From Pelosinus fermentans DSM 17108 (lineage in GTDB: Bacteria > Bacillota > Negativicutes > DSM-13327), in the NCBI RefSeq assembly GCF_000271485.2, contig NZ_AKVN02000001.1, positions 252,001 to 316,000 on the forward strand: a DNA stretch of 64,000 nt, read 5' to 3'. The translations under genes were made by a program, and so were the position numbers. Numbering within the stretch: position 1 is the stretch's first letter; the number at the start of each line of letters is the position of its first letter. Positions 1-64,000 of this stretch are shown one piece after another. The notes beneath the pieces were generated by a model. That model was not told the DNA's origin. It did not search any database and was given only the letters and a program-made list of their open reading frames with translations.

Positions 1-564
1 GGAGAAAAATTGGTGGGACGCACGATGCGTGGCCAATTAGACGGTTTAGTGTTAACAGCCGATCTGACGAACGCCAAGGAACAATTTTTGGGAAAAGTTG
101 TTTACCCTAAATTTAGAGAGCTGTCAGGTGTATATGTACCCGGTATAAATTCAGCGCCAGGGACAGTAGCAGCCGCAATTGGCAGTCCAGCTACAGTGGT
201 TGATGTGTATACGGGGAATCAAACGCAAGAACCCATCTGGTTGATACTTTCCATAAATGGAGAAAAGGCGATTTTACCTATCGCTTACAGTTGGACCAAT
301 ATGCCAGTAGATTCTTTGACCCAGACTCCTCCTTGGCAAGATGCTTTATTTACGGAGGACCCAAGAGTTAGCTTTGGCTGGTCCTTGGACGCGTGGAACA
401 AGATCGAAAGCGGTATTGTAGAGGAAGGTATGACCAAAGGACAAATTCGTCTTAGCTGGGGAAAACCTGTTAGTACACAAGAGGATGATACCGTTTGGAT
501 ATATGGTACCAAAAAACTTGGCTTTACCGGAGATATATTGCACTCTATTGAAACGGTAGAATAG
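1..564 (+). CDS. Hypothetical protein, 5'-truncated, BamE-like C-terminal segment
   Basis: The reading frame is open from the first base of the window, so the true start probably lies outside it. A TTG at 10 preceded by GGAG is a possible but weak start, and no signal peptide is present from there. The last ~60 residues (ESGIVEEGMTKGQIRLSWGKP followed by D-D-T-V-W-I-Y-G) follow the pattern of SmpA/OmlA/BamE folds, in which a short helix with a 'GMTKxQV' start precedes two strands. In that family the domain sits in outer-membrane-associated lipoproteins, which would fit a diderm Firmicute. The upstream ~120 residues are not recognised. The function is not assigned; the BamE resemblance is an inference from motif shape only. 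Confidence 0.55.
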   Translation, partial: GEKLVGRTMRGQLDGLVLTADLTNAKEQFLGKVVYPKFRELSGVYVPGINSAPGTVAAAIGSPATVVDVYTGNQTQEPIWLILSINGEKAILPIAYSWTNMPVDSLTQTPPWQDALFTEDPRVSFGWSLDAWNKIESGIVEEGMTKGQIRLSWGKPVSTQEDDTVWIYGTKKLGFTGDILHSIETVE

Positions 565-594
565 GTTTTCCACAAACACTTTTCAGTAGAAATT

Positions 595-631
595 CATTAA
601 CGAAAGAGGTAAGCTTCCTCTTTCGTTAATG
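595..631. terminator. 15-bp perfect inverted repeat after the first gene
   Basis: Arms 595-609 and 617-631 are perfectly complementary around the loop TAAGCTT. It stands between the BamE-like gene and the next Shine-Dalgarno site. There is no T-run on the + side, so it may act as a transcript-end stabiliser rather than a classic intrinsic terminator. Confidence 0.5.
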
Positions 632-651
632 AAAAAGGGGAGGGGGCAAGT

Positions 652-882
652 ATGCTTTGGTTTTTAATTATTGGAATTATAGCAGGGTGGCTGGCCGGTA
701 ATCTTACAGACGGCAGAGGATTTGGTCTGGTTGGCAATTTAATTGTAGGTGTTATAGGATCTTTCGTTGGTGGTTTCTTGTTTAGTCTTTTAGGTTTAAG
801 TGCTTATGGGACAATCGGTGAAATCATTACGGCAACGATAGGAGCGATTGTATTATTGTGGATTATGGGATTTGTTCGGTAA
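652..882 (+). CDS. GlsB/YeaQ/YmgE family stress-response membrane protein
   Basis: The 76-residue protein is almost entirely hydrophobic, with three membrane segments separated by glycine-rich turns (IIAGWLAGNL near the start, GLVGNLIVGVIGSFVGG in the middle). This is the pattern and length of the transglycosylase-associated/YmgE family. The family is found in the cytoplasmic membrane and is often induced by envelope or general stress, but its molecular role is not known. The start ATG follows a strong GGGGAGGGGG site. It appears monocistronic, with a hairpin on either side. Family assignment is firm; function is not. Confidence 0.85.
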   Translation: MLWFLIIGIIAGWLAGNLTDGRGFGLVGNLIVGVIGSFVGGFLFSLLGLSAYGTIGEIITATIGAIVLLWIMGFVR

Positions 883-961
883 TATTGCATAACTAATTAT
901 ACTAAATGAGGGAAATAGACTGTCAGTATTCACTGATTTAGGGCTGATAAGGTACTAGTAT

Positions 962-1002
962 AGTGAGATAGTTGGCTGGTTAGCCGCTATCTCGCTTTTA
1001 TA
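962..1002 (+). terminator. Intrinsic terminator downstream of the YmgE-like gene
   Basis: Arms 962-971 and 987-996 pair over ten positions (one G-T), with a nested GGCT/AGCC stem inside, followed by CTTTTATATA. It lies 80 bp after the stop codon and isolates the YmgE-like gene from the amylase gene. Confidence 0.7.
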
Positions 1003-1110
1003 TATCTATATATCGATTTATAATCAGGAAGCAGTTTTTAGCCTTCAGCCAGAAAAGGTATTGGTCCGATAGTTATAGAAATAGCAGGTAGTCATAATTG
1101 AGGAAAGAAG

Positions 1111-2586
1111 ATGATAAAGATGCAGCGAAATCATACAATGATGCAATTCTTTGAATGGCATATAGAGGGAAATGGACAACATTGGAATCGATTAAAAGAG
1201 CTTGTACCAGAGCTTAAAATGCGAGGAATTGATTCGGTATGGATTCCCCCAGCTACGAAAGCTCAATCTGTAGATGATCCAGGATATGGTGTATACGATC
1301 TATATGATTTAGGCGAGTTTGATCAAAAAGGAAGTGTTCGTACTAAATATGGAACAAAGGCTGAACTGCTGGCGGCTATCGCCGCCTGCCAGGAACAGGG
1401 CGTTGCTCTTTATGCGGATGTAGTAATGAGCCATAAAGCAGGCGCGGATGAAAAAGAGATCTTCCAAGTGATTGAAGTAAATGACCAAAATCGTAAAGAA
1501 GAAATTTCAGAGCCTTTTGATATTGAAGGCTGGACCAAATTTACATTTCCAGGACGAGGAGATCAATATTCTTCTTTTCAATGGAGCTTTGAACATTTTA
1601 ATGGTACAGACTATGATGCCAGAGAAAATCGTTCAGGAATTTTTCGTATTATTGGTGACGACAAATATTGGAATGATCATGTAGATCATGAATTTGGAAA
1701 CTATGATTATTTAATGTTTGCAAATATCGATTATAATCATCCTAAAGTAAAAGAAGAAATGATTACATGGGGAAAATGGCTGGCCAATACGCTGCAGTGT
1801 AATGGATTTCGCCTTGATGCGGTTAAGCATATCAGCCATGAATTTATTAATGAATTTGCAGCACAAGTCAAAGGGGAACGGGGCGAGGATTTTTATTTGG
1901 TAGGGGAATTTTGGAATCCTGATTTGGCAGCTTGTCAGCAGTTTTTAGATAAGGTGAATTATAAAATTGATTTGTTTGATGTATCTCTTCATTTTAAGTT
2001 AGAGGCTGCATCACATGAAAGTAAGGATTTCGATCTTAGAACGATTTTTGACGATACATTAGTAAAAACCCATCCTTTGAATGCTGTAACCTTTGTAGAT
2101 AATCATGATTCTCAGCCTCATGAGTCCCTTGAATCCTGGGTAGAGGATTGGTTTAAGCAAAGCGCATATGCCCTGATACTCCTGCGGCAAGACGGCTACC
2201 CCTGCGTCTTTTATGGTGATTATTATGGTATTGGCGGAGATAAGGCAATTCCAGGAAAGAAGGAGGCGCTTGACCCGTTGTTGTATGCCCGCTATCATAA
2301 AGCCTATGGAGAGCAAGAGGATTATTTTGACGACCCTCATATGATTGGATGGATTCGCCGGGGTGTAGCTGAGATCGAGAGGTCAGGCTGCGCTGTTATC
2401 ATTACCAATGGTGATGAAGGTGAACAACGTATGTTTGTGGGGGAGGAACGGGCAGGGCAGATATGGGTAGACTTGACGAATAGCAGAGAAGAGCATATTT
2501 CAATTGAAGAGGATGGCTTTGCAACGTTTCCCGTCAACGGAGGCAGTGTATCGGTGTGGGCTCTTCCAGAGTTGGATATTGAGTAA
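1111..2586 (+). CDS. amyA: Cytoplasmic alpha-amylase (GH13, AmyA/B. licheniformis type)
   Basis: A 491-residue glycoside hydrolase that cleaves internal alpha-1,4 bonds of starch, glycogen or maltodextrins. It opens with the family start NHTMMQFFEWH and contains all three catalytic acids: nucleophile D236 in GFRLDAVKH, acid/base E266 in VGEFW, and D333 in FVDNHDS. Spacing between these residues is the same as in the liquefying amylases of Bacillus. There is no signal peptide, so it should act in the cytoplasm, probably on stored glycogen or imported dextrins. An AGGAAAG site precedes the ATG; a second ATG at 1120 is less well placed. It is a single-gene unit flanked by terminators. Confidence 0.95.
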   Translation: MIKMQRNHTMMQFFEWHIEGNGQHWNRLKELVPELKMRGIDSVWIPPATKAQSVDDPGYGVYDLYDLGEFDQKGSVRTKYGTKAELLAAIAACQEQGVALYADVVMSHKAGADEKEIFQVIEVNDQNRKEEISEPFDIEGWTKFTFPGRGDQYSSFQWSFEHFNGTDYDARENRSGIFRIIGDDKYWNDHVDHEFGNYDYLMFANIDYNHPKVKEEMITWGKWLANTLQCNGFRLDAVKHISHEFINEFAAQVKGERGEDFYLVGEFWNPDLAACQQFLDKVNYKIDLFDVSLHFKLEAASHESKDFDLRTIFDDTLVKTHPLNAVTFVDNHDSQPHESLESWVEDWFKQSAYALILLRQDGYPCVFYGDYYGIGGDKAIPGKKEALDPLLYARYHKAYGEQEDYFDDPHMIGWIRRGVAEIERSGCAVIITNGDEGEQRMFVGEERAGQIWVDLTNSREEHISIEEDGFATFPVNGGSVSVWALPELDIE

Positions 2587-2591
2587 ATGAA

Positions 2592-2617
2592 AAGACTTGG
2601 CAGCGAGACCAAGTCTT
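2592..2617. terminator. Bidirectional hairpin between amyA and hsp20
   Basis: Perfect 9-bp arms (AAGACTTGG / CCAAGTCTT) around an 8-nt loop separate two convergent genes. On the minus strand it is followed by TTTTCATTT, so it serves the hsp20 transcript best. Confidence 0.7.
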
Positions 2618-2652
2618 AAAAGTATATTATTTACTTAGGAGATACTATGGAA

Positions 2653-3096
2653 TTAACGAATGGGAATGGTATTGACATTCTGAACCGCTTTATCTTTTTT
2701 AGGTAATGTAATGATTAGAACACCGTCTTTAAATTCAGCATCTATTCGGTCTTCCTGGACATTGCCGATGTAGAAAGAACGCTGAAATTCACCATAGCGG
2801 CGTTCTCTGCGCAGATAATTATCTTGTTTGTTTTCCTCGTTGTAATTACGTTTGGCAATAATGGTGAGATAGTTATTGGCGTATTGTAATGCAATATCTT
2901 GTTTTTTGATACCTGGTAAATCAGCTTCAATCAAATAAGAATCATCTACTTCTTTGAGATCGACACGAAAGTCGTTGCCGATTTTAGTTAGAGGAGCAAA
3001 AAAATCCTCTCTGAAGAAGTTATCAAATACTTGATTAAAGAAGTCCTCCCGTTTTTCTAATGGATGATTTTTACCAAAAGGAACTAGATTGAACAT
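2653..3096 (-). CDS. Hsp20/alpha-crystallin family small heat-shock protein
   Basis: A 147-residue ATP-independent holdase chaperone. An in-frame extension to 3246 exists, but the start at 3096 is preferred because it sits 8-9 bp after AAGGAGGAAAAAAG and gives the usual N-terminus MFNLVPFG. An N-terminal phenylalanine-rich arm (KREDFFNQVFDNFFREDFF) precedes the alpha-crystallin domain (about residues 45-140), with the conserved LPGIKKQDI and the GVLIITLPK block near the C-terminus (the family's A-x-x-x-G-V-L motif appears here as FKDGVLIITLP). The last residues NTIPIR supply the I-x-I oligomerisation tail. Transcribed alone from a good sigma-A promoter. Confidence 0.93.
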   Translation of the reverse strand: MFNLVPFGKNHPLEKREDFFNQVFDNFFREDFFAPLTKIGNDFRVDLKEVDDSYLIEADLPGIKKQDIALQYANNYLTIIAKRNYNEENKQDNYLRRERRYGEFQRSFYIGNVQEDRIDAEFKDGVLIITLPKKDKAVQNVNTIPIR

Positions 3097-3172
3097 ACTT
3101 TTTTCCTCCTTACAAAGATGTAATTTTTTTAGTAACCACCAGTGAAGGCAGTTATTTCTTGCTTCTGATTCC

Positions 3173-3201
3173 ATTATAGTCAAAAGGTCAAATTTTTTCA
3201 A
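3173..3201 (-). promoter_or_regulatory. SigA-type promoter of hsp20
   Basis: On the minus strand TTGAAA (3201-3196) and TATAAT (3178-3173) are separated by exactly 17 bp, about 80 bp upstream of the hsp20 start. No CIRCE-type repeat was seen next to it. Confidence 0.75.
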
Positions 3202-3280
3202 CACAAGGAAGAATATGTAATCCTGTAAAAATAAAAGAAAAAACAATTAAAGAAATGATAAATTCGTATTGTAAAAATTA

Positions 3281-3562
3281 TTAAGGAAATTTTCTTGTTT
3301 TTGGCCCTATTTTAAACTGATGGACGGAATGCTGCAAGTCTCCAGCTAAATTAGCTAACCCTTGGCTGGAAGAGGATATTTCCTGCATGGCTGCTGACTG
3401 CTCTTTGAAGCGCTTCATCAAATTCTTAGGAATCTTTTTCTGTTCCTTAATAATATCTTTGTTGGTATGGGCGATTAAGGTACCGTCTTCAGCAACAATG
3501 ACAACGATTCCTGAAAACGCGACTTTTGCGATATAAAGATAAAGAAAGCAATAGAAAAGCAA
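3281..3562 (-). pseudogene. Remnant of a methyl-accepting chemotaxis protein (internally deleted)
   Basis: The 93-codon frame joins two pieces that belong to opposite ends of a chemoreceptor. The first is a sensor-domain segment (VIVAEDGTLIAHTNKDII, a Cache-type motif). The second is the extreme C-terminal end of the signalling hairpin (EQSAAMQEISSSSQGLANLA then LQHSVHQFKI). The transmembrane helix, HAMP domain and the whole signalling tip are missing, so the gene cannot work as a receptor. A copy of the interspersed repeat lies 1 bp from its upstream end. The call as a deletion remnant is firm; the mechanism is inferred. Confidence 0.8.
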
Positions 3563-3563
3563 T

Positions 3564-3660
3564 GAACCGCAAAGATTGCTAAGAAATGTAAAAGAACACG
3601 AAGTATTAAGGAATATTTTAGTCTTCGTGTTCTTTGTATTTCTTCGTGTCTTCGCGGTTC
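3564..3660 (+). repeat. Interspersed mosaic repeat, copy 1 (CACGAAG variant)
   Basis: Palindromic ends GAACCGC (3564) and GCGGTTC (3660) enclose a second long inverted pair (AAAGAACACGAAG / CTTCGTGTTCTTT). The right arm is built of about 9-bp units (CTTCGTGTT-CTTTGTATT-TCTTCGTGTC-TTCGCGGTTC). It lies between the chemoreceptor remnant and the 3' end of the lactate-dehydrogenase-like gene. The hairpin could also serve as that gene's terminator. Confidence 0.8.
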
Positions 3661-3687
3661 AAAGGTTTTATTTTAGCCTATTGTTGC

Positions 3688-4653
3688 TTACTTTAGCAGT
3701 CCTACCGATTTCATGACATTTGAGATACTTTGGGCACTATGCTGGAGTTTTTTTATTTCTTCATCGGATAGGGCAACCTCAATCCGTCTTTCGATGCCTT
3801 CTTCTGTTATGATGCAGGGAAGACTCAGGGCAACATTGTGTAAGCCATATTCTCCTTGCAGAGTGGTAGAGACGGGGAATATGCTGCGTTCATTAAATAA
3901 AACCGCTCTGGCAAGATGACAAGCAGCCATTGCGATGCCGGAATTGGTGCAGCCTTTAAGATTGAGGACATCATAGGCGACAGAGATAACACCAGCCGCT
4001 GTCTTTTCCGTATCTAGAGGCTCATTTGGCTGAAAATAGCTGTCTAGCTGATTGTAGGGAACTCCAGCGATATTGACAAGGCTCCAGGCTGGGAATGCAG
4101 AATTACCATGTTCGCCAAGCATATAGCCATGAACATTTTTAGGATCTACCTTATACTTGTTTGCCATAATGCTTCTAAAGCGCGCCGTCTCGAGGGTTGT
4201 TCCGGTACCGAAGATCTTATTCTTGGGATAACCGAAGAAGTTTTCTGCATAATAAACCATGATATCCAAGGGATTTGTGATCATGATGATGACAGCATCT
4301 TTGGTATATTGGGTAATGGAGGTCATTACATCCTTCATCACTTCTACATTTCTGCCAGCAAGAGTTAAGCGATCAGGGATTTCACCTGGCATGATACTAG
4401 GACCGGCGGCGATGATAATCACGCGAGCATCTTTGCATTCTTCAAAAGTTCCGGCATGGATGTTTACATTTGCGCCGGTGGTAGAAAAAGGGATTGCATG
4501 AGTAGAATCCAAGGCTTCACCTTGGGCCTTTTTGTTAATAATATCGATAACGGCAATCTCGGATACAAAATTAAAGGATAAAGCACAATTTAGTACTGCC
4601 GAACCTACATTACCGGTACCAACGATGACAAGCTTATTTTTGGTTGCATTCAT
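3688..4653 (-). CDS. L-lactate/L-2-hydroxyacid dehydrogenase (LDH/MDH family)
   Basis: The 321-residue NAD-dependent enzyme should interconvert a 2-oxoacid and its L-2-hydroxyacid. It has the N-terminal Rossmann motif GTGNVGS, the ETARFR substrate-arginine block, and catalytic H182 in GEHGNS. The start at 4653 follows GGAGGG with good spacing; the frame extends upstream to 4713 without a ribosome site. In the specificity loop the residue that is Gln in lactate and Arg in malate dehydrogenases is Ile87 (GPSIMPGE), and the loop has two extra residues before the catalytic Arg (GEIPDR). It may therefore prefer a bulkier substrate, as L-2-hydroxyisocaproate dehydrogenases do. Confidence 0.85.
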   Translation of the reverse strand: MNATKNKLVIVGTGNVGSAVLNCALSFNFVSEIAVIDIINKKAQGEALDSTHAIPFSTTGANVNIHAGTFEECKDARVIIIAAGPSIMPGEIPDRLTLAGRNVEVMKDVMTSITQYTKDAVIIMITNPLDIMVYYAENFFGYPKNKIFGTGTTLETARFRSIMANKYKVDPKNVHGYMLGEHGNSAFPAWSLVNIAGVPYNQLDSYFQPNEPLDTEKTAAGVISVAYDVLNLKGCTNSGIAMAACHLARAVLFNERSIFPVSTTLQGEYGLHNVALSLPCIITEEGIERRIEVALSDEEIKKLQHSAQSISNVMKSVGLLK

Positions 4654-4770
4654 AGATGATTTCCCTCCAGTTTTAATTGATTCATTATAATATACAAAGT
4701 CATTCGATCCCAACTTTTCTTATAGACCTAAAAGTATAAGTTTTTAGGTGCGAAAAAGATGAGATCTTAT

Positions 4771-4910
4771 GAACCACAAAGGCACAATGCCGCTAACGCG
4801 GCACACAAAGGAGTGCGCGAAAAAATAAATAAAACCCCTTTGTGTCCTTTGCGTCTTTGTGGTTCATTCGCTTTATCGATTTTTTAAAGGACGCGTAGCG
4901 TTTTTCTTAT
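4771..4910 (+). repeat. Interspersed mosaic repeat, copy 2 (full-length)
   Basis: A model copy. It has left arm GAACCACAAAGGCACAA, an internal side hairpin GCCGC-TAAC-GCGGC, and CACACAAAGGAG. An A-rich centre follows, then right arm CCTTTGTGTCCTTTGCG plus TCTTTGTGGTTC (to 4865), and finally the tail TTTTTTAAAGGACGCGTAGC with GTTTTTCTTAT to 4910. The tail overlaps the stop codon of the neighbouring minus-strand gene. Confidence 0.9.
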
Positions 4911-5683
4911 AGCAGATGATCCTCAAGTTGGAATTCATATGAGGACTCTTGCCACGAACTTTTAGAGGAATGATATTTTCGCTCAACAAAGGTAACCCAT
5001 CTATCTTGTCTGATAAGTAAGATTGTAGAAGAGCGTGTTCCATACTCTGGACTTTCAATGAAGATCGAGGAGAGAGTACGCTCTAATTCCAAGCCGACGC
5101 CTGTGTTTGGCAGCAGATCATCAGCAGCTTGCTCTCCATTGGTCAAAATCTGCCATAACTCATCTTCAAAATCATCCTCTTGCATAAGGCAATGGGCTAA
5201 CTGCTGGCGTCCTTTTTCAAGCTTAGGCCAGGGAGTATTCAATAGATGATTGCAAAGCCCGTGGACTCCAGGCACGACGGGATGTATTTGTCCTTGTTTG
5301 TTCCCATAATACCATAGGGATTGCAGATCGCCAACAAGGAGGTTAAAACCATTGTACTGATCAGCTTGTTTAGAAATTTTTTCCAAGTACTCCTGGGGTG
5401 ATTGCTGATTCTTGAGATAATTGGCAACTAAATGTCCTCTAGACAGTGCATCTGACGTATGTTGGCGAGGATCCCGATAGTTGGTTAGAGCTGCAAAGCG
5501 TCCATGGACAGTGATTCCCATCCAAGTGCCAAGCTCTTTTAAATCTCTTCCAGCTAAAATATGAGGATCGTCTGACCAATATTGGGCTGGGGCAGTAGGG
5601 CGGGAATAAAACTCATCCCGATTTGCAGCAACAATCAAAGGGTATTTGGGATGATGTTTGTAAGCAAATAAAATTAAGCACAT
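4907..5683 (-). CDS. NRDE-family protein (TANGO2/YgeA-type Ntn-hydrolase-like fold)
   Basis: The 258-residue protein carries the family signature directly after the start: Met then Cys2 (MCLILFAY) and AANRDEFYSRPT at about residues 20-30. Cys2 becomes N-terminal after Met removal, as in Ntn hydrolases. Family members are widespread, their substrates are unknown, and animal TANGO2 has been linked to lipid or heme handling. The start at 5683 is set by GGGAGG 8 bp upstream and by the need for Cys2; the frame itself is open to 5740. The stop codon lies inside the tail of repeat copy 2. Confidence 0.85.
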   Translation of the reverse strand: MCLILFAYKHHPKYPLIVAANRDEFYSRPTAPAQYWSDDPHILAGRDLKELGTWMGITVHGRFAALTNYRDPRQHTSDALSRGHLVANYLKNQQSPQEYLEKISKQADQYNGFNLLVGDLQSLWYYGNKQGQIHPVVPGVHGLCNHLLNTPWPKLEKGRQQLAHCLMQEDDFEDELWQILTNGEQAADDLLPNTGVGLELERTLSSIFIESPEYGTRSSTILLIRQDRWVTFVERKYHSSKSSWQESSYEFQLEDHLL

Positions 5684-5800
5684 CGGACAATAACCTCCCT
5701 TTATTTTATGGTTCTCCAAGTAAATACCTGTCACCTTCAAAAAATAGTGAAAAAAGCTATTTTAAAAAGAAGGAATTTTAAAAGGTTTCCCCAAATAAGT

Positions 5801-5834
5801 GAAGCTCACTCTTACGTTGGTAAGAGTGAGCTTC
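5801..5834 (-). terminator. Strong hairpin downstream of cadA
   Basis: Perfect 15-bp arms (5801-5815 and 5820-5834) around the loop GTTG, in the gap between cadA and the NRDE gene, both on the minus strand. Read on the minus strand it is followed by ACTTATTT, a weak T-run. Confidence 0.7.
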
Positions 5835-5848
5835 ATCAATATAAATAA

Positions 5849-5922
5849 CCCCCTTTGTGTACTTTGCGTCTTTGTGGTTCAATTCGTTTGTATGTTTTAA
5901 AAGATGCGCAGCGTTTTTCTTG
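5849..5922 (+). repeat. Interspersed mosaic repeat, copy 3 (right half only)
   Basis: Contains only the right arm (CCCTTTGTGTACTTTGCG then TCTTTGTGGTTC) and the tail (TTTTAAAAGATGCGCAGCG then TTTTTCTTG). The left arm is missing. It ends 17 bp from the cadA stop codon. Confidence 0.8.
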
Positions 5923-5938
5923 TTCTTTTCTTGTGCAG

Positions 5939-8518
5939 TTAATTTATTTTTCTCATCAATCGCATTCCATTTAATGTTACGAGGATGGATGAACCTGTAT
6001 CAGCGAAGACGGCAAGCCACAAATTTGCCATACCAGTGAATGTTAAAATAACAAAAATGATTTTAACTATGATTGAAAAACTGATATTTTGCTTAATGAT
6101 AGACAGCGTCTTATTGCTGAGTTTGATTACATAAGCCAATTTTCCAAGATCATCGGACATCAGCGCGATATCGGCTGTTTCCAGGGCAGTATCCGAGCCG
6201 GCGACCCCCATGGCAACGCCGATTGTGGAGGCGGCCATGGCAGGTGCATCATTGACTCCGTCGCCAACCATAGCAACATGTTTATAATTAGTTAACAGCT
6301 CGTTTATGGTTGCGACTTTATCTTGAGGCAATAGTTCGCTATAGATGGTATCAATATTCAGCTCTTTTGCGATGGAGCCAGCTACTTGGCGGTTGTCACC
6401 TGTTAACATAGCAATATGTTTTATGCCTGCTTCCCGGAGTTTCACAAGAGCATCCTTACTATTTTCCCGTAAGGTATCAGCTACCGCAATCATGCCATGG
6501 AGGTTATTTTGTGTTCCAAGCAGCATAAGGGTTTTACCTTGCAGCTGCAAATCGGTAATTTGTTTTTCGTATGGAGATACGTTTAATCCCAATTCTTCAA
6601 ACAGGCGTGGATTGCCGATAAATACAGTTTGGTTATCGATATCTGCTTGTGCCCCTAGCCCTACCAGGGCTTTGAAATTGGTTACTGATTTTAAGGTTAA
6701 CCCTGCCGATTTCTCTACAATTGCAACAGCCAATGGATGTTCAGACCATTTTTCGATGGAGGCTGCGGTGGTTAAAATATCTTGTTCATTGCTGTTCACA
6801 GATATAATATCTGTAACTCTGGGATGACCATGAGTTAAGGTACCAGTTTTATCAAAGGCAATGGCCTGTATAGAACCCATTTGCTCTAGGTAAGCACCAC
6901 CCTTAATAAGAACGCCATTCCTAGAAGAGTTGCCAATGGCTGAAACGATGGAAACAGGTGTGGAAATAACCAAAGCGCAAGGGCAAGATATGACAAGAAG
7001 GACTAAGCCTTTGTAGAACCATGGAGCGAAGGGCTGATTAAAGAGCAGCCAAGGTACAACCATGATCCCTGCAGCAATTACTAACACTGCTGGTGTATAG
7101 TATTTCGCGAACTGATCAACAAACTGTTGAGAGGGAGCCTTCTGTGACTGTGCTTCTTCAACCAAGTGCATAATTTTGGCAAGAGTAGAGTCTGCAGCAA
7201 TTTTAGTAACCTCGATTTCTAATGCACCATGCTCATTGACGGTACCTGCATATACTCCATCGCCAATTATTTTTTCTACCGGTAATGATTCTCCTGTAAT
7301 GGTTGCCTGGTTTACGGCAGATGCCCCGTTCTTAACAATGCCATCCATAGCAATGCGTTCACCAGGCTTTACGATCATAATATCACCAATCACAATTTCT
7401 TCTACAGGAAGCTTTTGCTCCAGGCCGTTACGCAGAACTAAAGCTTCCGCTGGGGCTAATTCCATAAGTGCCCGTATTGATTGTCTTGTTTTATCCATTG
7501 TATAGGTTTGCAGCGTATTGCCAAAGGAGAACAGAAAAGCAACCGTTGCTCCTTCACCCCACTCTCCTATGGCGAATGCTCCGATGACAGCTACTGTCAT
7601 CAGAAAATTCATATCAAAAGTAAGAGAGCGCAGGCTGTAAAAGCCGCTTTTCGCGGTATTGAATCCCCCTACAATGGCAGCTAGAACATATAAGGGAACA
7701 ATGATTGTATCACCGATACCCAGCCAATCAAGTATCATGCTGACTGCTAGGACGATTCCGGAAAACATTGTAGACTGGGTTTTGGGGTTGGTCCACCATT
7801 CTGCTTGTATTTTGGTATGTTGTATCGTTTGCGTGTTAATTTCTGCCTTGTAACCTACTTGTGAGACCGCCTGCATAATAGCAGCGTCGGTAGTGGTATG
7901 CTCTACCGTTAATTTCGCAGCAGCAAAGTTTACATTTGCTGTGTGCACTCCTGCCAGGGTGGAGAGATGTTTTTCCAGCTTATTAGCACAATCGCCGCAA
8001 TCAAGTCCAGAGACGGTAAAGACGGACTTATGAAATTGGGACTGCTTATTTGTATTGTTTATTAGAATGGCTTTATATCCAAAGCTGCTAACGGCTTTTG
8101 CAATTTCTGCAGATTGAATCATAGTATGATTATACGTTACTTTCATCTTTGCAGTGGCAAAGTTGACATTTACGTCCAGAATGCCTTTGTGCTTGCCGAG
8201 ACCTTTTTCCAATTTAACAGCACAATCTCCGCAGTCGAGGCCGGTAATGGTGAAATTATTTACGATAATATCACTTTGGGCAATGGCTGGGGCAGCTGTA
8301 TGCGAGCAGCAATCGCAATGGTCTTCAACGGCTGCTGCTGCTTCATCCAGGTGGTCCTCATGATTCATATCAGCATCAGTGGGAGAATCTTCTGGCGGGC
8401 AGCAACTGCAGGATGATATTGCCTCCGGCTCTATCAATGCTGCACTGGATTCAGAGCAGCAGCTATCGTTACAGGAATGTTTATTTGTTTCCTCAATAAC
8501 TTGAGTTTTATTTGCCAT
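5939..8518 (-). CDS. cadA: Zn2+/Cd2+/Pb2+-exporting P1B-2 ATPase with two metal-binding domains
   Basis: The 859-residue pump moves divalent soft metals out of the cytoplasm. A Cys/His-rich head (CNDSCCSES, SCSCCPPED, DHCDCCSH) precedes two HMA domains, each with GLDCGDC. The core contains the transport motif C512-P-C514, phosphorylated D556 in DKTGT, SEHPLA, GDGVNDAPA, and D840 in the last-but-one helix (ADTGSS). That Asp is the residue that distinguishes Zn/Cd/Pb pumps from copper pumps. The start at 8518 follows TAGGAGTG; the frame runs on to 8587 but into the upstream gene. The regulator gene cadC ends 10 bp upstream, so the two form an operon. Confidence 0.95.
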   Translation of the reverse strand: MANKTQVIEETNKHSCNDSCCSESSAALIEPEAISSCSCCPPEDSPTDADMNHEDHLDEAAAAVEDHCDCCSHTAAPAIAQSDIIVNNFTITGLDCGDCAVKLEKGLGKHKGILDVNVNFATAKMKVTYNHTMIQSAEIAKAVSSFGYKAILINNTNKQSQFHKSVFTVSGLDCGDCANKLEKHLSTLAGVHTANVNFAAAKLTVEHTTTDAAIMQAVSQVGYKAEINTQTIQHTKIQAEWWTNPKTQSTMFSGIVLAVSMILDWLGIGDTIIVPLYVLAAIVGGFNTAKSGFYSLRSLTFDMNFLMTVAVIGAFAIGEWGEGATVAFLFSFGNTLQTYTMDKTRQSIRALMELAPAEALVLRNGLEQKLPVEEIVIGDIMIVKPGERIAMDGIVKNGASAVNQATITGESLPVEKIIGDGVYAGTVNEHGALEIEVTKIAADSTLAKIMHLVEEAQSQKAPSQQFVDQFAKYYTPAVLVIAAGIMVVPWLLFNQPFAPWFYKGLVLLVISCPCALVISTPVSIVSAIGNSSRNGVLIKGGAYLEQMGSIQAIAFDKTGTLTHGHPRVTDIISVNSNEQDILTTAASIEKWSEHPLAVAIVEKSAGLTLKSVTNFKALVGLGAQADIDNQTVFIGNPRLFEELGLNVSPYEKQITDLQLQGKTLMLLGTQNNLHGMIAVADTLRENSKDALVKLREAGIKHIAMLTGDNRQVAGSIAKELNIDTIYSELLPQDKVATINELLTNYKHVAMVGDGVNDAPAMAASTIGVAMGVAGSDTALETADIALMSDDLGKLAYVIKLSNKTLSIIKQNISFSIIVKIIFVILTFTGMANLWLAVFADTGSSILVTLNGMRLMRKIN

Positions 8519-8528
8519 GATATCACTC

Positions 8529-8897
8529 CTATCTGTGTTTAATATGGTCGATACCTTGGGAGAGTAATGAACGGACATGTTCATCATCTAAGGAATACCA
8601 AGCCATTTTTCCTTCACGGCGGTATCGGACAAGTCGAGCATTGCGTAGAAGCCGCAGCTGATGAGACACGGCAGACTGACCCATTTCGATCACCGCAGCA
8701 AGATCACATACACACAACTCCCGTTTGGTTAAAGCTTGTAATATTTTCACTCTGGTCGGATCACCAAGTAATTTAAAGATTTCAGCGACTTGCTGTGCCT
8801 CATGATCAGAAATAGATTCTTTTTTTGCGATACAGATAATTTGTGGATGCTCACAGAGCTGCTCACAAATATCTTCTGGACATTCTTTTGTTTGCAA
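8529..8897 (-). CDS. cadC: ArsR/SmtB-family metal-responsive repressor (CadC type)
   Basis: A 122-residue winged-helix repressor released from DNA by metal. The HTH lies around residues 55-85 (ELCVCDLAAVIEMGQSAVSH). Two metal sites are visible: the alpha3/N site (Cys-rich N-terminus with C6, C11, C15, plus ELCVCDLA), and a complete alpha5 site D-x-H-x10-H-x2-H at the C-terminus (from DDEH to DHIKH). The first is known to bind Cd/Pb and the second Zn in homologues. Translation starts at a TTG 7 bp after AGGGAG. The own promoter carries an SmtB-like palindrome, so the protein should repress cadC-cadA. Confidence 0.93.
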   Translation of the reverse strand: MQTKECPEDICEQLCEHPQIICIAKKESISDHEAQQVAEIFKLLGDPTRVKILQALTKRELCVCDLAAVIEMGQSAVSHQLRLLRNARLVRYRREGKMAWYSLDDEHVRSLLSQGIDHIKHR

Positions 8898-8917
8898 GTT
8901 CTCACTCCCTAACGTAT

Positions 8918-8966
8918 GAACACATATTCATATGTTGTATTATAAATGATTTATATGAGAAGTCAA
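8918..8966 (-). promoter_or_regulatory. cadCA promoter and ArsR-type operator
   Basis: On the minus strand TTGACT (8966-8961) and TATAAT (8944-8939) are 16 bp apart. Immediately downstream, at 8922-8935, stands the perfect palindrome ACATAT-GA-ATATGT. It is extended outward on one side to a sequence resembling the 12-2-12 operators of SmtB/CadC proteins (TGAACA then ATATTCA then TGTT). It overlaps the likely start of transcription, the expected position for repression. Confidence 0.85.
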
Positions 8967-9001
8967 GGCTAAAATGAATAATTTGATAAAAATAGGATTA
9001 G

Positions 9002-9037
9002 GAAACTAACCCCATAGAAAGTCATGGGGTTAGTTTC
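9002..9037 (-). terminator. Terminator hairpin of the GNAT gene
   Basis: Perfect 13-bp arms (GAAACTAACCCCA / TGGGGTTAGTTTC). The proximal arm overlaps the gene's stop codon; read on the minus strand it is followed by CTAATCCTATTTTTA. Confidence 0.7.
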
Positions 9038-9773
9038 AAATCGTTGTTATAGTATAGCGCTGTTGAAGTGGAATGTGAGGTAAGGGAAAATACATAGGGA
9101 TGCAGCATTCATGGACTGAAGTGTAAAGCACTTTCATTCCTTTTTTTTCTAACCGGCGAAAACCAAATTTTTGATAGAAGGCTACAGCCTCCGGCAAGGA
9201 AAACAGTGTAATAAATTGCACTCCTACCATCGTTTTAATTTTATATATTTGCTGGATTGTGTGATTAAAGATTGCTTGCCCGATGCCCAAATATCGATAG
9301 TGATCGTCAATGCATAATGCTGCTATTTCCACAGAAGGACAAAGGCTTATTATTTTTCGCCCCTTAATTTTTAATGATGAGCATTTTGTCGAACAAAATC
9401 CAACTAGTTCGTTCGCATTGCTTTCAAAGAATAAGGTAGTACATGTGTTGCCTATTTCCTCATAAAGAAATGCATCGGTCTGTAAGAATTGTAATAGTGG
9501 GGTATACGCAGAATTAAAACTCATAATTTGCTGCTGGTATTCATAAGATAAGGGCTTGTAGGTCAACGTAAGACCTTGGTCTGGGGAATCGATTTTAATG
9601 GGATCGGTTAGTAGAGAAAGGTTTTGAGGAGGCTTTAGATTCACGCTTCTTATGATAGGGAGATCTTCCAATAAAAAAGCAGCTGCTTGACTATCAACCC
9701 ACTCGATGATTCCTCCGGGGATGGCTGTCATTTCCCAAGGATTGCGATTACCGACGATATCTTCACTACTCAT
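9036..9773 (-). CDS. GNAT-family N-acetyltransferase
   Basis: A 245-residue protein whose C-terminal half carries the acetyl-CoA fold: strand EIAALCIDDHYRYLGIGQAI with the R/Q-x-x-G-x-G/A loop at RYLGIG. The family's closing element is SLPEAVAFYQKFGFRRLEKKG. The N-terminal ~110 residues contain no recognised motif and may be a separate domain. The arrangement recalls N-acetylglutamate synthase-like acetyltransferases, but the substrate is not known. The start at 9773 (MSSEDIV) is favoured over the frame extension to 9926, which would overlap the promoter area of the divergent hydrogenase operon; its ribosome site (GGCGGTGA) is modest. Confidence 0.8.
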   Translation of the reverse strand: MSSEDIVGNRNPWEMTAIPGGIIEWVDSQAAAFLLEDLPIIRSVNLKPPQNLSLLTDPIKIDSPDQGLTLTYKPLSYEYQQQIMSFNSAYTPLLQFLQTDAFLYEEIGNTCTTLFFESNANELVGFCSTKCSSLKIKGRKIISLCPSVEIAALCIDDHYRYLGIGQAIFNHTIQQIYKIKTMVGVQFITLFSLPEAVAFYQKFGFRRLEKKGMKVLYTSVHECCIPMYFPLPHIPLQQRYTITTI

Positions 9774-9992
9774 GCAATCACCGCCATTTAAACTTACAGA
9801 AGCTGATATATTATATGCTACATAAAGAATATACGTAACACAGCTGCAACCTCTTTGGAAAATGATCCAAAAGGCAATCGTTTCAATTGGTAAGAGCAGG
9901 AATATTCCATTTTTGTGGGAATACATTCATATAGGTTGCTCACAAATCAGAAAAAGGAACCAATGATATGGTCAATATGGGGAGGGAATCGA

Positions 9993-10469
9993 GTGCCGGA
10001 AGTAGTTGATAACAAAGAAATGGACGAAATTCTGCAGAAGTATGGGTATGAGAAAAGCTGTATTATACCTATATTACAGGAAACACAAGCAAGATATAGA
10101 TATCTGCCTAAGGAAGCCTTTTCTTATCTTTCAGAAAATTTAGGAATCAGCACTGCTAAAATCTATAGTATAGCTACTTTTTATGAAAATTTTTCTCTAG
10201 AGCAAAAAGGCAAATATGTAATAAAAATATGTGATGGAACAGCTTGCCATGTGAGAAAATCCATTCCTATCCTGGAACGGCTGAAAAGCCAGCTTGGACT
10301 TACTGCGGATAAGGTAACGACTGATGATCTTATGTTTACCCTTGAAACGGTTTCCTGTCTTGGGGCGTGCGGGCTAGCACCTGTGCTTACCGTAAATGAT
10401 CAGGTATATCCTGCCATGACGCCGGACAAAGCACAGGAACTTCTTAAGAGGCTCAAGGAGGAAGAATAG
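9993..10469 (+). CDS. hydC: [FeFe] hydrogenase subunit HydC (NuoE-like, 2Fe-2S thioredoxin fold)
   Basis: The 158-residue subunit has the NuoE fold and four cluster ligands C80, C85 (CDGTAC), C122 and C126 (CLGACG). It passes electrons within the soluble hydrogenase HydABC. A GTG start at 9993 is chosen because GGGGAGGG lies 7 bp before it; the upstream open frame has no ribosome site. It is followed by hydB with no gap (stop at 10469, ATG at 10470) and hydA. The order C-B-A is that of trimeric NAD/ferredoxin-linked, often electron-bifurcating, hydrogenases of clostridia and Negativicutes. Confidence 0.93.
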   Translation: MPEVVDNKEMDEILQKYGYEKSCIIPILQETQARYRYLPKEAFSYLSENLGISTAKIYSIATFYENFSLEQKGKYVIKICDGTACHVRKSIPILERLKSQLGLTADKVTTDDLMFTLETVSCLGACGLAPVLTVNDQVYPAMTPDKAQELLKRLKEEE

Positions 10470-12344
10470 ATGTTTTTAAACAGAGAAGATTTTAGAAATG
10501 CCTGTACAACCTATACGGACTCTCTTGCGATGCAAATAAAGAAGATTTTGGTTTGTGCCGGAACGGGATGCGTGGCCGGCGGAGCCATTGAGATTTATGA
10601 ACAATTGATAAAATCCAATGAAATGTATGATGTACCCTGTACGGTGACGTTAGAGAAGGAGCCTCATGACAAATCCATAGGAATCAAAAAGAGCGGGTGC
10701 CATGGGTTCTGCGAAATGGGTCCATTGGTACGAATAGAACCCCAGGGATGGCTGTATATAAAAGTAAAGCCAGAAGACTGTGCTGAGATTATAGAAAAAT
10801 CAATCATTAATGAAACCTTTATAGAACGCTTGGCTTATAAAAAAGAGGGCGTGATCTATCCTACTCAGGAAGAGATTCCGTTTTATAAAAAGCAAACCCG
10901 GCTTGCGCTTGAACATTGCGGGCATATAGATGCCACATCGATCAATGAATATTTGGCAATTGGGGGATACCAAGCATTTACAAAAGCTTTATTTGATATG
11001 AGTCAGGAGGATGTCGTACAGGAAATTGATCTATCTAATTTACGAGGGCGGGGAGGCGGCGGATATCCTACAGGCCGAAAATGGAAGCAGGTAAAAGGGC
11101 AGAATTCCAGCATTAAGTATATTGTCTGCAATGGTGATGAGGGCGATCCGGGTGCATTTATGGATCGGAGCATAATGGAAGGCGATCCTCACAGGGTACT
11201 GGAAGGTATGATGATTGCTGGTGTAGGCTGCGGCTCATCGGAAGGCTACATCTATGTACGGGCGGAATATCCCCTTGCCGTCAGCCGTCTGGAAACAGCA
11301 ATTGGTGAAGCGAAAGAGAGGGGACTTCTTGGCAGAAATATTCTCAGTTCAGGTTTCGACTTTGACATAAAAATATGCAAAGGTGCAGGAGCATTTGTTT
11401 GTGGTGAGGGAAGTGCTCTTACTGCATCAATTGAGGGTAAGCGGGGAATGCCAAGAGTTAAGCCTCCCCGAACAGTTGAACATGGTCTTTTTGATAAACC
11501 TACGGTCCTTAATAATGTAGAGACTTTTGCGAATGTTCCATTTATTATTCATAAGGGGGCTAAGTGGTATAAAGCAATAGGTCCGGAGAACAGTCCGGGA
11601 ACAAAGGCTTTTGCTCTGACAGGAAATATCGAAAATACAGGTCTCATTGAGGTTCCAATGGGGACCACCCTAGGTGAGGTGATATTTGATATTGGCGGTG
11701 GAATGCGGGGTGGGCATGATTTCAAAGCGGTCCAGATTGGCGGACCTTCAGGTGGATGTCTGACCAAGGACCAGCTTGATCTGCCTTTAGATTTTGATTC
11801 TCTTAAAAAGGCGGGGGCGATGATCGGATCTGGCGGTCTCGTGGTAATGGATGAACATACATGCATGGTAGAAGTAGCAAGATTCTTTATGAATTTTACG
11901 CAAAATGAGTCTTGTGGTAAATGCATACCCTGCCGTGAGGGAACGAAACGTATGCTTGAAATCCTGGATCGGATCGTTTCCGGGCAAGGGCTCATAGAAG
12001 ACTTGGATATGTTATTGGAGCTTGCCGACACGATATCAGCCACGGCACTGTGCGGTCTGGGAAAAACTGCAGCATTGCCTGTTGTCAGCACCATTCGAAA
12101 CTTCCGCAAAGAATACGAAGCTCACATCGTCGAAAAGAGATGTCCCTCAAGAACTTGCCAAAAATTAAAAAGAATCTATATTGCTGCAGAAGCTTGCCGC
12201 GGCTGTTCAAAGTGTTCCAGGCTATGCCCGGTGGGGGCAATTAGCGGCAAAATAAAAGAACCGTTCTTGATAGATCCGGTTAAATGCATAAAGTGCGGTG
12301 CATGTATAGAGTCATGTGCCTTCAAAGCAATCAAGGAGGCATGA
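10470..12344 (+). CDS. hydB: [FeFe] hydrogenase subunit HydB (NuoF-like, FMN/NAD-binding)
   Basis: The 624-residue diaphorase subunit carries NAD(H) and FMN sites and several Fe-S clusters. From the N-terminus: a thioredoxin-like 2Fe-2S domain (CAGTGCVAGG, residues ~25-115); the NuoF core with the glycine-rich NAD/FMN loop RGRGGGGYPTGRKW (~192) and CNGDEGDPGAF; an SLBB segment; a [4Fe-4S] site with C482, C485, C488 and C528; and a C-terminal ferredoxin with two CxxCxxCxxxC motifs from C576. This layout is HydB of Thermotoga/Acetobacterium type, in which NAD and ferredoxin are used together. Directly abuts hydC; its end overlaps the hydA ribosome site. Confidence 0.95.
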   Translation: MFLNREDFRNACTTYTDSLAMQIKKILVCAGTGCVAGGAIEIYEQLIKSNEMYDVPCTVTLEKEPHDKSIGIKKSGCHGFCEMGPLVRIEPQGWLYIKVKPEDCAEIIEKSIINETFIERLAYKKEGVIYPTQEEIPFYKKQTRLALEHCGHIDATSINEYLAIGGYQAFTKALFDMSQEDVVQEIDLSNLRGRGGGGYPTGRKWKQVKGQNSSIKYIVCNGDEGDPGAFMDRSIMEGDPHRVLEGMMIAGVGCGSSEGYIYVRAEYPLAVSRLETAIGEAKERGLLGRNILSSGFDFDIKICKGAGAFVCGEGSALTASIEGKRGMPRVKPPRTVEHGLFDKPTVLNNVETFANVPFIIHKGAKWYKAIGPENSPGTKAFALTGNIENTGLIEVPMGTTLGEVIFDIGGGMRGGHDFKAVQIGGPSGGCLTKDQLDLPLDFDSLKKAGAMIGSGGLVVMDEHTCMVEVARFFMNFTQNESCGKCIPCREGTKRMLEILDRIVSGQGLIEDLDMLLELADTISATALCGLGKTAALPVVSTIRNFRKEYEAHIVEKRCPSRTCQKLKRIYIAAEACRGCSKCSRLCPVGAISGKIKEPFLIDPVKCIKCGACIESCAFKAIKEA

Positions 12345-12348
12345 TGCA

Positions 12349-14043
12349 ATGAATACAGAATTTATGGTAATTGATAATATGCCCGTAGAAATAAATGGAG
12401 AAAGAAATATTCTGGATGTAATCAGAAAGGCGGGAATTGACCTTCCAACATTTTGTTACTACTCCGAATTATCTGTTTATGGTGCCTGTCGTATGTGTGT
12501 GGTAGAGGATCATTGGGGGACGATTCAGGCCGCATGCTCCACACCTCCAAAAGCTGGTATGGAGATTCACACGAATACGCCAAGGCTTAGGAAATATAGA
12601 AAGATGATTCTCGAGCTGCTGCTTTCCAATCACTGCCGTGACTGTACAACCTGTGAAAAAAACGGAAAATGCAAGCTGCAGGAGCTGGCGCAGCGTTTTG
12701 GCATAAAACAGGTGCGATTTCACAACACCTCGGAAGATTCAGAGCTTGATACCTCTTCTCTCTGCATTGTTCGGGATAAAAGTAAATGTATACTCTGTGG
12801 TGATTGTGTAAGAATGTGCAATGAAGTGCAGAATGTGGGTGCCATCGATTTTGCTTTTCGCGGATCAAAGATGTGTGTAAGTACAGCATTTGATGAACCT
12901 CTAGCCAATACAAAGTGTGTAGGCTGCGGTCAGTGTTCCGTTGTCTGTCCCACGGGTGCCATCGTGGTTCGAAATGACACAGCGAAACTCTGGAAGGAAT
13001 TAAGTGATAAAAATACAAAAGTAATTGTACAGATTGCTCCTGCAGTAAGGGTGGGCATCGGAAAAGAGCTTGGTTTTTCAGAGGGGCAAAATGTGATGGG
13101 CAGGATTGTTGCAGCTTTAAGACGGATTGGCTTTGATGAAGTGTTTGATACATCTACAGGGGCGGATTTTACCGTATTGGAAGAAGCTGAGGAGTTTAGC
13201 AAAAGGCTGCTAACTGGAGATAACCTGCCGTTGTTCACCTCTTGCTGTCCTGCATGGGTAAGGTATGCTGAACTGAACTATCCTCAGCTGATCAAAAATA
13301 TATCTACATGCCGTTCCCCAATGCAAATGCTGGCGTCAATTCTGAAAGAACATCACAGAAATGATGAAAAGAGGGTTGTTGTTGTTGCAGTCATGCCTTG
13401 TACTGCCAAAAAGCAGGAAGCTGCACGGGATGAATTTAAAGAAGATGGCGTTCCCTATGTGGATTATGTGATCACGACACAAGAACTGATCCATCTTATT
13501 AAAGAAGCGAACCTTATTTTTTCTGAAATAGAGCCTGAAGCTGTAGATATGCCTTTTGGAACCACCAGCGGTTCTGGGGTCATTTTTGGTGTAACTGGAG
13601 GGGTTACTGAAGCCGTCATCAGGCGGCTTTCCGATGATAAATCATCATTTGCACTGCGAGCAATTGCCTTTACAGGGGTACGGGGCATGCAGGGAGTAAA
13701 AGAAGCAAGAATTGATTGCAATGGTCGTGAGGTGAAAATTGCAATTGTCAGCGGTCTGAAAAATGCGGATGACTTAATCAGAAGCATACAACAAGGAGAA
13801 AAACAATATGATTTTGTTGAAGTGATGTCTTGTCCCGGAGGCTGCATCGGCGGTGCGGGTCAGCCGGTTACCAATCGGGATGGGAAGTATAATAGAGGCG
13901 CAGGGCTTTATAATGCAGACCGGATGAGCAATATAAAACGATCAGAAGAAAATCCGATTATAAAAGAGCTTTACGATGGGATGCTAAAAGGGAAGGTACA
14001 TAAGCTGCTTCATGTGAATTATCGAAAATCGGAGATGTATTGA
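12349..14043 (+). CDS. hydA: [FeFe] hydrogenase catalytic subunit HydA
   Basis: The 564-residue catalytic subunit produces or oxidises H2 at the H-cluster. N-terminal 2Fe-2S domain (CYYSELSVYGACRMC), a His-Cys [4Fe-4S] site (HCRDCTTCEKNGKC) and a two-cluster ferredoxin domain (CILCGDCVRMC, CVGCGQCSVVC) wire electrons to the active site. H-cluster signatures are complete: TSCCPAW (C299 proton relay, C300 ligand), MPCTAKKQE (C351), MSCPGGCIGG (C495, C499). Numbering is almost that of clostridial CpI. The start at 12349 follows AAGGAGG by 9 bp. Maturases HydEFG are not in the window. A hairpin follows the stop. Confidence 0.96.
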   Translation: MNTEFMVIDNMPVEINGERNILDVIRKAGIDLPTFCYYSELSVYGACRMCVVEDHWGTIQAACSTPPKAGMEIHTNTPRLRKYRKMILELLLSNHCRDCTTCEKNGKCKLQELAQRFGIKQVRFHNTSEDSELDTSSLCIVRDKSKCILCGDCVRMCNEVQNVGAIDFAFRGSKMCVSTAFDEPLANTKCVGCGQCSVVCPTGAIVVRNDTAKLWKELSDKNTKVIVQIAPAVRVGIGKELGFSEGQNVMGRIVAALRRIGFDEVFDTSTGADFTVLEEAEEFSKRLLTGDNLPLFTSCCPAWVRYAELNYPQLIKNISTCRSPMQMLASILKEHHRNDEKRVVVVAVMPCTAKKQEAARDEFKEDGVPYVDYVITTQELIHLIKEANLIFSEIEPEAVDMPFGTTSGSGVIFGVTGGVTEAVIRRLSDDKSSFALRAIAFTGVRGMQGVKEARIDCNGREVKIAIVSGLKNADDLIRSIQQGEKQYDFVEVMSCPGGCIGGAGQPVTNRDGKYNRGAGLYNADRMSNIKRSEENPIIKELYDGMLKGKVHKLLHVNYRKSEMY

Positions 14044-14071
14044 GTTCCAAAAATAAGATGATTTTGATAAT

Positions 14072-14101
14072 AAAGAACAATGACAATATTGCTTGTTCTT
14101 T
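14072..14101 (+). terminator. Putative terminator of hydCBA
   Basis: 9-bp arms AAAGAACAA / TTGTTCTTT, with the palindrome CAATATTG in the loop region, 30 bp after the hydA stop. The distal arm ends in TTCTTT, giving only a short T-run. Confidence 0.5.
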
Positions 14102-14126
14102 AGCATTTGGAAAGCTGTATTGGCAT

Positions 14127-14627
14127 TTACCACTGTTTGTAGCAATATTGATTGATGATATCTTGTGAAATGATTAAGTGGATTCCAGGGGCCCAAGTGG
14201 GGAGTAAGAGAGAAGGGGCGTCAATCCCCATGATCTGTCCCAGGGTATTAAACACAGAGTTGCAGTTTTTTTTGTGAAAATGCTCCCATAAGTTAGGGTA
14301 ACGCAGCTGTAATGCATTAATGGCAGGAATTGCATTGACTGCTGCTTGCCATCGTTCTTTTACCTCTTCTTCATCACCTATAATACAGGATTTCGTTGGC
14401 TGATTGGGCTGCAAGGACCAAGGGATTCCAGCATCACGAAATACTTGCAGACGATCAGCCGAGCTGCCGATCGCCTTGGTTGTTTTCGTTTCTATATGAA
14501 ATGCGAGACCATGAATTTGATCTGTTACTCTATGAGCGGAATTGGTTAATACCCAGAAGTTATGGCTGAAAGGGGTATAGGGAATCAGAAAAGCACGTGC
14601 TTGGATATCCCATTGCTGCCTGTTCAT
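14127..14627 (-). CDS. Conserved hypothetical protein, possible permuted NlpC/P60-like fold
   Basis: The 166-residue soluble protein has no signal peptide. An early His in SHNFWVLTNSAH (residues ~21-32) and a late Cys in KKNCNSVFNTLGQIMG (~121) recall permuted papain-like (NlpC/P60, LRAT, YiiX) proteins, where His precedes Cys and the Cys lies in an NCxxF-type helix. This is only a pattern resemblance; the third catalytic residue was not located. The C-terminal APSLLLPTWAPGIH is also compatible with that group. A GAGGGTGA site lies about 10 bp before the ATG. The gene is convergent with hydA and is transcribed away from the LevR-type PTS region. Confidence 0.6.
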   Translation of the reverse strand: MNRQQWDIQARAFLIPYTPFSHNFWVLTNSAHRVTDQIHGLAFHIETKTTKAIGSSADRLQVFRDAGIPWSLQPNQPTKSCIIGDEEEVKERWQAAVNAIPAINALQLRYPNLWEHFHKKNCNSVFNTLGQIMGIDAPSLLLPTWAPGIHLIISQDIINQYCYKQW

Positions 14628-14653
14628 TGCTATCGCTTCACCCTCTCTTTTTA

Positions 14654-14680
14654 CTAATATAGAGATATATACTATATTAG
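14654..14680. promoter_or_regulatory. 9-9-9 inverted repeat upstream of the hypothetical gene
   Basis: CTAATATAG (14654-14662) and CTATATTAG (14672-14680) are perfect inverted arms with a 9-bp spacer. It lies 27 bp upstream of the minus-strand start codon and could be an operator or a very A/T-rich promoter. Confidence 0.45.
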
Positions 14681-14783
14681 TTATAGAATGTCCTGATGGA
14701 TCATGTATCCTTCGATTTTGATACCTATAAGTTAGTATATACGTACCTTACAATATATTACTATGCTAATTTAATTTTTTTGG

Positions 14784-14812
14784 TTGACGTAGTATATTTC
14801 ACATACTATAAT
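14784..14812 (+). promoter_or_regulatory. Orphan SigA-type promoter
   Basis: TTGACG (14784-14789) and a consensus TATAAT (14807-14812) are separated by exactly 17 bp on the + strand. No convincing gene follows before the terminator at 14932-14967. Confidence 0.7.
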
Positions 14813-14818
14813 TTGACA

Positions 14819-14967
14819 AGATTACAGAACTCTGCAGCAAATGATGAATCATGTAAAATAGTGTATGGTATAAGGACGGGAAATAAATGCTTCTCCAGAC
14901 CAAGTAATTGAGGCTAACATCATTTAAATATAAAACTCCTACAAGAATGTGGGAGTTTTTTGTTTTT
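14819..14967 (+). ncRNA. Candidate small RNA gene (about 145 nt)
   Basis: The stretch is bounded by a near-consensus promoter (14784-14812) and a strong intrinsic terminator (14932-14967). Inside, no frame with a ribosome site is longer than a handful of codons; the longer frame crossing the area starts upstream of the promoter. It does not match any riboswitch class I can recognise. The neighbouring PTS operon has its own sigma-54 promoter more than 100 bp further on, so this is not simply its leader. An independent small RNA is the simplest reading, but a relic of a deleted gene cannot be excluded. Confidence 0.5.
14932..14967 (+). terminator. Intrinsic terminator of the candidate small RNA
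   Basis: Twelve paired positions (AAAACTCCTACA with TGTGGGAGTTTT, one G-T) around the tetraloop AGAA, followed by TTTTTTGTTTTT. Confidence 0.85.
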
Positions 14968-15008
14968 GATTAGTTTTGTATGTTTTCGTGCCAATAGTAT
15001 GAATCGTT

Positions 15009-15020
15009 ATGTAATTACAT
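15009..15020. promoter_or_regulatory. Candidate activator site for the sigma-54 promoter
   Basis: ATGTAATTACAT is a perfect 12-bp palindrome about 90 bp upstream of the predicted start of transcription. That is the usual distance for enhancer sites bound by LevR/NifA-type activators. Binding is inferred from position only. Confidence 0.4.
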
Positions 15021-15079
15021 TTATGTTCAAAATCGATAGTAACAGTGTTTACAAGGGGCTTACCTGCTTAATTTGTAAC

Positions 15080-15095
15080 TGGCACGATAGTTGCA
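15080..15095 (+). promoter_or_regulatory. Sigma-54 (-24/-12) promoter of the PTS operon
   Basis: TGGCAC-GATAG-TTGCA matches the sigma-54 consensus TGGCAC-N5-TTGCW without mismatch, 40 bp upstream of the IIB start codon. A sigma-54 activator of LevR type is encoded at the end of the same cluster. Confidence 0.92.
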
Positions 15096-15135
15096 TATAT
15101 TTATAGGTGAAATAAAATCTGGAGGAGATGAGAGC

Positions 15136-15441
15136 ATGAAAGAAAAAGTGACAATCCTTTGCTGCTGCGGAGCAGGCATATGTACATCCAATTACTTAAA
15201 AGAAGAAATTGAAGATCGAATTAAACAGGAAGGTCTAAAAAATGTCAAAATCGTTTTATGCAGAGTGAGTGATGTAGACGAAGCGATCAGCGGGGCTGAC
15301 TTGCTTGTTACAACTGTGGAAATGAAGGCAGCATACCCCGTACCAATGATAAGGGCTTTAGGGATCATGTTAGATGATAAGGCTGCAAAAAAGGCACTGG
15401 ATCAAATTGTGAATGAAGTGAAAAAAATTATGCAAGAATAA
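15136..15441 (+). CDS. PTS transporter subunit IIB (galactitol/Gat type)
   Basis: A 101-residue cytoplasmic phosphocarrier. The phospho-cysteine loop sits at the N-terminus (LCCCGAGICTS, active Cys most likely C11), followed by an alternating beta-alpha fold as in GatB-type IIB domains. It takes phosphate from IIA and gives it to the sugar bound to IIC. The start at 15136 follows GGAGGAG by 8 bp; the open frame upstream covers the sigma-54 promoter and is not coding. First gene of the operon IIB-IIC-IIA-dehydrogenase-aldolase. Confidence 0.9.
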   Translation: MKEKVTILCCCGAGICTSNYLKEEIEDRIKQEGLKNVKIVLCRVSDVDEAISGADLLVTTVEMKAAYPVPMIRALGIMLDDKAAKKALDQIVNEVKKIMQE

Positions 15442-15515
15442 ATGGTTCTGATAGCTGGATTTAGATATTTTAAGATAGTGTGATGGTAACGAGAATATGT
15501 ATGGAGGGTAAAAAG

Positions 15516-16790
15516 ATGGAATTTATAGATTCAATCACCAATGGGCTGTCTGCGTTCTTTAGCTTTGATTCAACCGTCACTATACTAGGTATTATTATTG
15601 CCATCTCTCTGCTTGTGAAAGTACCAATCAAGAAAGCTATACTCGGTGCCTTGAAAGTTTCTATCGGGCTTACAGGTCTATTCTTAATTGTAGATTTGAT
15701 ACAGACCGCCATGGTAAATCCAATAAGCAATATGATCTCTCTGTATGGCATCAATAAAAGTATAGTAGATATTGGCTGGGGTTCTGTAGGATATGCTTTT
15801 GGCAATACATATGGTTATTTTGGGGTGCTCGTATTTTTAATCGTAAATGTAATATTAGTGTCTGTGCGATTTACCCAAACCATTTATGTTGATGTTTTTA
15901 ATACATGGAGAGCGATGCTTCTGGCAGGAATGATCGGTGTTACTACCGGAAACTTCTGGATAGCCACGTTTGCTGTTGTAATCTTTCTTATCATTGATGT
16001 AAAAGCTGCAGATATTGCGGCGCCATATATAGAAAAAATCAATAATTTTCCTCCTGGAGGCTCATGGCCCCATGGCAGTCACTTTTCATTTCAGGCATGC
16101 ATTGCCATACCAATTGAATGGGTTTTAAAAAGAATACCCGTTATTAAGGATATCAATATTAAGGCCGAAACAATTGAAGAAAAATTTGGAATCTTTGGAG
16201 AGACAACAGTCATGGGAGCAATACTGGGCATTGTCATTGGGCTCTTTAGCCAAGTCGGTATTATGCCCTCTCTGTTACTTGGAGTGAAGATGGCAGCCGC
16301 ATTTCTTCTTCTTCCAAGAATGGCGGCCATACTTGTGGAAGGTTGGTTCCCCGTGATTAAAGCTGCAAGACAGATACTGGTAAGTAAGCTAAAACGGGAT
16401 GATGTGCGTATCGCACTTGATTGTTCAACGGTTATTGGACATGCAGCAGTTGTCCCTACAACACTCATTATGTATCCGTTGGCATTGCTGATATCGGTTA
16501 TACTTCCAGGCAATCAGATGATTTCATCCGTAAGTCTAATCATCGTTCTCTGGGAGAGTGCAGCGGTGAATGCGATCACAGAAGGAAACATATTTCATAA
16601 CATTATCATATTATCCCTGATCGTTTGTCTCTTCTGCTGGGGAGCTACTTTCATGGCGGGCCCTATGACTCATTTGGCGGTTTCCATGGGATATGATGCT
16701 GCTAAAGGTCTAGTGTCCAATTGGGATGCGGCAGGGACTCCCGGACTGGTTTTAGTATATGGATTATTTTCTTGGATATTTGGTTTTTAA
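15516..16790 (+). CDS. PTS transporter subunit IIC (galactitol/Gat type)
   Basis: The 424-residue membrane protein forms the sugar channel of the PTS. It shows about ten hydrophobic segments and the family's conserved cytoplasmic/periplasmic loop blocks (SWPHGSHFSFQACIA near residue 185 and WESAAVNAITEGNIFHN near 345). The start at 15516 follows GGAGGG by 7 bp; the frame is open to 15480 but without a ribosome site. Gat-type IIC proteins carry polyols and some pentoses or sugar acids; the real substrate cannot be read from the sequence. Confidence 0.9.
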   Translation: MEFIDSITNGLSAFFSFDSTVTILGIIIAISLLVKVPIKKAILGALKVSIGLTGLFLIVDLIQTAMVNPISNMISLYGINKSIVDIGWGSVGYAFGNTYGYFGVLVFLIVNVILVSVRFTQTIYVDVFNTWRAMLLAGMIGVTTGNFWIATFAVVIFLIIDVKAADIAAPYIEKINNFPPGGSWPHGSHFSFQACIAIPIEWVLKRIPVIKDINIKAETIEEKFGIFGETTVMGAILGIVIGLFSQVGIMPSLLLGVKMAAAFLLLPRMAAILVEGWFPVIKAARQILVSKLKRDDVRIALDCSTVIGHAAVVPTTLIMYPLALLISVILPGNQMISSVSLIIVLWESAAVNAITEGNIFHNIIILSLIVCLFCWGATFMAGPMTHLAVSMGYDAAKGLVSNWDAAGTPGLVLVYGLFSWIFGF

Positions 16791-16868
16791 CGCTTGGCGT
16801 GTAAATGAGATTGTTATAGTAAGATTTCTTCATATTGGCAGCTACATAGCTAAGGTATGAAAAGATAC

Positions 16869-16922
16869 GCTTACACATCAGGGGCTCATAAGAGAAAGTT
16901 CATTATAAGAAGATGTGTAAGC
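16869..16922 (+). promoter_or_regulatory. 11-bp intercistronic stem-loop between IIC and IIA
   Basis: GCTTACACATC (16869-16879) and GATGTGTAAGC (16912-16922) are perfect inverted arms with a 32-nt loop, ending about 40 bp before the IIA start. No T-run follows, so an mRNA-processing or stability element is more likely than a terminator. Confidence 0.55.
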
Positions 16923-16963
16923 ACATGATCAGCAAACAGCAAAAGACTAGGAGGAGGGGAAAT

Positions 16964-17437
16964 ATGAGCAATGAAGCAGACACTATATTTTATGATGTAG
17001 TAATGTTGAAGAACATAACAACAAAAGAAGCAGCAATACATTCTTTAACAAATCATTTGCTGGAGAAAGGGTATGTCAATGAACATTATGAACATGCAAC
17101 AATTGAAAGGGAAGATGCCTATCCTACTGGTCTTCCAACCAAACCGATTGCTATAGCAGTTCCTCATTCTAAACACGAGAATGTAATAAAGCAGGCGGTT
17201 GTACTGGGGATATCCGATCACCTGATCGAGTTTTCAGAAATGGGAAACAGTGACTCCAAACTGAATGTTGGAATCCTATTTTTACTGGCACTAAAGGGTG
17301 AAAATGGCCATATTAATTACTTGAAGAATATTGTTAATTATTGCAAGGTGGAAGAGAATATTACAAAACTCTATGGTGTAAAATCGGCAGAGGAAGGGTT
17401 ACAAATATTTGTATCTGAGATCGTAAATGCTGATTAA
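16964..17437 (+). CDS. PTS transporter subunit IIA (fructose/Ntr/Gat fold)
   Basis: A 157-residue phosphocarrier with the PtsN/GatA fold. The active-site block is TGLPTKPIAIAVPHSKHE, with the phosphorylated His in AVPHS (about residue 68). It receives phosphate from HPr and passes it to IIB. The start at 16964 lies 8 bp after AGGAGGGG. It is separated from IIC by 173 bp holding an 11-bp stem-loop, a gap that may set its expression relative to IIB/IIC. Confidence 0.9.
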   Translation: MSNEADTIFYDVVMLKNITTKEAAIHSLTNHLLEKGYVNEHYEHATIEREDAYPTGLPTKPIAIAVPHSKHENVIKQAVVLGISDHLIEFSEMGNSDSKLNVGILFLLALKGENGHINYLKNIVNYCKVEENITKLYGVKSAEEGLQIFVSEIVNAD

Positions 17438-17462
17438 AACAAAATAAGAGGAGGATGTTAGT

Positions 17463-18563
17463 ATGGATAAAGGTAAAAAAATAAAAGCATTAGTCGTGGG
17501 AGACGATTGGGTAAAAACGAAAGATCTGATTGAAGCTACCAAGCGTGTATTAGAAGGTTATGATTATGAAATCGATTCGTTTGATCAAGTAATGGATAAA
17601 CCGATGAGCAGAGAAAAAAAAGACGATATAGGCGATGACAGTGTTACCGAATATTGCGGGCATCCCCAAGAACTGATCAGCAGGATTGATGGCGTCAATC
17701 TGCTGGTGGTTCATACATCTCCTGTTACAAAGCAAGTGATTGAGGCAGGCAAGGATCTTATTGCGATTGGCTGCTGCAGATCTGATGCTGTAAGTGTAAA
17801 TGTAGACGCTGTTACGGATAAAGGAATTTATTTCTTTAATGCTCCAGGACGGTCCGTTGAACCCGTATCGGATCTGACGATCACCTTCGCTTTGGCCCTT
17901 TGCAGAAATATATTAAGAGCTGACCGGTACGTAAAAGAGGGCAGATGGGCAGGCGATCTCAATAGAGAAGTACCAAGCTGGGAAGAGTTTGAAAGCTTTA
18001 GAGGGCTTACCCTTAAAAATAAAAAATTTGGCGTGGTTGGCCTTGGTAAAATAGGGCGGAAAGTTGCCGAGAAGGCAGCCGGACTTGGTATGGACGTACA
18101 AGTGTATGATCCGTTTTTAGATAAAAAGATAGTAGGTGAGTATGGCACGGTATGTACTCTGGAGGAACTGTTTGTAAACAGCGATTTTATAACCATTCAC
18201 ATTCCCCCTGTTGAATCAAACAGAGGTATCATCAGCAGAGAACTCTTTAATAAGATGAAACCTTCCGCATACTTCATCAATGTTGCAAGAGGAGAAATTA
18301 TTGACGAAGAAGCGCTGATTGATGTATTACAGAAGGGGAAAATAGCGGGAGCAGCCCTGGATGTATATTATACAGAGCCTCTGCCTGGGACCAGTCCTTT
18401 AGTCAAATTGGACAATGTGATTCTAACTCCTCATTTAGCAGGGCAAAGGAAAGATGTTTCAGAAGGGTCAGCCTCCATATTAGAAGGAACGATGAAACCA
18501 TTCTTCCAAGAAAACAGCCTTGCTACTTGCTTTAATTCCGCTGAAATTAAGAAAAATAAATAA
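17463..18563 (+). CDS. D-isomer-type 2-hydroxyacid dehydrogenase (SerA/PdxB-like)
   Basis: The 366-residue NAD-dependent oxidoreductase has the family's complete catalytic set: dinucleotide motif GLGKIG (~residue 200), Arg in NVARGEIID, Glu in YYTEPLP and His in TPHLAGQ. It lacks the C-terminal ACT domain of biosynthetic 3-phosphoglycerate dehydrogenases. In this operon it should oxidise or reduce the phosphorylated compound delivered by the PTS, for example a phosphorylated aldonic acid as in PdxB-type chemistry; this is inference. AGAGGAGG precedes the start, 25 bp after the IIA stop. Confidence 0.85.
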   Translation: MDKGKKIKALVVGDDWVKTKDLIEATKRVLEGYDYEIDSFDQVMDKPMSREKKDDIGDDSVTEYCGHPQELISRIDGVNLLVVHTSPVTKQVIEAGKDLIAIGCCRSDAVSVNVDAVTDKGIYFFNAPGRSVEPVSDLTITFALALCRNILRADRYVKEGRWAGDLNREVPSWEEFESFRGLTLKNKKFGVVGLGKIGRKVAEKAAGLGMDVQVYDPFLDKKIVGEYGTVCTLEELFVNSDFITIHIPPVESNRGIISRELFNKMKPSAYFINVARGEIIDEEALIDVLQKGKIAGAALDVYYTEPLPGTSPLVKLDNVILTPHLAGQRKDVSEGSASILEGTMKPFFQENSLATCFNSAEIKKNK

Positions 18564-18616
18564 GCGGCAGGCGTAAGTGCCTTAGAATAAAATATAGAGA
18601 AAATGAAGGTGAAAGT

Positions 18617-19450
18617 ATGCTTACAGATATGAAAAGCATTCTGGCAGATGCCAAGAAGAGGTCTTACGGGGTGGCAGCTCCTAATGCATGGAATGAAGAT
18701 AGCATAAGAGCAGCAATCGGAGCTGCCGAAAGAGAAAAAGCGCCAATCATTATTGCCCTTTATCCTGTAATGGCTGATATTTTTGAATTTGGTAAAATTG
18801 CCGTAGAAATGGCTAAGAACGCATCGGTACCAGTTGCAGTTCATTTAGATCATGGACAAGAGTTAGAGCAGGTAGTGAAAGCTATACGTGCCGGTTTTAC
18901 TTCGGTTATGGTTGATCGTTCAACCTTGCCTTTTGACAAGAACGTAGAAGCCGTGAAAGAAATTGTTACGTTTGCTCACGCCGTAGGAGTAACGGTAGAA
19001 GCAGAATTAGGTCATGTTGGGCAGGGGTGTGACTATACCGAAACCAAGGATCAAGGACTTACAGACCCAAATGAAGCAATCCAATTTGTAGAAATGACAG
19101 GTGTGGATTGTCTTGCTGTTGCTGTCGGAACTTCCCATGGTGTGTATAAAGGAAAGCCAGAATTGCAGTTTGATTTGCTGGATAAGTTAAATCATGCAGT
19201 AGATGTTCCTTTAGTACTTCATGGATGCTCAGGCACGGGAGATAAAAACTTAAAAAAGGCCATCGGGTATGGAATAACAAAACTCAATTTATATACTGAT
19301 TTGGATATGGCAGGATATACTTTATTTCAAGAATCGATAAAAAAACAAGAAATAAGTAAAATAACAGAAGCTTGCAGTTTTATGTTTAAAGGCTACTCTG
19401 ATAAACTGACACACTACATACAATGGTTTGGAGCAAGCGGTAAAGCATAG
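18617..19450 (+). CDS. Class II (metal-dependent) ketose-bisphosphate-type aldolase
   Basis: A 277-residue zinc aldolase of the FbaA/GatY/KbaY family, expected to split a phosphorylated ketose or related 2-oxo compound to give dihydroxyacetone phosphate. Visible ligands and catalytic residues: HLDHGQ (catalytic Asp and first Zn His), VEAELGHVGQ (Glu), GTSHGVYKG (second Zn His), LHGCSGTG (third Zn His) and NLYTDL. The last replaces the more common N-x-D-T-D phosphate loop. Ribosome site AAGGTGAAAG is modest. It is the last structural gene before a terminator, so cleavage by this enzyme is probably the final step of the encoded pathway. Confidence 0.88.
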   Translation: MLTDMKSILADAKKRSYGVAAPNAWNEDSIRAAIGAAEREKAPIIIALYPVMADIFEFGKIAVEMAKNASVPVAVHLDHGQELEQVVKAIRAGFTSVMVDRSTLPFDKNVEAVKEIVTFAHAVGVTVEAELGHVGQGCDYTETKDQGLTDPNEAIQFVEMTGVDCLAVAVGTSHGVYKGKPELQFDLLDKLNHAVDVPLVLHGCSGTGDKNLKKAIGYGITKLNLYTDLDMAGYTLFQESIKKQEISKITEACSFMFKGYSDKLTHYIQWFGASGKA

Positions 19451-19482
19451 TAATTTAATACAGTAAAAAATTATTTCTATTT

Positions 19483-19525
19483 AGAGATATGTAAGCTTAC
19501 TCCTATCAGCTTGCATATCTCTTTT
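19483..19525 (+). terminator. Terminator of the PTS operon
   Basis: 15-bp arms AGAGATATGTAAGCT / AGCTTGCATATCTCT (one mismatch) around a 10-nt loop, then TTTTAG. Confidence 0.85.
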
Positions 19526-19690
19526 AGAAAATAGAGAGTAGACTAATTTTTTCTAAATGGACCAGCGATTTGTAACTTAGTGTAAAAAAATGTGGAAAAA
19601 TGTAATGAATTTCTGTATAAGTATAACTTGAAATTTCTAATTTGCGTTATAATAATGTCATTACATCACTATTTTGATAAGGAGAAAAAT

Positions 19691-22591
19691 ATGGCGGAAG
19701 GCAACCGGAAGGACATTAGGGAATTAATTAAGAATGAATGCCCCCAAGAGCCATTAACGGATGAGCAAATATCACAAAAGTTATCCATCTTGCGGGAAAC
19801 CGTTACTAATATTAGAAAGAAACTGAATATACCCAGTTCTCGAAACCGGAAAAGAATGAACGTGAAAAAGGCTGTAGAACTAATCAAGACAAAAAAATCG
19901 GACATAACGATAACGAGTCTTGTAGCCAAGCTGAAACAGCAGGGGTTTACAGTGTCAAGAAGCTATATCGGGGAGATCATCAATAGTGAAGGCAATGAAA
20001 TAACAAAAGAATTAGAGTCACGTGCTGAAGATGAAAATGAAATGGATAGCTTTCAGAAATTAACAGGCTATGATGGAAGTCTTTCCAATAATATTAAACA
20101 GGGCAAGGCATCCGTATTATATCCCCCATTTGGCCTCCCTACCCTTATTATAGGGGAAAGCGGTACTGGCAAAACCTTGTTTGCAGAATGCATCTATCAA
20201 TATGCGGTGCAGAAGAAAATAATAGAAGTGGATGGTCCTTTTGTATCCCTAAATTGTGCTGACTACAGTGATAATCCTCAACTTTTGCTTTCCATGCTGT
20301 ATGGATACAAAAAAGGGGCCTTTACAGGAGCGAATCAAGATACAGAAGGTCTTGTAGAGCGCGCCAATAAAGGGATCCTTTTCTTAGATGAAATACATCG
20401 CCTGCCTCCTAAGGGACAGGAAATGCTATTTTCTATTTTGGATAAAGGAAAATTTAGAAGACTTGGTGAGGTTGTAAATGAGCGAAAGTCTCAGATTTAT
20501 TTTATCGGTGCAACCACTGAGAATATTGAATCCTCCCTGCTGCTAACCTTCAGAAGAAGAATTCCTATGATCATAGAACTGCCATCCCTAAAGGATCGAT
20601 CCATTAAAGAGAAAATTCAGCTGATTTATAGTTTCTTTCAGGAAGAAGCAAATCGGACTCATTTAAAAATTTATGTAAAGGCTAAAATTATGGAAGCCTT
20701 TGTTCTGAAAAAATATTCAGGCAATATAGGTCAACTTAAAAGTGAAATTCAAGTCACCTGTGCAAATGCTTATGTTGAGAAAATGAATAACAGCAAGGAT
20801 GAAATTAATATTGGCTTTAATGAGATGTTATATCATAATTTCTTTAACAATAATACAGAAAATTCCGAAATACAGACAACAAAGCTCACAATTACCTTTA
20901 AGGATATGTTATTCATTCCAAATGCAGCGAATAAAGGGGAACACTTTGTTACTGCAAATGATAGTCATTACTCGCTGCCAAAAGATATTTATGAAAAAAT
21001 CGAAGAAAAATATTATGAACTGAAAAAAGCAGACGTTACATCTGCTGAAATAGAAAAAAACATTTGGAATTTTATATTAAGTAATTTCAGCATGATGGGA
21101 ATTGATTCAAATAACGATAAAAATGTAACGTCTCTAGATGAATTAAAATATCTTGTGGGTGAAAATATTGCAGTAGTCGTAAAAGAGTTCATAAAAAGGA
21201 TTAAAAAAGATCATTCTCAATTGCAGGTAAATGAAAAGGTTGCGATATACTTAGCGATTCACATCAGTGAAGCGATGAAAAGGATTAAATTTAAACAAGA
21301 TATCATTAATCCCAATCTTGTCTATATAAAAGAAAACCTCAAAGCAGAATATGATATGGCATGCAGTCTGGTACATGATTTGGAGGCCAATAATAAAGTC
21401 AGGATTCCTGAAGGGGAAGTCGGGTTTATTGCTATGTATATTAATGAGCTGTTAAAACCCAGGAGCAGCAAAAGCAGAATCACTATAATTGTCATTTCCC
21501 ATGGAAAAATAGCGTCAGAGATGATCGCTGTTGCCAATAAAATGATGAATGTAGATTTCCCAATTGCTGTGGACATGCCTTTCAATGTGAATCCAATAAG
21601 GATCTTTGAACAAATCATTGAAATTTCTAAAACCTTAGATAGCCAAAGCGGTATACTGTTTTTTGTAGACATGGGATCGCTGCTGAATGTTGGAGAAATT
21701 GTTGAAAAAAGAACCGGTATTAAAACTCGCACCATTGACAGGGTAGACCTTGTTTCTGTCATGGAAGCGATTCGAAAAATATATATATCCGAGGAAACCC
21801 TTGATGACATTTATTACGATATAATGAATTCTAAACACACCTATCATATGGTGTCAACAAATCATTCGGATAAGCCCTTAGCTTTAATTGCTATGTGTCT
21901 TACAGGTCATGGAGTTGCTATAAAAATAAAAGAACTTTTATCTGCAAATTACCCTCATATAAAAGTAATCTCCTTAAGCATATTAGATGCTAACGTAAAG
22001 CAGGAAATACACAATTTAAAACAACAATATACGATTCCAGCGATTATTGGTACGATGAATCCTTACATAGAAGGGATTAACTTTATACCCTTTGAAAGCA
22101 ATTTTACCCAGGACAAAAAGATGCTTCTTGATCAGGTATTAAAGCAGAAAAATTACAATAGTCTTAAGAAGATTTTTAGAGATGATTTTATCATGATTGA
22201 CCTAGCATGTAAAACAAAGCAGGAAGTAATCGAAACCATGAGTATGGTTCTTTTTAATAACGGTTTTATTAAAAAAGGTTATATAGACTCCGTATTTGAA
22301 AGAGAGAATATGAGTAGTACGTGTTTTAAGAAGAATGTAGCCATCCCCCATGGATTACCCTCATTTGTTAATGAAACTTCGATCATTTCTGCAAAACTAA
22401 GCCAAGCCATTGAGTGGGATGACAGCAAAAATTTAGTCAATTTGGTATTTTTACTTGCAGTAAAAGATGATGATATTAATATTATCAATGATTTGTTCAG
22501 GTTACTGAAACAAAAAAATAATATAGATGAATTTTTGAAAGCAAAAAATCGTTTTGAATTTATAAAAGTATTGTATGATTCCTTTTCATAA
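19691..22591 (+). CDS. LevR-type sigma-54 activator with PTS regulatory domains
   Basis: The 966-residue activator should control the sigma-54 promoter at 15080. Order: N-terminal winged-helix/HTH region (~1-115); AAA+ domain with Walker A GESGTGKT (~155), GAFTGA (~209) and Walker B GILFLDEI (~230); PRD with AIYLAIHIS (~475-590); IIA-Man-like domain with H604 in VISHGKIASE (~596-720); IIB-Gat-like domain (~727-820); and a C-terminal fructose/Ntr-type IIA with H887 in VAIPHG (~830-966). B. subtilis LevR ends in a second PRD instead. Phosphorylation of these histidines would report sugar flux. The start at 19691 follows AAGGAG by 6 bp. Confidence 0.9.
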   Translation: MAEGNRKDIRELIKNECPQEPLTDEQISQKLSILRETVTNIRKKLNIPSSRNRKRMNVKKAVELIKTKKSDITITSLVAKLKQQGFTVSRSYIGEIINSEGNEITKELESRAEDENEMDSFQKLTGYDGSLSNNIKQGKASVLYPPFGLPTLIIGESGTGKTLFAECIYQYAVQKKIIEVDGPFVSLNCADYSDNPQLLLSMLYGYKKGAFTGANQDTEGLVERANKGILFLDEIHRLPPKGQEMLFSILDKGKFRRLGEVVNERKSQIYFIGATTENIESSLLLTFRRRIPMIIELPSLKDRSIKEKIQLIYSFFQEEANRTHLKIYVKAKIMEAFVLKKYSGNIGQLKSEIQVTCANAYVEKMNNSKDEINIGFNEMLYHNFFNNNTENSEIQTTKLTITFKDMLFIPNAANKGEHFVTANDSHYSLPKDIYEKIEEKYYELKKADVTSAEIEKNIWNFILSNFSMMGIDSNNDKNVTSLDELKYLVGENIAVVVKEFIKRIKKDHSQLQVNEKVAIYLAIHISEAMKRIKFKQDIINPNLVYIKENLKAEYDMACSLVHDLEANNKVRIPEGEVGFIAMYINELLKPRSSKSRITIIVISHGKIASEMIAVANKMMNVDFPIAVDMPFNVNPIRIFEQIIEISKTLDSQSGILFFVDMGSLLNVGEIVEKRTGIKTRTIDRVDLVSVMEAIRKIYISEETLDDIYYDIMNSKHTYHMVSTNHSDKPLALIAMCLTGHGVAIKIKELLSANYPHIKVISLSILDANVKQEIHNLKQQYTIPAIIGTMNPYIEGINFIPFESNFTQDKKMLLDQVLKQKNYNSLKKIFRDDFIMIDLACKTKQEVIETMSMVLFNNGFIKKGYIDSVFERENMSSTCFKKNVAIPHGLPSFVNETSIISAKLSQAIEWDDSKNLVNLVFLLAVKDDDINIINDLFRLLKQKNNIDEFLKAKNRFEFIKVLYDSFS

Positions 22592-22653
22592 ATTCTGCAT
22601 TGTAGAATTTTTGATGATGGTATTCAATAATATACAAAAGAGAGGGAATACAG

Positions 22654-22959
22654 ATGATTGTTACATGCGTTACTATTTATGTAAAAGAACCGTTTATATC
22701 TAATTTTATTGAAGCTACTCTTGATAATCACAGAAATTCAATAAAAGAGGAAGGAAATCTTCGCTTCGATGTACTGCAATGCACTAATGATGAAAGCAGA
22801 TTTTTTCTTTATGAAGCCTACTCCACGGAGGAGGCTGCCGCAGCCCATAAAAAGACAGCTCATTATTTAAAATGGAGAGATACAGTTGCCGACTGGATGG
22901 CACGACCACGAGCAGGAGTAGCACATTCTGTTATTGCTCCTCTTGAAAAGGATTTTTGA
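22654..22959 (+). CDS. lsrG: LsrG-family isomerase (antibiotic biosynthesis monooxygenase fold)
   Basis: A 101-residue ferredoxin-like alpha/beta protein that closely follows E. coli LsrG in key blocks: EEGNLRFDVLQ at residues ~31-41, then FLYEAYS, HKKTAHYLKW and MARPR. LsrG isomerises phospho-AI-2 (a phosphorylated dione) to a 3-hydroxy-2,4-dione phosphate. Here the gene lies 62 bp after the LevR-type regulator and is followed by a terminator, so it probably belongs to the same PTS regulon. No lsrK, lsrF or lsrB is nearby, so a related phosphorylated hydroxy-ketone could be the true substrate. Start preceded by AGAGAGGG. Confidence 0.75.
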   Translation: MIVTCVTIYVKEPFISNFIEATLDNHRNSIKEEGNLRFDVLQCTNDESRFFLYEAYSTEEAAAAHKKTAHYLKWRDTVADWMARPRAGVAHSVIAPLEKDF

Positions 22960-22992
22960 GAAAGTAAGTAATTTCAAATGGAGTGTAGTAAG

Positions 22993-23020
22993 GGACAGGT
23001 TCAACGAACCTGTTCTTTTT
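22993..23020 (+). terminator. Terminator after lsrG
   Basis: A 10-bp stem (one G-T) around the tight loop AAC, with ACAGGTTC/GAACCTGT as core, followed by TTTTTATTTT. Confidence 0.85.
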
Positions 23021-23062
23021 ATTTTAGCATTCACTAGAATTTATAAATTTTATAGAGACGTT

Positions 23063-23194
23063 GAACACAGAGGACACAGAGTTCGCAGAGAGCACAGAGG
23101 TTTTAACCCTTATCTATTTTTTCTCAGTGTTCTCTGCGCCTCTGCGGTTCGGTTTACTTTCTATGTTTTAAAGGCTGCGAAGTGTTTTTCTTAT
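23063..23194 (+). repeat. Interspersed mosaic repeat, copy 4 (CACAGAG variant)
   Basis: Left arm GAACACAGAGGACACAGAG and right arm CTCTGCGCCTCTGCGGTTC are built of 9-bp units with CTCTG in place of CTTTG. The tail TTTTAAAGGCTGCGAAGTG then TTTTTCTTAT ends at 23194. It stands between lsrG and the promoter of the MarR gene. Confidence 0.85.
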
Positions 23195-23222
23195 TTGCCT
23201 TATATTTTTGAATAAATTTAAA

Positions 23223-23268
23223 TTGACAAAGTAATATCAATAAATTACAATTAGTTTGAATATCAAAC
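23223..23268 (+). promoter_or_regulatory. Promoter and operator of the marR-ATPase operon
   Basis: TTGACA (23223-23228), 17 bp, TACAAT (23246-23251). Three bases further the inverted repeat GTTTGA-ATA-TCAAAC (23254-23268) covers the probable transcription start, the usual location for self-repression by a MarR protein. Confidence 0.8.
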
Positions 23269-23312
23269 AATCATAAGTTAAAACAATAAGATGATCAAAG
23301 GAGTAGTGAATA

Positions 23313-23732
23313 ATGGATTCTTTAGATGAATTGACACATGAGTTATTTACTTTTTTTAATGGTTTTTCATCATGGGAAAACTCCGTAATAAAGACGAGTG
23401 AACTGTCTGTTTCAGAAGCCCATGCCATAGAGATATTGGGAACACATGGTCAAATGAAGATGAAAACTCTTGCAGGGCATCTGGGAGTCACGACCGGTAC
23501 CACTACGGTTACTGTTGATCGCCTGGAAAAGAAAGACTATGCCAGAAGAGAGTCTGTGAAGGAAGACCGCCGCATTCATTTAATTACGTTAACGCAAAAA
23601 GGTCAGCAGGCTTTTGCTGAGCATCATCAGTATCATTCGAATTTGACCGAACAGATACTTTCTGTTCTTTCCAGTGAGGAAAATGAACAATTGATAAATA
23701 TACTTAAAAAAATTAATGCGGAGGCTTTTTAG
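23313..23732 (+). CDS. MarR-family transcriptional regulator
   Basis: A 139-residue winged-helix repressor. The recognition region is about residues 48-80 (MKTLAGHLGVTTGTTTVTVD) and the wing is RRESVKEDRRIHLITLT, with the family's D-R-R motif. The ATPase gene begins only 3 bp after its stop codon, so the regulator most probably controls metal export in response to a metal or to stress. A few His residues near the end of the protein (AEHHQYHS) could bind metal as in AdcR/ZitR-like MarR proteins, but no full site is evident. Start preceded by AAGGAG. Confidence 0.88.
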   Translation: MDSLDELTHELFTFFNGFSSWENSVIKTSELSVSEAHAIEILGTHGQMKMKTLAGHLGVTTGTTTVTVDRLEKKDYARRESVKEDRRIHLITLTQKGQQAFAEHHQYHSNLTEQILSVLSSEENEQLINILKKINAEAF

Positions 23733-23734
23733 GT

Positions 23735-25636
23735 ATGGAAGTTGAAAGCAGACAAATGGCAAAAGCAGAAATTACTGAGCACGCTGATATGGAACATGGG
23801 GCAGGAGGCCATGTTCGAGATTATGTGGTCATTGCATCCACATCGATTTTGTTATTGAGCAGTTGGTTTCAGTGGCTGCCACAAATTTTTGGCATTGATA
23901 CAACGCTGATTGCAGCTATCATCGGTGGAGTACCCATTGTGAAAGAAGCAATTACAGCCATTTATAAAAGGGGAGATACCAGGGTTGGTCTCTTAGTAAG
24001 TATTGCAATTATTGCTTCCATTGCCATTGGTGAATATTTAGCTGCTGCTGAAGTGGCTCTTATTATGACCATCGGAGAGATGTTAGAACACATTACCTTG
24101 GAAAAATCAAATACTGCATTAAAAAAACTTGCGGAACTATCACCATTGCAAGCTCGTATTATAGAGAATGGAATAGAACGAGAAATTGCAGCCGAATTAG
24201 TACGGACTGGGGATAAGCTGTTGATAAAACCTGGAGAAAAAATCCCGGTTGATGGTATGGTAGTCAATGGCCAGGCTACAGTCGATCAGGCTACGATAAC
24301 GGGTGAATCAATACCCGTTGAATGCCGTAATGGTGCGAGTGTCTTTGGCGGGACGATTGTAACTATGGGGAGTATTGAAATTGTAGCGACGAAGGTTGGG
24401 CAAGATACGGCTTTAGGTCATATTATTCGAATGGTAAAAGAGGCTCAGGCCAATAAGGCGCCGAGCGCGCGAATCATCGATCGCTGGGCAAATTGGTTTG
24501 TTCCATTAAGCTTGGCGATTGCACTATTAGTTTACCTGGTAACGGGAGATATTGTACGAGGCGTTACAATTTTAATTGTATTTTGTCCGTGTGCAATGTT
24601 ATTGAGTACACCTACCGCTGTGGCCGCAGCCATTGGGGCGGCAGCTCGTCGGGGTATTTTAATTAAGGGCGGGGAAATATTAGAAAAAGTGGGAGCACTC
24701 GATACGATTTTATTTGACAAAACAGGTACAATCACACTTGGGAAGCCTTCATTAAAAGAGATTCGCGGCTATAATGGCTGGCAAAGAAATGAACTGCTGG
24801 CCATTGCAGCAGGAATCGAAAAGCGCTCCGAGCATCATTTGGCAAAAGCAATTATTGAGGAGGCCCAAAAAGAAAACATATCTTTTGTTGAGCCATCTTA
24901 TTGGGAGCCTGTCATTGGTCAAGGTATAGTTGCAGAAAAAGATAGTGATCATTTCTTATTGGGAAATCAATCCTTGATGGAATCCAAAGATATAGAGCTT
25001 ACACCAGAACAGCAGGCATATTGTTCTGAAAACCAAAAATCAGGAGCCACCGTCGTTTTTATAGCCGTCAATGGCATGATAAGCGGAATATTGACAATAC
25101 AAGATCCCATTAGGACGGGCTCGAAAGAGGCAATAAATGCCTTAAAACGTGAAAAAATTACAAAAATAGTGATGCTGACGGGGGATGCCTCAAGGGTTGG
25201 AGAGGCTGTCGGGAAACAAGTGAATGTTCCTATCGTTCATGGTGATCTACTGCCTACAGATAAAGTCAGCTATGTGGAAACCTATCAGCGTTTAGGCTGT
25301 AATGTAGCAATGATTGGGGATGGAATCAACGATGCTCCAGCGCTGGCCAAGGCAAACATTGGGATTGCCATGGGATACTCTGGAACGGATATTGCTATTG
25401 AGGCTGCAGATATTGTACTACTGTCCGATGACCTGAAAAAGGTGCCTGAGACAATACAGAAAAGCCGCAAGGCGATTCGTACCATTTGGCAGAATATTGT
25501 AGTAGCAAATGTGATTAACTTTGCCGCCATTATTTTGGCTGCTCTTGGTCTGTTAGGACCGGTTGCCGCTGCCATTGTGCATAATGTTGGTTCAATTTTA
25601 GTCGTATTGAACTCTGCGCGTTTATTGCGTAATTGA
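23735..25636 (+). CDS. Short P1B-type heavy-metal ATPase without HMA domain
   Basis: The 633-residue pump has no N-terminal metal-binding domain, only a short His-containing head (EHADMEHGAGGH). It has C284-P-C286, D328 in DKTGT, TGE (in ATITGESIP) and GDGINDAPA. Two features set it apart from the cadA product: the nucleotide-binding HP motif reads SEHHLA (H367-H368, Pro replaced), and the last-but-one helix has IVHNVGSILVV (H616-N617) instead of ADTGSS. The metal is therefore probably not simply Zn/Cd; HN-type pumps include Mn/Zn/Fe-related exporters, but this is uncertain. Cotranscribed with marR. Confidence 0.88.
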   Translation: MEVESRQMAKAEITEHADMEHGAGGHVRDYVVIASTSILLLSSWFQWLPQIFGIDTTLIAAIIGGVPIVKEAITAIYKRGDTRVGLLVSIAIIASIAIGEYLAAAEVALIMTIGEMLEHITLEKSNTALKKLAELSPLQARIIENGIEREIAAELVRTGDKLLIKPGEKIPVDGMVVNGQATVDQATITGESIPVECRNGASVFGGTIVTMGSIEIVATKVGQDTALGHIIRMVKEAQANKAPSARIIDRWANWFVPLSLAIALLVYLVTGDIVRGVTILIVFCPCAMLLSTPTAVAAAIGAAARRGILIKGGEILEKVGALDTILFDKTGTITLGKPSLKEIRGYNGWQRNELLAIAAGIEKRSEHHLAKAIIEEAQKENISFVEPSYWEPVIGQGIVAEKDSDHFLLGNQSLMESKDIELTPEQQAYCSENQKSGATVVFIAVNGMISGILTIQDPIRTGSKEAINALKREKITKIVMLTGDASRVGEAVGKQVNVPIVHGDLLPTDKVSYVETYQRLGCNVAMIGDGINDAPALAKANIGIAMGYSGTDIAIEAADIVLLSDDLKKVPETIQKSRKAIRTIWQNIVVANVINFAAIILAALGLLGPVAAAIVHNVGSILVVLNSARLLRN

Positions 25637-25682
25637 TAATGTAGAGTGAACAAGAGCTGTGGTTGTCCTGCAGCGTATACAA

Positions 25683-25735
25683 CAACTCCTGTAAGGTGAG
25701 ATTTTATCTCAATTTTGCAGGAGTTTTGCATTTTT
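25683..25735 (+). terminator. Terminator of the marR-ATPase operon
   Basis: AACTCCTG/CAGGAGTT arms enclose a second small stem GAGAT/ATCTC and are followed by TTGCATTTTTATGG. Confidence 0.7.
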
Positions 25736-25857
25736 ATGGTAATATAGAAAATATAAGTTTTGAGGGTAAAAGCACGGTGCAAAATGTTTTTTGCATTTAT
25801 GTTCATGAGAACGCAAAGTATTTTTATACCCAGATCGAAATAGTGGGAGGGCTGATA

Positions 25858-26529
25858 ATGAAAAATCTAGGAGGACCCCAGGGAAAACAATTATTTAGCC
25901 AATTGCCTGTACCGATTGTAACCAAATATTTAAGCCACTGTCTTACTAAAAAATATAAAAAGAAAGCAGAGATTTTTGGACCAGAGGAGCATTCTGAGTA
26001 TATTTATCTTGTGGTTAGCGGCAGAATTCGTGTGTATTTGCGGTACCCGAACGGTAAAGAGTTCACTCTCACGCTGCTGGATGCGGGCGATACTTATAGT
26101 GGTCATACCCGTGCTTTTGGCCAGGCGATTGCCGATAGCGAAATTTTATTTATTCCTGTAGAGACGTTTCGAAATTTGCTCATGGAAGTTCCTTCCTTTG
26201 CGATGAGTGTAATCGGAGTGCTGGGAGATTCCTTAAAAAATTCAATTAACACCATTGAAAGTCTTGTTTTTAAAGAAGTAAATAAGCGGCTCTACCAGTT
26301 CATTTATAGCCTGGCTTTGTCTAGTGACAGACAAGAATTACATTCTTTCCAGGTTAATATCGGGTTAACCCATCAGCAGATTGCTACGATTGTAGGAAGC
26401 ACGCGGCAGACAGTGAATACATTCTTTAATAATCTGCAGAAAGAAGGAGTACTCATTCTTGGAAAGGATAAGATCATCATTCAGAAATTTGATATCATTA
26501 TGGAGCGAGCCAAGGATGATGATGAATAG
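25858..26529 (+). CDS. cooA: CooA, heme-based CO-sensing Crp/Fnr-family activator
   Basis: A 223-residue CRP-type protein. Its effector domain closely follows CooA of Carboxydothermus: KEFTLTLLDAGDTYSGHTRA, where H83 corresponds to the distal-switching heme ligand His82/His77. The C-terminal HTH is THQQIATIVGSTRQTVNTFF (~165-185). On CO binding CooA activates CO-oxidation genes; cooS starts 162 bp downstream behind a consensus CooA box. The cysteine that ligates ferric heme in known CooA (C80 or C75) is Ser81 here, so the redox-dependent ligand switch is probably absent. Start at 25858 chosen for GTGGGAGGG; the longer frame is non-coding. Confidence 0.88.
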   Translation: MKNLGGPQGKQLFSQLPVPIVTKYLSHCLTKKYKKKAEIFGPEEHSEYIYLVVSGRIRVYLRYPNGKEFTLTLLDAGDTYSGHTRAFGQAIADSEILFIPVETFRNLLMEVPSFAMSVIGVLGDSLKNSINTIESLVFKEVNKRLYQFIYSLALSSDRQELHSFQVNIGLTHQQIATIVGSTRQTVNTFFNNLQKEGVLILGKDKIIIQKFDIIMERAKDDDE

Positions 26530-26552
26530 AAATATAAAAAAACATAAGATTC

Positions 26553-26568
26553 TGTCAGCTAGCCGACA
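26553..26568 (+). promoter_or_regulatory. CooA binding site upstream of cooS
   Basis: TGTCA-GCTAGC-CGACA equals the published CooA consensus TGTCA-N6-CGACA. The centre is about 46 bp upstream of a start inferred from the weak -10 TATAGA at 26595-26600, i.e. a class II activator position. Confidence 0.88.
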
Positions 26569-26691
26569 TTTTTATTTCCGTCTCTCTGCTAGTGTATAGA
26601 TAAGTAGACTAAAGAACCGGGTGGATGTTTTTCTCCAGCTGGTCTAAAGTTGAACTCATTTTAGGATCAATTTTGAGGGGGAGGATTTACA

Positions 26692-28653
26692 ATGCCTAAG
26701 GCTCAGGATCACAATCATACGCAGAGGATCTCTTTGGATCATGACTTTGAAGTTCTTTACGAGAAGGCTTGTGAAGCAGGTATTGAGACAGCATTTTCTC
26801 GGGCAAAACAAACCCCTGTTCCTTGTCCTTTTGGCTCTGCAGGAGTTTGCTGTAGACACTGTTTGGAAGGTCCATGCCGTATTGGATTCAATGGCAAAGG
26901 GCCCCAGGAAGGCATATGTGGAGCGAATGGAGATACGATTGTTGCTCGCAACTTATTAACGATGATGATCGAAGGTGCGGCAGGACACGCAGAGCATGGC
27001 AGAGAGACGGCGTTGGCCTTATTAGAAGCTTCAGAAGGAAACTCCGATTATCAGATTAAAGGTGTAGAAAAGCTATATCAGGTAGCTGCTGGTCTGGGAA
27101 TTGAAACGAACGGCAAAGCAGTGGAGGATATTGGAAAGCAAGTGGCTCTCAAGGCATTAGAAGACTTTCAGAAACAAGCAGGGGCGATGAATTGGCTAAC
27201 GCTTCACGCTCAGCAGCAATCAATCGATAAGTGGGATGAGCTTGGCATAACCCCTGTTAACGTTCATTTAGAGATTTCCAAAGCTGTTACCCGAACATCA
27301 ATGGGATGTGATGCTGATCCGGTAAACCTTCTTTTGGGCTGTTTGACCATGGGATTGGTAGATGGTTTTGGCGGTCTGCATTTGTCTTCGGATTTACAAG
27401 ACATTTTGTTTGGTGTACCTAAATTGGTCAAATCCAATTTTAGACTCGGTGTAATAAAAAAAGAAATGGTTAATATTGCAGTACATGGTCATGTGCCTTT
27501 ATTGTCGGAGAAAATCGTAGAATGGTCTCGGAAATTATCGGAAGAAGCAAAAGCTGCTGGAGCCGCAGGCATTAATGTTGTGGGGATTTGCTGTTCGGGC
27601 AATGAAGTGCTCATGCGTCATGGCATACCTGCAGCTTCCAGTTTTTCATCTCAGGAACTGGTCATTGTAACGGGGATGCTCGAAGCAATGGTCGTAGACG
27701 TGCAGTGCATTATGCCTGGCATTCAAAAAGTAGCGGAATGTTATCACACCGAGATTATTACAACTCTGCCTTATGTTAATATTGCAGGATCTACCCATGT
27801 TGATTTCCACACGGATAAGGCGGATAAAGCGGCTCAGGATATCGTTCGCAAAGCAATTGCCAACTTTCCCAAGAGAGAGCATCAGAAAATTACCAGCTTT
27901 ACAGGGACTGTAGAAGCATATGCAGGCTTTTCCAATGAACAAATCATAGAAGCGCTAAGTGCGTTAAATAAAGAAGATCCCCTTAAGCCCTTGCTTGATG
28001 CAATAGCAAGCGGAGCAATCCGGGGTGTTGCGGCCATCGTTGGCTGTACAAATGTCCGTGAATTTCAAGACTGGGGAAATGTTACTGTTGCCAAAGAGCT
28101 GCTCAAGAATAATGTTCTGGTCGTTGCTACAGGTTGTTCGGCTCATTCTTTAGCAAAACATAACTTGATGAACATGCAAGGCCTGGAATACTGCGGTGAA
28201 TCCTTGCGGGGTGTCTTAAAGGCGATTGGGCAAGCTGTTGGTCTTGAATCTCTGCCGCCGACTCTTCATATGGGAAGCTGTGTTGATAATTCCCGTCCTG
28301 CCGATCTGTTGACGGCTGTGGCAAATCGATTAGGCGTGGAAGTGAAGGATTTGCCTGCTGTTGGATCTTGTCCGGAAACCCATAGCCCGAAAGCATTGGT
28401 CATTGGAACATACTTTTTAGCCAATGGGGTGGATGTTCACGTTGGTGTGAATCCTCAAGTATCTGGTTCCCAGTTTGTCACAGATGTACTATGCAATGGT
28501 GCGAAAGATGACGGTTTGAATTTAGAAAAGCTTTTTGGCGGTAAATTGATCTATGAAAAAGATCCGGTGAAGGCAGCAGCTATTTTGCTAAGACGAATTG
28601 AAGAAAAGCGCCTGGCACTGGGTCTCAGTTCAAAATTGGAGTCAGGAATATGA
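26692..28653 (+). CDS. cooS: Anaerobic Ni-Fe carbon monoxide dehydrogenase catalytic subunit
   Basis: The 653-residue homodimeric enzyme oxidises CO to CO2 and passes electrons to ferredoxin-type carriers. Cluster B/D ligands are C45, C53, C54, C57, C62 and C76. The Ni-Fe C-cluster set is complete: H267, C301 (CCSGNEV), C339 (CIMPG), C452 (GCTNVREF), C482 (GCSAHS) and C530 (GSCVDNSR), with catalytic K567 in SPKA. The numbering runs a constant 4-6 residues ahead of Carboxydothermus CODH-II. GGGGAGG precedes the ATG. No acetyl-CoA synthase, cooF or energy-converting hydrogenase genes lie nearby, so this is a stand-alone CODH. Overlaps cooC by 4 bp. Confidence 0.96.
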   Translation: MPKAQDHNHTQRISLDHDFEVLYEKACEAGIETAFSRAKQTPVPCPFGSAGVCCRHCLEGPCRIGFNGKGPQEGICGANGDTIVARNLLTMMIEGAAGHAEHGRETALALLEASEGNSDYQIKGVEKLYQVAAGLGIETNGKAVEDIGKQVALKALEDFQKQAGAMNWLTLHAQQQSIDKWDELGITPVNVHLEISKAVTRTSMGCDADPVNLLLGCLTMGLVDGFGGLHLSSDLQDILFGVPKLVKSNFRLGVIKKEMVNIAVHGHVPLLSEKIVEWSRKLSEEAKAAGAAGINVVGICCSGNEVLMRHGIPAASSFSSQELVIVTGMLEAMVVDVQCIMPGIQKVAECYHTEIITTLPYVNIAGSTHVDFHTDKADKAAQDIVRKAIANFPKREHQKITSFTGTVEAYAGFSNEQIIEALSALNKEDPLKPLLDAIASGAIRGVAAIVGCTNVREFQDWGNVTVAKELLKNNVLVVATGCSAHSLAKHNLMNMQGLEYCGESLRGVLKAIGQAVGLESLPPTLHMGSCVDNSRPADLLTAVANRLGVEVKDLPAVGSCPETHSPKALVIGTYFLANGVDVHVGVNPQVSGSQFVTDVLCNGAKDDGLNLEKLFGGKLIYEKDPVKAAAILLRRIEEKRLALGLSSKLESGI

Positions 28654-29462
28654 AAGAAAAAGGGATAAAAATTGCCATATCCGGTAAGGGCGGTGTGGGT
28701 AAAACAACGCTGGCATCACTGCTGTGCCATAGTTTATCCCAACGGAAAAACAAGGTGCTTGCCGTTGATGCAGATCCTGATGCCAATCTTGGTATGGCGC
28801 TGGGATTCAGCTCAGGGCTTCTTGCTCAGGCAACAACCATTGCCCAGGATGAGAAGCTGATTGAAGAACGTACTGGAGCAGTTCCGGGAGAATTTGGAGG
28901 CTGGTTTGCACTAAACCCTCTTGTGGAAGATATACCGGAGAAATATGTAGTAAAACAAGGGAATATCAGTCTATTGCAGATGGGGGCTAAATCCACAGGT
29001 GGTGCAGGATGCGCATGTCCCCAAAGTATATTGCTGAAATCTCTCTTAAACCATTTGGTAGTAGAGCGGGATGAAGCAGTTATCGTTGATATGGAAGCAG
29101 GTTTAGAGCATTTAGGGCGGGGTACTGCCGAAGGTGTAGATGCCTTTATTATCGTAGTGGAGCCTGGGCAGCGCAGCTTTGCTACCGCACGTGCTGTTGC
29201 CAAAATGGCCAGAGATTTAAATGTTCAAAATGTATATGTAGTTGTGAGTAAGCTTCACGGAGTCAATCCATCCTCTATTAAAGATGAACTGCAGGATTTA
29301 AACGTAATTGGTTTTCTGCCCTATAAAGTAGAGGCGGTTTACGCCGATCTGCAAGGAAAGACGATCTTTGATTTGTGTCCCGACCTGGTAGAAGAAGCCG
29401 CTGCTATTCTAGATCGAATTGATAAAGAACTGGCAGAGGCTAATGAAAACAGCCAAGTGTAA
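28650..29462 (+). CDS. cooC: CODH nickel-insertion accessory ATPase CooC
   Basis: A 270-residue MinD-family ATPase that loads nickel into the CODH C-cluster. It shows the deviant Walker A GKGGVGKTT with signature K13 and K18, VDADPDANLG, and the metal-binding C121-x-C123 (GCACPQ) at the dimer interface. VDMEAGLEHLGRGT is the conserved switch region. Translation is coupled to cooS (ATGA overlap). A 20-bp perfect hairpin follows. Confidence 0.95.
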   Translation: MKEKGIKIAISGKGGVGKTTLASLLCHSLSQRKNKVLAVDADPDANLGMALGFSSGLLAQATTIAQDEKLIEERTGAVPGEFGGWFALNPLVEDIPEKYVVKQGNISLLQMGAKSTGGAGCACPQSILLKSLLNHLVVERDEAVIVDMEAGLEHLGRGTAEGVDAFIIVVEPGQRSFATARAVAKMARDLNVQNVYVVVSKLHGVNPSSIKDELQDLNVIGFLPYKVEAVYADLQGKTIFDLCPDLVEEAAAILDRIDKELAEANENSQV

Positions 29463-29471
29463 ATAAGTAAA

Positions 29472-29520
29472 TAGGAAGAAGCCAGGAGTATCAATTGACC
29501 ATACTCCTGGCTTCTTCCTA
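29472..29520 (+). terminator. 20-bp perfect inverted repeat after cooSC
   Basis: Arms 29472-29491 and 29501-29520 are perfectly complementary around CAATTGACC. It starts 9 bp after the cooC stop. No T-run follows, so it may mark the 3' end of the mRNA by another route. Confidence 0.6.
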
Positions 29521-29545
29521 TCTACAGTATAGAATTTATGAAATA

Positions 29546-29663
29546 ACCCCTTTGTGTCCTTCGCGTCTTCGCGGTTAAAAATCGTTTTATTTTACCCTAT
29601 CTCTCTTTTCTCTGTGTTCTCTGCGCCTCTGTGGTTCGGTTCTGTTTATATGTTTTAAAAGAT
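29546..29663 (+). repeat. Interspersed mosaic repeat, copy 5 (two right arms in tandem)
   Basis: First a CTTTGTGTCCTTCGCG plus TCTTCGCGGTT arm, then after a TTTTATTTTACC spacer a second right arm of the CACAGAG type (CTCTGTGTTCTCTGCG then CCTCTGTGGTTC) and a degenerate tail. No left arm. The structure looks like two copies fused. Confidence 0.8.
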
Positions 29664-29724
29664 AACTATTCTATGTTATTATGGATGAAGAAGAATTATT
29701 ATATGAAAAATGGAGGATTATGAA

Positions 29725-30678
29725 GTGAAAAAAATCATTGTATTCCTACTCATATGTGCTATGACGGTTGTTCTCGGAGCTTGCGCTAACAGTAAAAAAG
29801 AAGGCGCTGATTCGAAGTCGGGACAACTGCAGAATATTACCATTGGACTTATGCCTGACGTGGATTCCATTCCCTTCATCATTGCCCAGGAAAAAGGGTA
29901 TTTTAAAGAAGAAGGCGTAACGGTAATACTCAAACCATTTCGAAGCGCTGTAGACCGGGATAGTGCCCTGCAAAGCGGCAATTTGGATGGAGCGATTTCG
30001 GATATGCTGGCAGAAGCCTTTGCTAAGGAAGGTGGATTTGATACCGTGATTACCTCTTTGACAAGCGGCAGTTATAAGCTGGTCATTAACAAAGATGAAA
30101 AGATTACATCCATTAAAGAGCTGAAAGGCAAGGATGTTGCTATATCAAAAAATACAATTATTGAATATGTAACAGACAAGATTATGGCAGAAGGGGGACT
30201 CACTCCAGAGGACATTCATAAAGTTGTGATTCCTCAAATTCCCACAAGGCTGGAAATGCTGCAAAGCGGCAAGGTGGCTGCTGCCACTCTGCCCGAGCCC
30301 ATGGCAAGTATTGCTGTGCGCAATGGCGGCAAGTTGCTTAATAGTTCAGATCAACTGGGTATCAATCCTGGAGTTCTGATTTTTACTACTAAGGCAGTGA
30401 ATGAAAAAGATAAGGAACTTCAAGGGATGTATCGAGCCTACAATAAAGCCATAGAGTATCTATCAAAGGAGCCTATGGACAATTACATTGACCTGTTAAT
30501 TGAAAAAGGCGGTTTTCCTGAAAGTGTGAAAGGTGCTCTGGTCCTGCCTCAATATAAGAAAGCCATGGCACCAGGGGCAGCCGATGTTGAAGATTGTGTG
30601 ACATGGCTTAAAGCCAGACAACTGATTCAAAAGGTCTATCCCTACAAAGAATTGGTTGATGATCGGTTTGTAAGGTAA
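29725..30678 (+). CDS. ABC transporter substrate-binding lipoprotein (NMT1/SsuA type)
   Basis: The 317-residue exported lipoprotein has signal peptide and lipobox VLGAC (Cys about residue 20), followed by the periplasmic-binding core starting ITIGLMPDVDSIPFIIAQEK, then YFKEEG and AVDRDSALQSGNLDGAISD. This is the pattern of SsuA/ThiY/NrtA-like proteins for sulfonates, thiamine precursors, nitrate or bicarbonate; the ligand is not evident. A GTG start at 29725 is chosen because GGAGG lies 9 bp before it; the ATG at 29710 overlaps that site. First of a three-gene operon placed just after cooSC, which leaves open a link to CO metabolism. Confidence 0.87.
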   Translation: MKKIIVFLLICAMTVVLGACANSKKEGADSKSGQLQNITIGLMPDVDSIPFIIAQEKGYFKEEGVTVILKPFRSAVDRDSALQSGNLDGAISDMLAEAFAKEGGFDTVITSLTSGSYKLVINKDEKITSIKELKGKDVAISKNTIIEYVTDKIMAEGGLTPEDIHKVVIPQIPTRLEMLQSGKVAAATLPEPMASIAVRNGGKLLNSSDQLGINPGVLIFTTKAVNEKDKELQGMYRAYNKAIEYLSKEPMDNYIDLLIEKGGFPESVKGALVLPQYKKAMAPGAADVEDCVTWLKARQLIQKVYPYKELVDDRFVR

Positions 30679-31430
30679 TGATTCAAATTAAGAACTTAAA
30701 CGTTACCTATGAAGCCATGGGAGAGGGATACGCTGCTCTTGAAAATATTAATCTGGAGATTGGAGCAGGAGAGACCTGCGCTATTATTGGACCATCCGGC
30801 TGCGGCAAGTCCACGCTTTTAAAAGTATTGGCAGGAATTATCAAAAAATATGAAGGCGTAGTAGAAATAAATGGACAGCCTATTACGCCGATGAAGCAGA
30901 AAATTGGCTTTATTCCCCAAAACTATGGACTGCTGCCTTGGAAGAATGTATATGAAAATATCCGTTTGAGTGCCAAAATTAAAAATAAAAAAGATAGCGA
31001 TCATTCTAAAGAATTAGATTTTTTTATTCAGCAGTTAGGACTGGCAGGCTTGGAAGGCAGGTATCCTGGAGAATTAAGTGGAGGGCAGCAGCAGCGGGTT
31101 GCTTTGGCTCGCTCCTTTTTGCTAAAGCCGGATTTGCTATTAATGGATGAGCCCTTTTCTGCTTTAGATGCGATGACGCGAGAAGAAATACAAAATGTTT
31201 TCCTGGATGTTTGGCGCAAATATTCCGTTTCCACCATTCTTGTCACTCACTATGTAGAAGAAGCCTTGTATTTAGGACAAAAGATTGTAATTTTATCTGG
31301 TATTCCCGGTACGATCAGTAAAATAATTGATAATCCTCTCTTCGGCATAGACGATATTCGAAACCATCAGGATTTTTTCCAACTCAGCCTTGCACTGCGA
31401 AAAATGATAAAAGAGGATTGGTCAAAATGA
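30678..31430 (+). CDS. ABC transporter ATP-binding protein (SsuB/TauB type)
   Basis: A 250-residue ATPase with Walker A GPSGCGKST (~37-45), Q-loop in IPQNYGLLPW, signature LSGGQQQRVALARS, Walker B LLLMDEPFSALD and switch His in LVTHYVEEA. It energises uptake with the permease encoded next. Its start codon overlaps the stop of the binding-protein gene by one base (TAATG), indicating translational coupling. Confidence 0.93.
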   Translation: MIQIKNLNVTYEAMGEGYAALENINLEIGAGETCAIIGPSGCGKSTLLKVLAGIIKKYEGVVEINGQPITPMKQKIGFIPQNYGLLPWKNVYENIRLSAKIKNKKDSDHSKELDFFIQQLGLAGLEGRYPGELSGGQQQRVALARSFLLKPDLLLMDEPFSALDAMTREEIQNVFLDVWRKYSVSTILVTHYVEEALYLGQKIVILSGIPGTISKIIDNPLFGIDDIRNHQDFFQLSLALRKMIKEDWSK

Positions 31431-32173
31431 TAGAACAGCGAAGGGGAGTTTGGTATCTTTATGGCATACTGATTTTTTTCACGTTATGGTATATGGCTGC
31501 CAGCTTAGTAAATCTGCCAATTATCCCAACGCCTTGGATTGTGATGAAGAATTTGCTGGGGATTTTTGTTCCCAAAATTCTGATTCACGGTTCCTATAGT
31601 TTATGGCGTATTGTGGCGGGCGTTATTTTAGCTGTGATTGTCGGGGTTCCTGCAGGTCTATGCATGGGGTATTTTCCAAAATGGGACAGAGCCTTATCAC
31701 CCATTGTCTATTTAACCTATCCCATACCTAAAATTGCCTTATTACCGATTATGATGCTGTTGTTGGGATTAGGAGAAGTATCAAAAATCCTTATGATTTT
31801 TTTAATCATTATTTTTCAGGTCATTATAGCCGTACGGGATGGAGTCAAAAGTATACCCAAGGAAACTTATTATCCTCTATATTCATTAGGGGCTACATTT
31901 GCTAATATTTTCCGGGAAATTCTTATACCTGCTTCCATGCCTAAATTTTTGACATCCATACGAGTGGCTATGGCAACGGCAATTTCCGTGCTATTTTTTA
32001 CAGAAACATTTGGCACTGAGTATGGGATGGGATATTTCATCATGGATGCCTGGATGCGGGTAAATTATTTGGAAATGTATTCAGGTATCGTGGTGCTAAG
32101 CTGCATGGGGCTGGTTTTATTCGGTGTGATTGATTATTTGGATCGAAAAATATGCCACTGGCAGTATAAATAA
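31427..32173 (+). CDS. ABC transporter permease (SsuC/TauC type)
   Basis: The 248-residue inner-membrane permease has about six membrane segments and the EAA-type coupling loop YSLGATFANIFREILIPASM (~145-165). It forms the channel for the NMT1-type substrate. The start at 31427 overlaps the ATPase stop (ATGA) and lies 10 bp after GAGG; a TTG at 31418 is an alternative. Confidence 0.9.
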   Translation: MIEQRRGVWYLYGILIFFTLWYMAASLVNLPIIPTPWIVMKNLLGIFVPKILIHGSYSLWRIVAGVILAVIVGVPAGLCMGYFPKWDRALSPIVYLTYPIPKIALLPIMMLLLGLGEVSKILMIFLIIIFQVIIAVRDGVKSIPKETYYPLYSLGATFANIFREILIPASMPKFLTSIRVAMATAISVLFFTETFGTEYGMGYFIMDAWMRVNYLEMYSGIVVLSCMGLVLFGVIDYLDRKICHWQYK

Positions 32174-32195
32174 AGCAGAATGTAGCGTACATTGT

Positions 32196-32243
32196 AAAGT
32201 CCCAGCAATATTTTCTTGTAGAAGAGAATATCGCTGGGACTTT
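32196..32243 (+). terminator. Terminator of the ABC operon
   Basis: AAAGTCCCAGC/GCTGGGACTTT outer stem with an inner ATATTTTCT/AGAGAATAT stem, 22 bp after the permease stop, then ATTGTGG. Confidence 0.75.
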
Positions 32244-32286
32244 ATTGTGGTGTATTCTGGAAAATAACCATATATAGCCGTAGCCA

Positions 32287-32359
32287 GGCAAAGGATAAGC
32301 ATAACTATAAGCGTAGGTTAAGTACAAGGTTGGAGCGTTAGTTATGCTTATCCTTTGCC
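32287..32359. repeat. 20-bp perfect inverted repeat with 33-nt loop
   Basis: GGCAAAGGATAAGCATAACT (32287-32306) and its exact complement at 32340-32359. It lies between the ABC operon terminator and a Shine-Dalgarno-like GGAGG. It is unrelated to the interspersed repeat family. Confidence 0.75.
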
Positions 32360-32371
32360 GTTCTAAATAAG

Positions 32372-32409
32372 GAGGCAAGTATGCAGCTACTGCTGTCAGA
32401 GCCTTTTTT
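32372..32409 (+). terminator. Terminator-like hairpin with eight T residues
   Basis: AGGC/GCCT outer and CAGC/GCTG inner pairs followed by TTTTTTTT. The same bases hold GGAGG plus ATG CAG CTA CTG CTG TCA GAG CCT TTT TTT TGA, a 10-codon minicistron. It overlaps the 3' end of the convergent response-regulator gene. Confidence 0.5.
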
Positions 32410-33316
32410 TTGATTCCAGATACAAAACTTTTATAAATTTTTTAATATTGATATGAGAATTGGAGATGGAAGGTTTTATATTATTTTGTAAGTTGAGCAT
32501 CATTTTTCGGACTTCAACAAAATCATAGAACTTTGGTGCATATTCTTCAAATTTTGGATTGGCGTAATCCGTAACGCCGATGGAAGACAGATGATGCAGT
32601 CCTTGAAAGATAGCGCGGCGCACTCGCTGCTCTAATGCTTTTGTTTCTTTTTTTATATCATTCGGGTCAGACAAGCCCAGCTTCTTCATTGCTACATTCA
32701 TAAAGATATCTTTTAAAGAAGGAAATTCCTGCTCTAATGATTGATGATTCTCATAGCTTTTTAGATAGTCCAGCATGCCTAACAAATCGTTGCAGCCATT
32801 TTCTCCGAGCATTCCCAATTCAGCTAGCAGGTTTTGTCCCGATGCTACAATGGAATGTTTACTTACTGCAGCAGTTCCAGATGCAGGAGGATTTTTTTCT
32901 GTATTGAGCACATTCAGGTTTTTTTCAATATTATGGATCACATTCTGCAGCCTTACATGTTCCATTACATTTTGAATAATGCCGATAACTTCCAGGCGAT
33001 TAATCGGTTTGGTAATGTAATAGTTTACTCCTAGTAAATAGGCATTGCCGATCATTTCTTTATTATCTACTTGGGAGAGCATGATAATTTTTCCGCCAAA
33101 TCCGGGTTTTATTGCACGAACCGTTTCAATTCCATCTCGCACGGGCATGAGTAGATCAATCATGAGAATATCAACAGCTTTCACGTTTAACAGATGATCA
33201 TCAATGGCAGCGCCATTTTCCGCTTCTCCTACTACAATTCCGAGGTCATAATCTTCAATGATTTCTGACAACATAGAACGGATTGCCTCATCATCATCAA
33301 CAATAAAAAAACGCAT
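32396..33316 (-). CDS. GlnL/YcbB-like response regulator
   Basis: A 306-residue regulator. The receiver domain (1-120) has acidic pocket D7/D8/D9, phospho-acceptor Asp in ILMIDLLMP and Lys in YITKPIN. A linker rich in Asn and Ser precedes a C-terminal ~160-residue helical domain (LFMNVAMKKLG-like segment, RRAIFQGLHHLSSIG, SHINIKKFIKVLYLES) typical of YcbB/GlnL. The B. subtilis pair controls glutamine use. The gene follows its kinase with a 4-bp gap and is convergent with the ABC operon. Confidence 0.82.
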   Translation of the reverse strand: MRFFIVDDDEAIRSMLSEIIEDYDLGIVVGEAENGAAIDDHLLNVKAVDILMIDLLMPVRDGIETVRAIKPGFGGKIIMLSQVDNKEMIGNAYLLGVNYYITKPINRLEVIGIIQNVMEHVRLQNVIHNIEKNLNVLNTEKNPPASGTAAVSKHSIVASGQNLLAELGMLGENGCNDLLGMLDYLKSYENHQSLEQEFPSLKDIFMNVAMKKLGLSDPNDIKKETKALEQRVRRAIFQGLHHLSSIGVTDYANPKFEEYAPKFYDFVEVRKMMLNLQNNIKPSISNSHINIKKFIKVLYLESKKRL

Positions 33317-33320
33317 GATA

Positions 33321-34613
33321 TTATCCTTCCCTTATTAAATGTTGTGGTGGTAACGTTATGGTGAAAATGGTTTCATTGCCAGGGGAATTTTCTTCGAGTG
33401 TAAGACTGCCCTTTAGACTATTGGCTAAATCTTTACTATATGGCAGGCCCATACCTGTAGACGGATTGCCTGATTCATCAAACTTAGTAGTGTAGCCAGG
33501 TTTGAAAATCAGATTTCTTTTTTTGAGTGGAATTCCTGGCCCTGTGTCGGCTACCTGAAAAGCGATGAATTGTTCCTTGCGATAAAACAAGATTCTGATA
33601 CAGCCAGAATCTTGAATGGATTCTACGGCATTGGATACCAGATTATTAACGAGAGATAAAACGGTATACACGTGCAATGGTGGCAGAGTTTTTTCAACCT
33701 GCAGGTCAAAGGCTATATTCTTGCCCAAGGAGCGGGCATATTTTTGATGGGATTGTACGATAATTTCTGCTAGTTCCGAGGCAGTCATATAGTCATGCAA
33801 TTCACCGTCTGAGATTAACTGGGTAAGACTGGCATAGATTCTTTGGTTATCTTTTTTTATTTCATGTACTTGCCCGGCTATTTCCAGTATGTTCTGCGCA
33901 AGCTGGTTTTTAGTAAGCAAAAAATGATCATCATTTACATCTTTATATAATTTATAACAGTCTCGCGTAATATTTTCTGCATTTTGCAGAGACTTTGTAA
34001 GTTGAATGGCTTCTTCATATAAACCGGAAATTAATAGTAATATATGCTTGTTCTGTTCTTTTTGCTGTTCAGCGGCAAATTCCGCGTGGCGTAAGTTTGT
34101 GATAAAAAAGAAGCTAAGAACAAAAAAGCTGCGTATAACGGCAGCAATTAACAGCTTACTAATAATCGAAAATGTAAGTATAAAGGCTGCACTGGAATAG
34201 GTAAGGGGGAGTAAGAGTTCTATCATACTAGCGGTAATTTCTGCTAGTATGGACAACATTCCAATACGTAAGGGGCTGCTATATAAATCATTGGCTTTTG
34301 CTAAATAAAAGATCCCTGCATAAATCACATAATAAAGAAATGCTGGCAGGTGAAGCAAAAAACTAGAAGTCCAAGAACCATCTCCGGTGCTCCAGTCTAA
34401 GAGCATGCGAAAGACTAAAACGGACAAACCTGCAAGTAAGCCTGGCAGCATAAATGAGGTGCTGCGCAGCCATAATAGAAAAAATAAAAATGCTGGTGAG
34501 CCAAAACTAACACGGAAAGAGTGAAATTCCCCTTCAAAAGGATAAAATTTTAATTCGCCGGCTAAGGGAACAATGAACATCATTAGTAAAATCGCAATAT
34601 AGTGTTTCTTCAT
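33321..34613 (-). CDS. GlnK/YcbA-like membrane sensor histidine kinase
   Basis: The 430-residue kinase has about six N-terminal membrane helices (residues ~5-175), a coiled segment, a phospho-acceptor region around VHEIKKDNQRIYASL, and a C-terminal ATPase domain with NLVSNAVESI (N box), DTGPGIP (G1), FKPGYTTK and STGMGLPYS (G2). Start ATG at 34613 is used, with AAGGAAG upstream; a GTG at 34625 would be too near that site. Forms an operon with the response-regulator gene. A divergent acidic amino acid symporter gene is the likely target. Confidence 0.85.
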   Translation of the reverse strand: MKKHYIAILLMMFIVPLAGELKFYPFEGEFHSFRVSFGSPAFLFFLLWLRSTSFMLPGLLAGLSVLVFRMLLDWSTGDGSWTSSFLLHLPAFLYYVIYAGIFYLAKANDLYSSPLRIGMLSILAEITASMIELLLPLTYSSAAFILTFSIISKLLIAAVIRSFFVLSFFFITNLRHAEFAAEQQKEQNKHILLLISGLYEEAIQLTKSLQNAENITRDCYKLYKDVNDDHFLLTKNQLAQNILEIAGQVHEIKKDNQRIYASLTQLISDGELHDYMTASELAEIIVQSHQKYARSLGKNIAFDLQVEKTLPPLHVYTVLSLVNNLVSNAVESIQDSGCIRILFYRKEQFIAFQVADTGPGIPLKKRNLIFKPGYTTKFDESGNPSTGMGLPYSKDLANSLKGSLTLEENSPGNETIFTITLPPQHLIREG

Positions 34614-34834
34614 TTTCGGGTACACTTCCTTGAAGAGAATCTTGGCAGTGCTGTTGGTGCTCTTTACAGAATAACAGAAAATATAACTGTCTTCCAGGCA
34701 TTCTTTTTAAAGTTTTCAGTAGCTTTCTAGTATTATGTTGGATTTTATAGGCTGCATGATACAGTAAAATCAGAAAATTGTATTACGTTAGACTTTTCCA
34801 TCATACCAGAGAAAATAGAAAGGAAGATGAAAAA

Positions 34835-36100
34835 ATGAAGAAAATAAAATTTGGATTAGGCTCACAGATTCTGGTTGGCCTTATATTAGGTGTTGCAGTC
34901 GGCGCTGCTTACTATGGTGATCCAACGATTGAAGGGTATCTCAAACCCTTAGGCGACATGTTTATCCGGTTGATTAAAATGATTGTGGTACCCATCGTGG
35001 TTTCCTCCCTGATTGTTGGAATTGCGGGTGTTGGTGATGCCAAGAAGCTTGGGAAAATAGGCGGTAAAACTATTCTTTTTTTCGAAATTGTCACAACGAT
35101 AGCCATTGTTATGGGACTTATCATTGCCAACGTAGTGAAACCCGGAATTGGCATTGAAAACAGCGGCACTCTTGCTAAAACGAATATTGCCAATTATGTG
35201 AATACTGCGGAAAATATGAGTCAGCATAGTTTTGCCGATACCTTTGTTAATATTGTTCCTACGAATGTGTTTGATGTACTGGCTAAGGGTGATTTACTGG
35301 CGATTATATTTTTCTCCGTTATGTTTGGTTTAGGAGTAGCAGCGATTGGAGAAAAAGGAAAACCTGTTCTTAAGCTTTGCGAAGGAATTGCAGAAACCAT
35401 GTTTTGGGTGACGAACCAAATCATGAAATTTGCACCCTTTGGTGTATTTGCTTTAATTGGCTCAACCGTTGCTAAATTTGGTCTTCAATCTTTGATTCCT
35501 CTGGGGAAACTGGTTATTACAGTTTATGGAGCGATGTTTGTATTTGTATTCGTGGTACTGGGCGGGATTGCCAAACTTTATGGTCTGAGCATCATGAATT
35601 TTATTAAGGTACTGAAGGATGAATTAATTCTTGCTTACACAACAGCAAGTTCAGAAGCTGTTCTGCCTAATATTATGTTGAAAATGGAAAAAATGGGCTG
35701 TCCCAAGTCGATTACAACGTTTGTAATTCCTACAGGTTATTCATTTAATCTAACTGGTTCGACCCTTTATCAGGCAGTTGCTGCTATTTTCTTAGCCCAA
35801 TTATATGGTATTGATTTGTCCATTCGCAGTCAAATTGACTTGATGCTGGTACTTATGCTTACCTCTAAAGGCATAGCAGGTGTGCCGGGCGCATCCTTTG
35901 TTGTATTATTAGCAACCCTTGGTACCGTAGGAATTCCAGCAGAAGGATTGGCCTTTATTGCAGGGGTTGATCGCTTTATGGACATGGCAAGAACGGTTGT
36001 CAATGTTATTGGAAATGCATTAGCTGCGGTAGTAATTTCTAAATTGGAACATCAATACGATACTAAAAAAGAAGAAGAAATACTTCGTAAAATTGCATAG
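34835..36100 (+). CDS. gltP: Dicarboxylate/amino acid:cation symporter (GltP/GltT, DAACS family)
   Basis: The 421-residue transporter carries acidic amino acids into the cell. Family marks are the Ser-rich hairpin TASSEAVLP, the ligand-binding helix DRFMDMARTVVNVIGN with D383, R386 and N390 (equivalents of GltPh D394, R397, N401, which favour Asp/Glu), and GVPGASFV. The NMDGT motif reads N305-L-T-G-S: the Asp that takes part in one Na+ site of GltPh is Thr307. Ion coupling may therefore differ. The start at 34835 follows AGGAAG. Located divergently from the sensor kinase, which probably regulates it. Confidence 0.9.
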   Translation: MKKIKFGLGSQILVGLILGVAVGAAYYGDPTIEGYLKPLGDMFIRLIKMIVVPIVVSSLIVGIAGVGDAKKLGKIGGKTILFFEIVTTIAIVMGLIIANVVKPGIGIENSGTLAKTNIANYVNTAENMSQHSFADTFVNIVPTNVFDVLAKGDLLAIIFFSVMFGLGVAAIGEKGKPVLKLCEGIAETMFWVTNQIMKFAPFGVFALIGSTVAKFGLQSLIPLGKLVITVYGAMFVFVFVVLGGIAKLYGLSIMNFIKVLKDELILAYTTASSEAVLPNIMLKMEKMGCPKSITTFVIPTGYSFNLTGSTLYQAVAAIFLAQLYGIDLSIRSQIDLMLVLMLTSKGIAGVPGASFVVLLATLGTVGIPAEGLAFIAGVDRFMDMARTVVNVIGNALAAVVISKLEHQYDTKKEEEILRKIA

Positions 36101-36121
36101 GATTGTTATTGTGCTTTTATA

Positions 36122-36167
36122 AAAAATAGTCTGAGACTTTGAAAATAAGGTTTCAGGCTATTTTTAT
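36122..36167 (+). terminator. Terminator of gltP
   Basis: Arms AAAAATAGTCTGA / TCAGGCTATTTTT (G-T allowed) around a 20-nt A-rich centre, followed by ATTTAT. Confidence 0.75.
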
Positions 36168-36263
36168 TTATAATGATAATAAAATAGAAATTTAAAAGGG
36201 AATTACAAAGTTTATCGATTATAATGACTTAATAATTATAAATATGGGAGAAGTGATATTCGC

Positions 36264-36824
36264 ATGGTTATCATAAAATGCCTATTGATATCCCAAAAAA
36301 AGAAATGGATAAATAACAATATATCAATACTGCTGATAACGGTGTTTTTGCTGACGGGCATAATGGCGCCTACTCATGCACAAAGCAACCTGATGGCGAT
36401 TACTACCAGGGAACCTGGAACTGTTTATTTGGATAATACAAGAATCACCAAATATGTTAACAGTGGAATCATGGATGGCTGGGTAAAAAAAGTAGTTACG
36501 GACAAAGAAAGAAAAGCAAAGCTGCAAAGTATCAAAAAGGCTAAAAAGGCATCGAAGAAGGAAAAGGCAAAGGCCAAGGCCAAGGAAATAAAGGAACTCT
36601 ATAAAAAGATGTCTTATCAATACATACATATTCAATTTGATTCTAAAAATTTTAGATACAAAGCTCTAGAATCCTATTACTATGATAAAGATTCCCAGCT
36701 TATTTCTAGAGATACAAACTCATCTGACTGGGTTGCAGTTCCTGTTGATTCAACAGAAGCACAAATTATGAAAAATATGACAGACTATATTCAAAATAAT
36801 ATTGAATATGTCACGATGAAGTAA
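36264..36824 (+). CDS. Exported hypothetical protein with lysine-rich central segment
   Basis: The 186-residue protein has an N-terminal signal sequence (hydrophobic stretch SILLITVFLLTGIMAP, likely cleavage after THA). The centre (~80-112) is a highly charged Lys/Ala/Glu helix (KAKKASKKEKAKAKAKEIKE). The C-terminal part (YYYDKDSQLISRDTNSSDW, then VPVDSTEAQIM) follows the pattern of surface-adhesin-E-like small periplasmic proteins of Negativicutes. The function is unknown. The GGGAGAAG site is farther from the ATG than usual, so the exact start is uncertain. The beta-barrel gene follows 50 bp later. Confidence 0.7.
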   Translation: MVIIKCLLISQKKKWINNNISILLITVFLLTGIMAPTHAQSNLMAITTREPGTVYLDNTRITKYVNSGIMDGWVKKVVTDKERKAKLQSIKKAKKASKKEKAKAKAKEIKELYKKMSYQYIHIQFDSKNFRYKALESYYYDKDSQLISRDTNSSDWVAVPVDSTEAQIMKNMTDYIQNNIEYVTMK

Positions 36825-36874
36825 AGCTAAAGAGTAGTGAGGTAAAGGCAGTAGATAGTTGGGAGGGAATTTAG

Positions 36875-37369
36875 TTGAAAAAAAAAATAATAACTTTTAT
36901 ATCTTTCCTTTTACTCAACATGAATAGTGTATCTGCCACGCCGATCAATGATCTGGAAAGAGAAGATACGGCTGTTGGTGTCATTAGCGGCAGCAAGAAT
37001 AGTATGTACTATATGGAAATGCAAACTACGGATAATCTGATTCTTGGTATTTCTTACCGTGACTTAAGAGATGACAAGAGTGCAACGGATTATTATGCCC
37101 AGATTAGAACGGATAATGAAACATTGAGAGTGATCGTTGGAAATCGAATTTCTGACTCTCATTCCAAAGGATATTTGGGTGGAGCCGTACAGAGGGAATT
37201 AGCTGATGATCTAGAAGGCTACGCTTCTTTAATTGCTGGAAATGGACTACAAGAACTGCAGCTGGGTGCTAACTATCGATTGACGGATACCAGTGATCTA
37301 AATATCAATTTGTCCACTCTTTCTGGTAATAAATCCAGTATTGGCATAGGTGTTAGTTGTAAATTTTAA
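36875..37369 (+). CDS. Putative small outer-membrane beta-barrel protein
   Basis: The 164-residue protein starts at a TTG 8 bp after GGGAGGG. It has a short signal peptide (KKKIITFISFLLLN, cleavage near VSA), then alternating polar/hydrophobic strands with Tyr/Gly-rich turns (LILGISYRDL, LQLGANYRLTD), and it ends in a Phe (GIGVSCKF) as outer-membrane proteins do. It resembles the other barrel protein encoded at 46463-47080. Transport or structural role unknown. Probably cotranscribed with the Lys-rich exported protein. Confidence 0.65.
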   Translation: MKKKIITFISFLLLNMNSVSATPINDLEREDTAVGVISGSKNSMYYMEMQTTDNLILGISYRDLRDDKSATDYYAQIRTDNETLRVIVGNRISDSHSKGYLGGAVQRELADDLEGYASLIAGNGLQELQLGANYRLTDTSDLNINLSTLSGNKSSIGIGVSCKF

Positions 37370-37390
37370 TCCAGACTCCTAGTCGTTATT

Positions 37391-37422
37391 AACTCCCACT
37401 GACAGCAGGTGGGAGTTTTTAT
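37391..37422 (+). terminator. Terminator of the exported-protein genes
   Basis: AACTCCCAC/GTGGGAGTT stem followed by TTTATTATG. Confidence 0.85.
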
Positions 37423-37437
37423 TATGGGATATTTTAA

Positions 37438-37512
37438 CTTCGTGTCCTTCGTATTCTTCGCGTCTTCGCGGTTCAAAAGATTTTATTTTTTAGAAGCGAA
37501 ACGTTTTTCTTA
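37438..37512 (+). repeat. Interspersed mosaic repeat, copy 6 (right half)
   Basis: Right arm of the TTCG type (CTTCGTGTCCTTCGTATT then CTTCGCGTCTTCGCGGTTC) and tail TTTTAGAAGCGAAACG then TTTTTCTTAT. Its tail abuts a decayed coding fragment. Confidence 0.8.
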
Positions 37513-37647
37513 TGGGAATGTGAGATAGAATATCCTAAATCGATAATCAATACTCGGTATATATATGGTTACTATGATACTAATAAGTTGGTACTTGTCA
37601 AAGAGTATTCTATTACTTATCATTATAGTAGCAGATACTGGGAATAA
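37513..37647 (+). pseudogene. C-terminal fragment of an exported (adhesin-E-like?) protein
   Basis: A 44-codon open segment beginning directly at the tail of repeat copy 6 and ending at TAA. It has no start codon or ribosome site. The peptide (WECEIEYP, then YGYYDTNKLVLVKEYS, ending SSRYWE) looks like a real protein end and shares the 'YYD..L...' pattern of the Lys-rich exported protein encoded 1 kb upstream. It is read as a 3' remnant left by a deletion whose left end lies in the repeat. The similarity is weak. Confidence 0.35.
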
Positions 37648-37686
37648 TGAAATTAGAAAACCATATTTCATAAGGGGGATTTATCG

Positions 37687-38685
37687 ATGTCCTATTTACT
37701 TAAACCTTTACAGGCAGGATCGCTGGCATTGGCGAATCGCTTAGTAATGCCTCCTATGGCTACGGCAAAAGCTGGAGCTGATGGGAGCGTAAGTCAGGAT
37801 GTATTAGACTACTATGCAGAAAAAACGGAGGGCGGTTACTTACCCCTAGTTATTATTGAGCATAGTTTTATTCATCTAACAGGAAAGGCTAGTGAACGCC
37901 AACTGTCCATTGCTGATGACAAGGCCATTCCAGGATATAAGAAATTAGCAGATGCCATTCATCGTAATGGCGCAAAAGGAATCGTACAAATCAATCATGC
38001 AGGCAGTGCTGCTGATCAGGAGGTAACGGGAAAGGCTCCAGTAGGACCGTCAGCGATAGCCAATCCGCGGAAAGGAACGATCATACCTCATGAACTGACT
38101 GCACAGGAGATTCGCGAGCTTGCAGCTGACTTTCAACATGCTGCCCGTCGGGTCAAAGAAGCTGGATTTGATGGTGTAGAAATTCACTCTGCTCATGGAT
38201 ATCTTCTGAATCAATTTTTTTCTCCCTTGACGAACCAACGTAAGGATGAATATGGTGGAACAGTACTAAAGCGCATTCGTATTCATCTGGAGGTTATTGC
38301 TGCAGTTCGGGAAGTTGTAGGAAAGGACTATCCAATTTTATTGCGCTTAGGGGCATCCGACTTTACTGCTGGAGGAAGCACTATTGAAGACAGTATTGCC
38401 GCAGTACAGGAATTTGAAAAGGCGGGTGTAGATATTCTTGATATTTCCGGCGGATTTTGCGGGTATACTATACCAGATGGCAGCAACGAGCAAGGATATT
38501 TTTCTCCATTGACAGCCGCAATCAAAAAAGTTGTATCCATACCAGTTATCCTTACCGGGGGGATTACTCAGGCACAAGCTGCAGAGGAGCTGCTGGCTGA
38601 AGGAAAAGCCGATTTGATTGGCGTGGGCCGGGCCGTACTGAAAGATTCCAATTGGGCACAGCAGGCTGTAAATAGCCTTTTATAA
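37687..38685 (+). CDS. Old Yellow Enzyme-family FMN oxidoreductase, single-domain
   Basis: A 332-residue TIM-barrel flavoenzyme (NADH:flavin oxidoreductase/NamA-like) likely to reduce activated C=C bonds. It shows NRLVMPPMATA at the start, VEIHSAHGYLLNQFFSP with LTNQRKDEYGG (~172-200), and the phosphate-binding ends LTGGI and VGRAVLKD. It lacks the C-terminal Fe-S/FAD domains of 2,4-dienoyl-CoA reductases. The substrate is not evident. AAGGGGGA precedes the ATG. Monocistronic, with a terminator. Confidence 0.9.
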   Translation: MSYLLKPLQAGSLALANRLVMPPMATAKAGADGSVSQDVLDYYAEKTEGGYLPLVIIEHSFIHLTGKASERQLSIADDKAIPGYKKLADAIHRNGAKGIVQINHAGSAADQEVTGKAPVGPSAIANPRKGTIIPHELTAQEIRELAADFQHAARRVKEAGFDGVEIHSAHGYLLNQFFSPLTNQRKDEYGGTVLKRIRIHLEVIAAVREVVGKDYPILLRLGASDFTAGGSTIEDSIAAVQEFEKAGVDILDISGGFCGYTIPDGSNEQGYFSPLTAAIKKVVSIPVILTGGITQAQAAEELLAEGKADLIGVGRAVLKDSNWAQQAVNSLL

Positions 38686-38707
38686 ATACATCCAAGATCA
38701 TAAAAGA

Positions 38708-38737
38708 AGATCCTGCATCCTTGCAGGGTCTCTTTTT
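38708..38737 (+). terminator. Terminator of the Old Yellow Enzyme gene
   Basis: AGATCCTGCA/TGCAGGGTCT arms, loop TCCT, then CTTTTTAG. Confidence 0.85.
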
Positions 38738-38783
38738 AGTTAGAAAGTATAATTTTCATTGATGGAAAAAGATGAGATTTTAT

Positions 38784-38905
38784 GAATCACTAAGGCACAA
38801 TGCCGCTGATGCGGCACACAAAGGAGAGCACAAAAAAATATAAATAAAGCCCATTGTATCCTTTGCGCCTTTGTGGTTCGGTCCGTTTTATATGTTCTAA
38901 AAGCT
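38784..38905 (+). repeat. Interspersed mosaic repeat, copy 7 (full head, decayed tail)
   Basis: Left arm GAATCACTAAGGCACAA, side hairpin GCCGC-TGAT-GCGGC, CACACAAAGGAG, right arm CCTTTGCGCCTTTGTGGTTC; the tail is reduced to TTCTAAAAGC. It occupies most of the gap before the decarboxylase cluster. Confidence 0.88.
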
Positions 38906-39005
38906 ATATTTAATATTCATATTTTCTTACGAATGGTAGTACTATTAATAAGCGACTGTCATAAGGACAACGGCATTTGCTTAGAAAAGAAAGGAGTGAG
39001 GACAA

Positions 39006-39167
39006 ATGACAGTACCCGATACAATGGAGGGTGCCTATATCTTAAGTGTGATTGATTTTCTCTTAAGTTTTGTAATTATCTGGGGTATGAGTCTGGTATT
39101 ATATATTTTCCCGTATTTAAATAAACTGGGACACCTGGATGATAGTAAATTAAGGGGCGGGCATTAG
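39006..39167 (+). CDS. Small single-span membrane protein (53 aa) of the decarboxylase cluster
   Basis: ATG at 39006 follows a good AAAGGAGTGAGG site and opens a 53-codon frame ending at TAG. The peptide has one membrane helix (VIDFLLSFVIIWGMSLVLYI) and a short charged C-terminus (DDSKLRGGH). It lies 38 bp before the decarboxylase beta-subunit gene, like the very small delta/epsilon subunits known in methylmalonyl-CoA and malonate decarboxylases. Such a structural role is inferred from position and topology; I recognise no sequence match. Confidence 0.65.
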   Translation: MTVPDTMEGAYILSVIDFLLSFVIIWGMSLVLYIFPYLNKLGHLDDSKLRGGH

Positions 39168-39205
39168 AACGAAATTCGGTTGAAGATATATTAGGGGGAA
39201 CATAC

Positions 39206-40336
39206 ATGTTTCAGCAAATCCTATCTCTCATGGGAAATCTTGCAGAACAGACTGGACTGGCCCAAATTTGGTGGGGCAATATTTTCATGATCTTTGTAGG
39301 CGCAATACTTGTCTATTTAGCACTTTATCGAAAATATGAGCCATTTTTGTTACTGGGAATTGGATTTTCGTGCATTGTTGCCAACGTCCCAGGATCGGAT
39401 CTTACCCAGCCTGGAGGATTGTTTTATTATGCGTATCAGGGGGTAGAACTGGTCATTATACCCCCTCTTATTTTTTTAGGCGTAGGTGCGATGACTGATT
39501 TTGGCCCCATGATTGCAAATCCTAGTTTAATGATTCTTGGCGCAGCCGCTCATTTAGGAATTTTTATTGCTCTGATTGGTGCAAAAGCACTTGGCTTCAC
39601 ATTAGCTGAAGCTGGTGCAATCGGCATTATTGGTGGCGCTGACGGTCCTATGGCGATCTTTGTTACTATGAAGCTTGCGCCCCATCTGCTGCCGCAAATT
39701 GCTGTGGCTGCCTATTCCTATATGGCTTTGATGCCCCTTATTCAGCCGCCTATCATGAAATTGCTGACTTCCCCGGCAGAACGGCAGATTGTTATGGTGC
39801 AGAGCCGCAAAGTGAGCCGCTTGGAGAAAATCTGTTTTCCTTTCGTTATGGCGATCATTGTGAATCTTTTGCTGCCGCCAGTTGCTCCATTGATCACGAT
39901 GCTCATGTTGGGCAATATGCTGCGGGAAGTACTATTGGTTGACCGTTTGGCAAGTACGGCAGCCAATGATCTAATGAATGTAATTACCATTACGTTGACG
40001 GTAGCTGTCGGATCAACCATGGAGGCAGATAAGTTCTTGAATATAAAAACGCTGCAGATTATTGTTCTTGGATTAATTGCCTTTATCGGAGGGACTGCCT
40101 CAGGGGTAATTGGTGCGAAAATTATGAATTGGTTCAGCGGTGGGAAGATCAATCCACTGATCGGCTCTGCGGGCATTGCTTCTGTACCCATTGCAGCCCG
40201 GGTTTCTCACGTGGTAGGGTTACAAGAAAATCCTTACAATTTTTTAATCATGCATGCGATGGGGCCCAATCTTGCAGGTGTTTTTGGTACCGCGATATCT
40301 GGCGGTATCATGCTAGCGCTTATTGGCGTTAAATAA
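39206..40336 (+). CDS. oadB: Na+-translocating decarboxylase beta subunit (OadB/MmdB/GcdB)
   Basis: The 376-residue membrane protein decarboxylates carboxybiotin and exports Na+. Conserved marks: GIIGGADGP with D146 (the Asp203 equivalent of Klebsiella OadB), N316-PLIGSAG and YNFLIMHAMGPNLAG. After GSAG the usual V-S-A-V-P reads I-A-S-V-P, so the Na+-site Ser is displaced by one residue. AGGGGG precedes the ATG. Biotin-carrier and OadG-like genes follow, but no carboxyltransferase (alpha) gene is in the cluster, so the acyl substrate cannot be told. Confidence 0.93.
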   Translation: MFQQILSLMGNLAEQTGLAQIWWGNIFMIFVGAILVYLALYRKYEPFLLLGIGFSCIVANVPGSDLTQPGGLFYYAYQGVELVIIPPLIFLGVGAMTDFGPMIANPSLMILGAAAHLGIFIALIGAKALGFTLAEAGAIGIIGGADGPMAIFVTMKLAPHLLPQIAVAAYSYMALMPLIQPPIMKLLTSPAERQIVMVQSRKVSRLEKICFPFVMAIIVNLLLPPVAPLITMLMLGNMLREVLLVDRLASTAANDLMNVITITLTVAVGSTMEADKFLNIKTLQIIVLGLIAFIGGTASGVIGAKIMNWFSGGKINPLIGSAGIASVPIAARVSHVVGLQENPYNFLIMHAMGPNLAGVFGTAISGGIMLALIGVK

Positions 40337-40360
40337 GAAGCTTTCTAAAATAAAAGGCAG

Positions 40361-40450
40361 GTGGAAATCATAAATACAACAGCATTTGTTTTGGCATTGG
40401 TGGTAACTTTAGGCTATTATTTCTTTTCTGCATATAGAGAAAAAAGATAA
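40361..40450 (+). CDS. Very small membrane peptide (29 aa) of the decarboxylase cluster
   Basis: A GTG at 40361 starts a 29-codon frame with one hydrophobic helix (TTAFVLALVVTLGYYFF) and a basic end (AYREKR), ending at TAA 14 bp before the OadG-like gene. The spacing is that of a real cistron, and the stop is followed by the next gene's GGGAG site. The ribosome site of its own (AAGGCAG) is poor. Perhaps a second epsilon-like subunit. Confidence 0.45.
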   Translation: MEIINTTAFVLALVVTLGYYFFSAYREKR

Positions 40451-40464
40451 AGGGAGCGGTATAG

Positions 40465-40749
40465 ATGATGTGGCTGGTATTAGCCATTTTTGTAATCTGT
40501 GTGATCGTAGTATTGCGGAAAAATAGGTCACAGAAAGAAATTGTCATGCAGCCCAATCATGGGCATCATGGAATTCTAGCAGCGTCTGCTAGTACTGAGG
40601 CAGATGTGGAAGATGAGTATATCATTGCCGCCATTACAGCAGCCATTCATGAATTTACTGGCTCAGGAGAATTTGAAGTGGTGAGGATTAGGCCGACTGC
40701 ACAAAATTGGATACTAACGGGTCGGCAGAATCTACTTGCAAATCGCTAA
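40465..40749 (+). CDS. OadG/MmdD-like small subunit of the decarboxylase
   Basis: The 94-residue protein has an N-terminal membrane helix (WLVLAIFVICVIVVL), a His-containing linker, and a C-terminal segment EYIIAAITAAIHEF then EVVRIRPTAQNW. The latter is the pattern of the gamma/delta subunits of Na+-pumping decarboxylases (I-A-A-I-x-A-A-I then V-R-x-I then W). In those enzymes the subunit anchors and assembles the alpha and biotin subunits on beta. The ribosome site is AGGGAG. Confidence 0.75.
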   Translation: MMWLVLAIFVICVIVVLRKNRSQKEIVMQPNHGHHGILAASASTEADVEDEYIIAAITAAIHEFTGSGEFEVVRIRPTAQNWILTGRQNLLANR

Positions 40750-40794
40750 GGTATAGAAAAAGGGACACCAACCCATAAATATTGGAGGCGGATT

Positions 40795-41157
40795 ATGACG
40801 AACTATACGATAGTGGTAAATGGAAGATCCTATGATGTTACTGTACAGAAAAAAAAGACGTCTGCTGACGAACTCGTGAGTACTGGTAAAACGGCTGCTC
40901 CTATCCCAGCAGCCCAGCCAGCTTTGCCAGCTGGTGATGAAGGCGAAAAGATTACAGCGCCAATGCCAGGTAAGATCATTGAAATACATGTACGTCTGGG
41001 AGAACGTGTTAAGAAAGGGCAAGCCTTATTAATTATGGAAGCAATGAAAATGCATAATCCAATTCTTGCAGCGAATGATGGTACGATTAGTAAGTTATTT
41101 GTCAAAGTGAATGATTCAGTGCAAAGTGGCCAGCCCTTACTATCCATTGGAACGTAA
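40795..41157 (+). CDS. Biotin carboxyl carrier subunit of the decarboxylase
   Basis: A 120-residue protein: N-terminal YTIVVNGRSYDV strand pair, an Ala/Pro-rich linker, and a biotinyl domain with EAMKM (biotinylated K85, the usual 35 residues from the C-terminus) after ITAPMPGKI. It shuttles CO2 from the carboxyltransferase to the beta subunit. TTGGAGGCGG precedes the start. A strong terminator follows, so the cluster really ends here without an alpha subunit. Confidence 0.93.
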   Translation: MTNYTIVVNGRSYDVTVQKKKTSADELVSTGKTAAPIPAAQPALPAGDEGEKITAPMPGKIIEIHVRLGERVKKGQALLIMEAMKMHNPILAANDGTISKLFVKVNDSVQSGQPLLSIGT

Positions 41158-41161
41158 TAGC

Positions 41162-41200
41162 AAAAACCGCTCCGAGGCATTAGCTAAAGAGCGGTTTTTT
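41162..41200 (+). terminator. Terminator of the decarboxylase cluster
   Basis: AAAAACCGCTC/GAGCGGTTTTT arms with a 16-nt loop and a following T-run, directly after the stop codon. Confidence 0.9.
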
Positions 41201-41238
41201 TATAAAGTTTTGTAAGTGCAAAAACATAAAAAAATTAT

Positions 41239-41375
41239 GAACCACAAAGGCACAATGTCGCTGCTGCGGCACACAAAGGAGAGCACAAAAAATATAAATA
41301 TCCCCCTTTGTGTCCTTTGTGCCTTTGTGGTTCAATTCGTTTATATGTTTAAAAGACTCGAAGCGTTTTTCTTAA
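41239..41375 (+). repeat. Interspersed mosaic repeat, copy 8 (full-length)
   Basis: Complete head (left arm GAACCACAAAGGCACAA, side hairpin CGCTGCTGCGGC, right arm CCTTTGTGCCTTTGTGGTTC) and tail TTTAAAAGACTCGAAGCG then TTTTTCTTA. It lies between two convergent genes. Confidence 0.9.
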
Positions 41376-41397
41376 TCTTTGGTACCCGTTTATCCTG

Positions 41398-41817
41398 TTA
41401 GGACAATCGATTATTGATACGCTGGTCTGCTTTTTCAAAAAGACGCTTGCGATTGACGACAGCCCGCTGGTGCCGCCCACGGCCAACTTCGCCATAATCA
41501 TCAGAGGCTACGATATCAAATATCAGATTTTCGCCGTTAATTTCAACGAGGGTAGATTTTACCCGCAGAGTCATACCCATGCAGGTGGGGGCATCGTGAG
41601 TAAACTCAAATGAGGTTCCTACCGTTGTAAAGCCTTCTGGGAGACGATTTTCTACTGTTGCAATTGATGCATCAATCATTAAAGAAACAAATGCAGGAGT
41701 GGCAATCAAGGTCCCTAGTGAGCCTCTGCCATAACGTGTGGCAGTATCAGACTCATCCACTAATTTCTGAACCGTATTATTCATACCCGGCAGTAAGGTA
41801 CTTCTCAAGTCAAACAT
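41398..41817 (-). CDS. FlK-like hotdog-fold acyl-CoA thioesterase
   Basis: The 139-residue protein follows the fluoroacetyl-CoA thioesterase (FlK) family: ATPAFVSLMIDASIATVEN at residues ~38-57, then TVGTSFEFTHDAPTCMGM with the catalytic-type His in THDAPT. FlK's helix Glu is Asp in this copy (LMID). It would hydrolyse a short acyl-CoA; the physiological substrate is unknown, and many members act in thioester housekeeping. GGGAGG lies 8 bp before the ATG. Single gene, convergent with the decarboxylase cluster. Confidence 0.85.
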   Translation of the reverse strand: MFDLRSTLLPGMNNTVQKLVDESDTATRYGRGSLGTLIATPAFVSLMIDASIATVENRLPEGFTTVGTSFEFTHDAPTCMGMTLRVKSTLVEINGENLIFDIVASDDYGEVGRGRHQRAVVNRKRLFEKADQRINNRLS

Positions 41818-42009
41818 ATGGATAGCCTCCCTTTTATATATGATAGAGAAAGAACTATAAATCTATTATATAGCAAAACACATTAATATTCCAATATATG
41901 TAAGATGTATACATCAAGAAGTAAAAACAAAAAATTCCAATAGAGTATACACTAGCTTAATAATAAGAGGAAATATAGAGAATTATGGAAGGAATGCAGG
42001 GATTAACGT

Positions 42010-42084
42010 GGAATAGAAACAGCTGTTGATATTAAGCTTTCTCATGATGAAATTAAAAAACTGGACCAAGCAAGTGACTATTAG
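42010..42084 (+). pseudogene. C-terminal remnant of a lactate/malate dehydrogenase
   Basis: Within a 431-bp stretch without any intact gene, 24 codons (GIETAVDIKLSHDEIKKLDQ, then ASDY and a stop) match the C-terminal end of the LDH/MDH family; compare GIERRIEVALSDEEIKKL in the intact enzyme encoded at 3688-4653. The frame has a stop just upstream and no start. Its original terminator is still present at 42124-42156. The rest of the gap (41818-42009) shows nothing recognisable. Confidence 0.7.
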
Positions 42085-42123
42085 GAAAAGAATGATATAA
42101 TAACAGCATGATCACAAAAGAAG

Positions 42124-42156
42124 CTACTTATATTTAAAAAACATAAGTAGTTTTTT
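42124..42156 (+). terminator. Terminator of the lost dehydrogenase gene
   Basis: CTACTTAT/ATAAGTAG arms followed by TTTTTTGCTGC, 40 bp after the remnant's stop. Confidence 0.75.
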
Positions 42157-42248
42157 GCTGCTATATAAAAATACGTCCAAGAATATAGGCCATTTTGCTA
42201 TTATTTGAAATAATAATATAAATAAAAAGGATAAGGTGAGGGGATGAA

Positions 42249-42548
42249 GTGGAAATTGTAATCATCAGCTTACTGGCAGGTTGTTTATTGGGGGCTAGTA
42301 ATATCATTTCTGAAAAATGGATTGGGCATTTGGATCAAATCGTAATGGCAATTGTTTTTGTTTTATTAATTGCTGTTGGTATTGGAATTGGCAGCAATCG
42401 AGAGCTCATTGGAAACTTAACGCTGTTAGGCTACAAAGCAATGGTGATCGCAGGTTTAAGTACGATTGGCAGTGTGCTGGCATTATGGTTTGCCGTTCTA
42501 AAAGTAGATTTTTTTCAACATCACAAGAAAGAGGAAGGGCAAGTATGA
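42249..42548 (+). CDS. lysO: LysO-like lysine exporter, N-terminal half protein
   Basis: A 99-residue membrane protein with three helices that corresponds to the N-terminal third of the E. coli lysine exporter LysO (YbjE, DUF340). Motif: VGIGIGSNRELI. In this genome the exporter is encoded by two overlapping genes. The GTG start at 42249 follows AAGGTGAGGGG. The downstream gene begins inside its stop codon (ATGA), ensuring equal synthesis. Expected substrates are lysine and toxic analogues. Confidence 0.82.
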   Translation: MEIVIISLLAGCLLGASNIISEKWIGHLDQIVMAIVFVLLIAVGIGIGSNRELIGNLTLLGYKAMVIAGLSTIGSVLALWFAVLKVDFFQHHKKEEGQV

Positions 42549-43150
42549 AAATGATTAGCTGTATTGTGGCAGCAGTTTTGGCAGGCATTGCTCTTGGATG
42601 GATGCTGCCTTCTTTGATGAACCCCGAGGTGTTGGATCAGGTAATCACCTATGTATTGGCGGTTATGCTATTTGGTGTAGGGATCAGCATAGGATATAAT
42701 CGCCGGGAGTTGGTAAAAATAAAAGCAGTTGGCTGGCGTATTGTAATAGTACCAGCAGCGATTGCGGGAGGAAGTCTTTTGGGAGCTTCGATTGCCAGCA
42801 TGTTTTTAAATATGTCCTTAAAAGAAGTGTTGGTTGTTGGGGCGGGATTTGGCTGGTATAGTTTATCCAGTGTGCTCATTACGCAGCTTTATAGTGCGGA
42901 GTTAGGGGCTATCGCATTTTTGGCCAATGTTTTTCGTGAATTAATGGCATTTGTCTTAATTCCCTTTTTGGCCATTCATATTGGTAAGATTGTAGCGATC
43001 GCTCCCGGCGGTGCGACAACCATGGATTCTACCTTGCCGATTATTGCCAAGATGACGGATACACCAACGGCAATGATTGCCTTTGTAAGCGGTTTAATAT
43101 TAACAACAATGGTTCCATTTCTGATTCCCTTATTATTGGCGATTTATTAA
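42545..43150 (+). CDS. lysO: LysO-like lysine exporter, C-terminal half protein
   Basis: The 201-residue membrane protein matches the remaining two thirds of LysO. It has a second VGISIGYNRRELVKI repeat of the first half, then GAGFGWYSLSSVLITQL, ANVFRELMAFVL and APGGATTMDSTLP, all DUF340 blocks. The start at 42545 overlaps the preceding stop by 4 bp; the longer frame from 42317 lies in the wrong frame over the first gene. The split form is common in Firmicutes. Terminator 64 bp downstream. Confidence 0.85.
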   Translation: MKMISCIVAAVLAGIALGWMLPSLMNPEVLDQVITYVLAVMLFGVGISIGYNRRELVKIKAVGWRIVIVPAAIAGGSLLGASIASMFLNMSLKEVLVVGAGFGWYSLSSVLITQLYSAELGAIAFLANVFRELMAFVLIPFLAIHIGKIVAIAPGGATTMDSTLPIIAKMTDTPTAMIAFVSGLILTTMVPFLIPLLLAIY

Positions 43151-43213
43151 AGTAAGTGTGTCTTTTTAAATAAAAAAGCTGGGGAAGCGCGGACCCAAAG
43201 ATACCTAAAAATT

Positions 43214-43247
43214 GCTCTAGAGTGAGATGACTCTGGGGCTTTTTTTG
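43214..43247 (+). terminator. Terminator of the lysO pair
   Basis: GCTCTAGAGT/ACTCTGGGGC arms (two G-T pairs), loop GAGATG, then seven T. Confidence 0.85.
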
Positions 43248-43383
43248 TCTATTCATTAAATGAAAAAAGTCATGCAATAAATTGGCTGTTATTTCGTCAT
43301 GTATAATAGTGGTACAATAGGAAAGAGGAGTAATGTTGTACGAATCATAGAATTCTGGCTAGGTTGGGGGGAATTCAAATGCT

Positions 43384-43917
43384 ATGTATAAACAAGAGAA
43401 TGATGTAGTCGAGATCATTGTTAAAGAGCAGAAGAATTTCTTGCAATATGTTCGACGCAGAATAAAAAATATTTCAGATATGGATGCAGAAGACATTGTA
43501 GCCGATGTAGTATTTAATGTATATAACAAAGTGGATATCCAACACCATATAGAAAATATTCTCGCATATATGTATCGTTCCATTAAGAACAAGATGATTG
43601 ATTATCTTCGGCAGCCTTCTAAGCCAATTTCGCTGCATCAATCCGACGAAGCTTCGGGTAGAACTATATTAGAATGCATCGTAGATGCGAGTGCTGATAT
43701 TGATACAAAGATGCAGCAAGAAGAATTGCAGAACCAATTGTATGGAGCACTTATGAAACTTGAGCCTAAGCAGCGTGCAGTGTGGATTGCCACTGAAATA
43801 GAAGGCTATACATTTAAAGAGCTGGCGGCTAAATGGGAAGAGCCCATTGGGACATTGTTGTCCCGAAAAAGCAGAGCAACCAAAATACTGCGAAAGTTAC
43901 TCAAAGATAACGTATAA
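43384..43917 (+). CDS. ECF-type RNA polymerase sigma factor
   Basis: The 177-residue sigma-70-family protein consists of region 2 (~15-85: MDAEDIVADVVFNVYNKV, then AYMYRSIKNKMIDYLR) and region 4 (~115-170: LEPKQRAVWIATEIEGYTFK then ELAAKWEEPIGTLLSRKSRA). It lacks regions 1 and 3, as ECF factors do. No anti-sigma factor with a zinc motif is adjacent; the small membrane protein encoded next is the candidate partner. GGGGGG lies about 13 bp before the ATG, a long spacing. Confidence 0.9.
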   Translation: MYKQENDVVEIIVKEQKNFLQYVRRRIKNISDMDAEDIVADVVFNVYNKVDIQHHIENILAYMYRSIKNKMIDYLRQPSKPISLHQSDEASGRTILECIVDASADIDTKMQQEELQNQLYGALMKLEPKQRAVWIATEIEGYTFKELAAKWEEPIGTLLSRKSRATKILRKLLKDNV

Positions 43918-43929
43918 GGAGGAATCAAT

Positions 43930-44313
43930 ATGCAGGCGGATAATAATCCATGTATAGCAGGGGGGAAGCTGCTCGTAATTCATGTTTTCGCAGGTATCAT
44001 CATGGCTTTTGCTTTTGGTCTTATTTTTGGCTATTTTGTCATGCTGCTATGGAATTTTCTAATGCCGGATATCTTCGGCTTAAAAGAAATTACCTTTTGG
44101 CAGGGCAGTGGTCTGGTAATCCTGTGCCGACTGCTTTTTGGCACCTGCGGCTATGGGAAACATGGAGACCATGCTAAAAAATATTATAAAATGCAAAAAA
44201 GAGAACATCATCAGCTGTGGTGGGAAAATGAAGGAAAGGAGGCTTTTGAAAAATACATAGAAAAAGAAAATACAGATGCAAACTGTGATGCAGCAAGAAT
44301 CAAGAAAGAATGA
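43930..44313 (+). CDS. Small two-helix membrane protein linked to the ECF sigma factor
   Basis: A 127-residue protein with two membrane segments (VFAGIIMAFAFGLIFGYFVM and TFWQGSGLVILCRLLFG) joined by WNFLMPDIFGLKEI. A charged, His-rich tail follows (GYGKHGDHAKKYYK, REHHQLWWENEG). Proteins with this LWNxLMPxIFGL...FWQ pattern are often seen beside ECF sigma genes, and the partner could sense metal or envelope state through the His-rich tail. The role is not established. It starts 12 bp after the sigma gene with AAGGAGG. Confidence 0.7.
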   Translation: MQADNNPCIAGGKLLVIHVFAGIIMAFAFGLIFGYFVMLLWNFLMPDIFGLKEITFWQGSGLVILCRLLFGTCGYGKHGDHAKKYYKMQKREHHQLWWENEGKEAFEKYIEKENTDANCDAARIKKE

Positions 44314-44322
44314 GGCGTTAAC

Positions 44323-44703
44323 ATGTCATATGGGATATTATTCATAAACGGTGCCTTTGTATTATATACAGTTGGAGTTTGGAGTGAGAAGATACAAGGC
44401 AGATTAAAACGAGGACATTTAATCCTTTTCTGGTTAGGAATTGTATGTGATGTTCTAGGAACATCAGCCATGGGAGAAATCGCTAAAGGACATGTTGCTA
44501 GTATCATACCCATAACCAGCGGTTTTCACAGTTTAACCGGTATTATAGCTCTGCTGTTAATGCTATTGCATACATGCTGGGCAACGGTCATTATCGCAAC
44601 TCATAAAGAAAGCTGGATTCAAAAGTTTCATCGATATAGCTTAATCGTCTGGTTGATTTGGCTGCTGCCTTTTATTAGTGGAGCAATGGTCCATTTTCTA
44701 TAA
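44323..44703 (+). CDS. HsmA-family four-helix membrane protein
   Basis: The 126-residue integral membrane protein has four helices with conserved His residues near their ends (FHSLTGIIALLLMLLHTCWA, KFHRYSLIVWLIWLLPF). This is the HsmA/TIGR03987 family. Histidines in paired helices suggest heme or metal binding, but no function is established. It starts 9 bp after the previous stop with a modest AGGCG site, so it belongs to the sigma-factor operon. Confidence 0.75.
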   Translation: MSYGILFINGAFVLYTVGVWSEKIQGRLKRGHLILFWLGIVCDVLGTSAMGEIAKGHVASIIPITSGFHSLTGIIALLLMLLHTCWATVIIATHKESWIQKFHRYSLIVWLIWLLPFISGAMVHFL

Positions 44704-44753
44704 ATAAGCCAGCAGCCAAGATGGTATAGCAAAAAGGCTTTGGATTCATACTT

Positions 44754-44945
44754 TTGAACCATCCCATTGGAGAAAGATTGCAGGGCATATTACAAGAAAA
44801 ATTTCCTGAAATTCTGGCAGGGGATGATATTAAATGGAACTTCACCAAATTCCTTATTGACCGCCAGGGCAATGTTGCAGGACGTTATGAACCGACAAAG
44901 GCGCCTTTGAGTATGGAAAAGGATATTGAGAGGTTATTAAAGTAG
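44754..44945 (+). pseudogene. Glutathione peroxidase, C-terminal fragment
   Basis: The 63-codon frame contains only the last third of a thioredoxin-fold glutathione peroxidase: [20 protein letters not shown] then [19 protein letters not shown]. The N-terminal part with the catalytic Cys (usual motif NVASxCGxT) and Gln is absent; only 50 bp separate it from the HsmA gene. No ribosome site precedes the ATG. A repeat copy begins 26 bp after the stop. The gene is a non-functional remnant. Confidence 0.85.
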
Positions 44946-44971
44946 CGCAGAAGTCCATAGAACGAGTGATT

Positions 44972-45086
44972 GAACCGTAGAGCACAGAGAATTTTAGCCC
45001 GACCTATCTTTTCTCAGCGCTCTCTGTGCCTCTGTGGTTCAATTGCTTTATCGGTTTTCTTCGTAGTCTTCGCATTTTCGCGGTTC
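44972..45086 (+). repeat. Interspersed mosaic repeat, copy 9 (composite)
   Basis: Left arm GAACCGTAGAGCACAGAG and right arm CTCTCTGTGCCTCTGTGGTTC, then a second right arm of the TTCG type (CTTCGTAGTCTTCGCA then TTTTCGCGGTTC). It looks like two different copies joined. The remaining 130 bp up to the DUF362 gene shows nothing else. Confidence 0.8.
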
Positions 45087-45219
45087 AAAATATTGTATTT
45101 TGCCTTCGTAATGATTGCTCTTGCAGGAAAATGTCTTTGAATGGTAAATAAAACATAAATAGCGGTTGTGGATTACTTTTCCAAGTGTCTATGATCATGA
45201 GAACAAGGAGGAAGATAGT

Positions 45220-46344
45220 ATGGAAAAATCAAAGGTTTATTTTACAAATATGCGGGCAACTAGCAAGATGAATTTGCTGCAAAAGCTAGAGCGGTTAGTA
45301 AAGAAAGCTGGAATTGAGCAAATTGATTTTAAAGGGAAATTTAGTGCTATCAAAATACATTTTGGTGAACCTGGTAATCTTGCATATCTTAGACCGAATT
45401 ACTCTAAAGTGATTGCAGATGTAATCAAAAGTTTAGGCGGCAGGGTATTTCTTACGGACTGTAATACCTTATACGTCGGAAGACGTAAAGATGCTCTTGA
45501 GCACTTGGATGCAGCATATGAAAATGGCTATAATCCCTTCACTACAGGCTGTCAAATCATTATAGGTGACGGTTTAAAAGGTACAGATGAGTCATATGTA
45601 CCTGTGCCTGTTGGAGAATATGTGAAAGAAGCGAAAATTGGCCGTGCTGTAATGGATGCGGATATTATTATCAGCCTAAGTCACTTTAAGGGTCACGAGC
45701 TGACAGGGTTCGGCGGTGCGTTAAAGAATATCGGCATGGGCTGTGGTTCAAGGGCTGGCAAAATGGAAATGCACAGTGACGGTAAGCCAAACGTTCGTAC
45801 AAAAAGTTGTGTAGGATGCGGCGCCTGTGTGAAGATTTGCGCTCATAGCGCCATAAGCCTTATCGACAAGAAGGCTCAAATTGACCATGCAAAATGTGTT
45901 GGCTGTGGAAGGTGTATCGGGGTTTGCCATTTTGATGCGATTGGCGCTGCCTGGGACGAATCCAATGACGTCCTTAATAAAAAAATGGCCGAATACACTT
46001 GGGCGGTTTTAAATGGCAGACCGCATTTTCATATCAGCTTAGTAATTGATGTATCACCAAATTGTGACTGCCATTCTGAAAATGATGTAGCCATCATTCC
46101 TGATATTGGTATGTTTGCATCCTTTGATCCCGTGGCCCTTGATATGGCCTGTGCTGATAAAGCAAATGCGGCGCCTGCCATCGCGGACAGCTATCTGGCA
46201 GAGCAGCTAAAGAATAAAAATGGCTCGTCGAATGACCATGATCATTTCCAAACGGCTCATCCTGAAACCAATTGGATGTCCTGTGTTGATCATGCCGAAA
46301 AAATAGGTATTGGTACCAAGCAGTATGAGCTTATAGAAGTTTAA
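45220..46344 (+). CDS. DUF362 protein with two [4Fe-4S] ferredoxin motifs
   Basis: A 374-residue protein: DUF362 core (IKIHFGEPGNLAYLRP near 45; ISLSHFKGHELTGFGGALKN near 145) interrupted by a ferredoxin domain with C197-x2-C-x2-C-x3-C207 and C226-x2-C-x2-C-x3-C236. Such proteins are common in anaerobes and are assumed to act in electron transfer; no reaction is proven for this type. The start at 45220 follows AAGGAGG by 8 bp; the frame extends to 45166 without a site. Monocistronic, followed by a terminator. Confidence 0.88.
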   Translation: MEKSKVYFTNMRATSKMNLLQKLERLVKKAGIEQIDFKGKFSAIKIHFGEPGNLAYLRPNYSKVIADVIKSLGGRVFLTDCNTLYVGRRKDALEHLDAAYENGYNPFTTGCQIIIGDGLKGTDESYVPVPVGEYVKEAKIGRAVMDADIIISLSHFKGHELTGFGGALKNIGMGCGSRAGKMEMHSDGKPNVRTKSCVGCGACVKICAHSAISLIDKKAQIDHAKCVGCGRCIGVCHFDAIGAAWDESNDVLNKKMAEYTWAVLNGRPHFHISLVIDVSPNCDCHSENDVAIIPDIGMFASFDPVALDMACADKANAAPAIADSYLAEQLKNKNGSSNDHDHFQTAHPETNWMSCVDHAEKIGIGTKQYELIEV

Positions 46345-46369
46345 AGATCAATAATGATGATCCTAGAGG

Positions 46370-46402
46370 CGCCTGCTCATGAAATGGATGAGCAGGCGTT
46401 TT
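46370..46402 (+). terminator. Terminator of the DUF362 gene
   Basis: CGCCTGCTCAT/ATGAGCAGGCG stem, loop GAAATGG, then TTTTGG. Confidence 0.85.
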
Positions 46403-46412
46403 GGCATGACTT

Positions 46413-46450
46413 AAAAAACTCCCTAAACATAATGATTTAGGGAGTTTTTT
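46413..46450 (-). terminator. Terminator of the beta-barrel gene
   Basis: 15-bp perfect arms AAAAAACTCCCTAAA / TTTAGGGAGTTTTTT; T-runs on both sides allow it to work in either direction. Confidence 0.88.
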
Positions 46451-46462
46451 GCTATGTATGGA

Positions 46463-47080
46463 TTACAGTTTAAAATGAACACCGCCAACAAAACCTTTTG
46501 AAATGACGTCATTTTTGGTATTATCTTCAAATGTTAAATCTTTATATTTAGTATCATGATAACCAAGGTTAAAGTCAGTATCCTTGGCGATCCGGTAGCT
46601 TATGCCAATTTCATAGCCTCCTAGGTGATTGCCTGTGCTAAGTACTCCGTAGACTTTCGTTTTTGGTGCAATTGGAACATTCGCAGCAATACCCACGACG
46701 AGTCCATCTTTTTGAGATCCGCCAACTGCCTCCGTTTGTGAAATACCTCCAAATACAGAAACATTGGCAATAGTGTCAAATATGTTACTGATTACATTTA
46801 GCTGCTGGGCTTTAATCTCATTGCTTCCATTAAGAGGCGACTTTGTTTTGAAATTATTATAGGTATATTGTCCGGCAAAACCAAATCCAACCCCTGCTGT
46901 TACGCTGTATCCTACATTGTATTTTCCGTCAGCTTTTCCACTGTCATTTGTCAGGTCCGGAGCACCTAAATTCATGTCAATTGAGATTTCCCCCAAAGAA
47001 TAGTTTGGTACAGGGCTGGCCGAGCAAAGAGCGGAAGTGAAAATGAATAATAAAAAGACCACATAAATGATTTTTTTCAT
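46463..47080 (-). CDS. Putative outer-membrane beta-barrel protein (YfaZ-like)
   Basis: The 205-residue exported protein has a signal peptide (KKIIYVVFLLFIFTSALCSA, cleavage near SA-SP), then alternating amphipathic strands (NVGYSVTAGVGFGFAGQYTY, GYEIGISYRI, FNLGYHDTKY), and it ends with an aromatic-rich strand (FVGGVHFKL). The layout fits a small eight- to ten-strand barrel, as in YfaZ-like proteins common in Negativicutes. Function unknown. The start at 47080 follows GGGAGG by 9 bp; the longer frame starts with a TTG without a site. Divergent from the tolC-type operon. Confidence 0.72.
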   Translation of the reverse strand: MKKIIYVVFLLFIFTSALCSASPVPNYSLGEISIDMNLGAPDLTNDSGKADGKYNVGYSVTAGVGFGFAGQYTYNNFKTKSPLNGSNEIKAQQLNVISNIFDTIANVSVFGGISQTEAVGGSQKDGLVVGIAANVPIAPKTKVYGVLSTGNHLGGYEIGISYRIAKDTDFNLGYHDTKYKDLTFEDNTKNDVISKGFVGGVHFKL

Positions 47081-47328
47081 AGATAAAACCTCCCTATTGT
47101 TGTATAGAATGATCTTTTGCAAAAAAGAAATACAAAGCAATTTTATATGGATTATAACAAAAGATTATTTTATTTGTATTTGAAGACACGATATAAATCG
47201 TATCTAGCTGCTTTTTGTCGTTTTATAAAAAAAATAAGGATTGTGACAGAATCGACACATAAGTTACAACTAAATGTAATTTTAGGTTGGTATAATTTAC
47301 AGATCTAAGATTCATTAGGAGGTAACGT

Positions 47329-48618
47329 ATGAACATACAGCGATGTTTCACAGCATTAGTCCCCATCATCCTCATTCTGACTTTCAGTCAGGCTGCGTTT
47401 GCAAACCCCATAGAGCTGTCATTGGATGATAGCATAGCATTAGCTCTGCAGAATAATCATGATATAAAGTATGCACAGTCCTCGCGGGAAAAGTCGTATT
47501 GGGCTGTTAAAGAAGCTAAGAAGAATAAAGGCGTTTCTATTGACTATAGTCACATAAGTGAAAGGTACAAGACAGCACCCACAGTGTTAACACCGGCATA
47601 CACCTACACTACTGAGTTTGATAATACCTTATCCCTTAGTCTGCCGATTTACTCGGGCAATGAATTAGAGAGTAAAATTGATCAGGCTAAACTGAGTCTT
47701 AAAGTAGCCGAAATGGAGATTGACTTGGCGAAACAGCAGCTTAAATTAGAAGTAGTTACAGACTACTTTACGGTATTGGAATATCGCAACGAAGTACAAG
47801 TTAATCAAGAAACAGTGAATAACTATGTAGACCATTTGAACTTAGTAAAAACAAAATATGAGTTAGGTCTTGTTGCTAAAACAGACGTTCTGTCAAGTCA
47901 AGTTGATTTGGCAAAGGCTCAAGATAGCCTGATTCAAGCTCAAAATAATTATAATAATGCAGTAGCTGCACTCAATAATGCAATTGGGTTATCCCATGAT
48001 ACAGATTTGAAATTAAAAGACAGCTTTACATATGAGAAATATTCACAAACCCTTGAGGAATGTATTGAATATGCAAAAAAACATCGATTGGAGCTGGCGC
48101 AATATGAAGCAAACATTGCCAGCGCTCAATATGATGTTAAAATTGCCAAAAGCGGCTATCTGCCCACTGTTGATCTGGCAGCTACAGAGAATTGGAATGA
48201 TACGCATCTGCCTGGTGCTGAAAATAACAATTGGACGATAAAAATGACGGCATCCTTCAATGTATTTGATTCCGGATTAACCCATTCCAAAGTGCAGCAA
48301 GCACAGCATAATGTGGATATGGTGGAAGATAAGGCAAAGACAGAACGGGATTCTATTTTGCTAAGTGTTCGCCAGTATTATTTAAGCATGTATGAAGCAG
48401 AAAAGAGGATTGAGACAAATAAAGTATCCGTAGAGCAAGCCGAAGAAAGTCTTATGATCCAGAAAGTTCGTTATGATGTGGGAGTGGGTACCAATCTGGA
48501 CCTTCTTGATGCAGTCTTATCGTTAGATTCCGCCAAGAAAGATCATATTCAGGCTTTGTATGACTACAATACCAATAAAGCAAAGTTAGAGCAGGCTATG
48601 GGAATGCCAGTGAAATAA
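47329..48618 (+). CDS. TolC-family outer-membrane efflux protein
   Basis: The 429-residue exported protein has a signal peptide (cleavage after AFA) and the internal duplication typical of TolC: two long alpha-helical coiled-coil pairs (LSLDDSIALALQNNHDIKYA near the start; LEECIEYAKKHRLELAQYEA at about 240). The closing helix is VGVGTNLDLLDAVLSL. It forms the outer-membrane exit duct of the pump encoded by the next two genes. AGGAGG precedes the ATG. The presence of TolC shows an outer membrane. Confidence 0.93.
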   Translation: MNIQRCFTALVPIILILTFSQAAFANPIELSLDDSIALALQNNHDIKYAQSSREKSYWAVKEAKKNKGVSIDYSHISERYKTAPTVLTPAYTYTTEFDNTLSLSLPIYSGNELESKIDQAKLSLKVAEMEIDLAKQQLKLEVVTDYFTVLEYRNEVQVNQETVNNYVDHLNLVKTKYELGLVAKTDVLSSQVDLAKAQDSLIQAQNNYNNAVAALNNAIGLSHDTDLKLKDSFTYEKYSQTLEECIEYAKKHRLELAQYEANIASAQYDVKIAKSGYLPTVDLAATENWNDTHLPGAENNNWTIKMTASFNVFDSGLTHSKVQQAQHNVDMVEDKAKTERDSILLSVRQYYLSMYEAEKRIETNKVSVEQAEESLMIQKVRYDVGVGTNLDLLDAVLSLDSAKKDHIQALYDYNTNKAKLEQAMGMPVK

Positions 48619-48650
48619 ATCACCAATGTTGTTATTAGGAGGAATCGTAA

Positions 48651-49820
48651 GTGAGCAGTAAATATTCAACTAGAACATATGCCGCGATCATGATTTCGGC
48701 AATCTTAGCAGGTGCTGTAATTGTACATTTTGGCTGGTTCTCAAAGACACAAACCACCCAAGCTCCACAAGCAGTAGAAGTAAAAGCAACGAAAGTAGTA
48801 CAGCGTGATACTCCGATTCAGTATGAATTCGTGGGACAAGTAAAATCAAAAGATGAAATCAGAATTATGTCTAAAGTATCTGGCAACATTGTAGCTAAAA
48901 TGGTCAATGGCGGAGATTTAGTTTATAAGGGGCAGCCATTGTTTCAGATTGATGACAAGCAGTATCGATCAGCCATAAATTCTGCTAGGGCAACCCTCAA
49001 TAAATCGAAAGTGACCCTTCGCAATTCCCAAAAAGATGTGGAAAGATATCAGAAATTAGCAAGTGTAAATGGCATTGCCCAGCAAACAGTAGATGCCAAC
49101 GTATCCCAAGCCGAAGAAGATGCTGCTACCGTTGACGTGAATCAGGCCAATTTGCAGCAGGCTGAACAGGATTCACAAGATACGTTGATCGTCTCACCAG
49201 TTGATGGACGAATTGATGTAAATGATGTAAGCAACGGGTATTATGTAGTGGCGGGATCCACTACTATGGCTACCGTATCATCAATGGATCCTATTTGGGT
49301 GCAATTTAGTATGAGTGAGAATGAATACTTAAACTTTGCTCAGCTAGGGAATGGTACGCTGCCAAGTAATTTTAAGGACAATCTCAAGCTGACGCTTAGT
49401 AATGGAGTAGAATATCCATTAATTGGTCGTATTGAGCAAATTGATAAAGGCGTAAGTGATACTACGGGAACCATTACACTAAAAGCAGCTTTTAGTAATC
49501 CGCAAAAACTTCTTTTGCCCGGAATGTTTGCCCGGATATCAGCCCAAGGAGATGTTCGCCAGGGAGCGTTGCTAATTCCCCAGCGGGCGGTAAAAGAATT
49601 GCTGGAAAATACATTTGTGACTGTAGTGACAAAAGACAACAAAGCCGAAAGCCGCAGCGTGAAGATGGGAAATAAGGTCGGCAACATGTGGATCGTAGAA
49701 GAAGGACTTACGGTTGATGATTGTATTGTTGTAGAAGGAATCGATAAGGTTAAACAAGGAACGACGTTAAAAGTAACCATGATAGAACCGGAGGATTTAC
49801 AGACTCCGGCGAAGCAATAA
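48651..49820 (+). CDS. RND efflux periplasmic adaptor (AcrA/MexA type)
   Basis: A 389-residue membrane-fusion protein: N-terminal membrane anchor (AAIMISAILAGAVIVHFGWF, no lipobox Cys), barrel-sandwich/lipoyl halves (IRIMSKVSGNIVAKMVNGGD, and DTLIVSPVDGRIDVNDV) flanking a short helical hairpin, then the beta-barrel and membrane-proximal domains. It bridges the RND pump and TolC. A GTG start follows AGGAGG. It lies 32 bp after the TolC-like gene and 13 bp before the pump gene, an unusual order with the outer-membrane gene first. Confidence 0.93.
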   Translation: MSSKYSTRTYAAIMISAILAGAVIVHFGWFSKTQTTQAPQAVEVKATKVVQRDTPIQYEFVGQVKSKDEIRIMSKVSGNIVAKMVNGGDLVYKGQPLFQIDDKQYRSAINSARATLNKSKVTLRNSQKDVERYQKLASVNGIAQQTVDANVSQAEEDAATVDVNQANLQQAEQDSQDTLIVSPVDGRIDVNDVSNGYYVVAGSTTMATVSSMDPIWVQFSMSENEYLNFAQLGNGTLPSNFKDNLKLTLSNGVEYPLIGRIEQIDKGVSDTTGTITLKAAFSNPQKLLLPGMFARISAQGDVRQGALLIPQRAVKELLENTFVTVVTKDNKAESRSVKMGNKVGNMWIVEEGLTVDDCIVVEGIDKVKQGTTLKVTMIEPEDLQTPAKQ

Positions 49821-49833
49821 GGGGGAGATTTCA

Positions 49834-52800
49834 ATGGCTAAATTCTTTATTGATCGCCCTATTTTTGCGATTGTTTTATCAATCATCATAACAATAATAG
49901 GCGTAACCGCTGCCTTCAGCCTGCCTGTGGCGCAGTATCCGCAAATCTCGCCGCCGACAGTAAGCATTAGCACAAGCTATCAGGGGGCAAATGCAGATGT
50001 TGTAGATCAAACGGTAGCACAGGTAATTGAACAGCAAGTAAATGGCGTAGAAGGTATGTCTTCCATGGCTTCCACCAGTACAGATTCAGGTTCCTATTCC
50101 TTAACAGTTCAATTTGAATCTGGCAAAGACTCTGATACTGCAGCCGTGCAGACACAAAATCGTGTATCGGAAGCCAATGCATCATTACCAACTTCTGTTC
50201 AGACAACAGGCATTACAACTCGAAAAGCATCCCAAGATATGTCCATGATTTTTAATCTCTATTCTCCAGATGACACCTATGATGTGAATTTCTTAAAGAA
50301 TTATGGAAGCATTTACTTCCTTGATGATATTAAACGAGTCAAAGGTGTCGGCGATGTATCGGCATTTGGTTCCGATTACAGTATGAGAATATGGCTGCAG
50401 CCTGAAAAAATGGCGGAGCTGGCGATATCTACAAGTGAAGTGACGTCGGCTATTGAAAAGCAAAATGTCCAGGCTGCTGCTGGTTCTCTTGGAAAAATGC
50501 CGGTTGCATCTGATCAGGAGTTCCAGTATACGGCCCGGGTAAAGGGACGTCTGAGTTCTGCTAAAGAGTTTGAAAATATTATTATTCGTTCCAATTCCGA
50601 TGGCTCAGCGGTTTATATCAAGGATGTAGCCAGAGTCGAGTTCGGCAGCAAAGAGTATACCTATGACAGTTTGATTAACGGGCATCAAAGTGCCGGCTTT
50701 GCGATTCAGTTAACCAGCGATGCAAACGCCTTAGAGACAATCGGCAATGTAAAAAAAGTTCTGGAAGAAGCGTCAAAGAATTTCCCTGTGGGGCTGCAAT
50801 ACAAAATAGTCGTTGATAATACTAATTTTGTACGGCAATCAATGATAGAAGTTGGGAAAACCTTTGCCGAAGCACTGCTGCTGGTAGTCATTGTTGTATT
50901 CCTCTTTTTGCAGAGCTGGCGTGCCACATTGATTCCTACCTTGGCAATTCCCGTATCCTTGCTGGGAACATTCGGCGCTTTTAGTGCCTTAGGATTTACC
51001 ATCAATACATTGACCTTATTCGCCATGGTGCTTGCCATTGGGCTTGTAGTCGATGATGCGATTGTTGTAATTGAGGCAGTTGAGCATCATATGCGTTATT
51101 CAGGACTGACTCCTTTAGAAGCTACGAAAAGGGCGATGAGCGAAGTTTCCGGACCGGTAGTTGCCATAGCCTTTGTCTTGGCATCTGTATTTATTCCAGT
51201 GGCTTTTTTTGGCGGAATGATGGGGATTTTATACAAACAGTTTGCTATAACCATTGCAGTATCCATGGCTCTATCTGCTGTTGTTGCGCTGTCCCTTACA
51301 CCGGCACTTTGCGTACTGCTATTGAAACCATATGATCCCAATAGTCACAAGGGGGCTGTTGGCAGATTTTTTGATAAATTTAATGACTGCTTTGACAGGG
51401 CAATCGAAAAATATGGAGCAGGCTTAGCAAAAATCATTGGGAAGGCACGTTTGTGTATGGTTTTGCTGTTGATTGTATTTATTTTGATTGGCGTATTGTA
51501 TAAGCTGGTTCCCACCTCTTTTGTGCCTGATGAAGATCAGGGATTCTATATGACTTCTCTTACTTTGCCAGAAGCATCGAGCTTAAATCGTACGATTAGT
51601 GCAATGAAAGGTTTAACCCAGACCGTGTCCTCTCAAGGAGGCGTTGTAAATGTGATGTCCTTATCGGGAATGGACATGCTAGGTGGAGGAACCAAGCCAA
51701 ATGCAGGTGCAATGTTCATTTCATTGGCTCCGTGGGAAGAAAGGAAAGATGCGCAATTACAAGTGAAAGCAGAAATTGCACAAACCTTTATGAGCGGAGC
51801 TCAATTACCGGAAGGAACTGTAATTTCGTTTGCTCCTCCTGCCCTTCCAGGACTTGGGATGGTGGGCGGATATAGTTTCATGCTGGAAGATCGAAGCGGC
51901 GGTTCACTGGATGATTTAGACAGCATATCCCAGAAATTTGTTGCTGCGGCACAGCAACGTCCTGAAATCGGGTCAATTGCGTCGAATTTCAAAGCTAATA
52001 CACCGGGATATGAATTTGAAGTAGACCGGGCGAAAGCTGAGAAAATGGGTGTAGATGTTGACGATGTATTTACGACATTACAGATATTCCTTGGTGGATC
52101 CCAGGTAAATGATTTTAATAAATTTGGACGTACTTACAAAGTCACCGTACAGGCAGACGCCGCATTTCGCAGTGATGAAAATGCCATGCGATATCTGTTT
52201 GTAAAAAGTTCAAATGACACAATGGTACCCTTAAATACCTTGGTAAAACCCAAGAAAGTAAGTGCTCCTTCGGTCATTACAAGATACAACGGTGTTAAGT
52301 CTGTTAAAATCAGCGGCAGCCAGGCGGCAGGATACAGTTCCGGTCAGGCAATGACAGCTTTAGAAGAAGTAGCGGCAGAAGTATTACCTGACGGCTATAC
52401 CTATGAATGGTCAGGTCAAAGCCGGGAAGAAAAGCTTTCCGGTGATCGGGCTCCTATCGTATTTGGCATGGCAATGGTATTTGCATTTCTGTGTTTAGCG
52501 GCACTTTACGAAAGCTGGAGTGTTCCCTTTGCAGTGCTGCTTACCGTTCCTGTAGGAATCTTTGGCGCGTTTTTATTCCAGTATGCGCGTAATTTAGAAA
52601 ATAGTGTGTATATGCAGATCGGCCTGGTGATGCTCATTGGCTTGGCTGCAAAGAATGCAATATTAATTGTTGAATTTGCTAAAGTCAGGGTTGATAAAGG
52701 CATGGACCCCGTACAGGCTGCCATAGAATCAGCCAAGATCCGTCTGCGTCCGATTCTGATGACATCCTTGGCATTTATTATTGGCTGCTTTCCCTTAGCA

Positions 52801-52947
52801 ATTGCCACGGGAGCCGGGGCTGGTGCCAGAAATTCTATGGGGACGGCAGTGGTTGGTGGAATGTTTACCGCTACGACTCTTGGGATCTTTTTAATTCCTG
52901 TTCTTTTTGTAGTGATAGAAAAAATTGCAATGAGGAAGAAGGCATAA
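49834..52947 (+). CDS. RND multidrug efflux pump (AcrB/HAE1 family)
   Basis: The 1037-residue inner-membrane pump starts with the family motif MAKFFIDRPIFAIVLSI and has twelve membrane segments with two large periplasmic loops. The proton-relay residues are conserved even in number: D407 and D408 in GLVVDDAIVVIE, and K940 in GLAAKNAILIVEF. It exports hydrophobic drugs, dyes, detergents or solvents by H+ antiport. GGGGGAG precedes the ATG. No dedicated TetR/MarR regulator is adjacent, so control of the operon is not apparent. Confidence 0.96.
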   Translation: MAKFFIDRPIFAIVLSIIITIIGVTAAFSLPVAQYPQISPPTVSISTSYQGANADVVDQTVAQVIEQQVNGVEGMSSMASTSTDSGSYSLTVQFESGKDSDTAAVQTQNRVSEANASLPTSVQTTGITTRKASQDMSMIFNLYSPDDTYDVNFLKNYGSIYFLDDIKRVKGVGDVSAFGSDYSMRIWLQPEKMAELAISTSEVTSAIEKQNVQAAAGSLGKMPVASDQEFQYTARVKGRLSSAKEFENIIIRSNSDGSAVYIKDVARVEFGSKEYTYDSLINGHQSAGFAIQLTSDANALETIGNVKKVLEEASKNFPVGLQYKIVVDNTNFVRQSMIEVGKTFAEALLLVVIVVFLFLQSWRATLIPTLAIPVSLLGTFGAFSALGFTINTLTLFAMVLAIGLVVDDAIVVIEAVEHHMRYSGLTPLEATKRAMSEVSGPVVAIAFVLASVFIPVAFFGGMMGILYKQFAITIAVSMALSAVVALSLTPALCVLLLKPYDPNSHKGAVGRFFDKFNDCFDRAIEKYGAGLAKIIGKARLCMVLLLIVFILIGVLYKLVPTSFVPDEDQGFYMTSLTLPEASSLNRTISAMKGLTQTVSSQGGVVNVMSLSGMDMLGGGTKPNAGAMFISLAPWEERKDAQLQVKAEIAQTFMSGAQLPEGTVISFAPPALPGLGMVGGYSFMLEDRSGGSLDDLDSISQKFVAAAQQRPEIGSIASNFKANTPGYEFEVDRAKAEKMGVDVDDVFTTLQIFLGGSQVNDFNKFGRTYKVTVQADAAFRSDENAMRYLFVKSSNDTMVPLNTLVKPKKVSAPSVITRYNGVKSVKISGSQAAGYSSGQAMTALEEVAAEVLPDGYTYEWSGQSREEKLSGDRAPIVFGMAMVFAFLCLAALYESWSVPFAVLLTVPVGIFGAFLFQYARNLENSVYMQIGLVMLIGLAAKNAILIVEFAKVRVDKGMDPVQAAIESAKIRLRPILMTSLAFIIGCFPLAIATGAGAGARNSMGTAVVGGMFTATTLGIFLIPVLFVVIEKIAMRKKA

Positions 52948-53050
52948 AACCAGGAAAAATGATGGCTCGTGTAGAATAAGTAAAGTATGCCATAAGGGCA
53001 ATTTAATGTACTGCGAGCAGGACTAAATCGAAGTTGGAGGATTCTTTTCC

Positions 53051-53470
53051 ATGAACATTGCATTTTTCCTGATTCCCAAAAATGAAGTCGTTCATTTGCC
53101 AGTGAATAGTACAATGCGGCAGGCCCTTGAAAAAATGGAATATCACCGTTATTCGGCTGTTCCACTCATTGATGAGGATGGTAAATATGCCGGGACAATT
53201 ACTGAAGGGGATTTACTATGGAAAATGAAAAACACACCAGGCTTAACCTTTGCTGATACAGAGCGGGTTATGATAAACGAAATTCCTTGGCGGATAATCA
53301 ATAACCCAGTGCGTGTAAATGCTCAAATAGAAGGACTGCTCTCCTTAGCCATCGTACAAAATTTTGTTCCAGTGGTGGATGACAGCGGAATTTTTATCGG
53401 GATCATTCGCCGAAGAGAGATTATTGAGCATTACGCAAAAAAATGTTCGCGAAATGTAGATACTATATAA
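53051..53470 (+). CDS. CBS-domain pair protein
   Basis: The 139-residue protein consists only of two CBS motifs: one at ~1-65 (MRQALEKMEYHRYSAVPLID then GTITEGDLLW) and one at ~75-130 (FVPVVDDSGIFIGIIRRREI). Paired CBS domains bind adenine nucleotides and act as regulatory modules. No catalytic domain is fused. TTGGAGG lies ahead of the start, 103 bp after the RND pump stop. What it regulates is unknown. Confidence 0.88.
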   Translation: MNIAFFLIPKNEVVHLPVNSTMRQALEKMEYHRYSAVPLIDEDGKYAGTITEGDLLWKMKNTPGLTFADTERVMINEIPWRIINNPVRVNAQIEGLLSLAIVQNFVPVVDDSGIFIGIIRRREIIEHYAKKCSRNVDTI

Positions 53471-53544
53471 ATTGTATACCGCAGCAAAAAAACGAGGGCA
53501 GCATAAAAGCCGCACCTCGTTTTTACTATGAGATACAATTTATA
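53466..53544. terminator. Extended palindromic terminator after the CBS gene
   Basis: Outer arms TATAAATTGTAT (53466-53477) and ATACAATTTATA (53533-53544) enclose the core AAAAACGAGG/CCTCGTTTTT (53488-53525). It overlaps the last codons of the CBS gene. Confidence 0.7.
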
Positions 53545-53567
53545 GATGAGGGAACATAAGAATTTAT

Positions 53568-53700
53568 GAACCACAAAGGCGCAATGCCGCCGCCCGCGGC
53601 ACACAAAGTAGAACGCAAAAAATAGGTTGAGAACAGAACCCTTTGTGTCCTTTGCGTCTTTGTGGTTCATTTCGTTTTATCTGTTTTTTTAAAGATGCAT
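53568..53700 (+). repeat. Interspersed mosaic repeat, copy 10 (full head)
   Basis: Left arm GAACCACAAAGGCGCAA, side hairpin GCCGC-CGCCC-GCGGC, right arm CCTTTGTGTCCTTTGCG then TCTTTGTGGTTC, tail TTTTTTTAAAGATGCAT. It lies between two convergent genes, ending 20 bp from the acuI stop. Confidence 0.9.
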
Positions 53701-53719
53701 CAGTACTTTCGTGCATAGA

Positions 53720-54721
53720 TTACAAATCAAGATTGACGATGGTTCTGCCTTGGAGTTTTCCCTGCAGGATTAAGTCAATTTTTTTATCTAAGCCCTCTAA
53801 TGATACTTCTTCGACATTTTGTTCCAACTGAAGAGGTTTCCATTCAGTTGCGAGTAAAGACCAGAGTTCCAAACGCAAATCCATAGGACACATCACGGAA
53901 TCCACTCCATATAGAGTGATGCCTCTTAAGATAAATGGATATACAGAAGTTAATAACTCAGGAGAGGCTACATTTCCGCAGCAAGTTACACTGCCGCCAT
54001 AGTTAGTGGATTTCAACGCAGTGGCTAACATATTTCCGCCAACGGTATCAATGACTCCAGCCCAATTTCCTTTTAAAAGGATTCTTCCTGATTGATCATT
54101 AAGCTCTTCTCTTAAGATGATATCTTTGGCACCGATTTGCAATAACATCTCTTTGGCCTGGGCTTTACCAGTAGCTGCAATGACACTATAGCCAAGCTTA
54201 TGTAAGATGCTCACTGCAATACTGCCTACACCGCCAGTTGCTCCCGTTACCAGGATATTGCCTGCATCGGGTTTGATGCCGCCCTGTATCATTTTATAGA
54301 CGGAAAGAGCAGCCGTAAAGCCAGCAGTTCCGTAGATCATACTTTCTCGTAATGAAAGATTCTCAAGTAACTTAACTACCCATTCTGCAGGTACTCTAAT
54401 ATATTGGCCGTAGCCGCCAGATGTATTCATGCCTAAATCATAACCAGTAACCAGGACTTCATCGCCAGTTTGGAATTTTTCATTACTGCTTTTTACAACA
54501 ATTCCTGCGGCGTCGATGCCTGGAGTATGAGGATATTTCCTTGTCACACCCTTATTGCCGGAGGCAGATAAAGCATCCTTATAATTTAAAGAAGAATATT
54601 TCACCTGAATTAAAACTTCTCCCTCTGGAAGGGCAGTAAGCTCTCTATTGATAATTTCTCTTGAAAATGTAGCATCGGTATTTTCTGTTACTAACATGGC
54701 TTTAAAATGGGTTATAGACAT
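53720..54721 (-). CDS. acuI: YhdH/AcuI-family quinone oxidoreductase (acrylyl-CoA reductase-like)
   Basis: A 333-residue zinc-free medium-chain dehydrogenase/reductase with the family's typical N-terminal blocks (SSLNYKDALSASGNKGVTRK, PHTPGIDAAGIV), the NADPH motif TGATGGVGSIA (~150) and GTAGFTAA. AcuI reduces acryloyl-CoA to propionyl-CoA with NADPH. The start at 54721 follows AAAGGAAAG; the frame extends to 54766 into the promoter. The divergent marR gene shares a 32-bp palindromic operator, so the reductase is probably derepressed by an electrophile. Confidence 0.88.
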   Translation of the reverse strand: MSITHFKAMLVTENTDATFSREIINRELTALPEGEVLIQVKYSSLNYKDALSASGNKGVTRKYPHTPGIDAAGIVVKSSNEKFQTGDEVLVTGYDLGMNTSGGYGQYIRVPAEWVVKLLENLSLRESMIYGTAGFTAALSVYKMIQGGIKPDAGNILVTGATGGVGSIAVSILHKLGYSVIAATGKAQAKEMLLQIGAKDIILREELNDQSGRILLKGNWAGVIDTVGGNMLATALKSTNYGGSVTCCGNVASPELLTSVYPFILRGITLYGVDSVMCPMDLRLELWSLLATEWKPLQLEQNVEEVSLEGLDKKIDLILQGKLQGRTIVNLDL

Positions 54722-54764
54722 GGATTCACTTTCCTTTCGTAATTGAATAAAGTTTGTTAAAGAC

Positions 54765-54803
54765 ATTATAACAGATAATAGTTTTGTGTCAAACCATTAT
54801 CTG
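54765..54803 (-). promoter_or_regulatory. acuI promoter overlapped by a MarR-type operator
   Basis: On the minus strand TTGACA (54792-54787) and TATAAT (54770-54765) are 16 bp apart. The palindrome CAGATAAT ... ATTATCTG (54772-54803, with inner GTTT/AAAC) covers the -35 and spacer. Confidence 0.85.
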
Positions 54804-54823
54804 CTTTTGAAGAATATTCCATA

Positions 54824-54853
54824 TTGACATGGGATTTTACCTAGTACTATAAT
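54824..54853 (+). promoter_or_regulatory. Promoter of the divergent marR gene
   Basis: TTGACA (54824-54829), 18 bp, TATAAT (54848-54853). The operator lies 20 bp upstream, so this promoter may be less strictly repressed than that of acuI. Confidence 0.8.
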
Positions 54854-54902
54854 TACAATGGTTATCCGGTATAGAATTATTATTTGTTATGAGGTTGTTA
54901 TT

Positions 54903-55337
54903 ATGAAGGATAAATACATCGTTTACTTTATCAGTAGAACGAAAGATAAAATGTTACACTTTATTGAAAAGCAACTACAGAAAAATGAATTGGATGATTT
55001 GATTCCGTCTCATGGAAATATTCTTACTGCTCTTTATGAAAATCATGATAAGCTAACTATGAAACAAATAGCCAAAACAATTGGCAAAGACAAATCAACG
55101 ATAACACCATTAGTAAATAAACTAATGGATTTAGGCTATATCATAAGAGAAAAAAATCAGATAGATAAGAGAGTCACGTATATCATGCTTACGGAGAAGG
55201 GCAAGCAAATGCAGGCAAAGTTCAGTGGGATTTCAAATGAGGTATATCAGACAGCCTATAAGGGTTTTTCCGTTGAAGAACAGAAAGTTTTTCTGCGTTT
55301 ATTAAAGAAATTAAATAATAATTTTGATTCGGTTTAG
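54903..55337 (+). CDS. MarR-family transcriptional regulator
   Basis: The 144-residue winged-helix protein has recognition region LTMKQIAKTIGKDKSTITPL (~52-72) and wing EKNQIDKRVTYIMLTEKG. Its central Cys-free sensing core gives no hint of the ligand. It sits back-to-back with acuI, with a shared palindrome between them, and is therefore the probable local repressor. The start at 54903 has GAGG 8 bp upstream; the longer frame covers the promoter. Confidence 0.88.
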   Translation: MKDKYIVYFISRTKDKMLHFIEKQLQKNELDDLIPSHGNILTALYENHDKLTMKQIAKTIGKDKSTITPLVNKLMDLGYIIREKNQIDKRVTYIMLTEKGKQMQAKFSGISNEVYQTAYKGFSVEEQKVFLRLLKKLNNNFDSV

Positions 55338-55359
55338 TATTAACCGATTGGATAAAGAT

Positions 55360-55421
55360 AACTCCAGCAGAGTAAAGAAAAATTTGCTGGAGTTTATTTT
55401 AATTGTAATAAACTCCAGCAA
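55360..55421. terminator. Three-arm shared terminator between marR and the ferredoxin gene
   Basis: Arm A (55360-55369 AACTCCAGCA), arm B (55384-55398) and arm C (55407-55421). B is complementary to A and, over a perfect 15 bp, to C. A:B followed by TTTATTTT ends the marR transcript; C:B read on the minus strand ends the ferredoxin transcript. Confidence 0.8.
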
Positions 55422-55446
55422 TGAGGGTGTAATTTATATTGTTAAC

Positions 55447-56136
55447 TTAGTGTTGTGTACGGATAATACTGCCGTCAACTCCGATGATTACAAAGTCAAA
55501 GGGAATGGACTTGCCGCTGTTTTCTAATGCTTCCCGGGCAGCATTTACCAAACCGCTGCAGCAAGGCTTTTCCATTCGCAATACGGTGATGCTGCTGATG
55601 GTATTGGATTGGAAGATTTCTTTAAGCTTGTCGGCATAATTGCCCTCATCCAGCTTTGGACAGCCAATTAAGGTAATTTTATCACGCATAAAATCGTGAT
55701 GAATGTTAGCATAGGCATATGCGGTACAATCTGCAGCAATCAAAACATGAGCATTGTCAAAATAACTGGCAGTGGCAGGAATGAGTTTGATCTGACAAGG
55801 CCATTGCTGCAATTGGGATTGTGGCACGATTGTTTGCTCTGGCAGTTGGCTGCCAGCCATTTTTCTTTCAATTCGGTTAGAACGGCTTCCCGGGCATTGA
55901 AAGGCTGTATTTGCAGGAGCACTGGCTGGGGCAGCTGTAACAGGCTGCTCTTCCAGGGTAATTGCACCATTGGGGCATACTGGCAAGCAGATCCCGAGAC
56001 CGTCGCATTGGGAGGCTGAAATTAATTTAGCTTTACCATTGACTAATTGTAAAGCACCTTCATGACAGGTTTGGGTGCAAATCCCGCATCCGGTGCATTT
56101 TTCTTCATCGATTTTACTAACTTTTCGAAGTTGCAT
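55447..56136 (-). CDS. 4Fe-4S ferredoxin-domain protein with C-terminal Cys-containing domain
   Basis: The 229-residue protein has two [4Fe-4S] motifs in the first 60 residues: CTGCGICTQTC, and CDGLGICLPVC with one spacing-preserving change. An Ala/Pro linker follows, then a ~130-residue alpha/beta domain with GCPKLDEGN and MEKPCCSGLV. Proteins of this make-up are common in anaerobes next to Crp/Fnr regulators and hybrid-cluster proteins; the reaction is not known. AGGAGG precedes the start. Divergent from the Crp/Fnr gene, with one palindrome between them. Confidence 0.85.
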   Translation of the reverse strand: MQLRKVSKIDEEKCTGCGICTQTCHEGALQLVNGKAKLISASQCDGLGICLPVCPNGAITLEEQPVTAAPASAPANTAFQCPGSRSNRIERKMAGSQLPEQTIVPQSQLQQWPCQIKLIPATASYFDNAHVLIAADCTAYAYANIHHDFMRDKITLIGCPKLDEGNYADKLKEIFQSNTISSITVLRMEKPCCSGLVNAAREALENSGKSIPFDFVIIGVDGSIIRTQH

Positions 56137-56206
56137 CGTAGATTCCTCCTAACGGATATTCATTGAATTCTTGTACTTAACTGTAATACAATATAAGTAA
56201 AAAATC

Positions 56207-56222
56207 GGTAGCTATGGCTACC
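56207..56222. promoter_or_regulatory. Palindrome between the ferredoxin and Crp/Fnr genes
   Basis: GGTAGC-TATG-GCTACC is a perfect 6-4-6 inverted repeat, 20 bp upstream of the regulator's start and 70 bp from the ferredoxin start. The half-site differs from the CRP/FNR TGTGA/TTGAT types. Confidence 0.55.
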
Positions 56223-56242
56223 TAAAGTGAGGTGAGGATCAT

Positions 56243-56935
56243 TTGGATGCAAATGTAGTAAAAATTCTGGTTTCATCGCCTATTTTTCATGATATTTCAC
56301 CGAGTCAGTTAGATATCATGTTAGAATGTCTAAAGCCTAAAATCAATACCTATAGCAAAAATAGCTATATTGTCGTCGAGGGTGAGCCCTACACGGGTTT
56401 GGGCATCTTGTTATCAGGGGAGGCAGCAATCATAAAGGAAAGTGCATCAGGCAGCCGTGTTATCATGACGGTGATTGGTCCAGGAGACTTGTTTGGAGAA
56501 ATGATTGCTTTCTCACCAAGAAAACATTGGCCGGCATCGGTTTTTGCGCAAAGTACATGCTCAGTGATGTTTTTACCCCCTGAGAAAATAATCGGTGAAT
56601 GCACTCATGTTTGTGGCGGTTATAAGCAACTGATTAAAAATATGCTGGTGCTTTTATCAACTAAGGCACTGATGCTGAATCAAAGAGTGGAATATTTGGC
56701 GATAAAAGGCATGCGGGAGAAAATAAGTATTTATCTTCTTGAGCAATATAAGATCAATCAAAAGAATACCTTTGTTTTGCCCTTAAAGCGCAATGAATTA
56801 GCTGATTTTCTCAGCGTTTCCCGCACGGCACTTTCCCGGGAGCTAGGCCGCATGCGTGACGAGGGCATCATCGAATTTTACCGGACGTCAGTTAAAATTA
56901 ATAATCTTGCCATGTTAAGAAGAGGAGCGGAGTGA
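56243..56935 (+). CDS. Crp/Fnr-family transcriptional regulator
   Basis: The 230-residue protein: cyclic-nucleotide-type beta-roll (~15-115; GEPYTGLGILLSGEAAIIKE, GDLFGEMIAF), dimer helix, and C-terminal HTH (~165-205; NELADFLSVSRTALSRELGR). There is no N-terminal Cys cluster, so it is not an FNR-type Fe-S sensor; HcpR-like or nitrosative/redox sensing is possible. A TTG start at 56243 is used with GAGGTGAGG 6-7 bp upstream. It probably regulates itself and the divergent ferredoxin gene. Confidence 0.88.
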   Translation: MDANVVKILVSSPIFHDISPSQLDIMLECLKPKINTYSKNSYIVVEGEPYTGLGILLSGEAAIIKESASGSRVIMTVIGPGDLFGEMIAFSPRKHWPASVFAQSTCSVMFLPPEKIIGECTHVCGGYKQLIKNMLVLLSTKALMLNQRVEYLAIKGMREKISIYLLEQYKINQKNTFVLPLKRNELADFLSVSRTALSRELGRMRDEGIIEFYRTSVKINNLAMLRRGAE

Positions 56936-57070
56936 GCCCAGCGTATTTGGATTTTGGAATAGAAATCTTCTGGCGCGGATGAGCTGGCGTTGCAGGAATA
57001 TTCTTTCTAGTGGAAAAGAGTACATAGAGAAAGATGGTATAGCTTAATTTAAAATAAGGAGAGATATATT

Positions 57071-57367
57071 ATGGTAATTGTAATTGCAAGACAAACGCTG
57101 AAACCCGGAAAAAAGGCTGAACTATTTGCTCTGGCAAAAGACGTGATTGCAGCCACCCGGAAAGAAGAGAAATGTATAAGTTATGAGCTGCTGGATGATC
57201 CATATGCCGACAATCGCTGCGCTTTTGTAGAAAAATGGGTAGACAAAGAGGCTCTTGCAGAGCATCTTAAAACACCTCATCTTACTGCGTGGCGGCAAAA
57301 ATCAGCCAATCTGTTGGCTGAAAAAACGACAATTGAGCTTTATCAGTCCGAGGAAATAAGCTTCTGA
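57071..57367 (+). CDS. YgiN/ABM-family small dimeric protein
   Basis: A 98-residue antibiotic-biosynthesis-monooxygenase fold: VIVIARQTLKPGKKAELF strand-helix, CISYELLDDP, FVEKWVDKEALAEHLKTPHL (the W-x-D/H and H-L motifs of the family). YgiN-like proteins act on quinols or reactive small molecules, often without cofactor. It is distinct from the LsrG-type protein encoded at 22654. AAGGAGAG precedes the ATG. Monocistronic; the preceding 135 bp show no clear promoter. Confidence 0.85.
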   Translation: MVIVIARQTLKPGKKAELFALAKDVIAATRKEEKCISYELLDDPYADNRCAFVEKWVDKEALAEHLKTPHLTAWRQKSANLLAEKTTIELYQSEEISF

Positions 57368-57402
57368 CAGATGGAATGCCATGTTTCAAAGGTAGATAGT
57401 AA

Positions 57403-57516
57403 GAAACACAGAGCACAAAGATGTAGATAAACACACAGGACGTGTTTATTTTATAGCTTTGTGTTCTGTGTGTTTCAAAAAGGCTATGTCTTAAAGGATG
57501 AGTTAGTGTTTCTTAT
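57403..57516 (+). repeat. Interspersed mosaic repeat, copy 11 (divergent, GAAACACAGAG type)
   Basis: Left arm GAAACACAGAGCACAAAG and right arm CTTTGTGTTCTGTGTGTTTC with a central ACACG/CGTGT stem; tail CTTAAAGGATGAGTTAGTG then TTTCTTATA. The most diverged copy, directly followed by copy 12. Confidence 0.75.
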
Positions 57517-57533
57517 AGAACATAAGAAATTAT

Positions 57534-57675
57534 GAACCACAAAGGCACAATGCCGCTGATGCGGCACGCAAAGGAGTGCACAAAAAATATAAATCCCACC
57601 CTTTGTGTCCTTTGCGTCTTTGTGGTTCGATTCGTTTATCTGCTTAAATATGACGTGGCGAGGTGTTTTTTATTT
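57534..57675 (+). repeat. Interspersed mosaic repeat, copy 12 (full-length)
   Basis: Left arm GAACCACAAAGGCACAA, side hairpin GCCGC-TGAT-GCGGC, right arm CCTTTGTGTCCTTTGCG then TCTTTGTGGTTC, tail CTTAAATATGACGTGGCG then AGGTGTTTTTTATTTT. Copies 11 and 12 fill the 332-bp gap between two convergent genes. Confidence 0.9.
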
Positions 57676-57699
57676 TCAATAGATATAGCTGCAATGCAG

Positions 57700-58458
57700 T
57701 TATGATGATTTGCATTGGTTGCGAAACTCTAAGGGAGTATATTTCATAAACTTTTTAAACATTACATTATAGTAGTTTTGATTATTGAATCCCACAGAAA
57801 GAGCAATATCCAAGACCGATACATTTTCCTTCAATAACAGTTCCTTGCTTTTCTCAATCCGGATCTCATTTAGGTACTGAGAAAAATTTTTCCCCGTCTC
57901 TTTTTTAAATAAGCTGCAAAGATAATATTTGCTGATATTCAGGTGTGCTGCAATATCTGACAGTGTGATTGTTTCATGGTAGCGTGCATTCAGGTAATCA
58001 ATAGATTTTTTGACATAGGCACTATAGGGCATGTCATTAAATTTCTTGATTTTCTGCTTTAGATACGCACTATCTGCCGCTATGGTGCCCAGCAGTGTAA
58101 TTAAGTATGGGATGCAATAGGCTGGCTTGTATACGATGTCGGAGAGATTGACCGTTTCCAACGTGGTGTAAGGACCTAGGATGTGAAAGCCCCAATTGAT
58201 GTTTTTGCTGCAGACCCAGCAAGCGGTGAAAGAAATCGATTCCAAGCAGGGAATCGTAATAATGCAATTCTCGGTTTTTGTGACAAGTTCCTGGCGTACT
58301 TGCTCAAAAATGTCATGGTGTTCAAAAAAATCTTCCATCTCCCGGTTATAGCCAGCGGAATAAATGAGATTTCCGTTGAAATCAAAGGTTCGAATGGGAA
58401 GATGAGTACACAAAAAGAATTTTGTATCGATTTGACGAATATGTTCTTGAACCGACAT
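57700..58458 (-). CDS. AraC-family transcriptional regulator of the siderophore operon
   Basis: The 252-residue protein has an N-terminal ~150-residue ligand domain (PocR-like look: KFFLCTHLPIRTFDFNGNLI, CWVCSKNINWGFHILGPYT) and a C-terminal double HTH (~160-250; TLSDIAAHLNISKYYLCSLF, SVLDIALSVGFNNQNYYNVM). The start at 58458 has GGAGG 7 bp upstream; the frame continues through this site to a TTG at 58473. It is divergent from the Fe-siderophore uptake operon, behind a shared Fur box. It probably activates that operon when ferric siderophore is present, as YbtA-type proteins do. Confidence 0.88.
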   Translation of the reverse strand: MSVQEHIRQIDTKFFLCTHLPIRTFDFNGNLIYSAGYNREMEDFFEHHDIFEQVRQELVTKTENCIITIPCLESISFTACWVCSKNINWGFHILGPYTTLETVNLSDIVYKPAYCIPYLITLLGTIAADSAYLKQKIKKFNDMPYSAYVKKSIDYLNARYHETITLSDIAAHLNISKYYLCSLFKKETGKNFSQYLNEIRIEKSKELLLKENVSVLDIALSVGFNNQNYYNVMFKKFMKYTPLEFRNQCKSS

Positions 58459-58527
58459 GCAGCATACCTCCAAAACATCAGATCGGATTCTAATTTTAAC
58501 GTTAGAATCATGCAGATCGTTATAATG

Positions 58528-58542
58528 TGATAACCGTTATCA
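58528..58542. promoter_or_regulatory. Fur box between araC-type regulator and siderophore operon
   Basis: TGATAAC-C-GTTATCA is a perfect 7-1-7 inverted repeat differing from the Fur consensus TGATAAT-n-ATTATCA at one position per half. It lies 70 bp upstream of the regulator's start and 245 bp upstream of the binding-protein gene. The rest of the 328-bp gap is A/T-rich and holds a weaker ATGAAA/TTTCAT pair near 58730-58760. Confidence 0.82.
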
Positions 58543-58786
58543 ATTATTGATTTTATTTATTGTATGCTTCTTTGCCTTGCTTGTCAATGAGATTTGGTGA
58601 GTGTGCTTGGATTCTACAAGATATTTATTTTCTGAAAATCACAATATTATTATAAAAATCGTAATATCCTTCTAAGAAATTCATAGGAGAAATGCTATCT
58701 TTAATTGAGAAATAAAATCAGTGTAAGTTCATGAAAGGAGCAGATGTACGTTTCTTTCATACTGAGATAAAGTAAGGAGCAATAGC

Positions 58787-59761
58787 ATGACAAGAAAAAT
58801 ATGGATGTTAGGATTGGCGGTTGTAATCGCTGGCAGTCTCATTACTGGTATTTATGTCAATAAGACGGTTCTATATCAAGCGAAATCGAGTGCGTCAGTT
58901 TCAGTAAAGGGACAGGCAGGAGAAAAACGTTATTCGTACCTTGGAAAAGAATATGTTCTGCCTGGCAAGATTGAAAAAATTGTAGTTACTGGTGCGCTGG
59001 AAGCGTTAGAGGATCTGTTAATCCTGGGGGTGAAGCCCGTTGGTGTTATGACGATTGGGGGGACGTTTCCTGCCTTGTTTGCAGACATTACGAAAGATGC
59101 GAAACCCATCGGAGAACGGATGCAGCCTAGCTTTGAAGCGATGTTGAAAATAAGGCCGGATGTCATTTTGAGCAGCGACAAATTTCCTGCATCTACGGCA
59201 GAGCAATTGAAAAAAATTGCTCCGACCATTCCCATATCCCATTTTCCCATTGACGGGAAAGCCAATCTCCTCTTTCTTGGCGAGTTGACTGGTAAACAAG
59301 AGAAGGCAGAAGAAGTGCTGCGAAAATATGAGCAGGATGCGGCAGCTGCCAAAGCTAGTCTGCCGGAAGGCGTGAGGGACAAAAAAGTGGTAGCGGTACG
59401 AATTCGTGCGGGTAATATCGGTGTTTATCCAGCCAATGTATTTTTTAATGAAATACTCTATGGGGAATTAGGTTTGTCTGTCCCAGAGGAAATTAAAGCT
59501 GTCAAAGCACAGGAGGTCATTTCTTTAGAGAAGTTCAGTGAAATGGATCCGGATTATATCTTTTTACAATATGCCGTCCTTGAAAGTCCTGCTCAGCCTA
59601 ATGTATTGAAAGACTTGCAGCAGAATCCGATTTGGCGGAGTATGAAAGCGGTAAAAAATAATAATGTATTTATCAATGTAGTTGACCCTTTGGTGCAAGG
59701 GGTAGCGATCGGTGGAAAAATTCAGTTCCTAAATGCCGCTATAGAAAAATTATCACAATAA
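58787..59761 (+). CDS. Ferric-siderophore ABC transporter substrate-binding protein
   Basis: A 324-residue class III (FeuA/FepB-type) binding protein: EKIVVTGALEALEDLLILGV, MQPSFEAMLKIRPDVILSSD and VVAVRIRAGNIGVYP blocks, and C-terminal IWRSMKAVKNNNVF. The N-terminal hydrophobic segment (IWMLGLAVVIAGSLITGIYV) has no lipobox Cys, so it is either a cleaved periplasmic protein or membrane-anchored by this helix. It delivers ferric siderophore to the two permeases encoded next. AAGGAG precedes the ATG. First gene of a five-gene operon. Confidence 0.9.
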   Translation: MTRKIWMLGLAVVIAGSLITGIYVNKTVLYQAKSSASVSVKGQAGEKRYSYLGKEYVLPGKIEKIVVTGALEALEDLLILGVKPVGVMTIGGTFPALFADITKDAKPIGERMQPSFEAMLKIRPDVILSSDKFPASTAEQLKKIAPTIPISHFPIDGKANLLFLGELTGKQEKAEEVLRKYEQDAAAAKASLPEGVRDKKVVAVRIRAGNIGVYPANVFFNEILYGELGLSVPEEIKAVKAQEVISLEKFSEMDPDYIFLQYAVLESPAQPNVLKDLQQNPIWRSMKAVKNNNVFINVVDPLVQGVAIGGKIQFLNAAIEKLSQ

Positions 59762-59784
59762 ACGGTACAAAGTGAGTGGAATCA

Positions 59785-60792
59785 ATGCATGTAAAACGTT
59801 ATTTTCCTTATATGATTTTGCTGGCAGCTCCAGCGTTGATCCTTCTGATGGCGGCTTTATCTATACTCTATGGTGTAAAAGAGATTGATATGATGACGAT
59901 ACGAAATGCCATATTTCAATTCGATCCCACCAATGTGGATCACCAGATTATTATGAGCTCCCGTCTGCCCAGAGCGATGGGAACTATGCTGATTGGCTGT
60001 GCTCTTGCGGTATCCGGGGCGCTGATGCAGGGAATTACCAGAAATTATCTGGCTTCTCCCGGAATTATGGGTATCAGTGATGGTTCAATTTTAGCTGTTA
60101 CCTTGAGTATGATTTTGCTGCCCGAAGCCTCTGATTTGCAGCGGATCATATTTTCCTTTGCCGGATCTGCTCTTGGGGCGGGGATTGTCTTTGGTTTGGG
60201 ATCCATACTGCCCAATGGATTATCGCCAGTCAGGCTGGCTATATTAGGAACGATTATTGGAACCTTTCTAAGCAGCTTTGCTTCTGCGTTAGCAATCTAT
60301 TTTCAAATCTCTCAGGATATTGGCTTTTGGTATCATGCCCGTCTGCATCAGTTGCAGCCGGAGCAAGTAAGATTAGCAATTCCCTTTGTAATAGTCGGAA
60401 TGCTTGCGGCTCTTCGAATTGCCAGGTCTGTCACCGTACTTTCCCTGGGAGAAGAAGTGGCGGTCAGTTTGGGACAGCGGACTACTGTCGTTAAAGTCTT
60501 GGCTGCAGCTGCTGTCATGCTTTTGACGGGGAGTGCTGTGGCCTTAGCTGGCAAAATTGCTTTCGTAGGTCTGATTATTCCCCATATCGTCCGCTTCCTT
60601 GTAGGTGCTGATTATAAATGGGTCATACCTTGTTCAGGGGTACTAGGGGCCATATTTTTGGCTTTATCTGATATAGTAAGCCGCTTTCTCAACTATCCCT
60701 TCGAGACTCCGGTTGGAGTCATTACCTCTCTGATTGGCGTGCCTTTTTTTCTTTATTTAGCGAGGAAAAAGGGGGGCAATAAGTATGCTTAG
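59785..60792 (+). CDS. Ferric-siderophore ABC permease 1 (FecCD family)
   Basis: The 335-residue permease has nine to ten membrane segments and the FecCD marks SRLPRAMGTMLIGCALAVSG, ALMQGITRNYLASPGIMG and KIAFVGLIIPHIVRFLVG. It is one half of the heterodimeric channel. ATG at 59785 is used; a GTG at 59776 in the same frame is possible, and both have only weak ribosome sites. It starts 23 bp after the binding-protein gene and overlaps permease 2 by 8 bp. Confidence 0.92.
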   Translation: MHVKRYFPYMILLAAPALILLMAALSILYGVKEIDMMTIRNAIFQFDPTNVDHQIIMSSRLPRAMGTMLIGCALAVSGALMQGITRNYLASPGIMGISDGSILAVTLSMILLPEASDLQRIIFSFAGSALGAGIVFGLGSILPNGLSPVRLAILGTIIGTFLSSFASALAIYFQISQDIGFWYHARLHQLQPEQVRLAIPFVIVGMLAALRIARSVTVLSLGEEVAVSLGQRTTVVKVLAAAAVMLLTGSAVALAGKIAFVGLIIPHIVRFLVGADYKWVIPCSGVLGAIFLALSDIVSRFLNYPFETPVGVITSLIGVPFFLYLARKKGGNKYA

Positions 60793-61804
60793 ATACAGTC
60801 AGGAACGTTTTGTGGGCATCATGCTTACTGCTCTAGGGCTAATTGTGGCTGCTATTTATATAAGCCTTAGTTATGGAGTCTTTGATCTTACTTTTGCTGA
60901 GGTCGTTAAGACACTATTCAGTCAGGGAAACGGAGAATATGATGTGCTGATTTATCAATTTCGACTGCCCAGGATCGTGATTGCCGGGTTGGTAGGGGCG
61001 GGTCTGGGGGTCGCCGGAGCTGTATTACAAGGTGTTTCCCGAAATGGGCTGGCTGATCCTGGCATCTTAGGCATTAATGCTGGAGCGGGTCTTGCCATTG
61101 TTGTATTTATGTTCTTTTATCAGGGAAAACTTGCTGGATCAGATTGGTTTTCGATACTGGCTATGCCCTTTTTTGGTTTAATTGGAGGATTAGCTGCTTC
61201 TATTTTGGTATATCTTCTTTCCTGGAAAAATGGGAGGCTGGATTCTCAACGCTTTTTGTTAACGGGAATTGCCCTTGGTTCTGGTTTTGCGGCACTTTCA
61301 TTGTATATTACATTAAAAATGGATCCTACGGATTTTCATACAGCGACAGTTTGGAGCGTCGGCAGTCTGTTTCATGCCAATTGGCAATATAGCATCTCCA
61401 TATTGCCTTGGTTCTTATTTTTACTGCCTATCATTTTCTGGAAAGCCCACATTCTTGATTTGTTCCAACTAGAGGAAAGCAGCGTCAAAAGCCTGGGTGT
61501 TTCTGTGGGGAGAGAGCAGGTTATTTTATTGCTTTGCAGCACTGGACTGGTTAGTGCCTGTGTTTCTGTGTCCGGGAGCATCGGGTTTGTAGGATTAATA
61601 GTTCCTCATTTAGCCAAATCCCTGACGGGTATTCGTCATCAGCAAATGATCCCCCTATGTGCAATGTTAGGCATGCTTCTTGTGATAGTGGCAGATTTCA
61701 TCGCCAAAAACATCTTTGCACCGGCCGAAGTTGCTACAGGGACAATCATATCCCTGATTGGAGTACCTTATTTTATTTATTTATTATTTAGAAGTAAAGC
61801 CTAA
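60785..61804 (+). CDS. Ferric-siderophore ABC permease 2 (FecCD family)
   Basis: The 339-residue partner permease has the same fold: FRLPRIVIAGLVGAGLGVAG, AVLQGVSRNGLADPGILG, SGSIGFVGLIVPHLAKSLTG. Its start lies inside permease 1 (8-bp overlap), showing translational coupling. Together with the ATPase it imports Fe-siderophore from periplasm to cytoplasm. Confidence 0.93.
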   Translation: MLRYSQERFVGIMLTALGLIVAAIYISLSYGVFDLTFAEVVKTLFSQGNGEYDVLIYQFRLPRIVIAGLVGAGLGVAGAVLQGVSRNGLADPGILGINAGAGLAIVVFMFFYQGKLAGSDWFSILAMPFFGLIGGLAASILVYLLSWKNGRLDSQRFLLTGIALGSGFAALSLYITLKMDPTDFHTATVWSVGSLFHANWQYSISILPWFLFLLPIIFWKAHILDLFQLEESSVKSLGVSVGREQVILLLCSTGLVSACVSVSGSIGFVGLIVPHLAKSLTGIRHQQMIPLCAMLGMLLVIVADFIAKNIFAPAEVATGTIISLIGVPYFIYLLFRSKA

Positions 61805-61814
61805 GAGGATGTGT

Positions 61815-62636
61815 ATGGATATGAGTATACTTAGAACAGAAAAACTGCAGGCGGGCTATGAGCAGCATACGGTTTTCCAGGATCTTGATTTTTCTGTGAA
61901 AGAAGGGGAAATCACCACGATTATTGGTCCTAATGGTTGTGGTAAATCAACATTATTGAAAACCATGGGACGGATTCTTAAACAAAAGGCAGGAACCGTC
62001 TTTTTATATAACCAGGATCTACAAAGCCTTGCTACCCGGGAAATCGCTAAAAAACTCACACTTCTTCCCCAAAATCCAGTGGGACCTAATGAGTTGACAG
62101 TAGAAGAATTGGTTACATACGGGCGGTTCCCCCATCTCAATCAAGGACAAAAAAGTTCAATAGCTGATCAAAAGGCCATTGAATGGGCTATGGATATTAC
62201 TAAAACGATTTCATTTCGGCATCGCGAGCTGGGCAGCTTGTCAGGAGGAGAGCGGCAAAAGGTATGGCTGGCGATGGCATTGGCACAAGAAACTGCAATT
62301 CTTCTATTGGATGAACCGACTACCTATTTGGATATGGTGCATCAGTTAGAAGTGCTGAAGATCGTGCAGCAGTTAAATCGTCAGAGACAGTGCACCATTG
62401 TGATGGTGCTGCATGATATTAACCACGCAGCCCGTTTTTCTCATGAGATTGTTGCTATGAAGGAGGGGCATATCGTTGCATTGGGCAGCCCTCAGGAAAT
62501 GATTACGCCAGAAGTATTAAAACAAGTTTTTTGTATCGATGCCAGGGTGATGCTTGATCCTCGGGATGGAGTACCTGTTTGTTTTAGTTATGATAATCTG
62601 CAGACAGAGAAAAAAGCAATAGGAGGAGAGGCATGA
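61815..62636 (+). CDS. Ferric-siderophore ABC transporter ATPase (FepC/FhuC type)
   Basis: The 273-residue ATPase has Walker A GPNGCGKST, Q-loop LLPQNPVGPNELTV, signature LSGGERQKVWLAMALAQ, Walker B ILLLDEPTTYLD and switch LHDINHAARFSH, all typical of the iron-siderophore subfamily. Three closely spaced ATGs exist (61809, 61815, 61821); 61815 has the best distance to AAGAGG. It ends inside the start of the esterase gene (4-bp overlap). Confidence 0.92.
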   Translation: MDMSILRTEKLQAGYEQHTVFQDLDFSVKEGEITTIIGPNGCGKSTLLKTMGRILKQKAGTVFLYNQDLQSLATREIAKKLTLLPQNPVGPNELTVEELVTYGRFPHLNQGQKSSIADQKAIEWAMDITKTISFRHRELGSLSGGERQKVWLAMALAQETAILLLDEPTTYLDMVHQLEVLKIVQQLNRQRQCTIVMVLHDINHAARFSHEIVAMKEGHIVALGSPQEMITPEVLKQVFCIDARVMLDPRDGVPVCFSYDNLQTEKKAIGGEA

Positions 62637-63394
62637 AGGGAACGCTGATTCTTACCGCTTTTATGAGCAGCGAAATCTGTATTTATCTGCCGCCATCCTA
62701 TGATATGCATGAGGAGCATTTTCCCGTTGTTTATCTGCATGATGGGGGTTACCTGTTTCGCGACTGTCTGAGTGAGTTAGAAGAAATGATGATTGAAAAA
62801 GAACTGCGGGAGTTTATCTTTGTAGGTATTAAACCGGATAATCGCAATGATGAGTATAGTCCTTGGTTTGCGAAAGCGATAACAGCAGGATTTTCTGACT
62901 TTGGCGGTCAGGGAGCCCAGTATCTTGCTTTTTTGGTAAAGGAGCTGAAACCGTACATAGATGAGAAGTATCGTACGATAAGGAATCCGGAAAATACAGC
63001 AATTGCAGGTGCATCTTTAGGGGGATTGATTTCGATGTACGCGGCGTACCTGTATCCCGGGGTTTTTGGCAGGATTGCCTCGATCTCAGGCTCTTTTTGG
63101 TATGCAGGATTTATTGCGTTTATGCGTTCAGCAGATATTGTACATCTCGGGCGCAGGATTTACATGGACGTTGGATCATTAGAGGGGACGAGAAAAGATA
63201 ACGAGCAAAGAAACATGGTCGCAAAGAATCAAGAAGCGTATGGGATTTTATTAGATAAAGGGTTTTCTCGGGAATACTGCCAATTTGTTACCCACGAAGG
63301 TGGGGACCATGGGCACTCCTTCTTTCTGAAGCGATTCCCAACAGCATTACAATGGCTATTTCCCATAAAGATGATCAGCTGCTCTAGAAGATAG
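62633..63394 (+). CDS. Ferri-siderophore esterase (Fes/IroE/BesA-like alpha/beta hydrolase)
   Basis: A 253-residue esterase-D-type hydrolase without signal peptide, hence cytoplasmic. Nucleophile Ser in GASLGG (~125), oxyanion region YLHDGGYLF (~35), and catalytic His in GDHGHSFF (~225). Such enzymes cut ester bonds of ferric enterobactin or bacillibactin to release iron after uptake. This predicts that the operon imports a tri- or dicatechol ester siderophore (xenosiderophore or own). No biosynthesis genes are in the window. Coupled to the ATPase gene (ATGA). Its last codons form a terminator arm. Confidence 0.85.
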   Translation: MKGTLILTAFMSSEICIYLPPSYDMHEEHFPVVYLHDGGYLFRDCLSELEEMMIEKELREFIFVGIKPDNRNDEYSPWFAKAITAGFSDFGGQGAQYLAFLVKELKPYIDEKYRTIRNPENTAIAGASLGGLISMYAAYLYPGVFGRIASISGSFWYAGFIAFMRSADIVHLGRRIYMDVGSLEGTRKDNEQRNMVAKNQEAYGILLDKGFSREYCQFVTHEGGDHGHSFFLKRFPTALQWLFPIKMISCSRR

Positions 63395-63411
63395 AGCAGC
63401 TGATCATTTTA
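63371..63411 (+). terminator. Terminator overlapping the end of the esterase gene
   Basis: 15-bp perfect arms ATGATCAGCTGCTCT / AGAGCAGCTGATCAT, loop AGAAGAT, then TTTTATTG. The first arm lies wholly inside the coding sequence and the stop codon is in the loop. Confidence 0.88.
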
Positions 63412-63420
63412 TTGTTTCCA

Positions 63421-63631
63421 CCCGTGGCACACAAAGGAGAACACAAAAAATATAAATAAAATCCTTTGTGTACTTTGCGAAAGAGAGCCGGGAAAGAATG
63501 ATTGAACCGCAGAGACGCAAAGCGCGCAAAGAGGGATTCTTTAATCCTATTAATTATTTCTCTGTGTTCTCTGCGCCTCTGCGGTTCTAATGTGTTTTAT
63601 ATATTTTAAAGGACGCATAAGGATTTTCTTA
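63421..63631 (+). repeat. Interspersed mosaic repeat, copy 13 (composite)
   Basis: A truncated first unit (GTGGCACACAAAGGAG to CCTTTGTGTACTTTGCG) is followed by a CACAGAG-type unit (left arm GAACCGCAGAGACGCAAAG, right arm CTCTGTGTTCTCTGCG then CCTCTGCGGTTC) and the tail TTTTAAAGGACGCATAAGG then ATTTTCTTA. The tail codes for the end of the neighbouring LysR-type protein. Confidence 0.85.
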
Positions 63632-64000
63632 AGAAAGTGAAAAGCTTTTCTTCAGCTACGCCAAAGGTGCTTCTTTCAGAGCTGCGCAAAAATCCAACTT
63701 CTAGATCCAGATTCAAATCTTGTACTATTTTTACTGCGGTACCAGCAGGAGCTGGTGTGACGGTGGCTGCGGGAACCAGGGCAATGCCATGATTTGCTTG
63801 GACATAATACTTAAGTGCAGCTAAACTGTTGATTTCAAGTGTTGAGTAAGAAGTGCCTATTTTTTGTAATAGAATCGATAGTTTTTTTCGAAAAACACAT
63901 TCTCGGGAGGTAACTAGAAATCGCTCGCCTTTTAAATCCTGTATCGTGATATCTTGTTTTACTGCAAGGGGATTCATGGAAGGAACCAGCAATACAAGAG
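63606..64000 (-). CDS. LysR-type regulator, C-terminal part of substrate-binding domain (gene runs off the window)
   Basis: At least 128 residues of a LysR substrate-binding domain: PSMNPLAVKQDITIQDLKGE, then FRKKLSILLQKIG and the family hinge LAALKYYVQANHGIALVPAA. The frame is open to the window edge, so the HTH domain and start lie beyond position 64000. The last nine or so residues and the stop (ending RKSLCVL) are encoded by the tail of repeat copy 13, which suggests that the original C-terminus was replaced when the repeat arose. Target genes are not visible. Confidence 0.82.
   Translation of the reverse strand, partial: LVLLVPSMNPLAVKQDITIQDLKGERFLVTSRECVFRKKLSILLQKIGTSYSTLEINSLAALKYYVQANHGIALVPAATVTPAPAGTAVKIVQDLNLDLEVGFLRSSERSTFGVAEEKLFTFLRKSLCVL

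Follow-up and report, generated by a model that had tools for sequence, protein, structure and literature searches.

In the E. coli galactitol operon gatYZABCD, a class II aldolase of the GatY type goes with a Gat-family PTS and a dehydrogenase. The same combination is found at 15080-22959 on the forward strand of the window, by which we mean the whole 64-kb stretch of DNA analysed. However, this locus has no GatD or GatZ, carries an enzyme of the 2-hydroxyacid dehydrogenase fold (2HDH) in the dehydrogenase place, and is under sigma-54/LevR-type control. Its IIB is 29% identical to GatB, its IIA 20% and its aldolase 34% (to GatY).

Next, the E. coli ydj cluster (YdjH kinase, YdjI aldolase) provides the closest solved relative of the aldolase, YdjI (6ofu), with 40% identity. 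In that cluster a sugar kinase and putative transporters replace the PTS, and putative zinc-binding dehydrogenases stand in place of the 2HDH. On haloarchaeal plasmids (Halalkalicoccus, Haladaptatus), a class II FBA, an FGGY kinase and a 2HDH lie side by side. These clusters share with the locus a class II aldolase and a dehydrogenase with two characteristic arginines, but they are archaeal and have a kinase instead of a PTS. Their dehydrogenases are 30-31% and their aldolase 27% identical to those of the locus, and their records name no pathway.

In terms of regulation, the levan and D-glucosaminate operons encode mannose-family PTSs. Both levDEFG and the D-glucosaminate (DagR) operons have a LevR/DagR-type activator beside the PTS and a sigma-54 promoter, as here, but with other enzymes. 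A LevR entry occurs in PMC6615313, where “galactitol”, “aldolase” and “hydroxyacid” are absent from the main text. Finally, the E. coli lsr operon encodes LsrG, to which an ABM-fold protein of the locus is 45% identical; LsrK, LsrR, LsrACDB and LsrF are missing from the locus and luxS from its genome.

The locus is a genuine, conserved bacterial gene set. It probably serves to take up a sugar alcohol or a sugar acid, which is oxidised and split to feed glycolysis. Among the open-access titles and first parts of abstracts listed (in one case 20 of 236 matches), there was no recognisable description of the operon, or of a pathway joining a PTS to a zinc aldolase and a dehydrogenase of the SerA fold. 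Within those listings, the view of an earlier note on this DNA that no polyol pathway it could name combines these genes holds.

Organization of the locus

All genes named in the earlier note are present at the places given and, by similarity, belong to Pelosinus. The evidence supports its picture of a Gat-family PTS under sigma-54/LevR-type control that supplies a dehydrogenase of the SerA fold and a zinc aldolase. The genes form two units, IIB-IIC-IIA-2HDH-aldolase and then the activator with an LsrG-like gene, with a hairpin between them.

The Gat-like IIB (15136-15441; PF02302) has CCCG at residues 9-12 and is 77% identical to its Lucifera counterpart. The IIC (15516-16790) belongs to the EIIC-GAT family (PF03611, 157.9 bits, cut-off 24.2) and is 81-85% identical to orthologues of the other genera with a single 2HDH. 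The IIA (16964-17437) is of EIIA type 2 (PF00359), with His68 in a VPHS motif. As for the 2HDH (17463-18563; PF02826, 199.4 bits), it has the triad Arg276, Glu305 and His324, and two extra arginines, Arg106 and Arg130. It scores well under the cut-offs of the curated models for SerA (PGDH; 216.5 bits against 454) and PdxB (102.4 against 434). The class II (FBA/GatY/YdjI-type) zinc aldolase (18617-19450; PF01116, 286.4 bits, cut-off 25.5) has HLDH at residues 76-79 and passes TIGR00167 (239.2 bits, cut-off 215.6), which places it in the class II ketose-bisphosphate aldolase family.

In the second unit, the LevR/DagR-type activator (19691-22591) contains PF00158 with GAFTGA at residue 209, PF00874 (PRD) and two EIIA-like domains (PF03610 and PF00359). 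It reaches 461.8 bits with the DagR equivalog model, under the cut-off of 1400. When scanned with PADLOC, it showed three RtcR-type matches across its N-terminal part and AAA region, while the LsrG-like protein drew no match. The latter, an ABM-domain protein encoded at 22654-22959, appears to be an optional member.

Promoters and terminators

The site TGGCAC-N5-TTGCA at 15080-15095 (TGGCACGATAGTTGCA) fits the sigma-54 consensus exactly, in agreement with the earlier note. It is the sole exact match in the 64 kb, but the match by itself is modest evidence because 11 of 100 shuffles also contained at least one. What decides the matter is conservation in relatives: every one of the 16 operon loci, five of which are from Pelosinus, has a sigma-54-type site 43-66 bp ahead of the IIB start.

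A palindrome, TGTAATTACA, lies 70 bp upstream of the promoter (15010-15019) and is a putative activator-binding site (UAS). It has a single copy in the window and was found 69-82 bp upstream at 10 of the 16 loci. The half-site TGTAAC (15074-15079) abuts the -24 element, with TGTAA[CT] at the same spot in all 16.

The sigma-54 unit is closed by a strong terminator hairpin at 19483-19522, with a 15-bp stem (-23.8 kcal/mol and z -6.2 for 19475-19535). A simple terminator scan missed it, since its loop exceeds the length that the scan allows. Ahead of the activator gene there is a tentative sigma-70-like promoter (19628-19656; TTGAAA-17-AATAAT, 10/12), of a quality seen 30 times in the region and 32.2 times in shuffles. 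A second terminator (22990-23018; 13-pair stem and T-rich tail, z -4.8 for 22980-23035) follows the LsrG-like gene.

Conservation of the operon

The order IIB-IIC-IIA-2HDH-aldolase-activator is common to Pelosinus, Propionispora, Lucifera, Propionispira and one further genome (G026). Variant operons in four others (G045, G187, G013 and G010) have the same IIC (73-83%), class II aldolases and 2HDHs of this group, two in each operon. The G013 variant also holds an SDR and an FGGY kinase. On plasmids, none of the best 25 of 306 records related to the IIC is above 32.1% identity.

The two-arginine dehydrogenases

All 12 PTS-linked 2HDHs in the comparison carry both R106 and R130; E. coli SerA, PdxB and GhrB have neither. 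The best solved relative, 1wwk, has Gly and Ala at the aligned positions. From the alignment, the two residues are predicted to lie in the substrate site.

The plasmid sample (n=21) has few loci, some of them redundant and some not chosen blind. In it, an FGGY kinase was found within 5 kb of 11/11 two-arginine 2HDH loci and of 0/10 others. Two of the loci, H2 and H5, had been chosen after FGGY was seen in their rows; without them the association is 9/9 against 0/10, and among the ten taken only from the spread listing it is 2/2 against 0/8. A DHAP-type aldolase homologue lies within 5 kb of 7 of the 11 two-arginine loci and of two of the ten others. On Rhodobacterales plasmids, the 2HDH, a fuculose-phosphate-type aldolase and an FGGY kinase occur together. 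The PTS and the FGGY kinase thus look like interchangeable phosphorylating steps.

In the tree, the 2HDHs of the variant operons nest among FGGY-linked enzymes (99/97). A single origin of the window clade and the other two-arginine enzymes appears in 32% of bootstrap trees, with long-branch warnings. Nothing recognisable as a two-arginine 2HDH-FGGY-aldolase cluster was met in open-access titles and the first parts of abstracts (for one listing, the best 8 of 2,905 matches).

It is conceivable, though on balance doubtful, that the two-arginine subfamily has shifted from the carbon next to the carboxylate to the carbon next to CH2-O-phosphate. It would then stand between phosphorylation and cleavage in an undescribed modular DHAP pathway of Negativicutes, haloarchaea, Actinobacteria and Alphaproteobacteria, made of a PTS or FGGY kinase, an oxidation, and an aldolase of class II FBA or fuculose-phosphate type. 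In genomes, there are 2HDHs named by fold alone and FGGY kinases whose names refer loosely to xylulose or AI-2, with no pathway given for either. If the subfamily does act on phosphorylated polyols or sugar acids, the two-residue signature would re-annotate its bacterial and archaeal members and predict DHAP-yielding pathways.

A proposed route to DHAP

We consider it very probable that the locus is a sigma-54-controlled PTS route to DHAP. In the model that we prefer, the substrate would prompt the LevR-type activator, whose binding site is probably TGTAATTACA, to switch on the single sigma-54 unit IIB-IIC-IIA-2HDH-aldolase. The PTS would take in a polyol or an aldonate-like compound and phosphorylate its terminal CH2OH. 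The 2HDH-fold enzyme would then oxidise the carbon beside CH2-O-phosphate or, with a sugar acid, arrive at that ketone by adjusting the oxidation state. Cleavage of the resulting ketose-1-phosphate-like compound by the class II aldolase would release DHAP and an aldehyde. The pathway would run without an isomerase. We infer the enzyme order, the position of oxidation, DHAP as product and the binding of the activator.

DHAP-type aldolases require a ketone beside CH2OP. Nevertheless, this specific phosphorylate-oxidise-cleave chemistry is a tentative proposal, to which we give slightly less than even credence. The 2HDH fold normally acts beside a carboxylate, and oxidation beside CH2OP would be unusual. 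Moreover, a single oxidation fails to explain the two 2HDHs of the variant operons, an aldolase homologue within 5 kb is missing at four of the 11 two-arginine loci and present at two of the ten others.

In another route, possible but rather unlikely, the PTS imports a ready ketone compound, for example 5-ketogluconate, a 4-ketopentonate or a hexuronate ketose, whose phosphate the aldolase would cleave to DHAP plus either glyoxylate or tartronate semialdehyde. Before or after this cleavage, the 2HDH would act as an ordinary 2-keto-acid reductase. The usual activity of 2HDH-fold enzymes on 2-hydroxy and 2-keto acids agrees with this, and two keto-acid steps would fit the variant operons. The top relative of the aldolase, YdjI, is annotated as octuluronate-1-phosphate aldolase in E. 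coli K-12. DagR-type activators go with sugar-acid PTS operons, which the DagR-type score of the activator recalls. However, R106 and R130 are absent from the glyoxylate reductase GhrB as from SerA and PdxB, and the two-arginine enzymes track kinases, which together point to a substrate that carries a phosphate. Neither a glycerate nor a glycolate gene was seen in the operon. A diverged but ordinary operon for galactitol or a related hexitol is decidedly improbable: although the IIC is an EIIC-GAT protein and the aldolase of the GatY-like family, all galactitol-specific models were missed by far (IIC 238.4 bits against 542.2, IIB 35.2 against 95, IIA 47.7 against 139), and neither a GatD-type dehydrogenase nor GatZ is among the operon ORFs.

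The remaining two readings, both from the earlier note, depend on the LsrG-like gene. In one, the LsrG-like protein acts as an isomerase between the oxidation of a C4 or C5 sugar acid phosphate at C2 and the cleavage that gives DHAP. Its import, oxidation and DHAP cleavage are close to the preferred model; in full it is unlikely, and the LsrG step was dropped. The gene does adjoin the operon in 5 of 5 Pelosinus, and 9/9 LsrG-like-positive genomes (of 300) also carry a PTS IIC orthologue, with the genes unlinked in four. Against this, it is adjacent in 0 of 10 assessable operons elsewhere, and the protein had no match in seven genomes that hold either the operon or a variant of it. Orthologous clusters thus largely lack the gene; a consistent lack was one of two observations that the earlier note had named as refuting its proposal. 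Furthermore, the gene sits behind a terminator and the regulator gene, and the dehydrogenase falls under the PdxB cut-off, as given above. In the other reading, the PTS imports AI-2-like diones for breakdown. The 45% identity to LsrG speaks for it, as does the G013 FGGY kinase, which scores nearly the same as xylulokinase (227.9 bits) and as AI-2 kinase (227.6), both far under cut-off. We rejected this reading, which is highly improbable: the protein misses the LsrG cut-off (88.4 bits against 135), no lsr transporter or kinase gene lies at the locus, and luxS was found in none of 51 genomes, among them that of the window (a control query gave matches in 5 of 14), though a luxS-less cell could take up the AI-2 of others. 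AI-2 is an unlikely substrate. The LsrG-like gene makes no good case for its uptake by a PTS, so that a false trail loses weight.

The LsrG-like gene

The LsrG-like gene seems to be an optional accessory outside the sigma-54 unit and not a pathway enzyme. An accessory link to the PTS remains because of the co-occurrence in 9/9 genomes, which holds in three of three genera (p ~5e-4 if genera are independent and fairly sampled). A search of 299 genomes from the phylum matched the protein in two, that of the window and G451 (51%), and plasmid relatives are limited to one record.

Orphan copies were considered as hidden members of the regulon, and this was rejected. They have no sigma-54 site close upstream, and TGTAATTACA is absent from the four stretches around them (L038, L039, L040 and L063). 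The set of lsr transporter, kinase and LsrF was found neither around the window gene nor around the orphan copies (ORF lists by eye), nor around an annotated gene in Stanieria. The product of the Stanieria gene is a closer relative (60%), and the gene adjoins an iron-containing alcohol dehydrogenase and no lsr genes, a further point against AI-2. We likewise discarded the idea that the G187 copy serves a PTS: its neighbours are a glycyl-radical enzyme, identified by scan, and, by eye, a DeoR-like regulator, glycyl-radical activase-like frames and transposase-like remnants.

Gene content and distribution of the operon

The operon in the window is a conserved PTS operon. Its seven genes and the sigma-54 promoter (15080-22959, forward strand) were found just as the earlier note had described them. 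According to Pfam and NCBIfam, the first five belong to the PTS IIB, EIIC-GAT, EIIA type 2, 2-hydroxyacid dehydrogenase (2HDH; 17463-18563) and class II FBA-type aldolase (18617-19450) families. A LevR/DagR-type activator and an ABM-domain protein, the LsrG-like one (22654-22959), follow. The aldolase reaches the cut-off of the broad model TIGR00167. In the curated profile search, matches to more specific models stayed below cut-off for galactitol PTS, SerA, PdxB, GatY/KbaY, DagR and LsrG.

The dehydrogenase is 98-99% identical to its four closest named loci, from an uncultured Pelosinus sp., two P. fermentans and P. propionicus. It is present in 5 of the 8 genomes of the genus sample; of 300 genomes sampled from the class, 10 have it with E up to 1e-85. 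At 1e-75, the only match among 398 genomes of the phylum sample is the window's own genome. IIC (1e-120) occurs in 12 of 117 class genomes, or 6 of 64 genera. Compared with the Propionispora-type genomes and one further genome (G026), IIB (82-88%) and IIC (81-85%) are the most conserved, followed by the dehydrogenase (about 70%), aldolase (60-62%), activator (56-58%) and IIA (54.5-56.5%).

Four variant operons keep IIC, with 2HDHs that differ from the window's. Two of them (G045 and G187) have the order 2HDH-aldolase-2HDH. The G013 variant (L085, 1166-12990) starts with a 2HDH, a glycerol-3-phosphate-type antiterminator, an aldolase and the PTS, and continues with the activator and another 2HDH, then an SDR and an FGGY kinase, thereby linking the PTS version and the kinase version of the pathway. 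G010 has the first part of this arrangement, its antiterminator judged by eye, up to IIA, where the contig ends.

Promoter and transcription units

The sigma-54 site is an exact match and the single copy in the 64-kb window; 11 of 100 shuffles of the 64 kb also contain an exact match. Across the 16 operon loci compared, five of them from Pelosinus, a sigma-54-type site always lies 43-66 bp 5' of IIB and is always abutted by TGTAA[CT]. The palindrome TGTAATTACA, with one copy in the window, is found 69-82 bp upstream of the sigma-54 site in 10 of the 16 loci; both Propionispira operons and all four variant operons lack it. The palindrome is probably the binding site of the activator.

A strong hairpin (19483-19522) closes the sigma-54 unit 3' of the aldolase. 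A second transcription unit, ended by a terminator at 22990-23018, therefore most likely comprises the activator and LsrG-like genes. Between these two genes there is a weaker hairpin (z -2.5). Upstream of the operon, another strong terminator-like hairpin is seen at 14932-14959 (z -4.8 for 14920-14975); no forward-strand gene obviously ends there.

Linkage of the LsrG-like gene

The LsrG-like protein shares 45% identity with E. coli LsrG. A closer relative (60%) is encoded on a Stanieria plasmid (L045, 6001-7509), where an iron-containing alcohol dehydrogenase gene comes immediately after it. The best-matching solved structure is 2omo, named DUF176, with two LsrG entries ranking behind.

The gene adjoins the operon in all five Pelosinus, including G007, where the operon is divided between two contigs, and in none of the ten assessable operons outside the genus (G017, G034, G050, G026, Lucifera, two Propionispira, G045, G187 and G013). 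Copies away from the operon occur in three Propionispora-type genomes (83-85% identical) and in G187 (71%), with no sigma-54 site or palindrome before them. Seven genomes with the operon or a variant gave no LsrG-like match: G010 (84% complete), G013, G045, G026, Lucifera and two Propionispira, the last three searched without a positive control of their own, using a query that did match in other genome searches.

The LsrG-like gene is present in 9 of 300 class genomes, and IIC accompanies it in all nine, which counts against a pure passenger. At genus level, this is 3 of 3 against a background of 6 of 64 (p ~5e-4 if genera are independent and the sample is fair, two doubtful assumptions). G187 is not among the 12 IIC positives displayed from 117; IIC was checked there separately.

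The G187 copy (L063, 9393-14485) has a glycyl-radical enzyme of the PFL2/glycerol dehydratase group near it, along with a DeoR-like regulator and frames that resemble a glycyl-radical activase; transposase-like remnants lie on the opposite side.

Two-arginine dehydrogenases and a possible route

An interesting feature, beyond the focus of the earlier note, is a group of dehydrogenases with two extra arginines (R106 and R130) and with kinase and aldolase partners. In an alignment of the window's enzyme with variant-operon and plasmid 2HDHs, all 13 rows preselected as PTS- or FGGY-linked have both residues, as do all 12 PTS-linked 2HDHs examined. Both arginines are missing in E. coli SerA, PdxB and GhrB.

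A 2HDH match occurred in 352 plasmid records, and 21 of these loci were read: 11 have both arginines and 10 have neither. An FGGY homologue lies within 5 kb in 11/11 of the former versus 0/10 of the latter, and an aldolase homologue in 7/11 versus 2/10. Eleven of the 21 loci (ten first, H9 later) were hand-chosen from the top 30, and for H2 and H5 the FGGY was visible in the rows before selection; leaving these two out gives 9/9 versus 0/10. The remaining ten were hand-picked out of 24 rows in a spread listing, without sight of their neighbours save for H58, from a family whose cluster was already known, and give 2/2 versus 0/8. Three Rhodobacterales rows are near-copies of one cluster, as are two haloarchaeal rows, so the independent two-arginine cases number fewer than 11.

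A 36-row tree unites 16 of the 23 two-arginine rows (96/87) and nests the PTS-linked enzymes of the variant operons among FGGY-linked ones (99/97). The placement of the window clade (5 rows) and of two plasmid rows is unsettled, and the tree therefore neither establishes nor excludes a single origin.

The Rhodobacterales plasmid cluster (L048, 6974-11774; L058, 6965-11773; L086, 4968-9820) encodes a two-arginine 2HDH, a class II (fuculose-phosphate-type) aldolase, an FGGY kinase and an acetolactate-synthase-like enzyme; it is preceded by CoA transferases and followed by a molybdoenzyme. The database records of these loci carry no pathway name.

A DHAP-type aldolase requires a ketone adjoining CH2OP. 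The phosphate would come from the PTS or the FGGY kinase and the ketone, most simply, from the dehydrogenase, whose R106 and R130 are putative phosphate-binding residues. Phosphorylation, oxidation and cleavage would make three steps with no isomerase, which fits a dispensable LsrG-like gene. The earlier note had proposed a PTS, dehydrogenase and aldolase route with an LsrG-like isomerase step, or AI-2 import; that interpretation is supported in part, the route being retained here with its isomerase step left out. The main alternative is that the usual chemistry of the 2HDH fold is kept and the dehydrogenase acts on a keto acid. The presence of two 2HDHs in variant operons lends clear support neither to the three-step route nor to this alternative.

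Other features of the window

Electron-bifurcating hydrogenase-like genes (9915-14043) lie upstream of the operon and a carbon monoxide dehydrogenase-like gene (26692-28653) downstream, both by sequence appearance alone. A dispersed CACAGAG-type repeat is found at 23066-23138, 29601-29625, 41306-41321, 57457-57472 and 63560-63575, with 8 matches at up to 2 mismatches versus a mean of 0.02 in shuffles.
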